Origin: Thermaerobacter sp. FW80 | GTDB taxonomy: Bacteria; Bacillota; Sulfobacillia; Thermaerobacterales; Thermaerobacteraceae | DNA length: 64,000 bases | Direction: 5' to 3' | NCBI RefSeq assembly: GCF_004634385.1 | Contig: NZ_CP037896.1 | Span: 1-64,000 of the forward strand | In this document: one piece after another, positions 1-64,000 of the stretch | Layout: each line of letters begins with the position of its first letter | Position numbering within the stretch: the first letter of the stretch is position 1 | Made by a program: the position numbers and the translations under genes | Notes under the pieces: generated by a model | Database searches by the model: none | Told to the model about the DNA's origin: nothing | The model's input: only the letters and a program-made list of their open reading frames with translations

Positions 1-760
1 GCTCGCCGCGGCCTGTTCATCTGGGCGGGTGTGATGGTGGGGATGGTCGGGGTGTACCTGGGGTTGTTCCCGTACGTCCAGGATCCCGTCATGGTGGAGG
101 CCCTGAAGGCCGTTCCCGAGGCACTCTTGAGGGCCCTTAGCTTTACTCCCTCCGCCATCGCCGACGTCAACAGCTACCACGGCATCTCCACCATGGGCTA
201 CGTGGTGCTCCTGGCCACGATCTACGGCCTGATGCAAGCGGGTGGCAGCGTGGCCCGCGAGCCGGATTTGGGAGCGGTGGAGTTCCTTTACACGCGACCG
301 GTGACCCGCAGGGCGATCATGGCGGCCAAGGTGGCGGCCTTCGCCGTACTGGCGGTCGTCCTGTGGCTCTTCATCTTTGCCGCGAGCATGGCGGTCGGCC
401 TCGCCGTCGCCAAGGACGACTTCGACCTCTCCCGGCAGGCGACGACGCACCTGGCCGGGTTTGTTGCAACCCTGGCCGCGGGCGGCGTGGCCTTCGCCAT
501 CGCCCCCTTCTTCCAGCGCACCCAAACCGCCACGTCCGTCGCCGTTGGCATCGGCCTCGGGTCCTTCGTCGTGCACGCCCTCGCCCAGTTGTCGGACCGG
601 TTGAACTTTCTCCGCTATTTCACCCTGCAGTACTACACCCGCCCTGGACCGGGCGGCGGCCGGGGACCCCTTCGTGCCGGGCATGCTGGTGCTCCTGGGC
701 GTCTTCCTAGCCGGATCCGCCCTGGGTACCCTCCTCCTTCACCGGAAGGACTTCGCGTGA
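1..760 (+). pseudogene. ABC-2 type permease, copy A, 5'-truncated and frameshifted
   Basis: The window opens at codon 15 of the permease that is intact at 51637-52437. An extra C near base 639 shifts the frame in the last 40 codons, after the shared ...FTLQYYT segment. The native stop (TGA at 758-760) is still visible in the shifted frame. This is most likely a sequencing error and not a real mutation. Confidence 0.8.
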
Positions 761-766
761 CCGCGG

Positions 767-1290
767 GTGTCCGAAATGCCCGGTAGCGACCAGACCGCGA
801 CGAAAACCCGGCGCCAGCGCATCCTGGAAGCGGCACTGGAGGAATTCGCCGAGCAGGGTTATGTCGGGGCCTCCCTCAGTCGCATCGCAAAGCGCGCGGG
901 TGTGGCCAAGGGCCTCGTCCTTTACCACTTCGGGAGCAAGGACGGGTTGTTCCGGGCGGTGGCCGACTACGCGATCCAGGCGGTGGAAGGTGCCCTTGAT
1001 GAAGCTCGAAAGGACTGCCCCGCGACCTGTTCGACCGCATGTCGAGGCTAGCCCTGATCAAGCTCCAGGTGTACCGGGAACGGCCTCAACTCTACCGTTT
1101 CCTCGTCCGCTGCCTGAGCGACCCGGCGGTGTCGGCGGAGTGGCGCCGTCGGCAGCAGCAGGCGGCCGATCGGGCCATGGAGGTCTTCTTCAAGGACGTC
1201 GACACGAGCCGCCTGCGGCCGGGGGTCTCCCTGGAGCAGGCACTGGCGCTGATCACCCTGCTCAATGAAGGACTCTTCCCCCGGCTCAGA
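767..1290 (+). pseudogene. TetR family regulator, copy A, frameshifted
   Basis: The N-terminal HTH domain is identical to the copy at 52444, but a missing C near base 1015 ends the frame after about 94 codons. The rest of the protein continues in another frame from 1039. As in copy B, the host gene is cut where IS-derived sequence begins near 1291 (CTGCCTAAAGTTTCGG). Confidence 0.8.
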
Positions 1291-1436
1291 CTGCCTAAAG
1301 TTTCGGTAGGTGATGGTGAGGCAAAAACGAAGGAGGAGGGCTCTGAAAAACTCCTTTGCTTTTTCGGCAAGGACGGGCAGGACGCAAAGCGAAAAACCCC
1401 TTATGGAGACGATACCGAAACCGGGGCCGGTGCACC

Positions 1437-2905
1437 ATGTTGGGACGGTTGGATCAGCAGCGGAACTTCTTCGATGAGATCCTCTTCAACCACATGCTGC
1501 CGCGGACCATCCCCTCCTGGACATCGACCGGGCTGTCGATTTCTCGTTCGTGGAGGAAGAGACGGCCGATCTGTACAGCGCCGATCAAGGCCGGCCTTCG
1601 TATCCGCCGGAGCAGCTGGTGCGCATCCTCTTTCCTGGCGGTGTGGGCCAACCTGTCGGACGTGCAGGTCTGCCAGCAGCTGCGCTACAACGTCCTCTAT
1701 CGCTACTTCTGCCGCCTTGGCTGGGAGGACGCGATTCCCGACGACACGACGCTGGTGCGGTTTCGGCAGCGGTTGGGGGAGGAGCGGTGGCAGCGGCTGC
1801 TGCAGCGGCTAGTGGAGCAGGCGCGGGCGAAGGGATGCCTGAAAGGCCGCTGGTTGGTGATGGACTCCAGCCCGGTGGTGGCCCATGCGGCCGCCCGCAC
1901 GCGGGTGCAGCTTTTGCGGGAGGGGCGGCAGCGGCTGCTGCAAGCCGTCCGGCAGGCGGCGCCGCCGGTGGCGAAGGAACTGGAGGCGCTGGCCGAGCCG
2001 GTGCCGGACGCGACCTATGAAGATCAGGATCAGCTGCTGCAGGCGGAACAGGAACGGACGGAAGCCTTGCTGGCGGCGATCACGTCGCGGCAAGCCGCGA
2101 AGGCACCGGCGGTGCGACGCGTACGGAAGCAAGTGGAGCGGGTGCTGAAGGACGAACGGGTGGCGAGCTACGCGGACCCGGAGGCGCGTTGGGGACACCA
2201 GCGCCGGGAGAAGCCTTTTTTCGGCTACAAGATGCATCTGGCGACGGATGAGACCGGCTTTGTGCTGGCGGCGACGGTGACGGCGGGGAACGCGAGCGAC
2301 CTCGAAGGGGCGCCGGCGCTGGTGGACAAGCGCGCGTCCAGGGGCTCCGGCCACGGCGGCTGGTGGCGGACAAGGCGTATGACGCCACGAGGTTGAGGGA
2401 GGATCTCGTTCGGCAAGGCATCCGTCCGTACATCCCCCAGCGGACGCAAAGGCAAAGGCTGCCCAAGCAAGGGTTCACGTACGACAAGCGCCGCCGGCAG
2501 TGGATCTGTCCCGAGGGCCACCGCTCCATCGGCCAGAGCCCGCACCAGCGCGGGGGGTGGCTGGTGTACTTTTCCGAGCGAGCCTGCCGCGGCTGCCCCC
2601 GGGCGGGGAGCTGTCTGAGCCGGAGCCAGACGCGGAAGGTGTTGTACTGGCATCCGGGCACGGAAGCGAACCGGCCGCGGGGGCTGAAACGGGCCTTGCG
2701 CGTCCGGAAGGTCGTCGAGCGCACCTTTGGGGAGGCCAAGCAGTGGCACGGCCTCGGGCGGAGCCGTTACCGGGGCCGGGAACGGACGGCGATTCAGGTG
2801 CTGCTGACCTGCCTGGTGCTCAACGCCAAGAAGATGGCCCGTCGATTCAAAGACGCGCCTGGACGCGGGAAGAGGACTCGGGCCGCGGAGCAGGCGGCCG
2901 CCTGA
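1437..2905 (+). pseudogene. DDE transposase (InsH-N / DDE_Tnp_1 type), copy A, frameshifted
   Basis: This is the same gene as 53115-54584 but with three single-base differences: a missing G near 1501, an extra T near 1631 and a missing A near 2327. They break the 489-codon frame into segments. The other segments match copy B exactly. Confidence 0.85.
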
Positions 2906-3216
2906 GAGGGCGGGTACCCGGAGGAAGCCGGGCAACCTTGCAGAGCCGCTCTCCCGTAGTGCCACGTATCCCATCCAATCGATGGCAACTCCCTTCGACC
3001 CCATGGGTTCAGCTTTCCGCCGCTTTTTCAGAGACCTCGCCCGCGCTCCGGTCTCGAGTCGCGATCGCAACTTTTCGGTCGCCATTAGGAGGACACGGGT
3101 ACTCAATGGCGAACACTACCGAGCCTGTTTCACGAACCCAGGTATTTCCGCAGGACTGCAGCCCCGGGAGGTTAAGTGAAAGCATCGGTTGGAATTCGCC
3201 ATTGCCTGAGTTTCCT

Positions 3217-4616
3217 ATGGCCTACAACTTCCGCCCGGTGAACCGCGGCCAACTGTACCTGCTCCCACCGAGCCTTCGCGACGGGCTGCCTGAGGATCAC
3301 CTGGCCTGGTTTTCTGATCGACGCCGTCGAGCAGATGGACCTGCGGCCTTTTACGAGAAGTACCGCGCCGACGGTTGGGGCGGAAGAGTTACGACCCCAC
3401 CATGATGGTGACGCTCCTGCTGTACGCCTACTGCGTCGGCGAACGGTCGAGCCGGCGGATCGAGCGGTTGTGCCTCGAGGACGTGCCTTCCGGGTGATCA
3501 CCGCCAACCAGAAGCCGGATCACGTGACCATCGCCCGCTTCCGCCAGCGCCATGCACGGGAGCTGGCCGCGCTGTTCACCCAGGTGCTGCGGCTGTGCCG
3601 TGAGGCGGGGCTGGGGAAGGTCGGCGTGGTGGCACTGACGGGACGAAAGTCAAGGCCAACGCCTCGCTGGCGCCAACCGAACCTACGATGCGATTCGCCA
3701 GGAAGTGGAGAAGATGCTCCGGGAGGCGGAGGCCACGGACCGGGAAGAAGATGAGCGGTACGGCCCCGGGCGTCGTGGGGACGAGTTGCCGGAGGAGCTG
3801 CGCCACCGTGCGAGCCGGCTGGAGCGGCTGAAGGCATGCAAGCGGCGGCTGGAGGACGAGGCGGCCCGGGAAGCCGCCCGGCAGCAGGCCCGCATCGAGG
3901 AGCGGAAGGCGCAGGAGCAGGCGACCGGCAAGAAGCGGCGGGGGCGCAAGCCGAAGGCGCCGGATCCCTCGGTGGATCCGGCGGCGAAGGCGAACGTCAC
4001 GGACCCGGACAGCCGGATCATGAAGACCCGGCAGGGCTTTGTGCAAGGGTACAACGCCCAGGCGGTGGTGACCGAAGACCAGCTCATCGTGGCGGCGGCG
4101 GTGACGCAGGACGCCAACGACGTGGGCCAACTGCACCCGATGCTCCAACAAGCGCAAGCCAACCTCCAGGCAGCAGGTGTGGACAAACCCATCCGGGCCG
4201 TGGTGGCCGACGCGGGGTACTGGAGCGAGGCGAACGTGAAGCAGGCGCCGGCGGATGGGCCGGAACTGTTCCTGGCGACGAGCAAGGAGTGGAAGCAGCG
4301 CCAAGCCTGGAAGGATGCACCCCCTCCGCGAGGCCGGATCCCGAAGGGGCTGAGCCTGCGGGAGCGGATGGAACGCAAGCTGCGGACCCGGCGAGGGCAG
4401 GCGATCTACGCCAAGCGCAGCCAGACCGTGGAGCCCGTGTTCGGGCAGATCAAGACCGTGCGAGGGGCCGACCGGTTCCTCCGTCGGGGTCTGGCGGCGT
4501 GTGACAGCGAGTGGAAGCTGCTTTGCTTGACCCACAACTTGCTGAAGCTCTGGCGGAGGGTCAGGGAGCGATCCGCCACCTTGCCCTTTGAATGTACGGT
4601 GGCGGGCTTGGCGTAG
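3217..4616 (+). pseudogene. IS1182-family transposase, copy A, frameshifted
   Basis: Same gene as 54898-56301. Six one-base differences (near 3311, 3345, 3385, 3486, 3637 and 3671) and a two-base loss just before the ATG (near 3211) break the frame. The last 300 codons (from about 3705) are intact and identical to copy B. Confidence 0.85.
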
Positions 4617-4860
4617 AAGGGTCACGATCGGGCCGCCGGCCTACACAGTCCTGACCGTCAGCCCATGTGACATGAGCGAATCGACCCGGTACGTTCCCAC
4701 TAGGTCCGATCTCTCAGGGTCGGTGCAACAGGCTCTTGGGTAACATTTTTAGCTGAATTGACGAGGTACCCTCAAAAGGTGTGTAAATGGCGAAGGCGGT
4801 GTACCCTCCTCTTGGTGAACAACGAGGGCTTGGAAGCCCGGAGGGAGGAGAGCCACCGCC

Positions 4861-5211
4861 ATGCACCAGCGGACCACGTCGGGGAACCTGACGTCAAGCC
4901 CCACCTGGGAAGGACTGCACGAGTGGCTGCGGAACGCGATCCAGGCGCTGATCCAGGAGGCGCTGGAGGCCGAGGTGACCGAGCTTTTGGGCCGGGTCCG
5001 CTACCCGCGGCGTGCCGCCGTCGATGCACCGGCCGGGTACCGGAACGGGTACGGCAAGCCGCGGAAGCTGACCACCCCCATGGGCACCCTGACCCTGCGG
5101 CGTCCCCGGGTGCGGGGCCTCGAGGAGCGGTTCGAGAGCCGGATTCTGCCTCTTAAAGGTGCCCCGATCAGGATCTTGGGTTTCTTACGGGGACGGTATG
5201 CCATTGATTGA
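4861..5211 (+). pseudogene. IS256-family transposase N-terminal fragment (copy A)
   Basis: Identical to 56546-56896; see that entry. Both copies carry the same truncation, so this damage is real and not a contig-end error. Confidence 0.75.
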
Positions 5212-5466
5212 CACACCTTGATGTACTACGGCACCCTGGTGTAGGTGGGGACCAAGGGGTTGGGACTGGCGAGGGCCCGTGTGTCCGGCCAGAGGAGGCG
5301 CTGTCGTTTTACATGAGGTGGCCCCTTGACACCAAGAGGCCGAGCTTCTCGAAGCGCCACGCCTTCCTAGGGTCAGTATGCACCGAGGGTCCCCCGCACC
5401 TCTGGGTGCATGCCGAACGAAAATCGGCCAGGAAGTATGCCAGGAAAGGCAGAGCGATCTTGAGTT

Positions 5467-8400
5467 ATGGAAGCGGAAATTGCAAGGAAGCGAGAAATCT
5501 GCCCAACCTACCTACTCGCAGACGATCCGAGCGCCGAGGACGCTTTGGGCGGGGGTCACGAGTTAACAGCGCGGGCGTTGGTGGATCTCGTCCTGAACTC
5601 AAGTGGCGGAAAGGCGGTGGCCCTACTCGGGGGCTGGGGCAGCGGGAAGTCCACCGTGGTCAGGCTCTTCCAGCAGGCAGTAGAACGGAACTCGGATAAG
5701 CGGGTGCGGGTTTTTGTCTTCGACGCGTGGAGCCACGAGGGCGACCCGCTCCGGCGGTCGTTTCTCGAGCGGCTCGCAGCCTTCCTCGCGGAGACTGGCT
5801 GGCTTGAGGGAAAGGCCCTGGAGCAGATCAACAACCAAATGGACGAGCTGGCTTGCCGGAAGGAGAGCGTTTATTCTCAGACCTCTCCGGTCATGACCCG
5901 TGAGGGCTATTGGATCGGGCTCTTTCTCACCCTGGGGATCCCCCTGGGTACGGCCCTACTGAGCAGCCAGCCGATATACCAAGCCCCTCTCTGGTTTTCC
6001 GTCCTTGGCGTCGCGGCCCTTCTTTCACCGTTCTTCGTTGCCTTATACTTCATGATCCGTGGTCTCAGGGCTGAGGGGAGATTTGAGTTCCCAAGCCTGG
6101 TTGGTCAGAACCGTACCGAAACCAGGACTTCCACCCTTCGCACCCCCGAGCCTACCTCCGTGGAGTTCGAGGCAAGGTTCAAGGACATTCTGGACAGAGC
6201 CGTGACCGATGACCGACGCCTAGTCATCGTCGTGGATAACCTGGACCGCCTCCCCGCGGAACAGGCCCGTTCCGTCTGGGCCACGATGCGCACCTTCTTT
6301 GATGTTCGTGGGGCTGCCTGGAGCGAAAAGCTCTGGCTCATCGTGCCCTTCGACCCCTCGGCCATTTGCCACCTCTGGGGAAATGTGCAGAGCGACGGAG
6401 AAAATCTCACGGAGGTCTTTATATCCAAGTTCTTTCAGACCAGGCTTCATGTTCCCCCGCCGGTACTCTCGGACTGGAAATCCTTCCTCTTCAAGCTCCT
6501 CCGCGAGGCCTTTCCCCGACACCACCAGGAGGAGTTGTATGCGGTCTACAGGGTCTACAGGAACCTTGTCCTTAGGGGCGATGGCCAGCCGGCTCCCCGA
6601 GAGCTTAAGCAGTTCGTGAACCTGGTGGGAAGTCAGCACCGCATCTGGCAGGACGCGATTCCCCTGCCCATGCAGGCTCTGTATGTGGCTCTTAGGGAGG
6701 AGCTCGCCAAAAACCCACGCGTGGCCCTCTCCAAGAGGGAGGCGGAGGTTAAAAAGCTCTTCCCCGAAGAGGAGAAGTGGAAGGATTATCTGCTGGCCCA
6801 GCACTTTAACGTCGAGCTGGACAAGGCCCTCCAGGTTCTCTTCTTAGAGGAGATCCGGAAGGGCCTCGAAGCCCCGGGGAGCCCCGTCCTCAGGGAGACT
6901 GCCCGGCAGGTCCGGCCGGAGGCCTTGGGTACCTTGGTCCTCGAGGCCTTGGAGGAGGCGGGGGAGTGGGCAGAGAAGGCCCCCGAGCTTCTTGCTAAGG
7001 CGGCGCTTGCCATCAAGGAGGTAGGGGGCCTTCTGCCGGAGGAGGATCAGAGACAGGCCCTGGGCCTCCTCCGCTCAAGGGCCACCTCGGCCGGGGGGTG
7101 GAAGATGGGGGACGATGAGGTGGTCCAGGGTCTAATGGTGCTCGTTGCCTCGGCCCCGGGCGCGGAAGAGCGGTGCAGGCTTATCGGGGTCATCCTGCGA
7201 GGGGTGGAGGCTCCTTCCGGAAACGAGGTTATCAAGGATGCTGCCAAGGGCTTGGCGGATTTCCTAGACCGGGTCAAACGGGAACTCAACCTGGGTGTAC
7301 CCGAAGATTTCCGGTTCCCGGTCCAGGAACCCGCCGACTGGATCCTCGCCCTCAGCGCCCTGGACTTCTGGAAGCTCGAGGACGAGGTTCAGAAGGCCTT
7401 TACACCCCGCAAGCCGCCGGAAGTGCTCGGCGAGCTCGTCGCGCGCGTTGGGCGAGGGGAGTTTAGGATGACCGAGGCGCTGGCTACCCGGGCCCTGTCC
7501 TACATCGATCAGGGGTGGAACTGGAAGGGTCTGGTCAACAGCCTCCGGGGCCGCCTGGCCACAGGCAACCGCTACACCGATGAGGAGGTCCGGGCTGCGA
7601 TCTACGCCCTGCTCCAATTGGAGCCCATCAGCGAGGAGGCCAGGAATGCCCTGAACGACCTGGCCACCAGTTGGTTTCTTTTGCACCACCTGGCCCATGC
7701 GAATGACGGGAAGACCCTAGGGACTCTTCTCTTGCCCCTCCTGATCTATAATCCAACCGGCCAGCTGCAGTCCCTAGGAGGGGGAGCGAGCCAGGGAGCC
7801 CAGAGATACGCCGGCTTTCTCCGGAACCCCCAAGGGGTCGATCTCCGGGACATGGCCGAACTTTTGGCAGAGCTCTCGGGATGTAGGGAAACCAACTTCT
7901 CCGTTCAGAGCGTCATTGAGGCTATCAACAGGAATCCCCAAGCAAAAGAACTTGTGGCGACTCTCCTCGACCACCTCAAGGAGGCATACCCTGAGGCGTT
8001 CTCCCCGGAGATCCTTCTGGAATGTGGCAAGAGCCTTTTCGATCTCCTGGGGAAGGAGACCTTCGAAGCCATGTACCGGAGGCAGCAAGACGAAATAGTC
8101 AGAGCGGCCCAGTCAAGGGGGTTTGCCCTACATCTCCTCCCTGCTTACCGTAGGATCCTCTGGGCGGCCGGGGGCGGCCCGCCGGGAGCGTTTCTGCAAT
8201 TCTTAGGCGAAGGCCTGAAGGGACTGCAAAAGAGTGACTGGTTACACCTGCTGAAAGAGGGTTGCGGCTCGGACGCGTTGGGCCTCCTCCGGGACCTTCG
8301 GGGGCAGGGTTTCCCGGTTGAACTGGACCACAGGCTCGCTGACGCCCTTGAGGAGGCTGCGACGGCCCTCCTCGACGATGAAGAGGCGTACGACCCGGCG

Positions 8401-8826
8401 ACCATTCGGGCCTATCTAGATTTCCTAACCGGAGACGCGCGGAAAAACCTCTCAGCGCGGATGGCCCGGGGCCTCTCGAAGCTCCTCGGGGAGTACGGGG
8501 GCTGGGGCGCGGAGAAGTTCCTGGGAGCCGTGGGAGAGGTGGTCCTGGAGGGCGCTGAGGAAGTGGGTGTCGAGGACCTGAATGATCTGCTGCTGACCTG
8601 GCTTCCGAACGCCCTTACGCGGCTTTCCCAGACGGAGCTTGAGTGGTTCGCCGAGCTGCTCAAAAAGCGCCGAACCCTTGTTCCGGATCTGGATGAAGCG
8701 ATCCGGGGAGAAGCCCTCAAGCGGGTGGAGGAGGTGCGAACGGCCGTCGAGGACGAGAGGATCCGGGGGGCGCTCGAGGGGATAGCCGGCTTTCTCCAGG
8801 GAGAAGAGGCGGGCCAGGAGGATTGA
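5467..8826 (+). CDS. KAP family P-loop NTPase (copy A)
   Basis: 1119-codon frame identical in length to 57152-60511, where it is described. It is intact in both copies although it lies only 2 kb past the error-rich stretch, which supports the reading frame. Confidence 0.85.
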   Translation: MEAEIARKREICPTYLLADDPSAEDALGGGHELTARALVDLVLNSSGGKAVALLGGWGSGKSTVVRLFQQAVERNSDKRVRVFVFDAWSHEGDPLRRSFLERLAAFLAETGWLEGKALEQINNQMDELACRKESVYSQTSPVMTREGYWIGLFLTLGIPLGTALLSSQPIYQAPLWFSVLGVAALLSPFFVALYFMIRGLRAEGRFEFPSLVGQNRTETRTSTLRTPEPTSVEFEARFKDILDRAVTDDRRLVIVVDNLDRLPAEQARSVWATMRTFFDVRGAAWSEKLWLIVPFDPSAICHLWGNVQSDGENLTEVFISKFFQTRLHVPPPVLSDWKSFLFKLLREAFPRHHQEELYAVYRVYRNLVLRGDGQPAPRELKQFVNLVGSQHRIWQDAIPLPMQALYVALREELAKNPRVALSKREAEVKKLFPEEEKWKDYLLAQHFNVELDKALQVLFLEEIRKGLEAPGSPVLRETARQVRPEALGTLVLEALEEAGEWAEKAPELLAKAALAIKEVGGLLPEEDQRQALGLLRSRATSAGGWKMGDDEVVQGLMVLVASAPGAEERCRLIGVILRGVEAPSGNEVIKDAAKGLADFLDRVKRELNLGVPEDFRFPVQEPADWILALSALDFWKLEDEVQKAFTPRKPPEVLGELVARVGRGEFRMTEALATRALSYIDQGWNWKGLVNSLRGRLATGNRYTDEEVRAAIYALLQLEPISEEARNALNDLATSWFLLHHLAHANDGKTLGTLLLPLLIYNPTGQLQSLGGGASQGAQRYAGFLRNPQGVDLRDMAELLAELSGCRETNFSVQSVIEAINRNPQAKELVATLLDHLKEAYPEAFSPEILLECGKSLFDLLGKETFEAMYRRQQDEIVRAAQSRGFALHLLPAYRRILWAAGGGPPGAFLQFLGEGLKGLQKSDWLHLLKEGCGSDALGLLRDLRGQGFPVELDHRLADALEEAATALLDDEEAYDPATIRAYLDFLTGDARKNLSARMARGLSKLLGEYGGWGAEKFLGAVGEVVLEGAEEVGVEDLNDLLLTWLPNALTRLSQTELEWFAELLKKRRTLVPDLDEAIRGEALKRVEEVRTAVEDERIRGALEGIAGFLQGEEAGQED

Positions 8827-9389
8827 TGCGAGCTCCTGGGTTGTCACTGACTTGGGTAAGCCGGTGACGAGGTTCCGGGAGTTCATCGGGTATCCGGAGA
8901 AGCCATCCGAGTGGAAGTACCCGTACAACCCGCGCGAGGAGTAGCCCGACCAGTACCCTCACGTCCCCGATGCGGTGCCGGTCTGAGTACCGACCGGTTG
9001 CTCCGGGCAGCACAACAACCTACCAGGGCAAGGGGGGAGATGATCGGCCCGAAGGAAAGGAGCCCGTAGCGCCAAATAAGTGTTTCACAAAATGAATATT
9101 TTGTTGAATGAAAGGCCCGGTCGAACCGTCCCCGAGCCCTTTGGCGGTGGAGGTCCTCGCGGGCCTGTCGCCGGGGCCCGGCGCGGCCCTTCCCCCCCCG
9201 CCAAGCTGCCGCCGTCACCCCCTCGGTGCAACGGAACGTCCAGCAATCCGGTCGGACGTCAGGCTTTGCGACACCGGCGGGACGGGTTGCGAAGGCCGCG
9301 CGAGGATGCGGGCAAGGCAGCTTTCGGCGTCTTGTCTCCTCCCACCTGGCGATGGAAGCACCGCAAGGCCCGGTGCCTGCCTACCAGCC
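8827..9389. other. Gene-poor stretch after the KAP gene (copy A)
   Basis: Holds a 40-codon peptide-like frame (8822-8944) and an AT-rich palindrome (about 9083-9109), both described under copy B. A C-run near 9195 is one base longer here than in copy B. No other gene is supported. Confidence 0.6.
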
Positions 9390-9641
9390 TCAGTCGTAAA
9401 TCCGATACAAGAACCACTGCCGGGCCGGGATCCGGTAGTCGATCTCGTATACCCCGCCGTCCTGGGTTTGCACACGGTAGACGAATCGCTCTTCGGGCGG
9501 ATCCTGTTCCCACCACGGCCCGATCTCGCGCCACTCCTCCAGCACCTCCGCAACGACACGGCGGATGCCCCGCCACACGAACGCCACCGGGCGGTTCCGA
9601 CGGTCAGCCTCAACGCGAATCGGGCGGTCGATCAGGCTCAT
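9390..9641 (-). CDS. DUF6504-like small protein (copy A)
   Basis: 83 codons, identical to 61074-61325, described there. Confidence 0.6.
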   Translation of the reverse strand: MSLIDRPIRVEADRRNRPVAFVWRGIRRVVAEVLEEWREIGPWWEQDPPEERFVYRVQTQDGGVYEIDYRIPARQWFLYRIYD

Positions 9642-9742
9642 GACCTTGCCCCACGGAACACCGATACAGGCGTCCCGACATCGCTGTTCAGCAAGACCTC
9701 GATGCGGAAGAGGCGGTCCAGCATGCTCTGGGCGCTGCTGCG

Positions 9743-10021
9743 TCATGCACGGTTGATGAAAAGATCCAGTACCACTGCAGTAGCCAAAGCGAGCAGATAG
9801 CCACCAAGGTTCGGCACGAGCCGCCCGTCGGCTGCAAGGAGCAAGCCAATCCCCACCATGAATCCCGTCGCGGCGAAACGCGGCATTCGGGCGCGGCGCC
9901 TGCGCCGCACCCGGCGAGCCGATCCCCGCTTCGGCGCGGTTCGGCCCCTGCGAGCCCGGGCCGGCGCGGTTGCAGCCAACGGCCCCCCCTCCCCCATCGG
10001 CATCCGGCGTCGATCGCTCAC
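9743..10021 (-). CDS. Small basic membrane protein, hypothetical (copy A)
   Basis: Same as 61427-61705; two hydrophobic segments in the last 47 residues. Confidence 0.4.
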   Translation of the reverse strand: MSDRRRMPMGEGGPLAATAPARARRGRTAPKRGSARRVRRRRRARMPRFAATGFMVGIGLLLAADGRLVPNLGGYLLALATAVVLDLFINRA

Positions 10022-10157
10022 GTAGCGGCGACTCGTTCCTCACCCGGTCTGCGTCGGCTTCCCGGCCTGCGGCCGCCGAGGCCGGGGTCTGGCTGCCTGC
10101 CCTTTCGGCCGGCCGAAATCGCCCTTCGGTGCTTGCGAGGCGACGCAGGCCCGCCGG

Positions 10158-10583
10158 CTACGCCCGAAACGGAAAGGTATTCGGGATCCCACGAAAGTGT
10201 TTTCTGTTCGCCGTGCAGACGGGGAGCCCCGTCGCCTCGGCCAGGGCCCGCAGGCGTGCGTCCCCGAACGAGTCGCAGGTTGGATCGGCGGCCCAGTAGT
10301 ACAGTGCCTTGAGGACGGCCGGCTTGTTCTCGACCTGGACCGTTTCCAGGCCGATGAAGGTGCTCAGGTAGTCCGCCACGGCCTTGCGGTCCTGGCGGAA
10401 GACGTGGCGGTACAAGGCGTACGTAAGCTCGTGAATCGTGATGAGATCGAGGAAACCCTCGGCCCTGCCCTGCTGAAGATCCGCGAGGAGCGCCTTGCAC
10501 GTCTCCGCGAGCGGATCCCGAAAGAACGGATGGATGAAGAGGTTCGCGTCAAGCCACCCGAGCTGCCTGCGCTCAGCGTTCAC
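10158..10583 (-). CDS. PIN-domain toxin of AbrB-PIN pair (copy A)
   Basis: 141 codons from a GTG at 10583 that lies inside the end of the antitoxin gene (11-base overlap). Identical to 61842-62267, described there. Confidence 0.75.
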   Translation of the reverse strand: MNAERRQLGWLDANLFIHPFFRDPLAETCKALLADLQQGRAEGFLDLITIHELTYALYRHVFRQDRKAVADYLSTFIGLETVQVENKPAVLKALYYWAADPTCDSFGDARLRALAEATGLPVCTANRKHFRGIPNTFPFRA

Positions 10584-10872
10584 CGGCCGCGGCCGCCTCC
10601 CGCTCGGACCGATCCAGCACCGCAAACGGCAGGGCGTCCCGGGCGACATCCTCGGCGACCGTCTCCCAGAGATCGGCGGGCACGGGCCCGTCGACGCGCC
10701 ACCGGTCGAAGTATTCATCGAGCGAACGGGTCGTTCGCACGACACGGAACCGCCCTTCGTCCGGCCCCGTGGCCTCGAACAGGAGCACGTCACCAGGCCG
10801 GATCCGTAGGGCTCCGCGAACCTCCGCGGGAATCGTGACTTGGCCTCGGGCCTGCACACGTCCGAGCCCCAT
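10573..10872 (-). CDS. AbrB/SpoVT-type antitoxin (copy A)
   Basis: 99 codons, identical to 62257-62556, described there. Confidence 0.75.
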   Translation of the reverse strand: MGLGRVQARGQVTIPAEVRGALRIRPGDVLLFEATGPDEGRFRVVRTTRSLDEYFDRWRVDGPVPADLWETVAEDVARDALPFAVLDRSEREAAAAGER

Positions 10873-11004
10873 GGCCATCCCTCCCCTCTCCCCCACCATC
10901 CTAGCATACACCCCCCGGTGCTGCATGGCATAATGGAGTATGGCGTACTCTCGGACGTTTGTATGCAAGTCGCGGAACGAAGTTGCCACCCAGGGGGATG
11001 GAGC

Positions 11005-11958
11005 GTGCGCAGCGAGCTGCCCGTACGGGCCGAGCAGTACCTCGAAACGAAGCGGGTCGAGCGGGGCCTGCAAACCGCAAGCCTCGTCGAGTACCGCCGC
11101 GACCTGGCCGACTTTTGCCGCTGGCTGGCCGGCCGGCTGCGGAAGGACCCCGAGGATCTGACCGACGCAGACCTGGCCGGCTTCGACCGGGACGGGGCCC
11201 GGCGGTGGCTCGCCCACCTGGCCGACCGGGAACTCGCGCCGTCGACCCGCGACCGGCGCTGGAGCACCATAAGCGGCTGGTTCCGGTGGATGGTGGCCGA
11301 AGGCGTCCTTGCCCGCGATCCCTTCGCCGGCCTGGAGCGGCCCGTGCGGGGCGAACGGCACAAGCGCCTGCCAGTCTACCTTTCCGAGGCGGAGGCCGAG
11401 CGGCTTTTGCGGGTCGTTCTCTCGGACGAGGGCCTCACGCCCCGGCAGAAGGCCCACCATGCTCGCTTGAAAGAGCGCGACCACGCCCTGGTGACGACGT
11501 TGCTGTATCAGGGCCTGCGGATCAGCGAGGCGGTGGGGCTTCGGTACGGCGACGTGGACTTTGAAGAGGAGACCCTGCGGGTCATCGGCAAGGGGGACAA
11601 AGAGCGCCTCCTCCCCCTTCACCGCCGGACGAAGGAGGCCCTGCTGCGCTACCTTGCGACCTGGCCGGGCCCGAAGAAGCCGAAGGCGCCGCAGGATCCG
11701 CTCTGGTGGACGCTGGCCGGCCGGCCTCTGACCAAGAATGCGGCCCAGGTGGCGGTGAAGCGCCACCTCACCCGGGCCGGGCTCTGGCGGGCGAGCGCCC
11801 ACAAGCTGCGGCACACCTTCGGGACACGGCTCGCAGAGGCGGGGGTGGACCTGTTGGTCATCAAGGACCTGCTGGGCCACGCGACGGTGGCGACGACCCA
11901 GATCTACGCGCATGTGGCCCAGCGGCGGCTAAGGGAGGCCGTGGAAAAGATCCGGTGA
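11005..11958 (+). CDS. Tyrosine recombinase, Xer type (copy A)
   Basis: 317 codons from a GTG preceded by CAGGGGGATG. Identical to 62689-63642, described there. Confidence 0.9.
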   Translation: MRSELPVRAEQYLETKRVERGLQTASLVEYRRDLADFCRWLAGRLRKDPEDLTDADLAGFDRDGARRWLAHLADRELAPSTRDRRWSTISGWFRWMVAEGVLARDPFAGLERPVRGERHKRLPVYLSEAEAERLLRVVLSDEGLTPRQKAHHARLKERDHALVTTLLYQGLRISEAVGLRYGDVDFEEETLRVIGKGDKERLLPLHRRTKEALLRYLATWPGPKKPKAPQDPLWWTLAGRPLTKNAAQVAVKRHLTRAGLWRASAHKLRHTFGTRLAEAGVDLLVIKDLLGHATVATTQIYAHVAQRRLREAVEKIR

Positions 11959-12004
11959 TATGGGTACCGTGCGGCGTCTTGCGTTTCGTAGGAAGAAGGG
12001 GCGA

Positions 12005-12412
12005 TTATGCGGTGCTCAATGGGTCCTCGATATGAAGTGCGGCTACCTCCGCAACTGCGCGATAGTCCTTCACGTTGTGCGTAACGAGGACGGCTCCTTC
12101 GGTCAAGGCGGTCGCCGCGATAAGGGCATCAGGCAAGCGCAGTTTGCGTCCCCGTTGTGCGACGCGTCGGCGAAGTTCACCAGCCTTTTCCGCGATGACC
12201 TCGTCCACGTCAACGATGATGCCGTTAGCGAGAAAGTTGTTGATCCGGGTTCGGTCGTCTTCGGTAAGCCGGGGGTGGGACAGGAGTTCTGCCTTGGTTA
12301 CGACAGAAAAAAGCAATGTGCTCTTCGCACACCGCTCCCAGAATGCGACCGCGTCGGGTAAACCCTGCATGATGTAAATGCTGATATCCGTGTCAAGCAC
12401 ATAGCTTACCAT
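12005..12412 (-). CDS. vapC: VapC-like PIN-domain toxin
   Basis: 135 residues, a normal length for VapC. The N terminus MVSYVLDTDISIYIMQG carries the first PIN acidic residue. A conserved Glu follows in VVTKAELL and later acidic residues in LRLPDALIAA and VTHNVKDYRAV, so the four-acid PIN site appears complete. PIN toxins are Mg-dependent endoribonucleases that often cut tRNA or rRNA. Its start overlaps the stop of the upstream HTH gene as ATGGTAA, which implies coupled translation with its antitoxin. It converges on the Xer gene that ends at 11958. The second copy (63689-64000) runs off the window. Confidence 0.85.
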   Translation of the reverse strand: MVSYVLDTDISIYIMQGLPDAVAFWERCAKSTLLFSVVTKAELLSHPRLTEDDRTRINNFLANGIIVDVDEVIAEKAGELRRRVAQRGRKLRLPDALIAATALTEGAVLVTHNVKDYRAVAEVAALHIEDPLSTA

Positions 12413-12867
12413 GCCGGCAGCTCCCGGTCTTCATCGTTCCGCGACGCAAGGATCGCCTGGGCGATTTCCGGCCGGTCCTTGAGGAGGCCCGCAATCGTCG
12501 CAAGAGCCCCCACGGGCCGCCGGCCCGGCCGCGGGACATGCGTCGCCTCCAGCAGGGCGGTGAGCGGAATCGCCCATCCGCCGCCGGGGCGTTTATAGGC
12601 TCCAGGCAACTTTCCGTCCGCACACCAGCGCCGCACCATTTGGGCGGAAACACCATAAATCCGGGCGACTTCCGCGGGGGTCAGCACGGGCCACTCTCCG
12701 CCGCGCTCGGGATGGGCCAGAATCCGAACGCCCGCCCCCTGCTGGGCCGCTTGCCTCAAGGTATCCACCAGCTCTTGAAGCATCGCCGCCTGTTCCCGGT
12801 TGGCGGCAACGAGTTCCGCGAGCCGCTCGACTTGGTCCCGGCTAAGGGTGACCATCCGAATCACCAC
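12406..12867 (-). CDS. HTH antitoxin partner of VapC
   Basis: About 153 residues from a GTG at 12867 that follows a GGAGGTG Shine-Dalgarno; a downstream ATG at 12855 is the alternative start. Residues 1-45 look like a short amphipathic or coiled helix (LSRDQVERLAELVAANRE). Residues about 58-105 form a MerR/excisionase-type HTH (LTPAEVARIYGVSAQMVRRW). A C-terminal tail (DRPEIAQAILASRNDEDREL) probably contacts the toxin. The gene precedes vapC with a 7-base overlap. Excisionase-like HTH antitoxins are a less common partner for VapC than VapB, RHH or AbrB types. The function is inferred from position and the DNA-binding fold. Confidence 0.7.
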   Translation of the reverse strand: MVIRMVTLSRDQVERLAELVAANREQAAMLQELVDTLRQAAQQGAGVRILAHPERGGEWPVLTPAEVARIYGVSAQMVRRWCADGKLPGAYKRPGGGWAIPLTALLEATHVPRPGRRPVGALATIAGLLKDRPEIAQAILASRNDEDRELPAW

Positions 12868-13407
12868 CCCCACCTCCCCACGGTAGTCTAATTCCGAAAC
12901 TTCCGCAATATGCGAAATTCTTGTTGGATGGCCCCGGAACCTCAGGACCAGACGGGATCCGGTAACCTGAAGGCATTGGAGGATTCGCTCTGACGGACGC
13001 TCACCGGCCAGGCCCCGACGAAGCACACCGTGTGAACGCAGCACGATGCGTTCGGAATGAACGCACACCAAATGGGGCACGCCGCCGCATGGGATGCGCC
13101 ACATGCGCCGGCCATACAGGAATTGCCGCGGCCGCGTCGTATCCTAAAAAGAGGGAAACCGGCGGCGTGAACCTTGTTGGCACCGCCGTGTTGGCCCCGG
13201 CGGCGGGCCTGCCCGATAGAAGCCGTAGTCGCTGGGCGCCGCGAACGTTCCTGGCGCCCAGTGCGGAGCCGCCGCCGTGGAGGCGCGTTTCCTGCTGGAA
13301 GGAAGCCGGGCCCCTGCCCAGGCCCCGACAGCGGTCGGCGAAGCCCCGGCCCCACCGGCCCCGAGCTCCGGGAGTGCCGCAGGACCCGGACGTGAAGGAG
13401 GGCACCC
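12868..13407. other. Intergenic region between antitoxin and thermonuclease genes
   Basis: About 540 bases. The left part must hold the promoter of the divergent HTH-vapC operon. Long minus-strand frames cross the region but are GC-rich shadows without recognisable motifs. No RNA gene or clear repeat was seen. Confidence 0.5.
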
Positions 13408-14556
13408 ATGCTGGGACTGTTCCTCGTCGCCATCGGCCTCGTCGCCGGGATCCGGCCAGGATGGTTAGCCAGCCTGACGAACCGGCCCGTACGAGAGGTG
13501 CGGCTGGTGGGCTTCGGCCTCGCCCTGCTGGGCCTGGTCAAGATGGGCTCGGGGGCCGGGTATCTGCTTTTCGGGGCGGGATTCGTGGCGGCGGCGCTGG
13601 GCCTGGTTGGCCTGGTCCGGCCCCTGCACCGCCTCCGGATCCCCTCGCGCAAGGTGGCCGCGGCGGTGCTCGGCGCGGCCCTCGCCCTGATGGTCACGGG
13701 GGCGGGCATCGCCGGACCCGGCACCCCACCCGAACCAGCACCCTCGGAGCAGACGACCGCTGAAGCCCCTTCGCCAGCCGATCCCTCACCCCAACCCGCG
13801 AAGGATCCGGCGGCGTCGGGCGCAGCCGTAGCGACGCCGACGGTCGACGCATCCGCGTCCGCACCGGCCACGCCGCCTGCCCCGCCACCGTCGGGCTCGG
13901 CCAAGGATGCGGGCCCGTCGTCCTCCGCGCCCTCCACCAAGCCTGCCGCTTCGAGCCAACTTTCGAAGGCGACCGAGCCGGGCCGGGCCGCGTTGCCAGC
14001 CGGCGTGACCGTTGCGGTCGTCACCCGCGTCGTCGACGGGGACACGATCGACGTCAAGTACCTTGAGGGCGCGAAGCTTCCGGCCACCCGCGTGCGGATG
14101 ATCGGGGTCGATACGCCGGAGGTCTACGGCAAAAAGGAGCCCTACGGACCCGAGGCCTCGGCGTTCACGAAAAAGCAGCTCGCCGGCAAGAAGGTCTGGC
14201 TCGAGAAGGACGTGTCGGAGACGGACCGCTACGGCCGGGCGCTTCGGTACGTCTGGGTGAAACAGCCGCCCGCCGATCCATCGGAAAAGCAGGTTCGCGA
14301 GGGCATGTTCAATGCGATGCTGGTCCTGCAAGGCTATGCCCAGGTGAGCACCTACCCGCCCGACGTCAAGTATGCGGATCTCTTCGTGAAGTTCCAGCGC
14401 GAGGCCCGGGCCGGAAACCGGGGCCTGTGGGGTTTGAGCGCATCGTCCGGATCGGCGTCGGGCGGGACGAAGAGCGGTTCGGGGAGCTCGAAGCGCGCAA
14501 AGACGTCAAACGAGTCGGGCGGGGCGAGCCGTTCCGGCAAATGCGACCCCGCGTAC
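13408..14556 (+). pseudogene. Membrane-anchored thermonuclease (SNase), 5' part, split by IS607
   Basis: 383 codons after a strong site (AAGGAGGG then ATG). Residues 1-101 contain four hydrophobic segments, and 104-190 are a Pro/Ala/Ser-rich linker. Residues 196-350 form a staphylococcal-nuclease domain with VVDGDTIDV, RVRMIGVDTPE, a Glu-rich catalytic stretch and DRYGRALRYVWV. The frame is interrupted after the residues CDPAY by the IS607 element. The missing end is found at 17955-18089 and restores PDVCIPPPPPDLDC and the C-terminal Ca-binding excalibur motif. In the current sequence the frame reads 50 foreign codons to a stop at 14709. The SNase domain itself is complete, so the truncated product may still be active. 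Confidence 0.9.
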
Positions 14557-14720
14557 CGTTACCTGAAACATCGTCATCTGTTTCAGGCAGCCGATCCTCA
14601 CGGATCGACGGTGCCGGTCTTACCCGGCAATGAGCCGGTGCCGGCTTCCCGCTTCTTCCGGGACTGCCTGCTGGACAGCAGGTCTTACATCCCGTCCACG
14701 GGCGTTTAACGTCTCCGGGC
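14557..14720 (-). ncRNA. Candidate omega RNA at the tnpB 3' end
   Basis: TnpB guide RNAs are produced from the 3' end of tnpB and the transposon right end. On the minus strand this stretch shows successive hairpins: CCTGCTG/CAGCAGG, GATCC/GGATC, and CCTGAAACA/TGTTTCAGG (14562-14587) just before the element edge. The guide would then be read from the adjacent thermonuclease sequence (reverse complement of bases below 14557). Position and structure are seen; expression is inferred. Confidence 0.55.
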
Positions 14721-15888
14721 CACTCCCGGCGACGCCGGCCACCAAGGCCGCGAGATTCCGGGCCGCGTTTTCGTCCCGGTCCAGCACGAGCCCACATTCC
14801 TCACAGCGGAAAACACGCTGCGAAAGCGGCAGCGACGGCTTGATCGCGCCGCACCGGGAACAACGTTTGCTGCTGGGATAGAATGGCGGCGCTTCGACCA
14901 GGACCGCCCCGTGCCAGGCACACTTATACCTGAGCTGGCGGCGGATCTCCGCCAGGGCCGCATCGGCCAGCGCCCGGGCGAGCCGGCGGTTCTTCCTCAT
15001 GCCCACCACGTGCAGCTGTTCGACGACCACCACGCCATAGGTGGTCGCCAGATGGTGCGTCAGCTTGTGAAGGGCATCCTGGCGGATGTTCCGGGCCCGC
15101 GCATGAAGCCGGGCCAGCCGGCGGCGGGCCTTTTGCCACCCCCGGCTGCCCTTCTGGCGGCGAGCCAGGGCGCGGCTGGACCGGGCGATCTTTCGGAGCG
15201 CTTTTTCCAGGGGCCGCGGGTTCGGCCACACCTCGCCCGTCGAAAGGACTGCCAGGTGCCGCACCCCCGCGTCCACGCCCACCACCCGCCAGGGGAACCG
15301 GGGCCGGCCCGGCTGCCGCTCCACCTCGCAGGTGAAGCTGACGAACCACCGGCCGCCTTCCCGCGACACCGTGGCTGAGAGGATGCGAGCCGCCCCCGCT
15401 TCGATGCGCCGGAGCAGGGCCGTGGTCGGCTCGTGGGTCTTCACCCGCCCGATCCGGGGCAGGACAACGTGGCTTTGGTCGTCCACCCGGATCGCGCCGG
15501 TGGTGAACCGCACGGACTCACGACCCCGCCCCTTCTTCCGAAAGCGGGGAAAGCCAACCCGGCGGCCCTTGCGTTCACCCTTGCGGCTCTTCGACCAGTT
15601 CTGCAGCGCCCGGGCCAGCCCGTCAAGGCCCGAGGAATAGGCTTCCTTGGAGTTCTCCCGCCACCAGGGGGCGACGAGGTGCTTTTGCCGGTTCCACTCC
15701 CGCCGCAAGGCGGGCAGGGTCCAGGGCACCTCCACATCCTCGCCCCGGGCACGGGCTTCCAGGCGCTCTTTCACCAGGGCCAGGCCCCAGTTGAAGGCGA
15801 AGCGGCGGGCGCCCACATGGGAGGCCAGCACCCGTTCCTGGCGGGGTGTGGGGTCCAGGGCGAAGCGGTACGCTTGAAGAACCTTCAT
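14620..15888 (-). CDS. tnpB: TnpB RNA-guided nuclease (IS607-associated)
   Basis: 422 residues. The RuvC-like site is complete: D206 in VVGVDAGVRHLAV, E290 in YGVVVVEQLHVVGM and D372 in LDRDENAARN. A four-Cys zinc ribbon sits between the last two (CSRCG at 343, CEECG at 362). The C-terminal tail past LNARGRDVRPAV overlaps the predicted guide RNA. TnpB proteins of this type are RNA-guided DNA nucleases that help the transposon persist at its donor site. The start ATG at 15888 overlaps the tnpA stop. Confidence 0.93.
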   Translation of the reverse strand: MKVLQAYRFALDPTPRQERVLASHVGARRFAFNWGLALVKERLEARARGEDVEVPWTLPALRREWNRQKHLVAPWWRENSKEAYSSGLDGLARALQNWSKSRKGERKGRRVGFPRFRKKGRGRESVRFTTGAIRVDDQSHVVLPRIGRVKTHEPTTALLRRIEAGAARILSATVSREGGRWFVSFTCEVERQPGRPRFPWRVVGVDAGVRHLAVLSTGEVWPNPRPLEKALRKIARSSRALARRQKGSRGWQKARRRLARLHARARNIRQDALHKLTHHLATTYGVVVVEQLHVVGMRKNRRLARALADAALAEIRRQLRYKCAWHGAVLVEAPPFYPSSKRCSRCGAIKPSLPLSQRVFRCEECGLVLDRDENAARNLAALVAGVAGSGPETLNARGRDVRPAVQQAVPEEAGSRHRLIAG

Positions 15889-16457
15889 TCGGCATCGCCC
15901 CTACGGGCTGCCGCCAAGGCTCGCAGGGCCCGATTGCGCGCCCCCCTCCGGCCGTACAATCGAGCGCAGAAGGAGGTCAACACTTCAATCATGTCGCGCA
16001 CAAGGTCATCCGTTGATTCGCTTGGATCCACGACCACGATCCGCCGTCCCTGTGCTGCGAGAGCGGCTTCCAGGTACTCCACCCCAAAGCGGGCCAACCG
16101 ATCACGGTGTTCCACCACAATGGTGGCAACCGATGCGTCGGCCAGAAGTCGGCGAAACTTCGCCCGTTTCCCATTCAGCCCGGACCCGATTTCCGTGACT
16201 ACCTGGTCCACATGAAATCCATGCTCCGTCGCCCATGCCGTGACCCGGGCCACTTGACGGTCGAGATCGCTCTTCTGGTCGTGAGAGGAAACGCGGGCGT
16301 ACACCACCGTCTTCCCTTTCGCCGGAGCAGGCAGGTCCACGAGGATGGTCCCGGATGGGGTCTGCCGGGCAGGGACGGGCAGCCGACCCGCCTTCCACCA
16401 ACGCCAGGCGGTGATGTAACTGATTCCTTCACGCTTGGCCCACTCGGAGAGCTTCAT
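15885..16457 (-). CDS. tnpA: IS607-type serine recombinase TnpA
   Basis: 190 residues from ATG at 16457. The N terminus is a MerR-like HTH (LSEWAKREGISYITAWRWWK). The catalytic domain begins with VVYARVSSHDQKSDLDRQ, in which S57 is the probable nucleophile, and includes VEHRDRLARFG. This N-terminal HTH plus short serine-recombinase layout is typical of IS607 TnpA, which moves the element without target duplication. It is translated upstream of tnpB with an ATGA overlap. Confidence 0.93.
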   Translation of the reverse strand: MKLSEWAKREGISYITAWRWWKAGRLPVPARQTPSGTILVDLPAPAKGKTVVYARVSSHDQKSDLDRQVARVTAWATEHGFHVDQVVTEIGSGLNGKRAKFRRLLADASVATIVVEHRDRLARFGVEYLEAALAAQGRRIVVVDPSESTDDLVRDMIEVLTSFCARLYGRRGARNRALRALAAARRGDAE

Positions 16458-16515
16458 ACCTGAAATATAGCACATATGTTTGCCTATGTCTGACTATGTT
16501 TCGGCAAGCTGTTCA

Positions 16516-17941
16516 GGTGACGTCCTAAACTGTCTGTAAACGCGAAGCGGTCTGGGCTACCATCGGTGGCGTCGGAAAACTCGCCCCAGCTGGGGCACAC
16601 CGAGGAGGACCCAGACCTATGTCCAGGATACCACCCAGCCAGCAGTTGGCGGAGCTGGCCCGGCAGCTGGCCGCGCAGGCCCGGGAGGGTACTGAGGTCG
16701 AGGACCTGACCCATGCCCTCGTCCGCCTGGGCGCCCGCAAGCTCATCCAGGAGCTGCTGGAGGCAGAGGTCACGGAGCTTTTGGGGCGCGGACGCTACGA
16801 GCGGCGCGAGCCTGGCCAGGAAGGCGCCCGCAACGGCTACAAGCCGCGGACGCTGCGTTGCGCCGAGGGGCGGCTCGAGATCGACGTCCCCCAGGTGCGG
16901 GGCATGGAGGGACTGTGCCAGCCCACGCTGTGGAGGGCCCTCAAGCGGCGGACGGACGTGCTGGAGCGCCTGGTGGTGGAGATGTACGCCCGGGGCCTCT
17001 CTACCCGGGACATCGAGGATGCGCTGGCGGAGCTGGCGGGCAGCGAAGCGCCGCTTTTGAGCCGGTCCACCGTGAGCCGGATCACCGAGGCGCTCCACGA
17101 GGAGTTCGAGGCCTTTGCCCAGCGGGACCTGTCAGGCCTCGACGTGGTGTACCTGTTCGCCGACGCCATCGACGAGTCGCTGCGCCGGCAGGCGGGCTGC
17201 CGTGAGGGCATCCTGGTCACCTGGGCCATCTTGAGCGACGGCAGCAAGGTGCTGGTGCACCTGAGCCTGGGCAACAAGGAGCGCTACGAGGACTGGCTGG
17301 AGCACTTCCGGGATCTGGTGCGCCGGGGGCTGAAGACGCCGCTGACGGTGACGACGGACGGGGCGCCGGGGCTGATCCAGGCGGTGGAAGCCATGTGGCC
17401 GGAGGCGGAGCGCATCCGCTGCTGGGTGCACAAGATGCGGAACGTGCTGGACAAGGTGCCGGAGGAGGCGCGGCCCGTGCTCAAGCCCTACCTGGAGGCG
17501 ATCCGGGACGCACCGGATATCGAGCAGGGCCGGCGGCTGGTGGCCGAGGTGGTGGAGCGGTTCGGGCGGGAGTATCCCTCGGCCATGCGGAGCCTGCAGG
17601 AGGACCTGGAAGCGAGCCTGGCGCACCTGCGGCTACCCGCCGCCCACCGCAAGCATGTCCGGACCACCAACCTGGTGGAGCGCAGCTTCGAGGAGGAGCG
17701 GCGGCGCGCCAAGGTGATCCCGCGGTTTCGGAGCGAGCGGGAGTGCCTGAAGCTAGTCTTCGCCGTGCTGTGGCGGGCGAGTGAGCGCTGGCGGCGGGTG
17801 CAGTTCAGCGAGCACGAACGAAAGCAGCTGGAGCGCTACATCGAGGAGCGGCAACGGCAAAGAGCGGCGCAGAAAGAGGTTTCACCCGCTGCCACCGTGG
17901 CATGACCCAGACCGCTTTTACAGACAGTTCGGGACTTGACC
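16516..17941 (+). mobile_element. IS256-family element, copy 1
   Basis: 1426 bp flanked by the 9-bp target duplication AGCTGTTCA (16507-16515 and 17942-17950). The ends are inverted repeats: GGTGACGTCC on the left and the complement of GGACTTGACC on the right, both followed by AACTGTCTGTAAA. It inserted 4 bases from the right end of the IS607 element, so it is younger than that element. Confidence 0.95.
16619..17905 (+). CDS. IS256-family transposase, copy 1 (Y185D variant)
   Basis: 428 residues, Mutator-type DDE transposase. D182 (in YLFADAI) and D247 (in TTDGAPGL) are the first two catalytic acids and E354 in LVERSFEEE is the probable third. This copy has Asp at 185 (ADAIDES) where the other three have Tyr, three residues after the first catalytic Asp. 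It shares Thr129 with copy 2; copies 3 and 4 have Ser129. The Tyr is common in the family, so this copy may be impaired. Confidence 0.95.
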   Translation: MSRIPPSQQLAELARQLAAQAREGTEVEDLTHALVRLGARKLIQELLEAEVTELLGRGRYERREPGQEGARNGYKPRTLRCAEGRLEIDVPQVRGMEGLCQPTLWRALKRRTDVLERLVVEMYARGLSTRDIEDALAELAGSEAPLLSRSTVSRITEALHEEFEAFAQRDLSGLDVVYLFADAIDESLRRQAGCREGILVTWAILSDGSKVLVHLSLGNKERYEDWLEHFRDLVRRGLKTPLTVTTDGAPGLIQAVEAMWPEAERIRCWVHKMRNVLDKVPEEARPVLKPYLEAIRDAPDIEQGRRLVAEVVERFGREYPSAMRSLQEDLEASLAHLRLPAAHRKHVRTTNLVERSFEEERRRAKVIPRFRSERECLKLVFAVLWRASERWRRVQFSEHERKQLERYIEERQRQRAAQKEVSPAATVA

Positions 17942-17954
17942 AGCTGTTCACGAC

Positions 17955-18089
17955 CCCGACGTGTGCATCCCGCCTCCGCCGCCTGATCTGGACTGCAAAG
18001 ACATCAAGTACCGAAACTTTCGCGTCCTGCCGCCCGATCCGCACCGGCTCGATGGCCGGGACGGTGACGGAATCGGCTGTGAGTCCTAA
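17955..18089 (+). pseudogene. Thermonuclease 3' part (excalibur Ca-binding tail)
   Basis: 44 codons plus TAA in the frame that continues the gene broken at 14556. It reads PDVCIPPPPPDLDC followed by KDIKYRNFRVL and the excalibur core DGRDGDGIGCES. This is the standard C terminus of secreted SNase proteins. It has no start or ribosome site of its own. Joined to 13408-14556 it gives a 427-residue protein. Confidence 0.88.
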
Positions 18090-18485
18090 GCCAGAACGAC
18101 CCGCGAAAGGGTGTGTCGATGGCGGGGGCGGTATGCCGACCGCGTGGTGAGCAAATCGGGCTTTCGAACCCGGAAAAAGGCACTCCCCTACCCCCGCGGT
18201 CCGCAAAGGAACCTGGCGTCAACGCCCTCCTCGAGAGGCACCGCGTTCAAGCTTCCGGGACCGGCAAGGTGCTGCAACGCCCGGACTTCCTGGCTGCATA
18301 CGGGCCGGAGGATCCTTGCTGGCACGCGGTCGGCCGGTCGCTCGGGCAGTGATCGTCGTTGCGGAGGCAGCACGCTCGACGCGGTGCTGACCGTCCGAGG
18401 TTTGTTCGGTGGTCCGCTGCTCCTGGACGCAATCGCCTTCGCCATAGCCTTGGAGCCCGTACCGCGACCGTAGCGGGTGCCAATC
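18090..18485. other. Stretch without a supported gene
   Basis: About 400 bases between the thermonuclease tail and the cob cluster, which converge here. No terminator with a clear T-tract, no RNA gene and no convincing frame was found. Confidence 0.5.
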
Positions 18486-19634
18486 TCAGGTGGCACGCCT
18501 CCTTTCCCTTGCCAGCGTCGCCAGCAGGCGCTCGTTCTCTTCCTCGCGTCGGGTCGCAAGCCGGATGTACTGGGGAAGTCCGAAGGACGCGCAGTCCCGT
18601 ACGACGAGACCGTACCGGAGCAAGCGACGCCGCCAGGCAGCCCCATCACCGACATCGAGCAGGAAGAAGTGCGTCGCTGAGGGAAGGGGAGCGAGGCCCA
18701 GCGTTTCGAGCCCCCGGCGGAACTTATCACAGGCGTCCCACACCCTGGCGAGAGACCGCCCCACGTGCGCCTCATCCGTCAAGGCGGCCACGCCTGCCGC
18801 CTGGGCGACGGCGTTCACATGCCAGGGCGGCGCCACGCGATGCAAAACGGCTACCACCTGCGGGGGCGCGACGGCATAACCCAACCGTAGCCCCGCCAAG
18901 CCGTAGAGCTTCGTCAGGGACCGGATGACGAGGATATTGTCGAGATCCAACTCGATGGCGGAGCGGAGGCCGGCGAGACGGTAGGCGGCGAATTCGAAAT
19001 ACGACTCGTCCACCACGAAAAGGCAAGCTGGGTGCGCCCGGGCCCAGCGAGCGATCACGTCGGTCGGAACCAGCGTTCCCGTCGGGTTGTTGGGGGTGCA
19101 TAGGAACACGACGGCGGGGCGGACCGTGTCGAGCACGGCCGCGACCCCGTCCGGGTCCACAGCGAACCCCGTTTCCGCCCGCGCCCGCCAGAACTGCACC
19201 CGGGCCCCCATCAGCCGGGCCACCCGTTCGTACTCGCCAAAGGTGGGCCCCACGATCATCACGGTGTCTCTGGAGCGGATGTACCCCAGAGCAACCAGCC
19301 AGAGCAGCTCGCTGGCCCCGTTGCCGGCGACGATGCGCTCGGGTCCCACCCCGAGGCGGGCAGACAGGGCGCGCCGCAGAGCCCGCGCCTCTCGGTCCGG
19401 GTAGCGATGCGCCGGCACCGAGGCCAGCGCCCGTGTCACAGCAGGCGACGGGCCATAAGGGTTGTCGTTGACACTAAAGTCGACGACCTCCTCTGGGTCG
19501 AGGCCCCAGGCTTCCAACTCGGCCGGATCGGCTGCGCCGTGCGTGACAAAAGGGACGTTGGCAATCGCCGACTTCGGTTGCGGCAGCACCGTCGTCCCTC
19601 CTATTCCCACCGTCCCACCGTGGGTCTCCGCCAT
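18486..19634 (-). CDS. cobC: Threonine-phosphate decarboxylase / HisC-like aminotransferase
   Basis: 382 residues from ATG at 19634. It is a PLP fold-type I aminotransferase: FSVNDNPYGPSP near the N terminus, AGNGASELLWL, FLCTPNNPTGT, VVDESYFEF, and the PLP lysine in IRSLTKLYGLAGLRLGY. In cobalamin pathways this enzyme (cobD in Salmonella, cobC in Pseudomonas) makes aminopropanol phosphate for the nucleotide loop. Histidinol-phosphate aminotransferase is the sequence-level alternative, but the cbiB and cobT neighbours favour the cobalamin role. It is last in a minus-strand cobT-cbiB-cobC order, 43 bases after cbiB. Confidence 0.85.
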   Translation of the reverse strand: MAETHGGTVGIGGTTVLPQPKSAIANVPFVTHGAADPAELEAWGLDPEEVVDFSVNDNPYGPSPAVTRALASVPAHRYPDREARALRRALSARLGVGPERIVAGNGASELLWLVALGYIRSRDTVMIVGPTFGEYERVARLMGARVQFWRARAETGFAVDPDGVAAVLDTVRPAVVFLCTPNNPTGTLVPTDVIARWARAHPACLFVVDESYFEFAAYRLAGLRSAIELDLDNILVIRSLTKLYGLAGLRLGYAVAPPQVVAVLHRVAPPWHVNAVAQAAGVAALTDEAHVGRSLARVWDACDKFRRGLETLGLAPLPSATHFFLLDVGDGAAWRRRLLRYGLVVRDCASFGLPQYIRLATRREEENERLLATLARERRRAT

Positions 19635-19677
19635 GAATGGAAAGGGAAAGCGCCGCACCGGGCCTGCGGGGGAAGCA

Positions 19678-20619
19678 TCACGCCCGCAACGCGATGACGG
19701 CGCACGCCAGGACGATGGCCATCGCCACGGTGCCGTAGAAGAGCCGGACGGCCCGCTCGATGTCGCTCGGTCCGGGCAGGGCCAGCCCCGCGCCCAACTT
19801 GTAGTGCCCGGCCTTCTCCAGTTCCACCCCCAGCGCACCGGCCATGGCGCTCATGGGATGACCGGCGTTGGGACTTGCCGTCTTGCCGGCGTCTTGCCGC
19901 CAGATGCTGAGAGCTCCCCGTGCATCCTCGCGGAGGCAGGCGGCCGCGAGTACCAGCAGGGCCGCGGTCAGCCGTGCGGGGATCAGGTTGGCCGCGTCGT
20001 CGGCTCGGGCCGCCGCCTTGCCCAGCCACTCGCGGGACGGATCACGGTAGCCCAGCATGGCGTCCGCGGTGTTGAGGAACCGGTACGCCAGCGCCCCGGG
20101 TAGGCCCGCGAGGACGTAGTAGAAGAGCGGCGCGACCACGCTGTCCGACGCGTTCTCGGCTACGGACTCGATCGTCGCTGCCGCCAGCCGGGGAGCATCC
20201 AGGCCGCGGGTGTCGCGGCTCACGAGGTGGTACCCCACCAGGCACCGGGCCTGGCACACATCGCCCGCGGCCAGGACCGCGTGCACCTGGCGGGCAATTT
20301 CCGCGAGCCGGCGTGCGGAGAACGTTGTCTTCAGCACCACTGCCGCGGCGACCCAGGCCAAGGCCCGAGGCATCGTGGCCAGGAGGCGCTCAGCCACCAG
20401 CCCGGCACCGGCTGCCGCCACGGCGCCCGCCACCACCACGGCGGCCCCGTACGCCAGCCGTCCGGGTGCCGAGGAAGGTGCGCGGCAGGATGCAGCCCCG
20501 ATCCCCGTCCCCATCCAGGCGACGGGATGCCACCGGTTGGGGGGCTCCCCCCACAGCGCGTCGAGGAGCAGAGCCAGCAGGAGGGGGACCACCCGGTCGG
20601 TAGCCGTCATCGGCTTCAC
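19678..20619 (-). CDS. cbiB: Adenosylcobinamide-phosphate synthase CbiB/CobD
   Basis: 313 residues, integral membrane protein with several hydrophobic segments. Family hallmarks are WGEPPNRWHPVAWMG, SRDTRGL, ESVAENASDSVVAPLFYY, NTADAMLGY, DDAANLIPARLTA and SPNAGHPMSAMAGALGV. It attaches the aminopropanol phosphate arm to cobyric acid. The GTG start at 20619 overlaps the cobT stop as GTGA, indicating translational coupling. Confidence 0.95.
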   Translation of the reverse strand: MKPMTATDRVVPLLLALLLDALWGEPPNRWHPVAWMGTGIGAASCRAPSSAPGRLAYGAAVVVAGAVAAAGAGLVAERLLATMPRALAWVAAAVVLKTTFSARRLAEIARQVHAVLAAGDVCQARCLVGYHLVSRDTRGLDAPRLAAATIESVAENASDSVVAPLFYYVLAGLPGALAYRFLNTADAMLGYRDPSREWLGKAAARADDAANLIPARLTAALLVLAAACLREDARGALSIWRQDAGKTASPNAGHPMSAMAGALGVELEKAGHYKLGAGLALPGPSDIERAVRLFYGTVAMAIVLACAVIALRA

Positions 20620-21812
20620 GCGCTCCCGGTTTCCAGCACGGATCGCAACGAGGCCATCTCCGTCATCACCCGCACCGCCGCCTCCACGAGGTGGAACGCG
20701 AGCACCGCGCCCGTCCCCTCGCCGAGACGGAGGCCGAGGTCGAGGCAGGGGCGGAGGCCCAGCCGTTCCAGGGCGACGCGGTGGGCCGGTTCGGCCGACA
20801 GGTGTCCGGCAATCAGATAGTGCCGGGTACCGGGTGCCAGGGCCTCGGCGACCAGGGCCGCGGCCCCCGCCACCACGCCGTCCAGGACCACCGGCAGCCG
20901 CAACGCGGCCGCACCCACGATCAGGCCGGCCAGGGCCGCGATTTCAAACCCGCCCACCTTGGCCAGTACGTCCAGGGCATCGGACGGGTCGGGGCCGTTC
21001 GTTTCCAAGGCCCGCCGCACGGCGTCCCGCTTCCGGGCCATTCCGGCCGCGTCGAGCCCCGTCCCCGGTCCGACGACCCGTTCCGGCGGGAGGCCGATCA
21101 AGGTGCTGACGACGGCGGCGCTCGCCGTGGTGTTGCCGATGCCGATCTCGCCCGTGGCCAGCAGCCCGAACCCCTCTGCGGCCAGATCCGCGGCGAGGCG
21201 GGCTCCGGCGGCCAGCGCCTGCCGGGCATCCTGGCGCGTCATGGCCGGTCCTCGCGTCATATTGGACGTTCCCGGGCGCACCCGGGCCCGTACGAAGCGG
21301 ACCCCCGCGGGTAGGAAATCAAACCGGCCAGGCTCGCCATCGGCCCCGCCACCTGCCCTACCGGCGGCAGAAGCGCCGTCGACGCCCGGGATCGGGCCCC
21401 GCACCCCCACGTCGACGCACACCACCGTCGCGCCGGCCTGGCGAGCCAGGACGTTGATGGCGGCCCTGCCCTCCAGGATTGTGCGGACCATCAAGGCGGT
21501 GACCTTCTGCGGATAGGCGCTGACCCCATCCTCGACGACGCCGTGATCAGCCGCCATCACGACCACCGCCTTGCGACCCAGGGTTGGCGGGACCCGCCCC
21601 GTCACCGCGGCAAGGCGAGCTCCCAGGTTTTCCAGCTCAGCCAGGCTGCCCGGCGGCTTGGCCAGCTCATCGAGCCGTGCCCGCGCCCGGGCTCCGGCCT
21701 CCTCGTCCGGCGGTGGGACGGTTACCGGCCGGCCGTCGCGCAACAACCCGGCCACGGTGTGCCCGGTCTCGGTCTCCCCGGTTAGGGGCTCGTAGCTGCG
21801 AACCTTTCGCAT
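20616..21812 (-). CDS. cobT: Nicotinate-nucleotide:DMB phosphoribosyltransferase CobT
   Basis: 398 residues; the family is about 350, the excess being the first 30 residues and a Gly/Ala insertion near GVDGASAAGRAGGG. Motifs: KPPGSLAELENLGARLA, VMAADHGVVEDGVSAYP, GEIGIGNTTASAA, KVGGFEIAALAGLI and GEGTGAVLAF with the catalytic Glu. It makes alpha-ribazole phosphate for the lower ligand of cobalamin. A GGGGGA ribosome site precedes the ATG. ISLre2 begins only 33 bases upstream, so the native promoter or upstream operon partner has been cut away. Confidence 0.95.
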   Translation of the reverse strand: MRKVRSYEPLTGETETGHTVAGLLRDGRPVTVPPPDEEAGARARARLDELAKPPGSLAELENLGARLAAVTGRVPPTLGRKAVVVMAADHGVVEDGVSAYPQKVTALMVRTILEGRAAINVLARQAGATVVCVDVGVRGPIPGVDGASAAGRAGGGADGEPGRFDFLPAGVRFVRARVRPGTSNMTRGPAMTRQDARQALAAGARLAADLAAEGFGLLATGEIGIGNTTASAAVVSTLIGLPPERVVGPGTGLDAAGMARKRDAVRRALETNGPDPSDALDVLAKVGGFEIAALAGLIVGAAALRLPVVLDGVVAGAAALVAEALAPGTRHYLIAGHLSAEPAHRVALERLGLRPCLDLGLRLGEGTGAVLAFHLVEAAVRVMTEMASLRSVLETGSA

Positions 21813-21845
21813 AACGGTTCCCCCACTTCCGACCCGCCCCCGACT

Positions 21846-23461
21846 GTCTAAAGTTTCGGTAGGTGCTGGTGGGGGAAAAGCGAAGGAGAGACCTCACCAG
21901 GTTGTCCCAAACGGGACAGCCGATCCTTCTGGCCAAGGATGGAGGTGAGGCCTCTCCATGAAGGACGTGATTCGCCGCATCGGGGAGATCACCCTGCAGC
22001 TTGCTCGGGTTGTGGAAAAGGCCCTGTGGGAGGCTCCGGACTTTCGAGCGCTGGAGGTGGCCGTGGTCCGAGGGGCGCAGGAGGCCGCGCGGCAACTGTT
22101 GGTCACGGCTTTGGAGGCGCTGGACCGGCAGCTGATGGAGCAGCGGGACCGGCGGCAACTGAAGTGCGTCAATCAGCAACCGCGGAGCCTGATCACGTGG
22201 GTGGGTGAGATCCAGTGGGAACGACGGTATTACCAGGAGCGGCCGAGCGGCGCACGGCGGTTCTTGCTGGATGAAGTGCTCGGGCTGGCGCCGCGGCAGC
22301 GATACTCGCCGCTGGTGCAGGAGTTCGGGATTCAGCTGTGCACCCAAGTGCCGTTTGCGGCGGCAGCGGACTGGCTGGAGCGGGTGAGCTGCGGGGCCGT
22401 GCGGCTGAGCGCCATGGCCTTGTGGGCGGATGTGCAGGCGGCCGGGGCCCGAGCGGACGAAGCGGCGAAGGCGCAGCGGGAGGCGGTGTTTGAGCGGGGC
22501 GAGATCCCGCCCGGGAGCCGGCCGGCGGCCGCCGTCGACTTGGAGTTTGACGAGCTGTTGGTGCGGGGCCGGCGGCGCGGGCCGGATGGGCAGAAAGAGC
22601 GGATTGCGCTGATGCATGCGCTGGCGTATGAGGGCAAGGCGACGGACGCGCGGGGGCGGACGGTGCTGAAGAACCGGCGGGTGCACGTGGCCGTGGGCGA
22701 AGGGACGGCGTCCATCGAGGAGGCGCTGGCGGCCTTTGCGGCGGAGTGGGACTGGGCCCGGGTGGAACAGTGCACGGTGGGTGGGGACGGGGCGCCGTGG
22801 ATCCGCAAGGCCCTTGAGTACCTCCCACAGGCTTCGTATCGCCTCGATCCGTTCCACCTGAAACGGGCCATGCGGCGGGGACTGCAGCACGACGCGGAAG
22901 CCCACCGGCAGCTGGCGGCGGCCCTGGCCGAGGGGAAGCCGTGGCGCGAGGTGGAGACGATCCTGGATGCGGCTCGCCGGCGGGCGCGGGGTGAAGCGCG
23001 CGACCGCGTCCAAGAACTGAAGCAGTACTTGAAGAACCACTGGGACGGCATCGTGGCCGACGCGAACGCGCGGCGGCTCGGTGCGATCGAGGCGGAGAAC
23101 TACCACGTGCTGGCCCGGCGAATGAAGCGGCGCGGGGCCGCGTGGAGCGAGCGAGGGGCTCGGCACCTGGCCCGGCTGTTGGCGGCTCGAGCGAACGGGG
23201 AGCTCGATCGCTACGCGCGTCCGGTCTGGCAGCGCCGCCAGGCGCCACCGGTGGCCCCGACCCCGCAAGGCCGGCTGTTCGGGCAGCGCCTGAGCCGGAG
23301 CGACGTGGAGGATGTCGCCCAGTGGCTGCGGGTGCGGATCCCGGCGCTCTACGGACCCCATGCGGACCGCGAGTGGGTGAAGGCGCTGCGGCATCTGGCC
23401 GGCCTTTCTGTGGCGTGACCGGAACATGGGTCGGGGGGATCCACCTACCGAAGCTTGATGC
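21846..23461 (+). mobile_element. ISLre2-family element
   Basis: Imperfect terminal inverted repeats are visible: GTCTAAAGTTTCGGTAGGTG at 21846-21865 and its complement at 23442-23461, 16 of 20 matching. The element is about 1.6 kb with one transposase gene. No clear target duplication was found. A fragment of the same left end occurs inside the tetR gene (about 52970). Confidence 0.8.
21958..23418 (+). CDS. ISLre2-family (UPF0236) transposase
   Basis: 486 residues. It has the ISLre2 features LDEVLGL..RQRYSPLVQE near residue 100, VDLEFDELLVRG, CTVGGDGAPWIRKALEYLPQ with the central acidic site, and YRLDPFHLKRAM. The ATG follows GGATGGAGGTGAGGCCTCTCC. The frame is complete, so the element is potentially active. 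Confidence 0.92.
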   Translation: MKDVIRRIGEITLQLARVVEKALWEAPDFRALEVAVVRGAQEAARQLLVTALEALDRQLMEQRDRRQLKCVNQQPRSLITWVGEIQWERRYYQERPSGARRFLLDEVLGLAPRQRYSPLVQEFGIQLCTQVPFAAAADWLERVSCGAVRLSAMALWADVQAAGARADEAAKAQREAVFERGEIPPGSRPAAAVDLEFDELLVRGRRRGPDGQKERIALMHALAYEGKATDARGRTVLKNRRVHVAVGEGTASIEEALAAFAAEWDWARVEQCTVGGDGAPWIRKALEYLPQASYRLDPFHLKRAMRRGLQHDAEAHRQLAAALAEGKPWREVETILDAARRRARGEARDRVQELKQYLKNHWDGIVADANARRLGAIEAENYHVLARRMKRRGAAWSERGARHLARLLAARANGELDRYARPVWQRRQAPPVAPTPQGRLFGQRLSRSDVEDVAQWLRVRIPALYGPHADREWVKALRHLAGLSVA

Positions 23462-23535
23462 AGTCCCCGCCCCCTCTTCGGCTTGCGGACGGAACATACG
23501 TTTGGTATCCTGGGAAAAGGAGGATGATCGGGCCG

Positions 23536-25134
23536 ATGCAGGCGACCTTCCAGACGAAGATTCAAGACCGGTCGGTTTACCCGGCCCTGGACGCCCTCGC
23601 CGCCCTGTACGGTCGCCTGCTGCGCCGGTTGTTCGTCGATCTCTACGTGCGGAAGCGTCCCCTTGTCGAGTGCAAGCGGGAATCCATTGCTCGCTACGGC
23701 ATCACAGCCCGCTACTTCAACGCGCTGGCCACCGAACTCAAGGCCAAGGTGAAGGCGGCGGAGGAAGCCCATCGGCACCATCTGGCGCACCTGCGCGGGC
23801 AGATCCAATCCACCGAACGAGCCATCGCCAAGCTCCACAAGCAGGAGAAAGCCTTGGCCTCGGGCAAGGGGCGCTGGGCGACCCTTTCGCCCGAAGAGCG
23901 GGCGGCGCGTCGGCGTCGGGTCCGGTTTCGGCTGCACCAGAAGAAGCGGCGGCTGGCGATGCTGCGCGCCCGCCTGGAAGCGGCGGAAGCGCGGACGGGA
24001 TCGCCGCCGATTTGCTTTGGCTCGCGGCGCTTGTTCCATCGGCAGTTCCACCTGGAGGCGAATGGGTTCGCTTCCCACGACGCATGGCGCAAGGCATGGC
24101 GCGATGCCCGCAGCCAAAGCTTCTTCTGCCTCGGCTCCAAAGACGAGAGGAGCGGCAACCAGACGTGTTCGCTCTTGGGCGACCGCTTGCGCCTTCGGGT
24201 GCCCAACGCCCTGGCCGGCCGCTTTGGCCGGCATGTTTGGCTGCACGGCGTCCGTTTCCCCTATGGACAGGATGTCATCCTGGCGGCCCTCGCGTCCGGG
24301 CAAGCGATTTCCTACCGCTTTGTCCGGAAGAACAGCGCCTGGTATGTCTTCGCCACCACCGAACGGCCCGCGGCCCCGATCACGACATCGCGAAGGGCGG
24401 GCGCCCTTGGTGCCGATCTGAACCCCGACCGGCTGGCCGTGGCGGAGGTCGACCGCTTCGGCAACCCGGTGGCGGCGCGCGACATCCGACTTCCGCTCCA
24501 AGGCAAGCGCCGGGAGCAAGTGAAGGCCATCCTGGGCGATGCGGTGGCGGACCTGGTGGCATGGGCCAAGGGCGCCGGCAAGCCCATCGTGGTGGAGCAC
24601 CTGGACTTCCGGGAGAAGAAGACCCGTCTTCGAGAAGACGACAAGCGATACGCCCGCAAGTTGTCCGCTTTTGCTTACGGCAAATTTTACGCCCTGCTCA
24701 TGGCCCGGGCCGCCCGGGAAGGCGTGGAGGTGCTCCGCGTCAACCCGGCCTTCACCAGCGTGATCGGCAAAGTCAAGTTCATGGCCCGGTACGGGCTGTC
24801 GCCCCACGCGGCCGCGGCGGTGGCGATTGCCCGCCGGGGCCTGGGCTTTGGCGAGCGCTTGCGCTCCGGAACCGCCCGCCCTCTACCCGCGAGGAATCGA
24901 GGGCGGCACGTCTGGAGCGATTGGCGGCGCATCGCCCCGTCGGTGCGCGGCAAGCGGGCGCACCGGCTCTATGAGCGGTCCTCCGAGGACGCCCCAGGTC
25001 GGGGGGAACCCCGATCCACCCGGGCACCGGCGGCCTCAAGGCCGCACGGCCCCGGGTGCGATGGTCTGGCTTGGGGTCCGGGGTGCGATCCCCCGGCGCG
25101 AATCGTCGGGAGCACTGTTCGCCCGGCGTCATAG
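23536..25134 (+). CDS. tnpB: TnpB-related protein without zinc ribbon, copy 1
   Basis: 532 residues. Residues 60-150 are a charged helical region. The RuvC-like fold shows D294 in LGADLNPDRLAVAEV and E354 in IVVEHLDF. At the RuvC-III position the sequence is GLSPHAAAAVAIARRG, with His424 where active TnpB has Asp. No CxxC pair is present anywhere. I recall this as a separate, widespread TnpB-related family. It could be an altered nuclease, a binding-only protein or a distinct chemistry. The last 60 residues are Pro/Gly-rich and overlap a structured 3' end that probably belongs to an RNA. Confidence 0.8.
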   Translation: MQATFQTKIQDRSVYPALDALAALYGRLLRRLFVDLYVRKRPLVECKRESIARYGITARYFNALATELKAKVKAAEEAHRHHLAHLRGQIQSTERAIAKLHKQEKALASGKGRWATLSPEERAARRRRVRFRLHQKKRRLAMLRARLEAAEARTGSPPICFGSRRLFHRQFHLEANGFASHDAWRKAWRDARSQSFFCLGSKDERSGNQTCSLLGDRLRLRVPNALAGRFGRHVWLHGVRFPYGQDVILAALASGQAISYRFVRKNSAWYVFATTERPAAPITTSRRAGALGADLNPDRLAVAEVDRFGNPVAARDIRLPLQGKRREQVKAILGDAVADLVAWAKGAGKPIVVEHLDFREKKTRLREDDKRYARKLSAFAYGKFYALLMARAAREGVEVLRVNPAFTSVIGKVKFMARYGLSPHAAAAVAIARRGLGFGERLRSGTARPLPARNRGRHVWSDWRRIAPSVRGKRAHRLYERSSEDAPGRGEPRSTRAPAASRPHGPGCDGLAWGPGCDPPARIVGSTVRPAS

Positions 25135-25160
25135 GTGGATGCAATAAACGCCTATGTTTT
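24990..25160 (+). ncRNA. Candidate guide RNA at the TnpB-like 3' end, copy 1
   Basis: The nucleotide sequence here is strongly conserved with 39790-39957, including past the stop codon. It ends in a hairpin CATAGGTG/CGCCTATG (25130-25156, one mismatch) followed by TTTT. This matches the position where TnpB elements encode their guide RNA. Confidence 0.5.
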
Positions 25161-25168
25161 GAGGAACG

Positions 25169-25925
25169 GTGTTTCACCGGTTCCATCCGTGTGACCCGGT
25201 CGGCCCGCTCGATTACCTTGGACGGCCGTGGAGTTCACCACCCGCGTCACCCCCATGTGGATCTCGTACCCTTCCAACTCCGCACCGGCGCATTGGTCCC
25301 AGAAGCCGGACCCGCCGGGGGCCACATGCACTGACCGGCGGCGCGTGGTCTTGACGGGTTGCAGCTCCGCCCCTACCGGTAGGTAAGCGAGCCCCCTCAC
25401 CTCGCCAATGCTTGCCTCGGCCCCGCGGGGATCGCGGACGCGCAGACCCAGCATCTGGTACCCGGCGCACATGCCCATCAGCGACGCCTCCCCACCACCG
25501 CCCGGGCGATGGCCCGGTCCAAGCCGTTGCGAAACAGCCATACCAGGTCTTCCACGGTGCTTTTGGTTTCCGGCAGGATCACGGCATTGGACTGCCCGAG
25601 CTCGTCCGGCGACGCGACGTAGCGGACACGCACCCCCGGCTGGGGCGGGGCAGGCGCACCACGGCAAGGTCCAGGACCGCCGGTTCCCCCACCTCCCCGC
25701 GCCCGCCCCCGCTTCCCAGATTGCCTGCCCTCGCGCTGTCTTGCCGGGCATCCTCCAGGGCGAGGGAATCCTCCTCGTCCATCGCCAGCTCCCGATACGG
25801 TATAACGTCGACGACGGGCCGGCCCGTCCCCCTCCCCAGCCACTCAATTCCCGGAGCAACGCCGGGTCGCCGCGAAAGTTTTGATGTTGAACCCGGTCAC
25901 CCGCCGCCGTTGGGAGGGGGTAGCA
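25169..25925 (-). pseudogene. cobQ: Cobyric acid synthase CobQ, C-terminal remnant
   Basis: Minus-strand segments in different frames match the CobQ glutaminase half: [33 protein letters not shown], then in another frame MGMCAGYQMLGLRV with the catalytic Cys. At least two frameshifts separate them. The 3' end was lost to the TnpB element and the 5' side is cut by IS256 copy 2. This glutamine amidotransferase amidates four side chains of the corrin ring; the gene is dead here. Confidence 0.82.
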
Positions 25926-27351
25926 GGTGACGTCCTAAACTGTCTGTAAACGCGAAGCGGTCTGGGCTACCATCGGTGGCGTCGGAAAACTCGCCCCAGC
26001 TGGGGCACACCGAGGAGGACCCAGACCTATGTCCAGGATACCACCCAGCCAGCAGTTGGCGGAGCTGGCCCGGCAGCTGGCCGCGCAGGCCCGGGAGGGT
26101 ACTGAGGTCGAGGACCTGACCCATGCCCTCGTCCGCCTGGGCGCCCGCAAGCTCATCCAGGAGCTGCTGGAGGCAGAGGTCACGGAGCTTTTGGGGCGCG
26201 GACGCTACGAGCGGCGCGAGCCTGGCCAGGAAGGCGCCCGCAACGGCTACAAGCCGCGGACGCTGCGTTGCGCCGAGGGGCGGCTCGAGATCGACGTCCC
26301 CCAGGTGCGGGGCATGGAGGGACTGTGCCAGCCCACGCTGTGGAGGGCCCTCAAGCGGCGGACGGACGTGCTGGAGCGCCTGGTGGTGGAGATGTACGCC
26401 CGGGGCCTCTCTACCCGGGACATCGAGGATGCGCTGGCGGAGCTGGCGGGCAGCGAAGCGCCGCTTTTGAGCCGGTCCACCGTGAGCCGGATCACCGAGG
26501 CGCTCCACGAGGAGTTCGAGGCCTTTGCCCAGCGGGACCTGTCAGGCCTCGACGTGGTGTACCTGTTCGCCGACGCCATCTACGAGTCGCTGCGCCGGCA
26601 GGCGGGCTGCCGTGAGGGCATCCTGGTCACCTGGGCCATCTTGAGCGACGGCAGCAAGGTGCTGGTGCACCTGAGCCTGGGCAACAAGGAGCGCTACGAG
26701 GACTGGCTGGAGCACTTCCGGGATCTGGTGCGCCGGGGGCTGAAGACGCCGCTGACGGTGACGACGGACGGGGCGCCGGGGCTGATCCAGGCGGTGGAAG
26801 CCATGTGGCCGGAGGCGGAGCGCATCCGCTGCTGGGTGCACAAGATGCGGAACGTGCTGGACAAGGTGCCGGAGGAGGCGCGGCCCGTGCTCAAGCCCTA
26901 CCTGGAGGCGATCCGGGACGCACCGGATATCGAGCAGGGCCGGCGGCTGGTGGCCGAGGTGGTGGAGCGGTTCGGGCGGGAGTATCCCTCGGCCATGCGG
27001 AGCCTGCAGGAGGACCTGGAAGCGAGCCTGGCGCACCTGCGGCTACCCGCCGCCCACCGCAAGCATGTCCGGACCACCAACCTGGTGGAGCGCAGCTTCG
27101 AGGAGGAGCGGCGGCGCGCCAAGGTGATCCCGCGGTTTCGGAGCGAGCGGGAGTGCCTGAAGCTAGTCTTCGCCGTGCTGTGGCGGGCGAGTGAGCGCTG
27201 GCGGCGGGTGCAGTTCAGCGAGCACGAACGAAAGCAGCTGGAGCGCTACATCGAGGAGCGGCAACGGCAAAGAGCGGCGCAGAAAGAGGTTTCACCCGCT
27301 GCCACCGTGGCATGACCCAGACCGCTTTTACAGACAGTTCGGGACTTGACC
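25926..27351 (+). mobile_element. IS256-family element, copy 2
   Basis: 1426 bp with the 9-bp target duplication GGGGTAGCA (25917-25925 and 27352-27360). It interrupts cobQ. Confidence 0.95.
26029..27315 (+). CDS. IS256-family transposase, copy 2
   Basis: 428 residues, with the normal Tyr185 beside the first catalytic Asp and Thr129. It differs from copies 3 and 4 only at residue 129. Preceded by GGAGGACCCAGACCT and ATG. Confidence 0.95.
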   Translation: MSRIPPSQQLAELARQLAAQAREGTEVEDLTHALVRLGARKLIQELLEAEVTELLGRGRYERREPGQEGARNGYKPRTLRCAEGRLEIDVPQVRGMEGLCQPTLWRALKRRTDVLERLVVEMYARGLSTRDIEDALAELAGSEAPLLSRSTVSRITEALHEEFEAFAQRDLSGLDVVYLFADAIYESLRRQAGCREGILVTWAILSDGSKVLVHLSLGNKERYEDWLEHFRDLVRRGLKTPLTVTTDGAPGLIQAVEAMWPEAERIRCWVHKMRNVLDKVPEEARPVLKPYLEAIRDAPDIEQGRRLVAEVVERFGREYPSAMRSLQEDLEASLAHLRLPAAHRKHVRTTNLVERSFEEERRRAKVIPRFRSERECLKLVFAVLWRASERWRRVQFSEHERKQLERYIEERQRQRAAQKEVSPAATVA

Positions 27352-27360
27352 GGGGTAGCA

Positions 27361-27905
27361 GGGCCAGGGTGCCGACCAGGGCGGCGAAGACCCCGCTCCG
27401 GTCGATATCGCCCACCAGCAGGCCGGGGGCAGCGGCCCAGGGCCACGCCCAGGCTAGCCAGGTGCCGGTCCCGCAGGTTCGCCTCCACCAGGCTCCCCGC
27501 TCCCTCGAGCACGATTAGGTCGTACCGGGCGGCTAGGCGGTCATAGGCCTCTCGGGCGGCGCGCCAGGCGCGAGCGAAAAGCTCCGCCCGGTAGGCCCGG
27601 GCGTCCCAGGCGCCGATGGCTTGGCCCAACAAGACCTCCTCGCGGCGGTCGCCCGCTGGCTTGAGCAAGTTGGGGTTCATCTCGACCTCGGGCTCGATCC
27701 CGGCCGCGACGGCCTGCAGGGGGACGGAGCGGGCGATCTCCCGGCCGTCGGGCATGACGTAGACGTTGGGCGCCGTATTCTGAGCCTTGAAGGGTGCCAC
27801 GCGCAGGCCCCGCTTGGCGAAGGCGTGGCACAGGCCAGCCCCAAGCCAGGTCTTGCCCACATGTGAAGGCGTACCCAGTACCATCAGCCGACGAGCACGC
27901 CGCAA
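27361..27905 (-). pseudogene. cobQ: Cobyric acid synthase CobQ, N-terminal remnant
   Basis: Starts MRRARRLMVLGTPSHVGKTW with the P-loop, then RVAPFKAQNTAPNVYV, VEMNPNLLKPAGD and YDLIVLEGAGSLVEANLRD, all typical of CobQ. Near 27430 the frame breaks: the next expected piece (GDIDRSGVFAALVGTLALL) is in another frame at 27355-27415. IS256 copy 2 follows. With the remnant at 25169-25925 this shows the ancestral order cobQ-cobT-cbiB-cobC on the minus strand. Confidence 0.88.
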
Positions 27906-29222
27906 CGGTTACGCCCGCCTTTCAGCCTGGGCCTGTTTCATACCGCCGCTTCGGATCACTTCGGAGAACGTTACCGCTCCCGCCGAGACGTCGAAGCGGC
28001 GTGGACCGTTACCTTTCGCCGATCGGCGCCCGACGAGTGCGCGATGTTCCAGGCCAGGTTTGTAGCGTCGACCAGCACCCTTCCTTGCTGATTCCGGTCT
28101 GCGTGGACGCTGCCACCGCCAATCCATTGCCAGAAGCGAGAGCGGCCGAGGGGCGTTCACGGCGCTTCCACGGGCATGTGCGTGCGACCTGCTTCTAGCC
28201 CTGCCTCGGCGCCTTGGAGAACGGCCCGGGGGAAGCGGTGCAAGACGGGCTGGGCCCCGAGCACATCGTGGAGCCACACAGGAGCATCGCCGACCGCGGA
28301 GTATCGCCGACCTCGTGCGCTGGTACCAGCGGTGGGACGGCGTGTCGCCGCATGCGTTTCATCAGGCGACAGTGAAGCATCAGTCCGGGAGAAAGTGGAA
28401 TGGCGGTGGGCGAGTCCGCTGACGGAACCGGGGCCAGGCCCGTACCGGTAGACTTCTGAGCTACCGAGTCGGACAACCCATCGGACCCGGGCGGAATAGT
28501 CGGCGGAAGACGCTCGCACGATCCGCGCGGACCTTCTTCCTTGCTCCGGCCTCGGGCCTGTCCCGCACCGAGGCCAGCTCGATCATGCTTCGTGGGGCGA
28601 GCCAGAGCCCAGTTAGAGAAGCGTATCAAGCACGGGATCCTCCGGATCCCGGACTGCCAGAAGGCCAACGGTGCCCGCGACCGTCCAGAACAGGCCACAG
28701 CCGTGCCTGTGCGCCATCGCGCGGCTCGCAATGTGAAGAGTTCACGGTGAGGAGGGTCGACCGGCTCGGCCGCCGGCTTTCTGCGCGGTGTGTTGGTTAG
28801 CAGGGTGGAACCGGTGCCTGTGGAGTTCCGATGCAGGGAAACGTTGTAGTCGGCCGGCCGGGGGGGCCGCGCGACTCCATCAGGCGGAGCCGGGGTTCTG
28901 GGGTCTTCTGCTGTCGGTGTGTTGGGATACGCCTCGTCGGCCTTGTTGCGGGCGAAACGTGTTCGGCCTGGGACAGGCTGGGTTCTCGTGACAGCAGCAC
29001 ATGCTGACCGGAAGGTTGCCGGTTGGCCTGGGCGTTGCGATCCGGGCACGAGTCGCATCCGAGGGGTGACGGGGCAGGGAATCGTTCCAGCGGAATGGCG
29101 GGAAACGCTGCCGCCACCTGCCAGCAACAAAAGACGCAAAGCCAGACTCCCAAATCGATAAAAATTCTTCAGACAGGACCCACACGTTTCCCGACGAAAT
29201 CCAGGACGCGGGGGATCCTGCC
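27906..29222. other. 1.3-kb stretch without a supported gene
   Basis: GC-rich sequence upstream of cobQ. Around 28210-28400 two plus-strand frames together look like a decayed coding region (LENGPGEAVQDGLGPEHIVE, then IADLVRWYQRWDGVSPHAF in the next frame) that I cannot name. I looked for a cobalamin riboswitch serving cobQ and did not find a convincing one. Confidence 0.5.
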
Positions 29223-30155
29223 GTGCACCTCAAGGGAATGCTGGAACAACTCGAGGCCTACTGGCTCTTTCAGCGGCACCTGCGGCCCTCGACGGTCCGG
29301 GCATATCGGAGGGAAGTGGTCGCGTATCTGCGCTGGCTTGAGGAACAACCTTGGGGCACCGACTGGATCGAGAAACTCCGAGCGGTCGATGAAAAGATGG
29401 CCGCCAACTACATCAGAACCGCGCTAAGTCGTCGTCCGGCGGCCCATAGGGCAAACCAGGTGCCCTCCTTCCTCCGTCGAAAGATCTACGCACTGCGCTC
29501 CCTTTATGAAGGCCTTAACTGGATGGGCGTCCGGGTCGCGAACCCGTTTGCCCGCCTGCACCCGCCGGCGGACGACCGCTTGCCGGGTTATCTCCTCCCG
29601 GCAGAGGTCCGGCGCTTGCTTGCTGCCATCCGAGAGGGGCGGGGGCTGACGGAGCGGGAGCGGGCGTCCTTTGAATGGACGGGCCCGCGGGATATGGCGA
29701 TTGTCGTGCTGGCGCTTTACCAGGGCCTTGCGCTGCGGGAGATTTGCAGCTTGGACATCGACGACGTCGATCTTACGGCAGAGCAGCTGCGCGTCAAGGG
29801 GCGGCGTCACCTGCTCCCCCTACACCCTGTGAGCACCGAGGCCCTTGCGGCTTATCTCAAGGTTCGCCCGCCAGCGGCCACCGTCGCCTTGTTTTTAACC
29901 CGACGAGGCGAACGTGCGTCGGCCCGGACCGTCGAGCGCATCGTCGCGACGTGGGCCGAACGGGCAGGCGTCCGGGCAAACCCTAAGCTCCTGCGTAGCA
30001 CGTTTGCGGCTCACCTCACCGCTCAGACCTCCCTGGAGACCGAGACGTTAGCAGAACTCCTCGGGTACCGAAACCCTCAGCATGTGGAGCGGTACCGGCA
30101 AGCAGCCCTCGAGATCAAACGTCAGGCCCTGCGGAAGCTAAGTTACGATTGGTAG
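29223..30155 (+). CDS. Diverged tyrosine recombinase / integrase
   Basis: 310 residues from a GTG; MLEQLEAYW at 29238 is an alternative start. The N-terminal SAM-like core-binding domain is at 5-105 and the catalytic domain at 130-305. The first Arg (GLALREICSLD), the beta-hairpin Lys (VKGRRHLLPLH), the second Arg (KLLRSTFAAHL) and the Tyr (VERYRQAA) are present. The usual His residues of HxLRH and LLGH are replaced (KLLRS, LLGYR). It may act in plasmid multimer resolution or integration, or be degenerate. It is only distantly related to the recombinase at 62689. Confidence 0.8.
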   Translation: MHLKGMLEQLEAYWLFQRHLRPSTVRAYRREVVAYLRWLEEQPWGTDWIEKLRAVDEKMAANYIRTALSRRPAAHRANQVPSFLRRKIYALRSLYEGLNWMGVRVANPFARLHPPADDRLPGYLLPAEVRRLLAAIREGRGLTERERASFEWTGPRDMAIVVLALYQGLALREICSLDIDDVDLTAEQLRVKGRRHLLPLHPVSTEALAAYLKVRPPAATVALFLTRRGERASARTVERIVATWAERAGVRANPKLLRSTFAAHLTAQTSLETETLAELLGYRNPQHVERYRQAALEIKRQALRKLSYDW

Positions 30156-30908
30156 ATGCGGAACCGCCGTGGCGTCCCCCGTGCGGCCGCAGACGAGAAG
30201 ATCGTCGCTGTCGGGATTCCGTGGACCGCTGCTTAGCCGCTCCCGCGCCGGGCGCCCGGGCGGTCGACGATGCGGAACAGCGGCTCGGCCGAACAGGCTA
30301 GCCCAGGAAGACCGCGCCTGCCGTACGCTTCCCTGTGCCCCATCCGGAACAGCGACGCCTGCCATTGCGGCCCGACGGATGCCGAACGTCTGCGGCTGAG
30401 GCCTCCCCGCGAGTGACGTCGGTTGATCCGGGGCCACCAGATCATTGTCGTCCTCTAGGGCGGCCCGGCGGGATGCGTCGCTTCGGTCGGCTTACATCAA
30501 CCACGGCCCAGACGGGGTGTGAAGCTGCGTAGTCCTAAGCGTGTGTGCCTGGAATGGTCCAAATCCGCCCGCCCCGGGGGCGCCGTGGCGGACGGGTGCG
30601 AAAATCTCCGCTCGTTGCGAGGATTCTTGTCTTTCCATCGTGTCAGTTTCCACGTTCAAGGGCGGCAGGTTCAGAGCCGCAGGTTGCGATCTCCTTTGGC
30701 CACGAGACCGTGTGAGTCGGCACCGGCGGTGCCCGCCCATCGCTTCCACGTGTGCCGTGAAAGCGCTTCGTGCATAGAAACCGTTGGTGCATGCCCTACC
30801 GTTCATTCCGGATCACCGGGGCGGCTGAAAGCTCCACGAGGACGAGCAAGGACTTCACGCATGCGAGCGAGGGCCTCGCCCAAGACCGAACCGGACAGCG
30901 GGCCTGGA
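30156..30908. other. 750-base stretch without a supported gene
   Basis: Only overlapping GC-rich shadow frames are present between the recombinase and the stop of the ParA-linked gene. No repeat array, terminator or RNA gene was recognised. Confidence 0.5.
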
Positions 30909-32432
30909 TCACCGTGGCGGGGCCGGCGACGATGCCAGCTGCTTCAGCGTTGCAGAGAGTACATGGACCGCGATGTTACAGGACTCGGACGGTGACCGCC
31001 GACTTGCTTTGCTGATCCGGTCGACGGCTTCCCACAAGCCGGGGTAGATCCGAATAAACAATCGGGTTCCTTCCTGATCGAGCCGCGGCCGCGCCTGCAC
31101 GCCAAAAAGATACAGCACTCGGCTCGCGCGATCGTCCCGCGGCGGCAACTCCGGCAGGGACGCCGTGGACGCGGCTTCGTGGAGCAAGAGCTCCAGGGCC
31201 ATCCCGAGGAGCTTGTACGCTTCCATGCGCGTCTCGGAGCGAAGCTGCTCAATGGTGGACCGGTATTCGGGAAGGAGGTAGACGCCAACGAACTGCGTGG
31301 CCCCAGCGTCCGTTGCACTGCGCCGCTCCATCCACCACCGGGCGCGTTCTCTAAGAAATTCCCCGGCACGCCGGCTCGGTCCCGTCCATTCGCGATGCGG
31401 CACCCACACAACCGCCCCCGGGTCCGGGATTTCCAGTGCCATCGCCCGCCCGGGGAATGCGATTCGAATCCTACCGTCGGCCTCCTGTGGAGGCGATGAC
31501 GCCCGTTTGCCGGCCCGCTCGTCACCGTCACCGTGCGACACCCCAGGCCTCCCTACTCTGACACCGGTCGGCGACCTTGCAGCGGCGTCGGACACCGTGT
31601 CTGATGGCGTTTCTGATACGGTTGTGCGTGATCCGGTGTGACCGTCATGAGGCGTGTCCATTGGCGCGTCCGACGATTCGTCCAACACTGGGTCGGCATC
31701 CGTTTGCTCAACCGTAGGTGCCACTGTGTTGTCTACCGTGTTCTCCGCGGAATTTGTCGCGGTGGTCGACGCTCTGTCACCAGCGGCGGTTAATGCCGTG
31801 GTTCCATCGGTGTCCAAAGATGTGTCGTATGCGGTGGTGTTCACGGTGTCCGATACCGTGTCATTCGGCGTGCCATCTGGCGCGTCAGATCCGGCTTCTA
31901 AATGCTGTACGGATTCACCCTGTAGGCGTCTTTCCCTAGCCGACACCGTTTCGCCAACTGTGGTCCCGGCCGTATCATCCGTCGTATCGGCCACCGCATC
32001 GAATGCCGTGTCGACTACAGTGTCTACACGGCTCTGCGAACCCGCATCAACATCTGTATCTCCATCCCTGGTTGCCGTGTGGGGAAGTGCCTCTCCCGAC
32101 CCCGACGCGTGGCCCTTTGGCACCACTGGTTCTGACGTATCCACCGCCGTGTCTTCCACGGTGGCCGACACAGTGTCTCGCTCGCGCAAAGAAGAATCGC
32201 TACTGGCCAGTCGCGCTACAAGCGCTTCCGCCTCACGTTGGAAATGCCGTACCATCAGGATGATTGCATGGCCGCGATTCGCTGGCTCGTAACCGTGTTC
32301 GCGGAGGAACGTCTCAAGCACCTCGTACGGAAGGGAAGCCAGCCGATCCTGCAAGTTTTCCCGAGCTACCTGTTGTCCCCGCCAGCTTCCCACGAGGCTC
32401 TTGATGCCGCTGCGCCGTCGCCGCGAACTCAT
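30909..32432 (-). CDS. ParA-linked Thr/Asp-rich protein with two RHH-like modules
   Basis: 507 residues. The ATG overlaps the parA stop as ATGA, so the two are co-translated. Residues 1-80 are basic then helical (LQDRLASLPYEVLETFLREH). Residues about 85-295 are a low-complexity linker full of DTV/DTA/TVSDT units. Two C-terminal segments look like ribbon-helix-helix folds: about 379-420 (TQFVGVYLLPEYRSTIEQL) and about 455-498 (TRLFIRIYPGLWEAVDRIS). ParA operons normally place a centromere-binding protein here, often RHH. I therefore propose a centromere-binding adaptor. No known family was recognised, and the RHH call is by eye. Confidence 0.55.
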   Translation of the reverse strand: MSSRRRRSGIKSLVGSWRGQQVARENLQDRLASLPYEVLETFLREHGYEPANRGHAIILMVRHFQREAEALVARLASSDSSLRERDTVSATVEDTAVDTSEPVVPKGHASGSGEALPHTATRDGDTDVDAGSQSRVDTVVDTAFDAVADTTDDTAGTTVGETVSARERRLQGESVQHLEAGSDAPDGTPNDTVSDTVNTTAYDTSLDTDGTTALTAAGDRASTTATNSAENTVDNTVAPTVEQTDADPVLDESSDAPMDTPHDGHTGSRTTVSETPSDTVSDAAARSPTGVRVGRPGVSHGDGDERAGKRASSPPQEADGRIRIAFPGRAMALEIPDPGAVVWVPHREWTGPSRRAGEFLRERARWWMERRSATDAGATQFVGVYLLPEYRSTIEQLRSETRMEAYKLLGMALELLLHEAASTASLPELPPRDDRASRVLYLFGVQARPRLDQEGTRLFIRIYPGLWEAVDRISKASRRSPSESCNIAVHVLSATLKQLASSPAPPR

Positions 32433-33586
32433 CCGACGACCTCCTTCTTCTGCGCTCCGCTACGCCCAATTCGTTCCACGCGCTCCAGGAACTCTTCGGC
32501 CAGCGCCAGGAAATCCTCGCTGGCCCGACTCTTCGGCGCATAGTCCAAGACGGACATCCCCTGATCTGTCGCCTCTGAAATCGCCACGTCCGACCGCAGC
32601 ATCGTCGTGAAGACCAGCGAGCCCTTCTTTTCCCGCACGGCCGCCGCAACCTCATCCCGCAGCCCGGCACGATGGAGGCGGTAGTTCAGCACGTACCCAA
32701 TGCACGGCGCATCATGCCGCGGGATGCGCAGCAGATCTTCGACAAGCTGCTCAAATGTATCGAGCCCCTGCAGCGCGAACGGCTCCGGTTCCAGCGGGAT
32801 GATGTACGCGTCGGCCGCCAAGAGACCGATCGTCGTCAGCGTTCCGGCGGAGGGCGGCGTGTCCAAAAGGACATAGTCAAAGGGTTCTTCTACAGTCAGA
32901 AGCTCGTTCAACCGCTCCCGCAGGGTCCCGTAGAACTGCCCCAGCACTTCTTCCATCGCTGACGCACCGGCCCGGATCTCGCCCGCCGCGATCTTGAGCA
33001 GCAGGACGTTGGCCGCGTGGTCAATCTCGTCGCCCGAGTCGTCCATCGGCGCGAGCCACAGACGCTCGTCCTCTGTGGCCGGCAGGATGATCTCCTTCAG
33101 CGGCCGGCCCGGTGCATCCGGTGCGAGCTGCCACAGATCCGCCACCGTCAGCTCATACCGGTTGAGCCCCGGCTCCTCTGCCGAAAACCCCAAGTGCCGG
33201 GTCGCATTGCCCTGCGTATCCAGATCGATCACCAGCACGCGGTCCCCCGTCGCCTTGGTGATGGCTCGTGCCAGGTTTACCGTGACCGTCGTCTTCCCGA
33301 CCCCACCCTTCCGATTGGCGACTGCGATGACCTTGCCCCGCTCGACGTTCCCGGTCTGCAAGAGCAACTGCCGCAGGGGCACCATTCCGGGCCCTTTGTG
33401 GCGCTCGATGGCTGCGAGCACCTCGTCCTCGTAGAACCGAGGCTCCCCTTTCGGGGTGCGAAACATCGAGATCCCGTACGCGGCCAGGTCGCCGGACTCG
33501 ATCCATCGGTAAATCGTCTGCCGGCTGACACCGAACAGCCGCGCTACGTCCGAAACCTTGATGGGCTTCCGTTTCCGATGATCCAT
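32429..33586 (-). CDS. parA: ParA partition ATPase with N-terminal HTH
   Basis: 385 residues from ATG at 33586, after GGGGGAGGG. Residues 8-50 are a MerR/excisionase-type HTH (VSDVARLFGVSRQTIYRWIE). The deviant Walker A is ANRKGGVGKTTV, followed by VLVIDLDTQGNATRHLG and DYVLLDTPPSAGTLT. Longer ParAs with an N-terminal DNA-binding domain (type Ia style) also repress their own operon. It is divergent from rep1-parB and is followed by the RHH-like gene. Confidence 0.93.
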   Translation of the reverse strand: MDHRKRKPIKVSDVARLFGVSRQTIYRWIESGDLAAYGISMFRTPKGEPRFYEDEVLAAIERHKGPGMVPLRQLLLQTGNVERGKVIAVANRKGGVGKTTVTVNLARAITKATGDRVLVIDLDTQGNATRHLGFSAEEPGLNRYELTVADLWQLAPDAPGRPLKEIILPATEDERLWLAPMDDSGDEIDHAANVLLLKIAAGEIRAGASAMEEVLGQFYGTLRERLNELLTVEEPFDYVLLDTPPSAGTLTTIGLLAADAYIIPLEPEPFALQGLDTFEQLVEDLLRIPRHDAPCIGYVLNYRLHRAGLRDEVAAAVREKKGSLVFTTMLRSDVAISEATDQGMSVLDYAPKSRASEDFLALAEEFLERVERIGRSGAQKKEVVG

Positions 33587-34127
33587 CTGGACCCTCCCCC
33601 CACGGGTGGAGCATTTCGCCGCCCAGGTCGTATTTCCTCCGAATGTTGCAAATGTGACAAACCGCGGCAGGATTCGGGCTCCCCGGTGGCGAATGGACAG
33701 CCAGCAGTTGGTTCTACTCCCTTCGGTTTGGCACGCGGTGGCGCGACCGCCCGTCGTGCCACCGCCCCTGCTTCGTCCGTGCCCGGATCGCACCCACCAT
33801 GCGATCCCGTCGACCATGGGGGGAGGAGGGGACGGACGCAAGCGACCGACAGCAAAACGGCCGGTTGCACCGCAACCGGCCGTACGCAAGGGGTGACCCG
33901 ACAGACCACCGAACGACGAATCGACAACGTGCCGCCCGCCTGGTGGGGGGACCAGGCGGTGCGGCCCGCATACCCGATCACCGCCGGGGACCGCCAGCGT
34001 GGAATCGGGCATCGATCCGCAACCGCCGCTTAAAACCGCAACTGCGGCGGTCTAGGGGTTCTTTCACTTGATTCGCGGTCGAGGTCCAGATTCCTGCAGG
34101 CGGCCCGCGCAGGAGGGAGGGACCCTT
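33587..34127. promoter_or_regulatory. Divergent parA / rep1 leader with three inverted repeats
   Basis: Three near-perfect hairpins lie on the rep1 leader side: 33857-33883 (11-bp arms ACGGCCGGTTG), 33936-33959 (9-bp arms CCGCCTGGT) and 34022-34051 (8-bp arms ACCGCCGC around TTAAAA). On the minus strand the first is followed by TTTTGC, like a weak terminator, so a short minus-strand RNA antisense to the rep1 leader is possible. No coding frame is convincing. Confidence 0.55.
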
Positions 34128-35273
34128 GTGCCGCCTGCCGGTCCGACCGAACTGCGTGACGGGCGTCGACGCCACTGGTTTTGGGCTCACAACGCCATCT
34201 GGGACGTGCCCGACCTCTCCGCACACGCCATCCTGGTCTACCTCTACCTCTGCCGCTGCGCCGACGCGGGCGGCACCTGCTGGCCGTCACGAAGCACCAT
34301 TGCCCGGGCGTGCCGAATCTCCAAGGACAGCGTCGACCGCGCCATCAAGCAGCTCTGCGAGCGGGGCCTCCTCATCAAAGAATCCCGCCAGGGCCCCGAC
34401 GGCGCCTATGCCTCCAACCTATATACGATTCTCGATCCGCCGGCTCCGAACGAGGCGCCGGAGCCTCCCCCTAGCCGCACACAGCGGCCACCCCTAGCCG
34501 CTCTCAGCGGCTACCCCCGGCCGCAGGGTGCGGCCACCCTAGCCGCAGGCAACGGCTACCCTAGCCGCAACGAGCGGCCCGAAGGACAACCCATTGAAGG
34601 ACAACCGAAGGAACAACATCATCCGGTCTCCGTACCAAGGGCCGCACGCCGCGATGATGATGTCACCTTGGCACTCTCTGTTCTGACTGCGGCCAGAACA
34701 CAAGTCGCTGCGAGCGCTGAATCTGCGACATCGGATGCAGCCGCCGCTCACCTCGCTGCAGCGTACCGCCGGACCACGGGCGGCACGCTGACCGAAGGCG
34801 AAGCACGCCAAATTGTGGAACGCTATGGCTTAGCCTATGCGCTGGAAAAGCTCGAGCTCGTAGCGTGGCAACAAAGCCAGGGCGGTTTTGAGCGGGGCCC
34901 GAAGGCGTACTATCTCGCTGCCCTCAAGGGCGACTGGCGCGTCGAGCCGCACGTCCCAGCACGGATTCAAAAACGGCAGGAAGCGGAGCGTCGGCAGGAG
35001 GAAGAGGCCCGGAAGAGGGAAGAGGAACGCCAGCGCATCGAAGCCGAAAAGCGTCTGGCGGCCGCCCTTGACGCCTTGATCGACACGCTCCCCGTGGAGG
35101 AGCGTGTCCGCCTGGAGGCGGAAGCGGAGGCGCGGGTACGGCAGCGCACCAGCGACAAGGTGCGCTCGATGATTCCGGTGCATCGGCTGCTGGTACAAGT
35201 GGAGATGCGGGCACTCGCCCGGAAGCGGTACGGCAACCGCTTGCAGGATCCTGGTCTGGAGGCAGGCTCATGA
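34128..35273 (+). CDS. Replication initiator 1 (HTH + DnaD-like) with internal iterons
   Basis: 381 residues from GTG after AGGAGGGAGGGACCCTT. Residues about 15-85 are a winged helix of the HTH_36 type (LSAHAILVYLYLCRCADAGG, STIARACRISKDSVDRAIKQ). The region encoded by the repeats at 34471-34582 is a Pro/Ala-rich linker. A DnaD-like helical part follows (EARQIVERYGLAYALEKL, GPKAYYLAALKGDWR), then a charged coiled coil and EMRALARKRYGN at the end. It has the same plan as the protein at 37003, so the two are paralogous plasmid initiators. It is co-translated with parB. Confidence 0.72.
   Translation: MPPAGPTELRDGRRRHWFWAHNAIWDVPDLSAHAILVYLYLCRCADAGGTCWPSRSTIARACRISKDSVDRAIKQLCERGLLIKESRQGPDGAYASNLYTILDPPAPNEAPEPPPSRTQRPPLAALSGYPRPQGAATLAAGNGYPSRNERPEGQPIEGQPKEQHHPVSVPRAARRDDDVTLALSVLTAARTQVAASAESATSDAAAAHLAAAYRRTTGGTLTEGEARQIVERYGLAYALEKLELVAWQQSQGGFERGPKAYYLAALKGDWRVEPHVPARIQKRQEAERRQEEEARKREEERQRIEAEKRLAAALDALIDTLPVEERVRLEAEAEARVRQRTSDKVRSMIPVHRLLVQVEMRALARKRYGNRLQDPGLEAGS
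34471..34582 (+). repeat. Five palindromic iterons inside rep1
   Basis: Units of the form CTAGCCGC-N5-GCGGCTAC begin at 34471, 34494, 34517, 34539 and 34561 (spacing 23, 23, 22, 22). Each contains an inverted repeat (AGCCGC/GCGGCT with variants). The spacing is not a multiple of three, so each unit is read in a different frame, which argues for selection on DNA and not protein. In RepA_N-type plasmids of Gram-positive bacteria the origin also lies within the rep gene. Confidence 0.8.
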
Positions 35274-36151
35274 GCCGCAAACGCGGAGGTCTCGGCCGAG
35301 GTCTCGAAGGGCTGTTGCGCGGCATGGACTCGGAAGGCCACGGGATGGTCCAGGAAGTGCCTGTGGCGGCCATCCGTCCGAATCCCTACCAGCCCCGGAA
35401 GCATTTTGACGAGGCGGCGCTCGACGAGCTCGCTGCCTCGATCCGTCGCCGCGGGGTCCTTCAACCGGTGCAGGTCGTGCGCGAAGGTGACGGCTACATC
35501 CTCATCGCCGGCGAGCGCCGGTGGCGGGCCGCGCGCAAGGCCGGCCTTGCAACCATCCCGGCCGTCGTACGCGACCTGGAACCCGCGGCCTGGACCGAGG
35601 TGGCGCTCATTGAAAACCTCCAACGCGAAGACCTCAACCCGATTGAGGAGGCCGAAGCTTACCGCCTGCTGCACGAAGAATACGGGCTCACTCAGGAAGC
35701 GATCGCCGAGCGGGTCGGCAAGAGCCGGCCGCACATCGCCAACATGATGCGTCTTCTCCAGTTGATGCCCGCGGTTCAGGATGCCGTCCGGACCGGCCAA
35801 CTCAGCATCGGCCATGCAAAGATCCTCGCCGGTCTTCCGCCCGAGCTCCAGCTCGAGCTTGCCGCAGCCGCGATCGAAAAGGGATGGACGGTTCGCCATC
35901 TCGAACGGCAGCTGGCCGCACGATCCGCCTTTGGACCGCGCCGTGAGACTGCATCCGCCGCCGCGCGTGAATCGGGCCTCGAGCCGTTGATCCGGAAGCT
36001 CAAGGAGGCCCTGGGCGCCGAGGTGACCTGTCGGCCGCGCGGTGCAGGCTGGCGACTTGTCATCGATATCCCGGACCGTGCGATGCTTGAACGCCTGCTG
36101 GAAGTCTTGCAGGACCACAGCCCCGAGGATCGAGCGACGGGCCCCGGATGA
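35270..36151 (+). CDS. parB: ParB/Spo0J-family partition protein
   Basis: 293 residues. ATG at 35270 overlaps the rep1 stop (ATGA). It begins KRGGLGRGLEGLL, then VPVAAIRPNPYQPRKHFDE and the CTP-binding GERRWRAARKAGL and ENLQREDLNPIEEA motifs. The HTH (LTQEAIAERVGKSRPHIANM) is at about 140-165, and a C-terminal dimerisation domain follows. ParB clamps load at parS and work with ParA. No full canonical parS (TGTTTCACGTGAAACA) was found in the window. Confidence 0.95.
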   Translation: MSRKRGGLGRGLEGLLRGMDSEGHGMVQEVPVAAIRPNPYQPRKHFDEAALDELAASIRRRGVLQPVQVVREGDGYILIAGERRWRAARKAGLATIPAVVRDLEPAAWTEVALIENLQREDLNPIEEAEAYRLLHEEYGLTQEAIAERVGKSRPHIANMMRLLQLMPAVQDAVRTGQLSIGHAKILAGLPPELQLELAAAAIEKGWTVRHLERQLAARSAFGPRRETASAAARESGLEPLIRKLKEALGAEVTCRPRGAGWRLVIDIPDRAMLERLLEVLQDHSPEDRATGPG

Positions 36152-36445
36152 GGCCGTGGGATCGTTCTATCCAACGACGATCCAGGCAGTTCGCGACGAG
36201 GGCTCGCGGGGAGGATAAGACCGTTCGGCAATGGCGAGGATGGGTACGGTGCAAAGTCTGGTTCCCTCTTTGCAATCTGCTGCCCCTGGCGGCATCGTTA
36301 CGGGCTCCGACACCAATGCCCAGCTTTTTCTTCTTCAATGCCAGGTAACAAGGTGTTCTCGGCTGTGGTGTTGCCTCGCCGACGGCGGCGGAGAGGTGTT
36401 GGACCGGTCACCGGGTTGATGTTCTCCAGGTGGTCACGCGGAGCT

Positions 36446-36725
36446 ACGTAAGTGTCCGACGTGGTGGTGCGAAGCGCCGCGCGGTAGGGCCCGAAGCCGG
36501 TGGCCCGTGACAAGAAAGGTGACCGGCGGCTCCCCTTTGGGTTGGCCGTAAAACAGCTCAAAGGGAGGGCTGCTCACCGGTGACCGCTGCTTTCAAGCTG
36601 GCACTTCTCGCTCGATCTTTTGCGCAAACACCAGCGAGCGCCCGAAGAAGTCGACGCTGGGCGGGAAGGATTGCGCTGAATGGCTCCGCAGCTCAAAGGG
36701 CTCGAGGTCAGTGAGCTGATCGGAA
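36446..36725 (+). mobile_element. 5' fragment of an IS256-like element (same type as 47094)
   Basis: The left end and leader match 47094-47350: TGTCC.ACGTGGTGGTG, then GACAAGAAAGGTGACCGGCGG, CTCACCGGTGACCGCTG and the start of the transposase frame (ATGGCTCCGCAGCTCAAAGG corresponds to the region before LEVSELVG). The fragment stops around 36725, so only the 5' end survives. The 36152-36445 stretch before it holds no supported gene. Confidence 0.7.
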
Positions 36726-36780
36726 GGAGTAGGGCCTGTGAGGTGGGGCTCCGGGATCGCCGGTGGGTGGCCTGATGCGG

Positions 36781-37002
36781 CTATTCGCCATAGCGCCGGA
36801 GGGCCAGCGCCCGCATCTCGAACCGCAGGAGCGGCTCCGGAACGCTGGAGGTACCGAGCCGTTCCGCCAGGGCCTCAAAGGCCTGCCGGGCATGGGCCTC
36901 CCACTCGCTTGGCGGAAGGACGGCCAGCATCGCCTCGCTCTTTTGCAGGCGCTGCCGCAGGTGCGCTTCGCGCGCTGCCTGCTCCTCGGCCCGGCGTTGC
37001 GC
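36781..37002 (-). pseudogene. In-frame C-terminal extension of rep2 beyond a TAA codon
   Basis: Directly after the rep2 stop, in the same frame, 73 codons read AQRRAEEQAAREAHLRQRLQ and so on, ending PEPLLRFEMRALALRRYGE before TAG. This matches the C terminus of rep1 (EMRALARKRYGN). The rep2 TAA therefore looks like a nonsense change, or a base error, inside a gene that was once 412 residues. Confidence 0.8.
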
Positions 37003-38019
37003 TTACAGGACCGCAAGCTCGTCGCGGAGCCTGGCCATTCGCCCGGCCGGCCGTCGCTTCGGTGGCGGCGCGTAGCCGCCGTCGAGGGCGGCAAGGTAGT
37101 ACGCAAGCGGCGGGTGCAAGCCGCCCCGCCGCAGGCGCCAGGCCAACGTTCGCAGCTGGCGCATGCACGCCACGAAGCCGTACTTGGCCAGCAGCTGTCG
37201 CGCCTGGGTCATCGGGATGGCGTCGGAGTGCGCCACCCGGTGCTTTTGGATGACCGCCCGGTAGGCGCGCTGGAGAACACGTGCAAAACGATCGGCATCA
37301 TCGTCGTCGTCAGTTCGTTCGTGATCGGCCGGGGCGGCGGGCTCGGGGGCCGCAGCGGCTTCACGGTGCGCGGCAGCTGGAAAGACGACGACGATGTTTT
37401 TTTGTTTTTCCAGTCTCGTTTTTTCTTTTTGCGTTCCTGCGCAGGAACAGCGACACCGCTGTTCCTGTCCAGGAACAGCGACGCCGGTTCCCTGTTCCGG
37501 ATCGGGAACAGCGACGGCGGGGCCGGAGGGGATGCCGAGCCGCTGGGCGACGTCCTCCGACCACCAGCTCGGCAGCAGCTCGGCAGGGACCGGTCGCGGC
37601 AGCGCCCCGCGGCGAACCGCGGCGTGGAATTCCTCCTCGGGCAACGGGTCGTTGACCCAGTACGTGTACTTCACCGCGGTGACGCGGTTGCCGCTTCGCC
37701 CCTCCACGGTGATGCGCTCGACCTGGATGTCGATGAGGCCCCAGGCCACGAGCTGGAGTTCGATCTGCTTGAGGCGGTCGGCACCGATCCCGCCGGCCTT
37801 TTTCAGGAACCGCTTGGTGGAGAAGGCGCGTTCCGCGAAGGTGTGGCGGGCATCCCGGTTGACAAAGCGGAGGAGCTGGGCGTAATAGCCTACACCTTGG
37901 AAACCGCCGATGTGCGGCATGTAGAGGTCGAGCAGCTCGTGGTAGAGGACCGAAAAACCGGCCCGGCGCTGCGGGCCCGGGCGGTAGACGACCTGGGCGA
38001 ATTCGGCCTGGACGGCCAT
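37003..38019 (-). CDS. Replication initiator 2 (winged helix + DnaD-like), truncated
   Basis: 338 residues from ATG at 38019 after a strong AAGGAGGGG site. The N-terminal winged helix is at about 20-105 (FSVLYHELLDLYMPHIGGFQ, RFLKKAGGIGADRLKQIELQ). The middle is encoded by an AT-rich tract and palindromic repeats, and a DnaD-like helical part follows (MTQARQLLAKYGFVACMRQL, PPLAYYLAALDGGY). It is a paralogue of rep1. Expression looks tightly controlled: the Shine-Dalgarno is in a hairpin and an antisense RNA unit faces the leader. Its C-terminal 73 residues lie beyond a TAA. Confidence 0.72.
   Translation of the reverse strand: MAVQAEFAQVVYRPGPQRRAGFSVLYHELLDLYMPHIGGFQGVGYYAQLLRFVNRDARHTFAERAFSTKRFLKKAGGIGADRLKQIELQLVAWGLIDIQVERITVEGRSGNRVTAVKYTYWVNDPLPEEEFHAAVRRGALPRPVPAELLPSWWSEDVAQRLGIPSGPAVAVPDPEQGTGVAVPGQEQRCRCSCAGTQKEKTRLEKQKNIVVVFPAAAHREAAAAPEPAAPADHERTDDDDDADRFARVLQRAYRAVIQKHRVAHSDAIPMTQARQLLAKYGFVACMRQLRTLAWRLRRGGLHPPLAYYLAALDGGYAPPPKRRPAGRMARLRDELAVL
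37395..37520. repeat. Palindromic iterons plus AT-rich tract inside rep2
   Basis: Three 16-bp palindromes at 37433-37448 (GTTCCTGCGCAGGAAC), 37461-37476 (GTTCCTGTCCAGGAAC) and 37494-37509 (GTTCCGGATCGGGAAC) are each followed by AGCGAC. Spacing is 28 and 33 bases, so not frame-preserving. Directly next to them, 37395-37432 is a T-rich run, striking in this GC-rich plasmid and suited to strand opening. Together these look like an in-gene replication origin. Confidence 0.78.
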
Positions 38020-38021
38020 CG

Positions 38022-38066
38022 CGACCCCTCCTTGGGACAAAAAATTCCTTGACCCATCGGAGGGGC
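38022..38066 (-). promoter_or_regulatory. Hairpin sequestering the rep2 ribosome site
   Basis: On the minus strand CCCCTCC (complement of 38059-38065) can pair with GGAGGGG (complement of 38025-38031), which contains the rep2 Shine-Dalgarno. A nested GGG/CCC pair lies inside. Pairing would block initiation at 38019. Confidence 0.6.
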
Positions 38067-38078
38067 TCGTTTTAAAAT
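38049..38078 (+). promoter_or_regulatory. Promoter for antisense RNA facing rep2
   Basis: TTGACC (38049-38054) and TAAAAT (38073-38078), spaced 18 bases, give a good sigma-A-type promoter on the plus strand, inside the rep2 leader and opposite to rep2. Confidence 0.6.
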
Positions 38079-38084
38079 AGCGCA

Positions 38085-38151
38085 CGGGTGTGTGAGCCCG
38101 ACTCCGATGGAGCGCTCCCCGATCTGCGGCCACAGATCGGGGTCTTTTTTT
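38085..38151 (+). ncRNA. Predicted antisense RNA (about 67 nt) against the rep2 leader
   Basis: Bounded by the promoter at 38049-38078 and the terminator ending at 38151. No coding frame fits. If the rep2 transcript starts upstream of 38151 the RNA is fully complementary to its leader, the layout of copy-number control RNAs in many plasmids. Confidence 0.55.
38117..38151 (+). terminator. Rho-independent terminator of the antisense RNA
   Basis: Perfect 10-bp stem CCCCGATCTG/CAGATCGGGG with a 6-base loop, followed by TCTTTTTTT. Confidence 0.85.
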
Positions 38152-38167
38152 GGGCTTATCCGGTAAC

Positions 38168-38193
38168 GAAAAAACCGACCTCGCGGCGGTCGG
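38168..38193 (-). terminator. Minus-strand terminator or attenuator upstream of rep2
   Basis: On the minus strand CCGACC/GGTCGG forms a 6-bp stem (complement of 38075-side arms at 38175-38180 and 38188-38193) followed by TTTTTT. It either insulates rep2 from upstream transcription or attenuates a promoter near 38230 (TTGACG on the minus strand). Confidence 0.55.
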
Positions 38194-38332
38194 CTTCGGG
38201 GTTCGTAACTGCTGACCAAACTATCGTCAAATCTTATCAGACGTAGGCGAAACATTTCACCTCCGCCTCCTGTTCCTCTTTCGTGTATGGAACAGGCGTT
38301 TGGTATGATGAGAGAGGGAGGACACGCGGGCC

Positions 38333-39931
38333 ATGCAGGCGACCTTTCAGACGAAGATTCAAGACCGGTCGGTTTACCCGGCGCTGGACGCCATCGCCGC
38401 ACTGTACGGTCGCCTGCTGCGCCGGTTATTTGTCGATGTCTATGTTCACAATCGTCCCCTTGTTGAGTGCAAGCGGGAATACATTGCCCACTACGGAATC
38501 ACAGCTCGCCACTTCAATGCGCTGGCCATCGAACTCAAGGCCAAGGTAAAGGCGGCGGAGGAAGCCCATCGGCACCATCTGGTGAATCTGCGCGGGCAGA
38601 TTCAATCCACCGAACGAGCGATTGCCAAGCTCCAAAAGCAGGAGAAAGCCTTGGCATCGGGCAAGGGCCGCTGGGCCGCCCTGCCGCCCGAAGAGCGGGC
38701 GGAGCGTCGCCGTCGGGTCCGCTTTCGGCTGCACCAGAAGCAACGGCGACTGGCGATGCTTCGCGCCCGCCTTGAAACGGCGGAAGCCCGGACGGGATTG
38801 CCGCCGGTTTGCTTTGGTTCTCGGCGTTTGTTTCACCGGCAGTTCCACCTTGAAGAGAATGGGTTTGCTTCTCACGACGAATGGCGCAAGGCATGGCGCG
38901 ATGCCCGCAGCCAAAGCTTCTTCTGCATCGGATCAAAGGGCGAAATGAGCGGGAATTTGAATTGCTCGCTCATTGCCGGGTCCTTGCGCCTTCGCGTGCC
39001 AAACGCCTTGGCCGCTCGTTTTGGTCGCTGCATTTGGATTCACGGTGTCCGCTTCCCCTACGGGGATGATGTGATTTCGCGTGCCATCGCAACCGGGCAA
39101 GCGATTTCCTACCGCTTTGTCCGTAAGCGCGGTGTGTGGTATGTGTTCGCCACCACTGAACGGCCAGCGGCCCCGATCACGACATCGCGGATGGCTGGCG
39201 CCCTTGGCGCGGATCTGAACCCCGACCGGCTGGCCGTGGCGGAGGTGGACCGCTTCGGCAACCCGGTGGCGGCGCGCGACATCCGGTTTCAGCTTCAAGG
39301 CAAGCGCCGCGAGCAGGTGAAGGCCATCCTGGGCGATGCGGTGGCGGACCTGGTGGCATGGGCCAAGGGCGCCGGCAAGCCCATCGTGGTGGAGCACCTG
39401 GACTTCCGGGAGAAGAAGGCCCGTCTTCGAGAAGACGACAAGCGCTACGCCCGGAAGTTGTCCGCGTTTGCTTACGGCAAATTTTCCGCCCTGCTCATGG
39501 CCCGGGCCGCCCGGGAAGGCGTGGAAGTGATCCGCGTCAACCCGGCCTTCACCAGCGTGATTGGCAAGGTCAAGTTTATGGCCCGGTACGGGCTGTCGCC
39601 CCACGCGGCGGCGGCGGTGGCGATTGCCCGCCGGGGCCTTCGTTTGGGCGAGCGCTTGCGCTCTGGAACCGCCCGCCCTCTACCCGCGAGGAATCGAGGG
39701 CGGCACGTCTGGAGCGATTGGCGGCGCGTCGCCCCGTCGGTGCGCGGCAAGCTGGCGCACCGGCTTTATGAGCGGTCCTCCGAGGACGCCCCAGGTCGGG
39801 GAGAACCCCGATCCACCCTGGCACCGGCGGCCCCAAGGCCGCACGGCCCGGGGTGCGATGGTCTGGCTTGGGGTCCGGGGTGCGATCCCCCGGCGCGAAT
39901 CGTCGGGAGCGCTGTTCGCCCGGCGTCATAG
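38333..39931 (+). CDS. tnpB: TnpB-related protein without zinc ribbon, copy 2
   Basis: 532 residues, most of them shared with the copy at 23536. It keeps the Asp of LGADLNPDRLAVAEV, the Glu of IVVEHLDF and the His of GLSPHAAAAVAIARRG, so the same unusual site is conserved in both copies despite sequence drift. This suggests the His is functional and not a chance mutation. The ATG follows GAGGGAGGACACGCGGGCC. Confidence 0.8.
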   Translation: MQATFQTKIQDRSVYPALDAIAALYGRLLRRLFVDVYVHNRPLVECKREYIAHYGITARHFNALAIELKAKVKAAEEAHRHHLVNLRGQIQSTERAIAKLQKQEKALASGKGRWAALPPEERAERRRRVRFRLHQKQRRLAMLRARLETAEARTGLPPVCFGSRRLFHRQFHLEENGFASHDEWRKAWRDARSQSFFCIGSKGEMSGNLNCSLIAGSLRLRVPNALAARFGRCIWIHGVRFPYGDDVISRAIATGQAISYRFVRKRGVWYVFATTERPAAPITTSRMAGALGADLNPDRLAVAEVDRFGNPVAARDIRFQLQGKRREQVKAILGDAVADLVAWAKGAGKPIVVEHLDFREKKARLREDDKRYARKLSAFAYGKFSALLMARAAREGVEVIRVNPAFTSVIGKVKFMARYGLSPHAAAAVAIARRGLRLGERLRSGTARPLPARNRGRHVWSDWRRVAPSVRGKLAHRLYERSSEDAPGRGEPRSTLAPAAPRPHGPGCDGLAWGPGCDPPARIVGSAVRPAS

Positions 39932-39957
39932 GCAGATGTAATAAATGCCTATGTTTT
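39790..39957 (+). ncRNA. Candidate guide RNA at the TnpB-like 3' end, copy 2
   Basis: Conserved with 24990-25160. It ends in a perfect hairpin CATAGGCA/TGCCTATG (39927-39953) followed by TTTTT. The differences between copies turn the one mismatched stem pair into a matched one. Confidence 0.5.
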
Positions 39958-40043
39958 TAGGAACGGCGGCAGGAAGAAGAACCTCTCTGGCGTATACCAT
40001 AGCCTGAGAGGCGGTCGCCCCCACCGACCGCCATCACCCACCG

Positions 40044-40071
40044 GGGCCGTGCTAGCACCACGGCCCTTTTT
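40044..40071 (+). terminator. Rho-independent terminator
   Basis: GGGCCGTG/CACGGCCC stem with a 7-base loop and TTTTT. A second hairpin without a T-tract (GGCGGTCG/CGACCGCC, 40010-40032) lies just before it. It insulates the repeat array from the TnpB element. Confidence 0.75.
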
Positions 40072-40229
40072 CTCTTCCCCTTTTCGGTGGGCGGAAGTTC
40101 CAATTTCAGCCGTTGCGTCTTTTCGCCGCCAATTTCGTGGGTGGGGGCCGACTGCGCATCCCCACGGGACGGGACCTCGCCGAGCGCAGGCAGCCGGATT
40201 CTACTGTCCGAGCGCCGCAACGGCTGCGC

Positions 40230-40491
40230 GGGTCCCAAAGTGGGCCCAAAGTGGGACCACTTTGGGCCCACTTTGGGCCCATTTGAAGCCGAAGCTTGCC
40301 CGTTCGCACGCTTTCTCCCGGCGGCACCGGGCCCAGTCTGGGCCCACGTTGGGCCCAGACTGGGGCCACTTTGGGCCCACTATGGGCCCAAACTGCGACA
40401 TCGCGCGCGTTGCCGGACCGTTCCCCATGGGCATCCTGGGCCCATTCTGGGCCCAGATTGGCCCCACAATGGGCCCACTTTGGGCCCAGTC
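40230..40491. repeat. Three clusters of 11-bp TGGGCCCA repeats (putative centromere)
   Basis: Units TGGGCCCANNN start at 40230, 40241, 40252, 40263, 40274; then 40328, 40339, 40350, 40361, 40372, 40383; then 40437, 40448, 40459, 40470, 40481. Within clusters the pitch is exactly 11 bp. The step from the last unit of one cluster to the first of the next is 54 bp both times (43-bp spacers). Eleven of 16 units are exact TGGGCCCA. Helically phased 11-bp repeats in clusters are the hallmark of centromeres bound by RHH proteins, such as R1 parC with ParR. An origin or oriT is the alternative. Confidence 0.9.
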
Positions 40492-41032
40492 AGCTTCACC
40501 CCTGCGGCCCGTGACGCGAAGGGTCCCTTCGGCAACCCGGCTGTGAACCCACGGTGGACAAACCGCGGCGTTCATGTTGATTTTTTTCGGCATTTGTGAT
40601 CCTGGCCCGGAAGCGAATCCAGCCCGTTGTGGCGCGGCCTCGCTTGCCCTAAAATTCTGCCGAATCCACGCATTGAATCCATGTTCCTCGGTGGAGCCGT
40701 ACAACCCCTATGAAAAAATTGCGCAATGCAAATCCCGCTTCGTGCTATGCGTTACAAGGGTTCGACGAAATAAAATTCAGCGCGAACAGCGTAATCTTTG
40801 CATGAGTCAACTTTCAAATCAGCAATTGTTTCATTTTTTTGGGGAAAGGGTGCATCGAGCGAAGGGCCGTACGACAAGGGAATACGCCGATCGCTCGGAC
40901 GTCTTTGTTCCGGCTTTCCGGCTTGTGGATAAGTGGCGTGCTTTATACATCTGGAGCCCGGAATTTTCGGGTTCGGCCCGGCGTTGGCCCCCGGCCCACG
41001 CCGGCCGCAAAGGCGAGAGGGAGGCTTGGGCG
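40492..41032. other. AT-rich region between the repeat array and the replication-relaxation gene
   Basis: From about 40565 to 40860 the base composition drops sharply in GC relative to the plasmid (runs such as GATTTTTTTCGG, ATGAAAAAATTG, TTTCATTTTTTTGG). It is open in one plus-strand frame but that frame has no recognisable protein features before the ATG at 41033. It may be a promoter region, a DNA-unwinding element or a transfer origin. Confidence 0.5.
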
Positions 41033-42250
41033 ATGGCGTGGCAAAGCCTGTTGCGGATTCCCGAACCGATCCCGCCGTCCGTGACGTCTCGAACCGCTGC
41101 CGCCGCGCTCGTTGTACTGGACCGCCTCGCCGGAGCGAGCCGGGATCAAATTGCGGCCTTGACCGGTTCGGGAAGCGCTGGCGCATACCGGGCCCTGTCC
41201 AGCCTGGCCCGGGACGGCCTGGTCCTGGCCCCGCCGCGCGGCCGGGGCGAGGCGTTGTGGCGGCTTACGAGGGCGGGGCGAACCTGGGTGAGTCGGCTGC
41301 TGCCTGACGGTTACGTGTGGCCGGACCCGCCTGGACGGGGGAGGGGCGAGAACCTCCAGCACCGCCGGATGGTGGGCGACGTGCTGGTCGAATTGGCCCG
41401 GCGATATCCGGCATGGCCCTGGGTCTTCGCGTTCCGCTCGCACGGGCGCGGTGCGTTGAGCACGTATGGCGTGGTCTATGATCCGGACGCACGGGTGGAT
41501 CTGCCGCGGGGGCAGCTGCTGATCGAAGTCGACCGGGGGACGATGCGCCGGCGGGGGCTTGAGGCGAAGTTTTACCGCCTGCGCGAGGTCCTCGATTACG
41601 GCGGTTACGGCTTGCAGGCGCCGCGGCGGCTTCTGTTCGTTCTGCACACGCCCAGTGCGGGCCGGATCCGGCTCATTCAGGAGCTGGCCACGACGTACCT
41701 GGAGCCGTATCTCATCGCCCCGCCGGCAGGGCAGCAGGACGTGCTGGCGCTGGACGTGTGGGTCGGGACCTTGGGGGAGGTCATCGACCGGTTTTCGCAA
41801 GAGGCGGCGTACTGGCTGGACCAGCCCGGCCCGGACGGGCGCGTGTCGCCCACAGCGCGTGTGCCCCACATGGGAGTGGCCGAGCTCGTGCTGGATGCGT
41901 TGACCGCTGCGGGAGTTCGGGGTTTGCACCTGGCCATGGGACGGGCGCCGGTGTTCGCGTGGCGCCAGCCGGGGATTCTCCGGGACGACAAGCAGGTTTT
42001 GCTGGTGCTTGACGGGCGGCGGTCAGCTGCCGTGGGCGCATGGGCCCGGTATCTTGAGCGCGCGTGCGCGGAGTGGGAGGAGCGGACGAACCGCCCGGCG
42101 CGGGGCCTGATCCTGCTGAGTCGCCCGGAAGACGGCTGGCAGGTGACGACGCCCCGGGTGTTCTGGACGACGCCCGATGCGTTGCATCCGCAGGGCGGCG
42201 TACGGTCGGCCGACGGGCGGCTGCAGCCGTTGACGGCCGTGTTCCCGTAA
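41033..42250 (+). CDS. Replication-relaxation family protein
   Basis: 405 residues from ATG at 41033 (GAGGGAGGCTTGGGCG before it). Residues about 20-95 are a winged helix (VVLDRLAGASRDQIAALTGS, RALSSLARDGLVLAP, LWRLTRAGRTW). The central part has the Replic_Relax signature YDPDARVDLP followed by LLIEVDRGTMRRRGLEAKF. The C-terminal 200 residues are less conserved (ELVLDALTAAGVRGLHLA). Family members occur on Gram-positive plasmids and integrative elements and are thought to act in replication or transfer initiation. The upstream repeat array and AT-rich island make it the likely DNA-binding partner, or a neighbour, of that locus. Confidence 0.75.
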   Translation: MAWQSLLRIPEPIPPSVTSRTAAAALVVLDRLAGASRDQIAALTGSGSAGAYRALSSLARDGLVLAPPRGRGEALWRLTRAGRTWVSRLLPDGYVWPDPPGRGRGENLQHRRMVGDVLVELARRYPAWPWVFAFRSHGRGALSTYGVVYDPDARVDLPRGQLLIEVDRGTMRRRGLEAKFYRLREVLDYGGYGLQAPRRLLFVLHTPSAGRIRLIQELATTYLEPYLIAPPAGQQDVLALDVWVGTLGEVIDRFSQEAAYWLDQPGPDGRVSPTARVPHMGVAELVLDALTAAGVRGLHLAMGRAPVFAWRQPGILRDDKQVLLVLDGRRSAAVGAWARYLERACAEWEERTNRPARGLILLSRPEDGWQVTTPRVFWTTPDALHPQGGVRSADGRLQPLTAVFP

Positions 42251-43948
42251 CGACCGCCCGGCCCGGTCCGGGGCGAGATGGGTTCCCGCCCTTGACGCGA
42301 CGGAGGGCGTGGCTCCATAGGCACGGTGCGGGGGACGGGGGCTGCGGGTGGCCGCCCGGTCCTGCCCGGCCCGGGGAGGGACGGGCGGTGGTGCTGGACG
42401 GTTCGCCATGCCTGGTGGGCGTTGCGATGGCGGGGGCTGACCATCCGAGTGCACGGTCTGCGGGCCGCACGGCTGGGGGCCGGGGGACGACTGTAGGGCC
42501 CGGCCCGTGGCAGCCCGGGATTGGAGGGACTGTCGGGCGCCGGCGGTGCGGCGCGGTCTTGGGCCGGGATGGGGCCTAGCCTGGGCGGGGTGTGAAGCGG
42601 GGTCTGGGGCGCTGCCGAGCGGCCGGACTTGCCCGGCCCGGCGAGCCGGCCCGGCTTGGTGTGCACGGAACCGGCGCGAGGCGGCAGACCCGGGCCGGGC
42701 GGTTCGAACCGGACAGATCCGTGGCGGCGACCCTGTTGCGGACCGGAGGGCTTTGGCTGCGGTTTGGGGCGGTTTTGGGGAGCCGACGTGACCTTCACGG
42801 GCGGCTTCGCCGTGCGCTGCGTGTGCAGGCGCATATGGCGACGCGGGATGGACCGTCGTTCCGGACCACGTGGTGACCCCTCCCCAGCCCCTGCGGGCGG
42901 ATTTCCCTGGTGGTTTTCCATGGATTGCAGCTGCCGGGGTGGGAAGCGTCGTTCCCACCCTGGCGAGGCGGGTTGTCCTTGCGACAGGCAGACGCCATCG
43001 GAAACAATGCCGTCCATGCTTCAGCCCCGAAAGGGAGGATCGGCCGCGGGTGATCCACTCCACTCCACTAGGGTAGAGCCCGCCCGGTTCGGTGCAGTGG
43101 CGTCCTTTAACCGATGAAGCGGCACGTTTGGCATCCGTTCGGGGGCGGCAGCCCCAAGTCCTACACTCTAGACGACCGCAGGAGGCGCAGCCACGACATG
43201 ACGATCCGGGCGTTGCGAGCACGGGCGATGCGCCGACCCTGAAAGGGCTGCGCCAGCGCTCGGACCCACCGATGACGAGCGTGGGCGTGGTGGGCAGGCC
43301 GGTGCGGACCGCGGTCTCCCCGGTGACCAGCCGACCGACGAACATCCGTCTTCCGCCGATTCTTCGCAGATTTCCTCCCGAGCTTGTAGGGTCGCCGGGC
43401 GTCGCCACGGCCCGATGCATCCCAGTGGTCATGGCGTTAAAGCGAGAGAAGGGCAGGCCACCGAGGATCGCCTGCGGGTGGGCCTCCTGCCAGCCATCCC
43501 GCAAGGTCCACGCCGCGGCCTGGAGGACCCTGGCCACCCAACTGCATGCCCAATCCCTGGACCCCCGGTGGTGCCGCTGGGGGGCTTGAGGAGAGCCAGG
43601 CCCTCGGGCCCCACGGTGGCGGCGGGCGGATCCGGCGGAGCATCGCCAAGGGGTCGCAGCCGCCAGAGGACGGGCTGTGACGGCCCGATCTCCGGCCCGT
43701 TCTTCTCCCACCGAGGTTTGAGGGGGTTCAGCACCTGCAAAACGATCGACGTGAACGCATTGACGCGCGGCAACAACGCGGTCCGATCCCGGGCCATTGC
43801 GTGCGGTGGAGCTGGGATTCGAGCTCCCGGGGTTGGAGAGGGTGTTGCAGCGCATCACCACGAGTTCAGCCTTTTGAGAGCCCCGGAATCCGCGACAGCG
43901 AACTAGGTAGCGAACCAGGTTGGGTGTCGTTCGATAGCATCAGGGCGA
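42251..43948. other. 1.7-kb GC-rich stretch without a supported gene
   Basis: Very GC-rich with long open frames on both strands, including a 612-codon minus-strand frame, but their composition (Arg/Pro/Gly/Ala) and lack of motifs mark them as shadows. A minus-strand segment near 43680-43797 (ARDRTALLPRVNAFTSIVLQ) could be a decayed gene. No repeats or RNA genes were recognised. Confidence 0.5.
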
Positions 43949-45374
43949 GGTCAAGTCCCGAACTGTCTGTAAAAGCGGTCTGGGTCATGCCACGGTGGCA
44001 GCGGGTGAAACCTCTTTCTGCGCCGCTCTTTGCCGTTGCCGCTCCTCGATGTAGCGCTCCAGCTGCTTTCGTTCGTGCTCGCTGAACTGCACCCGCCGCC
44101 AGCGCTCACTCGCCCGCCACAGCACGGCGAAGACTAGCTTCAGGCACTCCCGCTCGCTCCGAAACCGCGGGATCACCTTGGCGCGCCGCCGCTCCTCCTC
44201 GAAGCTGCGCTCCACCAGGTTGGTGGTCCGGACATGCTTGCGGTGGGCGGCGGGTAGCCGCAGGTGCGCCAGGCTCGCTTCCAGGTCCTCCTGCAGGCTC
44301 CGCATGGCCGAGGGATACTCCCGCCCGAACCGCTCCACCACCTCGGCCACCAGCCGCCGGCCCTGCTCGATATCCGGTGCGTCCCGGATCGCCTCCAGGT
44401 AGGGCTTGAGCACGGGCCGCGCCTCCTCCGGCACCTTGTCCAGCACGTTCCGCATCTTGTGCACCCAGCAGCGGATGCGCTCCGCCTCCGGCCACATGGC
44501 TTCCACCGCCTGGATCAGCCCCGGCGCCCCGTCCGTCGTCACCGTCAGCGGCGTCTTCAGCCCCCGGCGCACCAGATCCCGGAAGTGCTCCAGCCAGTCC
44601 TCGTAGCGCTCCTTGTTGCCCAGGCTCAGGTGCACCAGCACCTTGCTGCCGTCGCTCAAGATGGCCCAGGTGACCAGGATGCCCTCACGGCAGCCCGCCT
44701 GCCGGCGCAGCGACTCGTAGATGGCGTCGGCGAACAGGTACACCACGTCGAGGCCTGACAGGTCCCGCTGGGCAAAGGCCTCGAACTCCTCGTGGAGCGC
44801 CTCGGTGATCCGGCTCACGGTGGACCGGCTCAAAAGCGGCGCTTCGCTGCCCGCCAGCTCCGCCAGCGCATCCTCGATGTCCCGGCTAGAGAGGCCCCGG
44901 GCGTACATCTCCACCACCAGGCGCTCCAGCACGTCCGTCCGCCGCTTGAGGGCCCTCCACAGCGTGGGCTGGCACAGTCCCTCCATGCCCCGCACCTGGG
45001 GGACGTCGATCTCGAGCCGCCCCTCGGCGCAACGCAGCGTCCGCGGCTTGTAGCCGTTGCGGGCGCCTTCCTGGCCAGGCTCGCGCCGCTCGTAGCGTCC
45101 GCGCCCCAAAAGCTCCGTGACCTCTGCCTCCAGCAGCTCCTGGATGAGCTTGCGGGCGCCCAGGCGGACGAGGGCATGGGTCAGGTCCTCGACCTCAGTA
45201 CCCTCCCGGGCCTGCGCGGCCAGCTGCCGGGCCAGCTCCGCCAACTGCTGGCTGGGTGGTATCCTGGACATAGGTCTGGGTCCTCCTCGGTGTGCCCCAG
45301 CTGGGGCGAGTTTTCCGACGCCACCGATGGTAGCCCAGACCGCTTCGCGTTTACAGACAGTTTAGGACGTCACC
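43949..45374 (-). mobile_element. IS256-family element, copy 3 (inverted)
   Basis: 1426 bp with the 9-bp target duplication TCAGGGCGA (43940-43948 and 45375-45383). It is in opposite orientation to the other three copies, so recombination with them would invert large parts of the plasmid. Confidence 0.95.
43985..45271 (-). CDS. IS256-family transposase, copy 3
   Basis: 428 residues with Ser129 and Tyr185, identical in protein sequence to copy 4. These two are probably the most recently related copies. Confidence 0.95.
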   Translation of the reverse strand: MSRIPPSQQLAELARQLAAQAREGTEVEDLTHALVRLGARKLIQELLEAEVTELLGRGRYERREPGQEGARNGYKPRTLRCAEGRLEIDVPQVRGMEGLCQPTLWRALKRRTDVLERLVVEMYARGLSSRDIEDALAELAGSEAPLLSRSTVSRITEALHEEFEAFAQRDLSGLDVVYLFADAIYESLRRQAGCREGILVTWAILSDGSKVLVHLSLGNKERYEDWLEHFRDLVRRGLKTPLTVTTDGAPGLIQAVEAMWPEAERIRCWVHKMRNVLDKVPEEARPVLKPYLEAIRDAPDIEQGRRLVAEVVERFGREYPSAMRSLQEDLEASLAHLRLPAAHRKHVRTTNLVERSFEEERRRAKVIPRFRSERECLKLVFAVLWRASERWRRVQFSEHERKQLERYIEERQRQRAAQKEVSPAATVA

Positions 45375-45383
45375 TCAGGGCGA

Positions 45384-45891
45384 GCTCGGTCTTCAAGACG
45401 AACCCCCAGGGTGGGTTCGCTCTCGGGCATACCCGATGGCCGACTCGTTCAGTCGGCTAGCCCCTGAGGAGCGAGTTCGGGCGGCGAAGTGGATGGCGGC
45501 ACCAGGACGCGCGTTGAGGCCGCTCCTGCCAGCGGGCTGTGCAGGGGAATGGCGGGATCCCGGCCACGTTGGAGGGCCGCCCCCGCGCGTGGCGCCGCAA
45601 CGCCTCCTCGTCGACCCGGTCGGCCGTGCGGATGGGGGTGCCGGCCTTTCATATCTTCGGGGCCGGTCGCGCCGGAAGGCGACCGCGGACACCGCGCCGA
45701 CGGCGCCTCGGGAGCGGGGCCGGGCCCGAGCCGTCGGGTGGGCTCCCGTCAGGCTCGCCTTTCGCACGCCGCACCCTGTTGGGACGTCACGCCCTTCGGA
45801 AACGGTGCCGGCGTTGCCCCGATCCTCGGGGCCTTGAACGGCGATGCGTTCACGGTGTCGCGGAGCGCCATTCGGACCGGCGGGGGTCCTG
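45384..45891. other. 500-base stretch without a supported gene
   Basis: Lies between IS256 copy 3 and the hydrolase gene. Frames on both strands are Arg/Pro-rich shadows. The hydrolase promoter should be here but no clear -35/-10 pair was seen. Confidence 0.5.
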
Positions 45892-46689
45892 ATGAGAGCC
45901 GAGGGGTGGGAGGCGGATCCCGTGAGGGCGCGAGGAAGCAAGTCGTACGATCTGGTGCTGGTGCACGGACTTCTGAACATCCACCGCTGGAGCCGGCGGT
46001 TTCTCGAACGGTGCGTCGAGCAATGGGGATCGGGGCGGGTGTACGTCGTCTACCTGAACCCCCCTCTGCAGATCTGGAGGAAACAGCTTGGCCACGGCAC
46101 GGTCACCTTCATCGGCCGCAACGACTTGACGGCCGGTACCCGGACGGTGGACGTCCAGGCGCAGGACCTGGCGGCGAAGGTTCGCGCCTTACGAAGCCGG
46201 TGCGGCCTGAGCCGGCCCTTCTCGGTCATCGCCCACAGCATGGGCGGTATCGTGGCGCGCCGGTACATGGCCGACCACCCGGAAGAGGTGGCGGCCGTGG
46301 TCACCCTGGGCACGCCCCACCATGGTTCCCCCCTGGCGGAGCACTACCGGTGGCTCGGCAGCCTGCTGGGAGCGAAGGGGGCCTTCGCCAACCTGACCCC
46401 GTCCTGGCTGGCCCGCTTCAACCAGGAACATCCCCCCGACCGGTACGGCCCCGTGTATACGGTGCGCGGGTACGGGCGCCCGGGCCGGGACTGGGGGGTG
46501 CTGGGGGAGTTGCTGGTCGGGGGGGCACACCTGCACTGGCTGTGTGGCACGAGGTCGGATGGGCTCGTCCCCGAGGGGTCGGCCGTCATCGAAGGAGCCG
46601 TCCACATCGCCGATCTGCCGGGCTATCATCACCTCGACCTCGTGCGGCGGCCGGAAGTGGCCGATCTCTGTGCCCGCTACCTGCCGTAA
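45892..46689 (+). CDS. Alpha/beta hydrolase, lipase-like
   Basis: 265 residues from ATG at 45892; the N-terminal 18 residues are poorly defined. The oxyanion strand is LVLVHGLL, the nucleophile elbow is IAHSMGGIV with S116, and GTPHHGSPLAEHY follows as in triacylglycerol lipases and PGAP1-like esterases. The Asp is probably in GTRSDGLVP and the His in GYHHLDLV, so the triad is complete. No signal peptide is visible, so it is likely cytoplasmic. It has no operon partner. Confidence 0.82.
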   Translation: MRAEGWEADPVRARGSKSYDLVLVHGLLNIHRWSRRFLERCVEQWGSGRVYVVYLNPPLQIWRKQLGHGTVTFIGRNDLTAGTRTVDVQAQDLAAKVRALRSRCGLSRPFSVIAHSMGGIVARRYMADHPEEVAAVVTLGTPHHGSPLAEHYRWLGSLLGAKGAFANLTPSWLARFNQEHPPDRYGPVYTVRGYGRPGRDWGVLGELLVGGAHLHWLCGTRSDGLVPEGSAVIEGAVHIADLPGYHHLDLVRRPEVADLCARYLP

Positions 46690-46828
46690 CGGGCCGGCCG
46701 CTGCCACGTGCCCCATGTGGCAACAAAGTCGTCAAGATAGCCATTGCATGCCCTCGCCGCCTCGGCCGGCCCGTTGCATGGGAACACATGTTCTGTTCTG
46801 ATGGCCCTGGAGGGTAGCTGGCGATCCC

Positions 46829-47093
46829 ATGTGCACGTTGCAGGGGTACTGCTTCGTCCTTGACCCCACACTCCACCAGCAGCTGGCGCTGGCCTCCCAC
46901 GTGGGTGCGCGCCGCTTTGCCTTCAACTGGGGCCTGACTCTGGTGAAGGAGCGCCGGGAAGCCCATGCCGGGGGCGAGGACGTGGAGGTGCCGTGGACGC
47001 TTCCGGCCTTGCGGCGGGAATGGCACCGGCAAAAACACACGGTTGCTCCCTGGTGGCGGGCGAACTCGAAGGAGGCCTACGCCTCAGGCCCCG
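46829..47093 (+). pseudogene. tnpB: TnpB remnant, 5' part
   Basis: Codes for MCTLQGYCFVLDPTLHQQLA and HVGARRFAFNWGLTLVKER up to NSKEAYASG, closely matching residues 1-88 of the IS607 TnpB at 15888. It is then interrupted by an IS256-like element. The rest lies at 48529-48790. Confidence 0.88.
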
Positions 47094-48519
47094 TTAGCGT
47101 CCCAGGTAGTGGTGGAAATAGCCGAGCCATAGGGCTCGGCCCTGGTGGCCCTTGACAAGAAAGGTCACCGGCGGCTCCCCTTCGGGTTGGACGAGTAATA
47201 GCTCGAAGGGAGGTCCGCTCACCGGTGACCGCTGATTTCAGGATGGCACTTCTCGAGCTTTTGCGCAAATACCAGGGGGAGCCGGAAGTCGATGCCCTGC
47301 GGGAAGGACTACGCTGGCTGGCCCAACAGCTCATGGAGCTCGAGGTGAGCGAACTCGTTGGCGCTCAGCGGTACGAGCGCACGGAAACGCGGAAGACGTA
47401 CCGGAACGGCTATCGCTCCCGGCCCTGGGATACCCGCGTGGGCACCATCGAGCTGCGGATCCCCAAACTCCGCCAGGGCAGCTACTTCCCCAGCCTGCTG
47501 GAGCCCCGCCGGCGGGCAGAGCGGGCCCTGGTCGCCGTGGTGCAGGAGGCTTATGTGCAGGGTGTCAGCACCCGGAAGGTCGACGACCTGGTCCGGGCGT
47601 TGGGCCTGGACGGCATCAGCAAGAGTGAAGTCTCCCGGCTTTGTGCGGAACTGGACGAACAGATGGAGCGTTTCCGGAACCGCCCCCTGGAGAGCGAGTA
47701 CCCCTACCTGTGGCTGGATGCCAAGCCGATCAAGGTACGGCAGGACCATCGCGTGGTGAACATGGCCGCGGTCATCGCCGTGGGGGTGACGCGAACCGGG
47801 CAGCGCGAGGTGCTGGGCTTTGACGTGGGCGCGGCCGAGACGTACGAGTTCTGGCTCGCGTTTCTCCGCAGCCTGGTGGCCCGAGGGCTCAAGGGCGTTC
47901 GCCTGGTCATCTCGGATGCCCACGAGGGACTCAAGCGCGTCATCAGCGAGGTGCTGGCGGGCGCCAGCTGGCAACGGTGCCGCGTGCACTTCATGCGGAA
48001 CCTGCTGGCCCGGGTGCCCAAGCACGCCCAGCCGATGGTGGCGGCCCTGGTGCGAACGATCTTTGCTCAACCCGACCTGGCGTCTGCCCGGGAGCAGCTC
48101 GAACACGTGGCCGCCAACCTGGACCGACGATTCCCCCAGGCGGCCGCTCTGCTCCGGGATGCAATGGAGGACGTGCTGGCCTACATGGCGTTCCCGGCCG
48201 AGCACTGGCGCCGGATCCACTCGACGAACGTCCTGGAGCGGCTGAACCGGGAGTTGGCCCGGCGCTGTGACGTAGTGGGGATTTTCCCGAACGTCGCCGC
48301 GGCCCTGCGGCTACTGGGGGCTCTTCTGGAGGAGCAGCAGGATGAGTGGTTGGTGTCCCGGCGGTACTTCAGCCTGGAGTCCATGGCCAAGATCGATGCG
48401 AACCCACCCCGTGAGGACTCTCAGCTACACGAGAGTTCGGCAGCACTGAAGGTGCTGGCTGTCTGATCAACCCAACCCGGAGGGGACACGACTTTTCCAC
48501 CACTTGACGGGACGTGACC
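47094..48519 (+). mobile_element. IS256-family element of a second type
   Basis: About 1426 bp between direct repeats CAGGCCCCG (47085-47093 and 48520-48528; 8 or 9 bp count as target duplication). The ends share GCGTCCC/ACGTCCC followed by GTGGTGGAAA in inverted orientation. It inserted in the TnpB remnant; removing it restores the TnpB reading frame. Confidence 0.85.
47225..48466 (+). CDS. IS256-family transposase (second type)
   Basis: 413 residues. ATG at 47243 (MALLELLRKYQG) is an alternative start to the TTG/GTG-type start at 47225. DDE acids: D in YLWLDAKPIKVR, D in LVISDAHEGLKRV and E in NVLERLNRELARR. It is distinct from the 428-residue type: it has the KTYRNGYRSR and LRIPKLRQGSYFPSLLEPR blocks of another IS256 subgroup. 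A 5' fragment of a relative lies at 36446. Confidence 0.92.
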   Translation: MTADFRMALLELLRKYQGEPEVDALREGLRWLAQQLMELEVSELVGAQRYERTETRKTYRNGYRSRPWDTRVGTIELRIPKLRQGSYFPSLLEPRRRAERALVAVVQEAYVQGVSTRKVDDLVRALGLDGISKSEVSRLCAELDEQMERFRNRPLESEYPYLWLDAKPIKVRQDHRVVNMAAVIAVGVTRTGQREVLGFDVGAAETYEFWLAFLRSLVARGLKGVRLVISDAHEGLKRVISEVLAGASWQRCRVHFMRNLLARVPKHAQPMVAALVRTIFAQPDLASAREQLEHVAANLDRRFPQAAALLRDAMEDVLAYMAFPAEHWRRIHSTNVLERLNRELARRCDVVGIFPNVAAALRLLGALLEEQQDEWLVSRRYFSLESMAKIDANPPREDSQLHESSAALKVLAV

Positions 48520-48528
48520 CAGGCCCCG

Positions 48529-48790
48529 ACGGGCTGGCCCCGGCGCTGCAGAACGGGTCGAAGAGCCGCAAGGGTGAACGCAGGGGTCGCCGCGTTGGTT
48601 TCCCGCGGTTTCGGAGAAGGGAGGCGGGAAACGGTGCGGTTCATCACCGGCGCCATCCGGGTGGACGATCAAAGCCACGCCGTCCTGCCCCGGATCGGGC
48701 GGGTGAAGATCCACGAACCCACCACGGCGCTGCTCCGGCGCCTAGAAGGAACGGCCCGCATCCTGTCGGCCACTGCATCGAAGGCGCAAT
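48529..48790 (+). pseudogene. tnpB: TnpB remnant, middle part
   Basis: Continues the TnpB frame: LQNGSKSRKGERRGRRVGFP, then in a shifted frame RFITGAIRVDDQSHAVLPRI and VKIHEPTTALLRRLEGTARI. It breaks off at about residue 172, before the RuvC motifs, so no active nuclease can be made. Confidence 0.85.
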
Positions 48791-48920
48791 GCAACCGGCG
48801 GTGGTGACCGCCATCAAGAGCCGGGGAGCCGTCGCCTACCTCCGTTCCGATGGCGTTGTAACGGAGGTGAGCGCCCGGCGGATTCGTAAGCGCCGGCCGC
48901 GGCCGGGGATATTGGTGTGA
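48789..48920 (+). CDS. Short basic protein, hypothetical
   Basis: 43 codons, MQPAVVTAIKSRGAVAYLRS and so on, ending RKRRPRPGILV. The composition looks protein-like and the end is well defined, but there is no clear ribosome site. It directly abuts the TnpB remnant, so it may be the tail of a gene whose start was replaced. Function unknown. Confidence 0.3.
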   Translation: MQPAVVTAIKSRGAVAYLRSDGVVTEVSARRIRKRRPRPGILV

Positions 48921-49013
48921 GGGGAAGGGGGCGGTACCCGATATAGAGGCAGATGAACCGCTCTTGGACACGCCGGCCACCAGGCGCCGGCGGCTCAAGA
49001 GGGGGTGCGTAAC

Positions 49014-49229
49014 ATGCGTGACAGAGCCTACGGGTATGGATCCCGCCGGCGCCGTGTTGCGTTCGGGATGGCCGTAGTGCTGGCCCTGCTCGGAATCGCA
49101 GGGTTTGGAGCCTACAAGGCGGGGTTTCGCGATCGGGTTGTCTCGTGGGCTCGCGGGAGTCACACGGATGCTGCGGTGGCCCGGGTGGGGGAGGGGGAGG
49201 GTCGCGAGGAGGGCGGGGTGACGTCCTAA
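49014..49229 (+). pseudogene. Small membrane protein truncated by IS256 copy 4
   Basis: ATG after AGAGGGGGTGCGTAAC. A basic N terminus (MRDRAYGYGSRRRRVAFG), one membrane segment (MAVVLALLGIAGFGAYKAGF) and then a soluble stretch that is cut at 49217. The last few codons come from the IS end (VTS then stop). The rest of the gene is not on the other side of the element. Confidence 0.6.
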
Positions 49230-50642
49230 ACTGTCTGTAAACGCGAAGCGGTCTGGGCTACCATCGGTGGCGTCGGAAAACTCGCCCCAGCTGGGGCACA
49301 CCGAGGAGGACCCAGACCTATGTCCAGGATACCACCCAGCCAGCAGTTGGCGGAGCTGGCCCGGCAGCTGGCCGCGCAGGCCCGGGAGGGTACTGAGGTC
49401 GAGGACCTGACCCATGCCCTCGTCCGCCTGGGCGCCCGCAAGCTCATCCAGGAGCTGCTGGAGGCAGAGGTCACGGAGCTTTTGGGGCGCGGACGCTACG
49501 AGCGGCGCGAGCCTGGCCAGGAAGGCGCCCGCAACGGCTACAAGCCGCGGACGCTGCGTTGCGCCGAGGGGCGGCTCGAGATCGACGTCCCCCAGGTGCG
49601 GGGCATGGAGGGACTGTGCCAGCCCACGCTGTGGAGGGCCCTCAAGCGGCGGACGGACGTGCTGGAGCGCCTGGTGGTGGAGATGTACGCCCGGGGCCTC
49701 TCTAGCCGGGACATCGAGGATGCGCTGGCGGAGCTGGCGGGCAGCGAAGCGCCGCTTTTGAGCCGGTCCACCGTGAGCCGGATCACCGAGGCGCTCCACG
49801 AGGAGTTCGAGGCCTTTGCCCAGCGGGACCTGTCAGGCCTCGACGTGGTGTACCTGTTCGCCGACGCCATCTACGAGTCGCTGCGCCGGCAGGCGGGCTG
49901 CCGTGAGGGCATCCTGGTCACCTGGGCCATCTTGAGCGACGGCAGCAAGGTGCTGGTGCACCTGAGCCTGGGCAACAAGGAGCGCTACGAGGACTGGCTG
50001 GAGCACTTCCGGGATCTGGTGCGCCGGGGGCTGAAGACGCCGCTGACGGTGACGACGGACGGGGCGCCGGGGCTGATCCAGGCGGTGGAAGCCATGTGGC
50101 CGGAGGCGGAGCGCATCCGCTGCTGGGTGCACAAGATGCGGAACGTGCTGGACAAGGTGCCGGAGGAGGCGCGGCCCGTGCTCAAGCCCTACCTGGAGGC
50201 GATCCGGGACGCACCGGATATCGAGCAGGGCCGGCGGCTGGTGGCCGAGGTGGTGGAGCGGTTCGGGCGGGAGTATCCCTCGGCCATGCGGAGCCTGCAG
50301 GAGGACCTGGAAGCGAGCCTGGCGCACCTGCGGCTACCCGCCGCCCACCGCAAGCATGTCCGGACCACCAACCTGGTGGAGCGCAGCTTCGAGGAGGAGC
50401 GGCGGCGCGCCAAGGTGATCCCGCGGTTTCGGAGCGAGCGGGAGTGCCTGAAGCTAGTCTTCGCCGTGCTGTGGCGGGCGAGTGAGCGCTGGCGGCGGGT
50501 GCAGTTCAGCGAGCACGAACGAAAGCAGCTGGAGCGCTACATCGAGGAGCGGCAACGGCAAAGAGCGGCGCAGAAAGAGGTTTCACCCGCTGCCACCGTG
50601 GCATGACCCAGACCGCTTTTACAGACAGTTCGGGACTTGACC
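49217..50642 (+). mobile_element. IS256-family element, copy 4, without target duplication
   Basis: 1426 bp, same ends as copies 1-3, but the 9 bases before it (GGAGGGCGG) and after it (TCGGTCAGT) differ. The missing duplication indicates that this copy is a product of recombination or an adjacent deletion. Its right end supplies a TTGACC box pointing out towards the ABC operon. Confidence 0.93.
49320..50606 (+). CDS. IS256-family transposase, copy 4
   Basis: 428 residues, Ser129 and Tyr185, protein identical to copy 3. Catalytic acids present. Confidence 0.95.
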   Translation: MSRIPPSQQLAELARQLAAQAREGTEVEDLTHALVRLGARKLIQELLEAEVTELLGRGRYERREPGQEGARNGYKPRTLRCAEGRLEIDVPQVRGMEGLCQPTLWRALKRRTDVLERLVVEMYARGLSSRDIEDALAELAGSEAPLLSRSTVSRITEALHEEFEAFAQRDLSGLDVVYLFADAIYESLRRQAGCREGILVTWAILSDGSKVLVHLSLGNKERYEDWLEHFRDLVRRGLKTPLTVTTDGAPGLIQAVEAMWPEAERIRCWVHKMRNVLDKVPEEARPVLKPYLEAIRDAPDIEQGRRLVAEVVERFGREYPSAMRSLQEDLEASLAHLRLPAAHRKHVRTTNLVERSFEEERRRAKVIPRFRSERECLKLVFAVLWRASERWRRVQFSEHERKQLERYIEERQRQRAAQKEVSPAATVA

Positions 50643-50664
50643 TCGGTCAGTTCTGTGCTAGCCT
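50637..50664 (+). promoter_or_regulatory. Hybrid promoter at the IS256 right end
   Basis: TTGACC (50637-50642) is the last six bases of IS256 copy 4. TAGCCT (50659-50664) lies 16 bases downstream in host DNA. IS256 is known to create hybrid promoters through an outward -35 box in its terminal repeat. This would drive the ABC operon. Confidence 0.45.
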
Positions 50665-50680
50665 CATAGTGGTACGGCAC

Positions 50681-50694
50681 TGACCGATCGGTCA
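50681..50694. promoter_or_regulatory. TetR-type operator
   Basis: Perfect 14-bp palindrome TGACCGATCGGTCA between the promoter and the ABC ATPase start. This is a classic operator form for TetR-family repressors, and the operon encodes one. Confidence 0.8.
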
Positions 50695-50722
50695 AACCCT
50701 GCGGATTCCGGGGGTCGTTCTC

Positions 50723-51640
50723 ATGCCGCCCGCCATCGAGACTCGCGCGCTGACCAAGTACTACGGCCGGGTACGGGGTGTGGAGGATCTCAACTTGGAG
50801 GTGGAAGAAGGCGAGATCTTCGGGTTCATCGGGCCCAACGGCGCGGGGAAGACGACCACCATTCGCACGTTGCTGGGCCTCCTGCGCCCCACATCGGGCC
50901 AGGTGGCCCTCTTCGGCCGTCCCGTTCCGCCGGGCGGCGGCAGCCTCCTGGCCGAAGTGGGTTACCTGCCCGGTGAGGTGGCCTACTACCCCGATATGAC
51001 GGGCCGGGAACTGCTCCAGTACGCAGCCGGCTTTTACCCGAAGGTCGACCGGCGGTGGGTCGAGCAACTCATCGAGCGCCTTCAGTTTGACCCGTCCCGT
51101 CCCATCCGCAGCTATTCCTTCGGCAACCGCAAGAAACTGGGGATCATCCAGGCCCTCCTGCACCGGCCCCGCCTCGTGATCCTGGACGAGCCCAGCAGCG
51201 GCCTGGACCCGCTGGTCCGCGCCGAGCTCTTCGCGTTGCTCCGTGAACTCAACCGCGAGGGGATGACCATCTTCTTCTCGACCCACGTCCTCGAGGAAGT
51301 GGACCGCCTGTGCCACCGCGTGGCCATGATCCGTGACGGCCGCCTCATCCACGTGTCGCCCGTCGAGGACCTGCCGGGGCGCCATCTGCGCGTCGTGACC
51401 GTCCGCCTGGCGGGAGGCGGGCCTCCCCCCGACGCCGTCCTCGCCCGCTGGGGCCATCCCAGGCCCGAGGAAGTCCCGGGTAAGCCGGGTACCTACCGGA
51501 TGGTCGTGCGGGCGCCCGTCAATGAGGTGACGAGGGTGCTGGCCCAACTGGACCTGGAGGAGTTGACCATCACGGATCCCAGCATCGAAGACGTCTTCCT
51601 GGCCATGTACCGCTCGGGTCAGGGAGGAGGGGCATCGTGA
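50723..51640 (+). CDS. ABC transporter ATP-binding protein
   Basis: 305 residues. Walker A GPNGAGKTT at 37-45, the signature is YSFGNRKKLG at 132-141 instead of LSGGQ (a variant common in this exporter group), Walker B RLVILDEPSSGLDP at 151-164 with catalytic E157, and H-loop STHVLEE at 187-193. The C-terminal 80 residues are the extra domain seen in ABC-2 type drug or lantibiotic exporters. It is first of three genes (ATPase-permease-TetR), with a GTGA overlap to the permease. Confidence 0.95.
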   Translation: MPPAIETRALTKYYGRVRGVEDLNLEVEEGEIFGFIGPNGAGKTTTIRTLLGLLRPTSGQVALFGRPVPPGGGSLLAEVGYLPGEVAYYPDMTGRELLQYAAGFYPKVDRRWVEQLIERLQFDPSRPIRSYSFGNRKKLGIIQALLHRPRLVILDEPSSGLDPLVRAELFALLRELNREGMTIFFSTHVLEEVDRLCHRVAMIRDGRLIHVSPVEDLPGRHLRVVTVRLAGGGPPPDAVLARWGHPRPEEVPGKPGTYRMVVRAPVNEVTRVLAQLDLEELTITDPSIEDVFLAMYRSGQGGGAS

Positions 51641-52437
51641 GGGGGTGCTTCCACGTATTCCGGACGGAACTGCGCCTTGCTCGCCGCGGCCTGTTCATCT
51701 GGGCGGGTGTGATGGTGGGGATGGTCGGGGTGTACCTGGGGTTGTTCCCGTACGTCCAGGATCCCGTCATGGTGGAGGCCCTGAAGGCCGTTCCCGAGGC
51801 ACTCTTGAGGGCCCTTAGCTTTACTCCCTCCGCCATCGCCGACGTCAACAGCTACCACGGCATCTCCACCATGGGCTACGTGGTGCTCCTGGCCACGATC
51901 TACGGCCTGATGCAAGCGGGTGGCAGCGTGGCCCGCGAGCCGGATTTGGGAGCGGTGGAGTTCCTTTACACGCGACCGGTGACCCGCAGGGCGATCATGG
52001 CGGCCAAGGTGGCGGCCTTCGCCGTACTGGCGGTCGTCCTGTGGCTCTTCATCTTTGCCGCGAGCATGGCGGTCGGCCTCGCCGTCGCCAAGGACGACTT
52101 CGACCTCTCCCGGCAGGCGACGACGCACCTGGCCGGGTTTGTTGCAACCCTGGCCGCGGGCGGCGTGGCCTTCGCCATCGCCCCCTTCTTCCAGCGCACC
52201 CAAACCGCCACGTCCGTCGCCGTTGGCATCGGCCTCGGGTCCTTCGTCGTGCACGCCCTCGCCCAGTTGTCGGACCGGTTGAACTTTCTCCGCTATTTCA
52301 CCCTGCAGTACTACACCGCCCTGGACCGGGCGGCGGCCGGGGACCCCTTCGTGCCGGGCATGCTGGTGCTCCTGGGCGTCTTCCTAGCCGGATCCGCCCT
52401 GGGTACCCTCCTCCTTCACCGGAAGGACTTCGCGTGA
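51637..52437 (+). CDS. ABC-2 type transporter permease
   Basis: 266 residues from GTG at 51637 (AGGGAGGAGG upstream). About six membrane segments: near 22-40, 68-86, 112-135, 160-180, 190-208 and 240-258. REPDLGAVEFLYTRPVTRR is the cytoplasmic coupling region typical of ABC-2 permeases. With the ATPase it would form an exporter of unknown substrate under TetR control. Confidence 0.9.
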   Translation: MRGCFHVFRTELRLARRGLFIWAGVMVGMVGVYLGLFPYVQDPVMVEALKAVPEALLRALSFTPSAIADVNSYHGISTMGYVVLLATIYGLMQAGGSVAREPDLGAVEFLYTRPVTRRAIMAAKVAAFAVLAVVLWLFIFAASMAVGLAVAKDDFDLSRQATTHLAGFVATLAAGGVAFAIAPFFQRTQTATSVAVGIGLGSFVVHALAQLSDRLNFLRYFTLQYYTALDRAAAGDPFVPGMLVLLGVFLAGSALGTLLLHRKDFA

Positions 52438-52443
52438 CCGCGG

Positions 52444-52968
52444 GTGTCCGAAATGCCCGGTAGCGACCAGACCGCGACGAAAACCCGGCGCCAGCGCATC
52501 CTGGAAGCGGCACTGGAGGAATTCGCCGAGCAGGGTTATGTCGGGGCCTCCCTCAGTCGCATCGCAAAGCGCGCGGGTGTGGCCAAGGGCCTCGTCCTTT
52601 ACCACTTCGGGAGCAAGGACGGGTTGTTCCGGGCGGTGGCCGACTACGCGATCCAGGCGGTGGAAGGTGCCCTTGATGAAGCTCGAAAGGACCTGCCCCG
52701 CGACCTGTTCGACCGCATGTCGAGGCTAGCCCTGATCAAGCTCCAGGTGTACCGGGAACGGCCTCAACTCTACCGTTTCCTCGTCCGCTGCCTGAGCGAC
52801 CCGGCGGTGTCGGCGGAGTGGCGCCGTCGGCAGCAGCAGGCGGCCGATCGGGCCATGGAGGTCTTCTTCAAGGACGTCGACACGAGCCGCCTGCGGCCGG
52901 GGGTCTCCCTGGAGCAGGCACTGGCGCTGATCACCCTGCTCAATGAAGGACTCTTCCCCCGGCTCAGA
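52444..52968 (+). pseudogene. TetR-family regulator, 3' end replaced by IS sequence
   Basis: GTG start six bases after the permease stop; ATG at 52453 is an alternative. HTH at 17-60: [50 protein letters not shown]. The ligand domain runs to [14 protein letters not shown] (about residue 174), where ISLre2-like DNA begins and the frame runs on to 53490 in junk. Only the last helix or so is missing, so DNA binding could survive. It probably acts at 50681-50694. Confidence 0.8.
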
Positions 52969-53013
52969 CTGCCTAAAGTTTCGGTAGGTGATGGTGAGGC
53001 AAAAACGAAGGAG
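52969..53013. mobile_element. ISLre2 left-end fragment
   Basis: CTAAAGTTTCGGTAGGTG at this position matches the left terminal repeat of the ISLre2 element at 21846, and homology continues for about 45 bases (GGTG.GG.AAAA.CGAAGGA). The rest of that element is missing, replaced by the next IS. Confidence 0.7.
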
Positions 53014-54717
53014 GAGGGCTCTGAAAAACTCCTTTGCTTTTTCGGCAAGGACGGGCAGGACGCAAAGCGAAAAACCCCTTATGGAGACGATACCGAAACC
53101 GGGGCCGGTGCACCATGTTGGGACGGTTGGATCAGCAGCGGAACTTCTTCGATGAGATCCTCTTCAACCACATGCTGCCGGCGGACCATCCCCTCCTGGA
53201 CATCGACCGGGCTGTCGATTTCTCGTTCGTGGAGGAAGAGACGGCCGATCTGTACAGCGCCGATCAAGGCCGGCCTTCGTATCCGCCGGAGCAGCTGGTG
53301 CGCATCCTCTTCCTGGCGGTGTGGGCCAACCTGTCGGACGTGCAGGTCTGCCAGCAGCTGCGCTACAACGTCCTCTATCGCTACTTCTGCCGCCTTGGCT
53401 GGGAGGACGCGATTCCCGACGACACGACGCTGGTGCGGTTTCGGCAGCGGTTGGGGGAGGAGCGGTGGCAGCGGCTGCTGCAGCGGCTAGTGGAGCAGGC
53501 GCGGGCGAAGGGATGCCTGAAAGGCCGCTGGTTGGTGATGGACTCCAGCCCGGTGGTGGCCCATGCGGCCGCCCGCACGCGGGTGCAGCTTTTGCGGGAG
53601 GGGCGGCAGCGGCTGCTGCAAGCCGTCCGGCAGGCGGCGCCGCCGGTGGCGAAGGAACTGGAGGCGCTGGCCGAGCCGGTGCCGGACGCGACCTATGAAG
53701 ATCAGGATCAGCTGCTGCAGGCGGAACAGGAACGGACGGAAGCCTTGCTGGCGGCGATCACGTCGCGGCAAGCCGCGAAGGCACCGGCGGTGCGACGCGT
53801 ACGGAAGCAAGTGGAGCGGGTGCTGAAGGACGAACGGGTGGCGAGCTACGCGGACCCGGAGGCGCGTTGGGGACACCAGCGCCGGGAGAAGCCTTTTTTC
53901 GGCTACAAGATGCATCTGGCGACGGATGAGACCGGCTTTGTGCTGGCGGCGACGGTGACGGCGGGGAACGCGAGCGACCTCGAAGGGGCGCCGGCGCTGG
54001 TGGAACAAGCGCGCGTCCAGGGGCTCCGGCCACGGCGGCTGGTGGCGGACAAGGCGTATGACGCCACGAGGTTGAGGGAGGATCTCGTTCGGCAAGGCAT
54101 CCGTCCGTACATCCCCCAGCGGACGCAAAGGCAAAGGCTGCCCAAGCAAGGGTTCACGTACGACAAGCGCCGCCGGCAGTGGATCTGTCCCGAGGGCCAC
54201 CGCTCCATCGGCCAGAGCCCGCACCAGCGCGGGGGGTGGCTGGTGTACTTTTCCGAGCGAGCCTGCCGCGGCTGCCCCCGGGCGGGGAGCTGTCTGAGCC
54301 GGAGCCAGACGCGGAAGGTGTTGTACTGGCATCCGGGCACGGAAGCGAACCGGCCGCGGGGGCTGAAACGGGCCTTGCGCGTCCGGAAGGTCGTCGAGCG
54401 CACCTTTGGGGAGGCCAAGCAGTGGCACGGCCTCGGGCGGAGCCGTTACCGGGGCCGGGAACGGACGGCGATTCAGGTGCTGCTGACCTGCCTGGTGCTC
54501 AACGCCAAGAAGATGGCCCGTCGATTCAAAGACGCGCCTGGACGCGGGAAGAGGACTCGGGCCGCGGAGCAGGCGGCCGCCTGAGAGGGCGGGTACCCGG
54601 AGGAAGCCGGGCAACCTTGCAGAGCCGCTCTCCCGTAGTGCCACGTATCCCATCCAATCGATGGCAACTCCCTTCGACCCCATGGGTTCAGCTTTCCGCC
54701 GCTTTTTCAGAGACCTC
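53014..54717 (+). mobile_element. DDE insertion sequence (IS5/IS1182-like), approximate limits
   Basis: A candidate inverted repeat pair is GGCTCTGAAAAACT near 53017 and GCTTTTTCAGAGACC near 54701 (core CTCTGAAAAA). The 54585-54717 stretch is non-coding element end. The limits are approximate and no target duplication was confirmed. Confidence 0.5.
53115..54584 (+). CDS. DDE transposase (InsH N-terminal + DDE_Tnp_1)
   Basis: 489 residues from ATG at 53115; an upstream in-frame ATG (53034) adds 27 non-conserved residues. The N-terminal domain at 50-130 has [20 protein letters not shown] and [16 protein letters not shown] acids: D143 in [14 protein letters not shown] in [14 protein letters not shown] and E in [18 protein letters not shown] Cys cluster ([13 protein letters not shown]) sits before the last block. 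Family assignment between IS5 and IS1182 is open. Confidence 0.88.
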
Positions 54718-54897
54718 GCCCGCGCTCCGGTCTCGAGTCGCGATCGCAACTTTTCGGTCGCCATTAGGAGGACACGGGTACTCAATGGCGAACACTACCG
54801 AGCCTGTTTCACGAACCCAGGTATTTCCGCAGGACTGCAGCCCCGGGAGGTTAAGTGAAAGCATCGGTTGGAATTCGCCATTGCCTGAGGTGTTCCT
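54585..54897. other. Spacer between two transposase genes
   Basis: 313 bases holding the probable right end of the first IS and the left end of the IS1182 element. A palindrome GCGATCGC lies near 54740. No gene is supported. The copy A equivalent (2906-3216) is two bases shorter just before the ATG. Confidence 0.5.
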
Positions 54898-56301
54898 ATG
54901 GCCTACAACTTCCGCCCGGTGAACCGCGGCCAACTGTACCTGCTCCCACCGAGCCTTCGCGACGGGCTGCCTGAGGATCACCTGGCCTGGTTTCTGATCG
55001 ACGCCGTCGAGCAGATGGACCTGCGGGCCTTTTACGAGAAGTACCGCGCCGACGGTTGGGGCGGAGAGAGTTACGACCCCACCATGATGGTGACGCTCCT
55101 GCTGTACGCCTACTGCGTCGGCGAACGGTCGAGCCGGCGGATCGAGCGGTTGTGCCTCGAGGACGTGGCCTTCCGGGTGATCACCGCCAACCAGAAGCCG
55201 GATCACGTGACCATCGCCCGCTTCCGCCAGCGCCATGCACGGGAGCTGGCCGCGCTGTTCACCCAGGTGCTGCGGCTGTGCCGTGAGGCGGGGCTGGGGA
55301 AGGTCGGCGTGGTGGCACTGGACGGGACGAAAGTCAAGGCCAACGCCTCGCTGGCGGCCAACCGAACCTACGATGCGATTCGCCAGGAAGTGGAGAAGAT
55401 GCTCCGGGAGGCGGAGGCCACGGACCGGGAAGAAGATGAGCGGTACGGCCCCGGGCGTCGTGGGGACGAGTTGCCGGAGGAGCTGCGCCACCGTGCGAGC
55501 CGGCTGGAGCGGCTGAAGGCATGCAAGCGGCGGCTGGAGGACGAGGCGGCCCGGGAAGCCGCCCGGCAGCAGGCCCGCATCGAGGAGCGGAAGGCGCAGG
55601 AGCAGGCGACCGGCAAGAAGCGGCGGGGGCGCAAGCCGAAGGCGCCGGATCCCTCGGTGGATCCGGCGGCGAAGGCGAACGTCACGGACCCGGACAGCCG
55701 GATCATGAAGACCCGGCAGGGCTTTGTGCAAGGGTACAACGCCCAGGCGGTGGTGACCGAAGACCAGCTCATCGTGGCGGCGGCGGTGACGCAGGACGCC
55801 AACGACGTGGGCCAACTGCACCCGATGCTCCAACAAGCGCAAGCCAACCTCCAGGCAGCAGGTGTGGACAAACCCATCCGGGCCGTGGTGGCCGACGCGG
55901 GGTACTGGAGCGAGGCGAACGTGAAGCAGGCGCCGGCGGATGGGCCGGAACTGTTCCTGGCGACGAGCAAGGAGTGGAAGCAGCGCCAAGCCTGGAAGGA
56001 TGCACCCCCTCCGCGAGGCCGGATCCCGAAGGGGCTGAGCCTGCGGGAGCGGATGGAACGCAAGCTGCGGACCCGGCGAGGGCAGGCGATCTACGCCAAG
56101 CGCAGCCAGACCGTGGAGCCCGTGTTCGGGCAGATCAAGACCGTGCGAGGGGCCGACCGGTTCCTCCGTCGGGGTCTGGCGGCGTGTGACAGCGAGTGGA
56201 AGCTGCTTTGCTTGACCCACAACTTGCTGAAGCTCTGGCGGAGGGTCAGGGAGCGATCCGCCACCTTGCCCTTTGAATGTACGGTGGCGGGCTTGGCGTA
56301 G
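54898..56301 (+). CDS. IS1182-family transposase
   Basis: 467 residues. N terminus MAYNFRPVNRGQLYLLPPSL then LPEDHLAWFLIDAVEQMDL, the standard IS1182 start. DDE acids: D in VVALDGTKVKANAS, D in RAVVADAGYWSEAN and E in TVEPVFGQIKTVRG. A long charged helical insertion (residues about 150-235) separates the first two. The terminal repeats could not be fixed by eye. Confidence 0.93.
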   Translation: MAYNFRPVNRGQLYLLPPSLRDGLPEDHLAWFLIDAVEQMDLRAFYEKYRADGWGGESYDPTMMVTLLLYAYCVGERSSRRIERLCLEDVAFRVITANQKPDHVTIARFRQRHARELAALFTQVLRLCREAGLGKVGVVALDGTKVKANASLAANRTYDAIRQEVEKMLREAEATDREEDERYGPGRRGDELPEELRHRASRLERLKACKRRLEDEAAREAARQQARIEERKAQEQATGKKRRGRKPKAPDPSVDPAAKANVTDPDSRIMKTRQGFVQGYNAQAVVTEDQLIVAAAVTQDANDVGQLHPMLQQAQANLQAAGVDKPIRAVVADAGYWSEANVKQAPADGPELFLATSKEWKQRQAWKDAPPPRGRIPKGLSLRERMERKLRTRRGQAIYAKRSQTVEPVFGQIKTVRGADRFLRRGLAACDSEWKLLCLTHNLLKLWRRVRERSATLPFECTVAGLA

Positions 56302-56545
56302 AAGGGTCACGATCGGGCCGCCGGCCTACACAGTCCTGACCGTCAGCCCATGTGACATGAGCGAATCGACCCGGTACGTTCCCACTAGGTCCGATCTCTC
56401 AGGGTCGGTGCAACAGGCTCTTGGGTAACATTTTTAGCTGAATTGACGAGGTACCCTCAAAAGGTGTGTAAATGGCGAAGGCGGTGTACCCTCCTCTTGG
56501 TGAACAACGAGGGCTTGGAAGCCCGGAGGGAGGAGAGCCACCGCC
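56302..56545. other. Spacer with left end of an IS256-like fragment
   Basis: The last 100 bases (TTGACGAGGTACCCTCAAAA, GTGTGTAAATGG) look like the terminal repeat and leader of the truncated IS256-type gene that follows. Nothing else was recognised. Confidence 0.45.
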
Positions 56546-56896
56546 ATGCACCAGCGGACCACGTCGGGGAACCTGACGTCAAGCCCCACCTGGGAAGGAC
56601 TGCACGAGTGGCTGCGGAACGCGATCCAGGCGCTGATCCAGGAGGCGCTGGAGGCCGAGGTGACCGAGCTTTTGGGCCGGGTCCGCTACCCGCGGCGTGC
56701 CGCCGTCGATGCACCGGCCGGGTACCGGAACGGGTACGGCAAGCCGCGGAAGCTGACCACCCCCATGGGCACCCTGACCCTGCGGCGTCCCCGGGTGCGG
56801 GGCCTCGAGGAGCGGTTCGAGAGCCGGATTCTGCCTCTTAAAGGTGCCCCGATCAGGATCTTGGGTTTCTTACGGGGACGGTATGCCATTGATTGA
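56546..56896 (+). pseudogene. IS256-family transposase N-terminal fragment
   Basis: ATG after GGAGGGAGGAGAGCCACCGCC. About 95 residues match the IS256 N terminus (LIQEALEAEVTELLGRVRY, YRNGYGKPRKLTTPMGTL, RRPRVRGLEERFESRILPL), then the frame runs 20 codons into unrelated DNA. It is a third IS256 subtype, different from those at 16619 and 47225. Confidence 0.78.
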
Positions 56897-57151
56897 CACA
56901 CCTTGATGTACTACGGCACCCTGGTGTAGGTGGGGACCAAGGGGTTGGGACTGGCGAGGGCCCGTGTGTCCGGCCAGAGGAGGCGCTGTCGTTTTACATG
57001 AGGTGGCCCCTTGACACCAAGAGGCCGAGCTTCTCGAAGCGCCACGCCTTCCTAGGGTCAGTATGCACCGAGGGTCCCCCGCACCTCTGGGTGCATGCCG
57101 AACGAAAATCGGCCAGGAAGTATGCCAGGAAAGGCAGAGCGATCTTGAGTT

Positions 57152-60100
57152 ATGGAAGCGGAAATTGCAAGGAAGCGAGAAATCTGCCCAACCTACCTAC
57201 TCGCAGACGATCCGAGCGCCGAGGACGCTTTGGGCGGGGGTCACGAGTTAACAGCGCGGGCGTTGGTGGATCTCGTCCTGAACTCAAGTGGCGGAAAGGC
57301 GGTGGCCCTACTCGGGGGCTGGGGCAGCGGGAAGTCCACCGTGGTCAGGCTCTTCCAGCAGGCAGTAGAACGGAACTCGGATAAGCGGGTGCGGGTTTTT
57401 GTCTTCGACGCGTGGAGCCACGAGGGCGACCCGCTCCGGCGGTCGTTTCTCGAGCGGCTCGCAGCCTTCCTCGCGGAGACTGGCTGGCTTGAGGGAAAGG
57501 CCCTGGAGCAGATCAACAACCAAATGGACGAGCTGGCTTGCCGGAAGGAGAGCGTTTATTCTCAGACCTCTCCGGTCATGACCCGTGAGGGCTATTGGAT
57601 CGGGCTCTTTCTCACCCTGGGGATCCCCCTGGGTACGGCCCTACTGAGCAGCCAGCCGATATACCAAGCCCCTCTCTGGTTTTCCGTCCTTGGCGTCGCG
57701 GCCCTTCTTTCACCGTTCTTCGTTGCCTTATACTTCATGATCCGTGGTCTCAGGGCTGAGGGGAGATTTGAGTTCCCAAGCCTGGTTGGTCAGAACCGTA
57801 CCGAAACCAGGACTTCCACCCTTCGCACCCCCGAGCCTACCTCCGTGGAGTTCGAGGCAAGGTTCAAGGACATTCTGGACAGAGCCGTGACCGATGACCG
57901 ACGCCTAGTCATCGTCGTGGATAACCTGGACCGCCTCCCCGCGGAACAGGCCCGTTCCGTCTGGGCCACGATGCGCACCTTCTTTGATGTTCGTGGGGCT
58001 GCCTGGAGCGAAAAGCTCTGGCTCATCGTGCCCTTCGACCCCTCGGCCATTTGCCACCTCTGGGGAAATGTGCAGAGCGACGGAGAAAATCTCACGGAGG
58101 TCTTTATATCCAAGTTCTTTCAGACCAGGCTTCATGTTCCCCCGCCGGTACTCTCGGACTGGAAATCCTTCCTCTTCAAGCTCCTCCGCGAGGCCTTTCC
58201 CCGACACCACCAGGAGGAGTTGTATGCGGTCTACAGGGTCTACAGGAACCTTGTCCTTAGGGGCGATGGCCAGCCGGCTCCCCGAGAGCTTAAGCAGTTC
58301 GTGAACCTGGTGGGAAGTCAGCACCGCATCTGGCAGGACGCGATTCCCCTGCCCATGCAGGCTCTGTATGTGGCTCTTAGGGAGGAGCTCGCCAAAAACC
58401 CACGCGTGGCCCTCTCCAAGAGGGAGGCGGAGGTTAAAAAGCTCTTCCCCGAAGAGGAGAAGTGGAAGGATTATCTGCTGGCCCAGCACTTTAACGTCGA
58501 GCTGGACAAGGCCCTCCAGGTTCTCTTCTTAGAGGAGATCCGGAAGGGCCTCGAAGCCCCGGGGAGCCCCGTCCTCAGGGAGACTGCCCGGCAGGTCCGG
58601 CCGGAGGCCTTGGGTACCTTGGTCCTCGAGGCCTTGGAGGAGGCGGGGGAGTGGGCAGAGAAGGCCCCCGAGCTTCTTGCTAAGGCGGCGCTTGCCATCA
58701 AGGAGGTAGGGGGCCTTCTGCCGGAGGAGGATCAGAGACAGGCCCTGGGCCTCCTCCGCTCAAGGGCCACCTCGGCCGGGGGGTGGAAGATGGGGGACGA
58801 TGAGGTGGTCCAGGGTCTAATGGTGCTCGTTGCCTCGGCCCCGGGCGCGGAAGAGCGGTGCAGGCTTATCGGGGTCATCCTGCGAGGGGTGGAGGCTCCT
58901 TCCGGAAACGAGGTTATCAAGGATGCTGCCAAGGGCTTGGCGGATTTCCTAGACCGGGTCAAACGGGAACTCAACCTGGGTGTACCCGAAGATTTCCGGT
59001 TCCCGGTCCAGGAACCCGCCGACTGGATCCTCGCCCTCAGCGCCCTGGACTTCTGGAAGCTCGAGGACGAGGTTCAGAAGGCCTTTACACCCCGCAAGCC
59101 GCCGGAAGTGCTCGGCGAGCTCGTCGCGCGCGTTGGGCGAGGGGAGTTTAGGATGACCGAGGCGCTGGCTACCCGGGCCCTGTCCTACATCGATCAGGGG
59201 TGGAACTGGAAGGGTCTGGTCAACAGCCTCCGGGGCCGCCTGGCCACAGGCAACCGCTACACCGATGAGGAGGTCCGGGCTGCGATCTACGCCCTGCTCC
59301 AATTGGAGCCCATCAGCGAGGAGGCCAGGAATGCCCTGAACGACCTGGCCACCAGTTGGTTTCTTTTGCACCACCTGGCCCATGCGAATGACGGGAAGAC
59401 CCTAGGGACTCTTCTCTTGCCCCTCCTGATCTATAATCCAACCGGCCAGCTGCAGTCCCTAGGAGGGGGAGCGAGCCAGGGAGCCCAGAGATACGCCGGC
59501 TTTCTCCGGAACCCCCAAGGGGTCGATCTCCGGGACATGGCCGAACTTTTGGCAGAGCTCTCGGGATGTAGGGAAACCAACTTCTCCGTTCAGAGCGTCA
59601 TTGAGGCTATCAACAGGAATCCCCAAGCAAAAGAACTTGTGGCGACTCTCCTCGACCACCTCAAGGAGGCATACCCTGAGGCGTTCTCCCCGGAGATCCT
59701 TCTGGAATGTGGCAAGAGCCTTTTCGATCTCCTGGGGAAGGAGACCTTCGAAGCCATGTACCGGAGGCAGCAAGACGAAATAGTCAGAGCGGCCCAGTCA
59801 AGGGGGTTTGCCCTACATCTCCTCCCTGCTTACCGTAGGATCCTCTGGGCGGCCGGGGGCGGCCCGCCGGGAGCGTTTCTGCAATTCTTAGGCGAAGGCC
59901 TGAAGGGACTGCAAAAGAGTGACTGGTTACACCTGCTGAAAGAGGGTTGCGGCTCGGACGCGTTGGGCCTCCTCCGGGACCTTCGGGGGCAGGGTTTCCC
60001 GGTTGAACTGGACCACAGGCTCGCTGACGCCCTTGAGGAGGCTGCGACGGCCCTCCTCGACGATGAAGAGGCGTACGACCCGGCGACCATTCGGGCCTAT

Positions 60101-60511
60101 CTAGATTTCCTAACCGGAGACGCGCGGAAAAACCTCTCAGCGCGGATGGCCCGGGGCCTCTCGAAGCTCCTCGGGGAGTACGGGGGCTGGGGCGCGGAGA
60201 AGTTCCTGGGAGCCGTGGGAGAGGTGGTCCTGGAGGGCGCTGAGGAAGTGGGTGTCGAGGACCTGAATGATCTGCTGCTGACCTGGCTTCCGAACGCCCT
60301 TACGCGGCTTTCCCAGACGGAGCTTGAGTGGTTCGCCGAGCTGCTCAAAAAGCGCCGAACCCTTGTTCCGGATCTGGATGAAGCGATCCGGGGAGAAGCC
60401 CTCAAGCGGGTGGAGGAGGTGCGAACGGCCGTCGAGGACGAGAGGATCCGGGGGGCGCTCGAGGGGATAGCCGGCTTTCTCCAGGGAGAAGAGGCGGGCC
60501 AGGAGGATTGA
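57152..60511 (+). CDS. KAP family P-loop NTPase (candidate defence protein)
   Basis: 1119 residues. Walker A GGWGSGKST at 55-63 and FDAWSHEGDPLRRSF at 85-99. Two membrane segments (about 148-167 and 174-198) are inserted before Walker B, as in typical KAP proteins, and RLVIVVDNLDRL at 251-262 is Walker B. PFDPSAI follows at 294. Residues 400-1119 are helical, Leu/Glu-rich repeats without recognised catalytic motifs. KAP NTPases are membrane-attached; some, such as PifA of F, block phage. It stands alone between IS debris and a short peptide frame. Its codon use is less GC-extreme than that of its neighbours, suggesting transfer. Confidence 0.88.
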   Translation: MEAEIARKREICPTYLLADDPSAEDALGGGHELTARALVDLVLNSSGGKAVALLGGWGSGKSTVVRLFQQAVERNSDKRVRVFVFDAWSHEGDPLRRSFLERLAAFLAETGWLEGKALEQINNQMDELACRKESVYSQTSPVMTREGYWIGLFLTLGIPLGTALLSSQPIYQAPLWFSVLGVAALLSPFFVALYFMIRGLRAEGRFEFPSLVGQNRTETRTSTLRTPEPTSVEFEARFKDILDRAVTDDRRLVIVVDNLDRLPAEQARSVWATMRTFFDVRGAAWSEKLWLIVPFDPSAICHLWGNVQSDGENLTEVFISKFFQTRLHVPPPVLSDWKSFLFKLLREAFPRHHQEELYAVYRVYRNLVLRGDGQPAPRELKQFVNLVGSQHRIWQDAIPLPMQALYVALREELAKNPRVALSKREAEVKKLFPEEEKWKDYLLAQHFNVELDKALQVLFLEEIRKGLEAPGSPVLRETARQVRPEALGTLVLEALEEAGEWAEKAPELLAKAALAIKEVGGLLPEEDQRQALGLLRSRATSAGGWKMGDDEVVQGLMVLVASAPGAEERCRLIGVILRGVEAPSGNEVIKDAAKGLADFLDRVKRELNLGVPEDFRFPVQEPADWILALSALDFWKLEDEVQKAFTPRKPPEVLGELVARVGRGEFRMTEALATRALSYIDQGWNWKGLVNSLRGRLATGNRYTDEEVRAAIYALLQLEPISEEARNALNDLATSWFLLHHLAHANDGKTLGTLLLPLLIYNPTGQLQSLGGGASQGAQRYAGFLRNPQGVDLRDMAELLAELSGCRETNFSVQSVIEAINRNPQAKELVATLLDHLKEAYPEAFSPEILLECGKSLFDLLGKETFEAMYRRQQDEIVRAAQSRGFALHLLPAYRRILWAAGGGPPGAFLQFLGEGLKGLQKSDWLHLLKEGCGSDALGLLRDLRGQGFPVELDHRLADALEEAATALLDDEEAYDPATIRAYLDFLTGDARKNLSARMARGLSKLLGEYGGWGAEKFLGAVGEVVLEGAEEVGVEDLNDLLLTWLPNALTRLSQTELEWFAELLKKRRTLVPDLDEAIRGEALKRVEEVRTAVEDERIRGALEGIAGFLQGEEAGQED

Positions 60512-60629
60512 TGCGAGCTCCTGGGTTGTCACTGACTTGGGTAAGCCGGTGACGAGGTTCCGGGAGTTCATCGGGTATCCGGAGAAGCCATCCGAGTGGA
60601 AGTACCCGTACAACCCGCGCGAGGAGTAG
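60507..60629 (+). other. Peptide-like short frame after the KAP gene
   Basis: In the +1 frame relative to the KAP stop, 40 codons read ASSWVVTDLGKPVTRFREF then IGYPEKPSEWKYPYNPREE before TAG. The composition is unlike random GC-rich frames. There is no good start codon after the AGGAGG at 60501, so it may be the tail of a deleted gene. Not recognised. Confidence 0.3.
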
Positions 60630-61073
60630 CCCGACCAGTACCCTCACGTCCCCGATGCGGTGCCGGTCTGAGTACCGACCGGTTGCTCCGGGCAGCACAA
60701 CAACCTACCAGGGCAAGGGGGGAGATGATCGGCCCGAAGGAAAGGAGCCCGTAGCGCCAAATAAGTGTTTCACAAAATGAATATTTTGTTGAATGAAAGG
60801 CCCGGTCGAACCGTCCCCGAGCCCTTTGGCGGTGGAGGTCCTCGCGGGCCTGTCGCCGGGGCCCGGCGCGGCCCTTCCCCCCCGCCAAGCTGCCGCCGTC
60901 ACCCCCTCGGTGCAACGGAACGTCCAGCAATCCGGTCGGACGTCAGGCTTTGCGACACCGGCGGGACGGGTTGCGAAGGCCGCGCGAGGATGCGGGCAAG
61001 GCAGCTTTCGGCGTCTTGTCTCCTCCCACCTGGCGATGGAAGCACCGCAAGGCCCGGTGCCTGCCTACCAGCC
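60630..61073. other. Gene-poor stretch with AT-rich palindrome
   Basis: Contains ACAAAAT-GAAT-ATTTTGT (60772-60789), extended as TTCACAAAAT..ATTTTGTTGAA, in an AT-rich patch. It resembles an operator or promoter left behind by a lost gene. TGTTTCAC next to it is half of the ParB parS consensus. No gene was found. Confidence 0.55.
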
Positions 61074-61325
61074 TCAGTCGTAAATCCGATACAAGAACCA
61101 CTGCCGGGCCGGGATCCGGTAGTCGATCTCGTATACCCCGCCGTCCTGGGTTTGCACACGGTAGACGAATCGCTCTTCGGGCGGATCCTGTTCCCACCAC
61201 GGCCCGATCTCGCGCCACTCCTCCAGCACCTCCGCAACGACACGGCGGATGCCCCGCCACACGAACGCCACCGGGCGGTTCCGACGGTCAGCCTCAACGC
61301 GAATCGGGCGGTCGATCAGGCTCAT
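61074..61325 (-). CDS. DUF6504-like small protein
   Basis: 83 residues: MSLIDRPIRVEADRRNRPVA, FVWRGIRRVVAEVLEEW, WWEQDPPEERFVYRVQT, GGVYEIDYR and RQWFLYRIYD. From memory this matches DUF6504 proteins, often found beside Y-family polymerase or imuA genes in actinobacteria and high-GC Bacillota. Here no polymerase is nearby. ATG at 61325 is chosen because the family starts there; the frame is open further upstream. Confidence 0.6.
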   Translation of the reverse strand: MSLIDRPIRVEADRRNRPVAFVWRGIRRVVAEVLEEWREIGPWWEQDPPEERFVYRVQTQDGGVYEIDYRIPARQWFLYRIYD

Positions 61326-61426
61326 GACCTTGCCCCACGGAACACCGATACAGGCGTCCCGACATCGCTGTTCAGCAAGACCTCGATGCGGAAGAGGCGG
61401 TCCAGCATGCTCTGGGCGCTGCTGCG

Positions 61427-61705
61427 TCATGCACGGTTGATGAAAAGATCCAGTACCACTGCAGTAGCCAAAGCGAGCAGATAGCCACCAAGGTTCGGCA
61501 CGAGCCGCCCGTCGGCTGCAAGGAGCAAGCCAATCCCCACCATGAATCCCGTCGCGGCGAAACGCGGCATTCGGGCGCGGCGCCTGCGCCGCACCCGGCG
61601 AGCCGATCCCCGCTTCGGCGCGGTTCGGCCCCTGCGAGCCCGGGCCGGCGCGGTTGCAGCCAACGGCCCCCCCTCCCCCATCGGCATCCGGCGTCGATCG
61701 CTCAC
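61427..61705 (-). CDS. Small basic membrane protein, hypothetical
   Basis: 92 codons from a GTG; an internal ATG gives a 47-residue version (MPRFAATGFMVGIGLLLAAD) that holds both hydrophobic segments. The Arg-rich N-terminal half may be untranslated. Function unknown. Confidence 0.4.
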   Translation of the reverse strand: MSDRRRMPMGEGGPLAATAPARARRGRTAPKRGSARRVRRRRRARMPRFAATGFMVGIGLLLAADGRLVPNLGGYLLALATAVVLDLFINRA

Positions 61706-61841
61706 GTAGCGGCGACTCGTTCCTCACCCGGTCTGCGTCGGCTTCCCGGCCTGCGGCCGCCGAGGCCGGGGTCTGGCTGCCTGCCCTTTCGGCCGGCCGA
61801 AATCGCCCTTCGGTGCTTGCGAGGCGACGCAGGCCCGCCGG

Positions 61842-62267
61842 CTACGCCCGAAACGGAAAGGTATTCGGGATCCCACGAAAGTGTTTTCTGTTCGCCGTGC
61901 AGACGGGGAGCCCCGTCGCCTCGGCCAGGGCCCGCAGGCGTGCGTCCCCGAACGAGTCGCAGGTTGGATCGGCGGCCCAGTAGTACAGTGCCTTGAGGAC
62001 GGCCGGCTTGTTCTCGACCTGGACCGTTTCCAGGCCGATGAAGGTGCTCAGGTAGTCCGCCACGGCCTTGCGGTCCTGGCGGAAGACGTGGCGGTACAAG
62101 GCGTACGTAAGCTCGTGAATCGTGATGAGATCGAGGAAACCCTCGGCCCTGCCCTGCTGAAGATCCGCGAGGAGCGCCTTGCACGTCTCCGCGAGCGGAT
62201 CCCGAAAGAACGGATGGATGAAGAGGTTCGCGTCAAGCCACCCGAGCTGCCTGCGCTCAGCGTTCAC
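61842..62267 (-). CDS. PIN-domain toxin of AbrB-PIN pair
   Basis: 141 residues from GTG at 62267. LGWLDANLFIHPFFRDP holds the first PIN Asp, ITIHELTYALYRHVFRQ the Glu, and TCDSFGDARLRALAEATGLP the later acids. The gene starts inside the antitoxin gene (11-base overlap), so the pair is translationally coupled. PIN toxins cleave RNA. It supports plasmid maintenance. Confidence 0.78.
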   Translation of the reverse strand: MNAERRQLGWLDANLFIHPFFRDPLAETCKALLADLQQGRAEGFLDLITIHELTYALYRHVFRQDRKAVADYLSTFIGLETVQVENKPAVLKALYYWAADPTCDSFGDARLRALAEATGLPVCTANRKHFRGIPNTFPFRA

Positions 62268-62556
62268 CGGCCGCGGCCGCCTCCCGCTCGGACCGATCCA
62301 GCACCGCAAACGGCAGGGCGTCCCGGGCGACATCCTCGGCGACCGTCTCCCAGAGATCGGCGGGCACGGGCCCGTCGACGCGCCACCGGTCGAAGTATTC
62401 ATCGAGCGAACGGGTCGTTCGCACGACACGGAACCGCCCTTCGTCCGGCCCCGTGGCCTCGAACAGGAGCACGTCACCAGGCCGGATCCGTAGGGCTCCG
62501 CGAACCTCCGCGGGAATCGTGACTTGGCCTCGGGCCTGCACACGTCCGAGCCCCAT
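62257..62556 (-). CDS. AbrB/SpoVT-type antitoxin
   Basis: 99 residues. The swapped-hairpin DNA-binding motif is at the N terminus: GLGRVQARGQVTIPAEVRGA then LRIRPGDVLLFEA. The C-terminal half (SLDEYFDRW, PVPADLWETVAEDVARD) is the toxin-binding tail. The ATG at 62556 is preferred over 62562 because of its spacing to GGGGAGGG. It is divergent from the Xer gene, and the 130-base gap holds both promoters. Confidence 0.78.
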   Translation of the reverse strand: MGLGRVQARGQVTIPAEVRGALRIRPGDVLLFEATGPDEGRFRVVRTTRSLDEYFDRWRVDGPVPADLWETVAEDVARDALPFAVLDRSEREAAAAGER

Positions 62557-62688
62557 GGCCATCCCTCCCCTCTCCCCCACCATCCTAGCATACACCCCCC
62601 GGTGCTGCATGGCATAATGGAGTATGGCGTACTCTCGGACGTTTGTATGCAAGTCGCGGAACGAAGTTGCCACCCAGGGGGATGGAGC

Positions 62689-63642
62689 GTGCGCAGCGAG
62701 CTGCCCGTACGGGCCGAGCAGTACCTCGAAACGAAGCGGGTCGAGCGGGGCCTGCAAACCGCAAGCCTCGTCGAGTACCGCCGCGACCTGGCCGACTTTT
62801 GCCGCTGGCTGGCCGGCCGGCTGCGGAAGGACCCCGAGGATCTGACCGACGCAGACCTGGCCGGCTTCGACCGGGACGGGGCCCGGCGGTGGCTCGCCCA
62901 CCTGGCCGACCGGGAACTCGCGCCGTCGACCCGCGACCGGCGCTGGAGCACCATAAGCGGCTGGTTCCGGTGGATGGTGGCCGAAGGCGTCCTTGCCCGC
63001 GATCCCTTCGCCGGCCTGGAGCGGCCCGTGCGGGGCGAACGGCACAAGCGCCTGCCAGTCTACCTTTCCGAGGCGGAGGCCGAGCGGCTTTTGCGGGTCG
63101 TTCTCTCGGACGAGGGCCTCACGCCCCGGCAGAAGGCCCACCATGCTCGCTTGAAAGAGCGCGACCACGCCCTGGTGACGACGTTGCTGTATCAGGGCCT
63201 GCGGATCAGCGAGGCGGTGGGGCTTCGGTACGGCGACGTGGACTTTGAAGAGGAGACCCTGCGGGTCATCGGCAAGGGGGACAAAGAGCGCCTCCTCCCC
63301 CTTCACCGCCGGACGAAGGAGGCCCTGCTGCGCTACCTTGCGACCTGGCCGGGCCCGAAGAAGCCGAAGGCGCCGCAGGATCCGCTCTGGTGGACGCTGG
63401 CCGGCCGGCCTCTGACCAAGAATGCGGCCCAGGTGGCGGTGAAGCGCCACCTCACCCGGGCCGGGCTCTGGCGGGCGAGCGCCCACAAGCTGCGGCACAC
63501 CTTCGGGACACGGCTCGCAGAGGCGGGGGTGGACCTGTTGGTCATCAAGGACCTGCTGGGCCACGCGACGGTGGCGACGACCCAGATCTACGCGCATGTG
63601 GCCCAGCGGCGGCTAAGGGAGGCCGTGGAAAAGATCCGGTGA
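62689..63642 (+). CDS. Tyrosine recombinase, Xer type
   Basis: 317 residues from GTG at 62689 (CAGGGGGATGGAGC before it); ATG at 62647 would add 14 residues. N-terminal SAM-like domain 1-115, catalytic domain 130-317. The catalytic residues are all present: R in YQGLRISEAVGLR, K in VIGKGDKERLLPL, HKLRHTFGTRLAE, LLGHATVATTQ and the nucleophile in IYAHVAQRR. It probably resolves plasmid multimers. Two toxin-antitoxin pairs flank it. Confidence 0.93.
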   Translation: MRSELPVRAEQYLETKRVERGLQTASLVEYRRDLADFCRWLAGRLRKDPEDLTDADLAGFDRDGARRWLAHLADRELAPSTRDRRWSTISGWFRWMVAEGVLARDPFAGLERPVRGERHKRLPVYLSEAEAERLLRVVLSDEGLTPRQKAHHARLKERDHALVTTLLYQGLRISEAVGLRYGDVDFEEETLRVIGKGDKERLLPLHRRTKEALLRYLATWPGPKKPKAPQDPLWWTLAGRPLTKNAAQVAVKRHLTRAGLWRASAHKLRHTFGTRLAEAGVDLLVIKDLLGHATVATTQIYAHVAQRRLREAVEKIR

Positions 63643-63688
63643 TATGGGTACCGTGCGGCGTCTTGCGTTTCGTAGGAAGAAGGGGCGA

Positions 63689-64000
63689 TTATGCGGTGCT
63701 CAATGGGTCCTCGATATGAAGTGCGGCTACCTCCGCAACTGCGCGATAGTCCTTCACGTTGTGCGTAACGAGGACGGCTCCTTCGGTCAAGGCGGTCGCC
63801 GCGATAAGGGCATCAGGCAAGCGCAGTTTGCGTCCCCGTTGTGCGACGCGTCGGCGAAGTTCACCAGCCTTTTCCGCGATGACCTCGTCCACGTCAACGA
63901 TGATGCCGTTAGCGAGAAAGTTGTTGATCCGGGTTCGGTCGTCTTCGGTAAGCCGGGGGTGGGACAGGAGTTCTGCCTTGGTTACGACAGAAAAAAGCAA
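63689..64000 (-). CDS. vapC: VapC-like toxin (copy B, cut by the window end)
   Basis: C-terminal 103 codons of the gene that is complete at 12005-12412. Confidence 0.85.
   Translation of the reverse strand: MLFSVVTKAELLSHPRLTEDDRTRINNFLANGIIVDVDEVIAEKAGELRRRVAQRGRKLRLPDALIAATALTEGAVLVTHNVKDYRAVAEVAALHIEDPLSTA

Follow-up and report, generated by a model that had tools for sequence, protein, structure and literature searches.

A helically phased, three-block palindrome array on a ParA plasmid of Thermaerobacter sp. FW80: a candidate partition site

The plasmid and the surroundings of the array

The stretch of DNA analyzed here (the window, 64,000 nucleotides) comprises bases 1–64000 of a 77,620-bp contig. 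The two ends of the contig overlap by 25.9 kb, and bases 51679–77620 match bases 1–25945 at 99.9% identity. The simplest reading of this overlap is a circular replicon of about 51.7 kb on which the array is present once, the terminal repeat probably reflecting an untrimmed circular assembly. This repeat also accounts for most of the apparent gene duplications in the window. Contig 3 (8,456 bp) likewise shows a terminal repeat, of 1,570 bp. The plasmid also encodes a 1119-aa KAP-family NTPase together with cobalamin-biosynthesis-type genes (5467–8826 and 18486–21812), and the sole Rfam match in the window is Transposase-2 RNA (RF03015) at 14586–14655, beside a transposase region.

The array at 40230–40491 lies in non-coding DNA between the end of an IS605/TnpB element (39966) and the best start of a Replic_Relax gene (41033). 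No other tandem repeat on the plasmid is as strong, and of the top three it alone is non-coding. The second and third strongest arrays are located inside genes, one with 23-bp repeats at 34468 in the HTH_36 Rep gene and one with 28-bp repeats at 37433 in the gene of a 376-aa protein. No non-coding repeat array other than that at 40230–40491 was found on the plasmid. The 376-aa protein (37003–38133, minus strand, likely start 38019) belongs to no known family, and the 28-bp repeats inside its gene (37433–37486) contain a 16-bp palindrome, GTTCCTGCGCAGGAAC. The IS605-type TnpB element (38263–39966, plus strand, NCBIfam TIGR01766) lies between this gene and the array, and a second copy is present at 23467–25169. 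Comparison of its copies sets the right end of the element at 39966, and we rejected the array as part of it. We also rejected the array as coding sequence; the interval 39931–41033 is without any ORF having coding signal. With the IS605 element removed, the array would lie in a non-coding gap of roughly 1 kb that separates the 376-aa gene from the Replic_Relax gene. This gap also contains the most AT-rich 100-bp stretch of the plasmid (40746–40850, 62% AT), a candidate DNA-unwinding or promoter region, and the sole perfect DnaA box of the plasmid, TTATCCACA, on the minus strand at 40924–40932.

Geometry and conservation of the array

The array consists of 16 units in blocks of five, six and five. 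Block 1 (40230–40284) includes five TGGGCCCA-like 8-bp palindromes starting at 40230, 40241, 40252, 40263 and 40274. The six units of block 2 (40328–40393) start at 40328, 40339, 40350, 40361, 40372 and 40383, and the five units of block 3 (40437–40491) start at 40437, 40448, 40459, 40470 and 40481, with the final 8-mer ending at 40488. The pitch is exactly 11 bp inside every block, and the start-to-start distance across block borders is 54 bp. Spacer 1 (40285–40327) and spacer 2 (40394–40436) are identical in length (43 bp) and unrelated in sequence, with identity at only 17 of 43 positions. The sequence-only reading had described these units, blocks, pitch and spacers, and both direct reading and shuffling bear it out. 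Exact TGGGCCCA is found in 11 of the 16 units, and the variants are GGGTCCCA, TGGGACCA, CGGGCCCA, TGGGGCCA and TGGCCCCA. In dinucleotide-shuffled versions of the whole window, TGGGCCCA appears 2.2 times on average and 9 times at most, compared with the 11 exact units in the array alone. The degenerate four-unit pattern KGGNNCCM has six matches in the window and none in 100 shuffles. When pairs of units were searched in the host genome with two mismatches allowed, all matches fell inside the array except for one chromosomal pair.

Conservation within the units is uneven. All 16 units keep the GG, the CC and the final A, and slight variation is seen at the two central bases and the first base of the 8-mer. 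The conserved part, described earlier as a GGGCCC core, is in fact (T)GG-NN-CCA. The word equals its own reverse complement, which leaves the array without direction. Departures from the column majority amount to 6 of 128 letters in the 8-mers, compared with 25 of 48 in the 3-bp linkers (Fisher p = 5.9e-12). The words have stayed fixed while the linkers drifted, which argues that the words are under selection. This is the pattern expected of protein-binding words under selection and not of recent slippage. A functionless minisatellite is accordingly extremely improbable, even if some of the loci found elsewhere with the same word (L018, L028 and L034, see below) look like simple tandem expansions. 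Slippage would give the opposite of what is seen here, where diverged linkers separate fixed words and the spacers are equal in length yet unrelated.

Partition and replication genes of the plasmid

ParA of this plasmid is an ATPase of 385 aa, counted from its Shine-Dalgarno start (32429–33586, minus strand). It matches AAA_31 (E = 6e-34) and carries an N-terminal HTH_17 domain (E = 1.7e-9). The earlier claim of a ParA-type rather than a ParM-type plasmid holds in its first half, and for the second half, no ParM actin-like ATPase with an adjacent ParR was recognized among the plasmid proteins scanned. The end of parA is overlapped by 4 bp by the gene of a 507-aa protein (30909–32432, minus strand), a candidate centromere-binding protein. 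This protein has a long Thr/Asp-rich middle and two weak C-terminal ribbon-helix-helix (RHH) signals. One C-terminal segment, searched alone, matches Pfam Antitox_RHH with E = 0.0018 and the second matches the Arc-like repressor phrog_3431 with E = 0.019, both below the curated cut-offs. A strand-helix-helix pattern can be seen by eye in both segments. Two single-sequence structure predictions of the C-terminus have pLDDT values of 38 and 61; they are of low confidence and disagree with each other. From its RHH signals, the C-terminal part may adopt an RHH fold. A search of 154 genomes of the class for relatives of the 507-aa protein returned only the protein itself and low-score matches to its N-terminal and middle parts, and its C-terminal part has no match in viral contigs. 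No homologues of the array region or of the Replic_Relax, 507-aa and 376-aa proteins were present in the plasmid collection. The array is about 6.6 kb away from parA. Upstream of the par operon (33560–34140) there is no repeat array, and the parA promoter has no TGGNNCCA pair with two mismatches allowed per pair.

The replication initiator of the plasmid is an HTH_36 Rep protein (34128–35273, plus strand; HTH_36 E = 1.5e-16, phrog_270 E = 1e-25), whose gene contains five 23-bp inverted-repeat iterons (34468–34579). Three Alicyclobacillus plasmids, reached via the Rep protein, share the order parA, overlapping ORF and HTH_36 rep. Their ORF overlapping parA encodes 152–178 aa, of which the N-terminus looks disordered and the C-terminus RHH-like, and a homologue of this small ORF is annotated as 'ribbon-helix-helix domain-containing protein'. 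Profile comparison of the 507-aa segments with these small proteins gave a best E of 0.0064 at 6% probability for one segment and none for the other. The three Alicyclobacillus rep genes have 21–22 bp repeats just behind the HTH region. Since iterons are situated inside rep both here and in these three plasmids, Rep probably finds the origin within its own gene, and the array is not needed for supplying Rep iterons. No TGGNNCCA array was found in the examined par intergenic regions of the syntenic Alicyclobacillus plasmids.

A Spo0J/Noc-type ParB of 293 aa (35270–36151, plus strand) is also encoded on the plasmid. Thus, an HTH-containing ParA and an HTH-type ParB, both type Ia ParABS features, are present. 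The array could then be the parS of this ParB, since no canonical parS or Noc site was found on the plasmid: no 16-mer lies within three mismatches of parS or four of Noc, and the closest parS-like site has four mismatches. A divergent parS may still be present. The half-sites of the F-plasmid SopB site, such as TGGGACC, also resemble the array word. Nevertheless, we regard this assignment as very improbable. In its recognition helix, this ParB is almost the same as B. subtilis Spo0J (GKSRPHIANM versus GKSRPHIANH), which predicts a canonical parS, and ParB sites of about 16 bp are too long for every 8-bp word to be occupied at a spacing of 11 bp.

The gene next downstream of the array encodes a 405-aa Replic_Relax family protein with an N-terminal winged HTH (41033–42250, plus strand; PF13814, E = 1.6e-7, 32.1 bits against a cut-off of 25.3). 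Its start was picked by the Shine-Dalgarno sequence and coding signal. Both this position and the winged-HTH N-terminus would fit an array that serves this protein, either as an operator or as a DNA-processing or transfer site comparable to the R388 stbDRs next to oriT. At another Replic_Relax gene (L053/L063), about five repeats with 11-bp pitch and a different core are found directly upstream, at a level reached in about 1 of 100 shuffles. In the 30 kb of pDESACI.01 examined, the two strongest repeat arrays directly follow a Replic_Relax gene; these are large 14–15 bp tandem arrays (L082, 9317–9638). We consider such a role rather unlikely, however. The 542 bp from the end of the array to the start codon is far for an operator, the other loci tested have no comparable upstream array, and no conjugation genes were recognized among the plasmid proteins scanned. 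A general link between Replic_Relax and 11-bp arrays is not claimed; it is clearly seen in 1 of 10 other loci tested. Homologues of this protein were found neither in 60 relative genomes nor in viral contigs. At L061 (1453–2733), another Replic_Relax protein has a C-terminal end that looks RHH-like by eye, and Pfam gives the Replic_Relax domain only.

Related arrays and a possible role in partition

A search of 85,000 genomes for TGGNNCCA-like units, four in a row at a pitch of 11 bp, gave 28 stretches. In viral contigs, a looser pattern of four units matched 12 stretches and one of three units matched 24. These scans report exact matches to the given patterns, and arrays with other cores fall outside them. 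No array with three blocks of five or six units was seen among the stretches of these scans. In four unrelated bacteria, TGGNNCCA arrays overlap the start of a small RHH-type gene or lie directly upstream, at most about 20 bp from it. These genes are FitA-like RHH by Pfam at L013, L014 and L025 (E 4e-13 to 7e-9), and the one at L021 looks RHH-like by eye. The arrays have at least four TGGNNCCA units at 11-bp pitch (L013, 6164–6204; L014, 2004–2066; L025, 5610–5650; L021, 1299–1339) and are probably autoregulatory operators. Other TGGNNCCA arrays are located inside genes that PHROGs assigns to replication initiation or DnaD-like helicase loaders (L009, L036, L037, L039, L042, L044, L045 and L047). 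Among these, L009 and L036 are prophage-like, the others come from the first viral scan, and the carrier ORF of L047 has a weak replication PHROG match, while L041 is a repeat of L039. Arrays at L090, L098 and L103 seem by eye to lie in initiator-type genes likewise. The remaining TGGNNCCA loci are in varied or unclear places, some of them upstream of integrase-like genes, and L018, L028 and L034 are near-perfect TGGNNCCA runs. An AT-rich tract with a period of about 5 bp adjoins the arrays at L009 (6441–6481), L012 (233–273), L036 (508–548), L039 (7879–7930) and L042 (5775–5826); those of L009, L036, L039 and L042 are within phage-type initiator or helicase-loader genes. It is possible that arrays with such a tract form a family of phage replication origins. 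The word class appears to mark multi-site docking arrays, and whether such an array is a centromere, an operator or an origin does not follow from the word alone. A literature search by motif string found no description of TGGNNCCA at 11-bp pitch as a docking design.

These phage initiator cases, together with the AT-rich stretch and the DnaA box, make an origin or copy-control site the strongest rival to a partition function. The array would then be a set of iterons of a second origin or a copy-control site, in which an initiator or copy-control protein coats the blocks, the AT-rich stretch melts and DnaA assists. The plasmid reaches its highest AT content, over both 100 and 200 bp, at 255–435 bp downstream of the array, where its one perfect DnaA box also lies, and the roughly 1-kb gap left without the IS605 element also fits. 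The 11-bp TGGNNCCA arrays inside initiator and DnaD-type helicase-loader genes of viral and prophage-like loci, several of them adjoined by the AT-rich tract of about 5-bp period, point the same way. On balance, we find this reading unlikely. A higher AT content is general in non-coding DNA, each phage array is one block within coding sequence, and the HTH_36 Rep has its own 23-bp iterons in its gene, as do three related rep genes in the same arrangement. Known initiator iterons are longer, about 17–22 bp, and sixteen short palindromes in three blocks are more centromere-like.

The repeat of R1 parC is 11 bp long. In R1 parC, two sets of five such short direct repeats are present and each repeat is bound by one dimer of the RHH protein ParR (PMC4949242, PMC5016525). 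Like this type II site, our array groups its short iterons into more than one cluster, with a pitch of one helical turn. However, the R1 sets flank the parM promoter and serve an actin-like motor, while the array has three blocks, a perfectly palindromic core and a ParA, and it is far from the par operon, unlike R1 parC. In pSM19035, the omega repeats are 7-bp non-palindromic heptads. This plasmid has a ParA-type motor and an RHH protein that binds three parS sites, not all of them beside the par genes (PMC5016525), and thus sets a precedent for three iteron blocks on a ParA-type plasmid. The three pSM19035 sites overlap three different promoters, though, and omega is small compared with the 507-aa candidate here. 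R388 stbDRs consist of two sets, each of five 9-bp repeats with 2 bp between them, which gives a pitch of 11, and plasmid stability needs them (PMC3098194). The array shares this pitch and the sets of five, but the two R388 sets surround the stb promoter next to oriT, and no stbA was recognized here. The FitA-type antitoxin and phage initiator loci have the same word class and exact 11-bp pitch as the plasmid array. They differ from it as single blocks, usually of 4–6 units, that overlap the gene or its start. TubR, the binder of the type III site tubC, has a winged-HTH fold. The tubC sites of pBtoxis and pBsph are direct repeats in two or three TubR-bound blocks (PMC5016525); their repeat core is unlike that of the array, and no TubZ was recognized among the scanned plasmid proteins.

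We propose, with a probability of roughly 45%, that the array is a centromere-like partition site of the type known from pSM19035, R1 and R388, with RHH dimers coating it. One TGG-NN-CCA palindrome would be the docking site for one RHH dimer. With one helical turn from site to site, dimers would be stacked on the same face of the DNA, in three runs (5, 6 and 5). The three runs and the two 43-bp spacers may then fold into a single superhelical nucleoprotein body, which would be passed to the ParA ATPase so that sister plasmids are moved apart. As the binder, we consider the C-terminal part of the 507-aa protein from the parA operon most likely, and this protein would touch ParA through its long flexible part. 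The sequence-only reading had proposed a phased multi-dimer site on a ParA plasmid, bound by the RHH-like protein encoded with ParA or by the replication-relaxation protein. The phased site on a ParA plasmid is supported, and the two proteins are candidate binders.

Several features favor a partition site. The 16 units share five invariant positions, the linkers have drifted and the spacers are equal in length with unrelated sequence. Rep has its own iterons, and no other non-coding array was found on the plasmid. The occurrence of TGGNNCCA at 11-bp pitch beside RHH genes in four unrelated bacteria is suggestive, as are the RHH signals of the 507-aa protein and the synteny of parA, RHH-like ORF and HTH_36 rep in three Alicyclobacillus plasmids, and the architecture matches R1 parC, R388 stbDRs and pSM19035. 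Against it stand the distance of about 6.6 kb from parA, the lack of a TGGNNCCA pair at the parA promoter, the RHH calls below curated cut-offs with low-confidence, disagreeing structure predictions, the weak profile comparison, the lack of TGGNNCCA arrays in the par intergenic regions examined in the syntenic plasmids, and the phased TGGNNCCA arrays within replication-initiator genes. In addition, the searches yielded no relative of the 507-aa protein or of the array that would allow a comparison. The N-terminal HTH of ParA also counts against it, a feature that type Ib ParAs are without. The type Ib centromere is usually upstream of the par operon (PMC5016525). With an HTH on ParA and a centromere that is not upstream of the operon, we do not class the system as type Ib; as for an RHH protein in the parA operon, the 507-aa ORF overlaps parA and its RHH signals are sub-threshold. 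Doubtful as it is, a hybrid partition module can be imagined, in which a type-Ia-like HTH ParA, a 507-aa partner with two C-terminal RHH motifs and a long disordered middle, and a distant three-block palindromic centromere work together on a plasmid that also carries ParB.

Should the array prove to be a centromere, a ParA motor would here be paired with a multi-block, helically phased centromere like that of R1 and with a candidate binding protein of very large size. The plasmid would then also offer a clear case for testing how the number and spacing of blocks affect the segregation complex. More broadly, our survey suggests that TGGNNCCA at 11-bp pitch may be a recurring docking design in mobile elements, used in the operators of RHH genes and in phage initiator genes.
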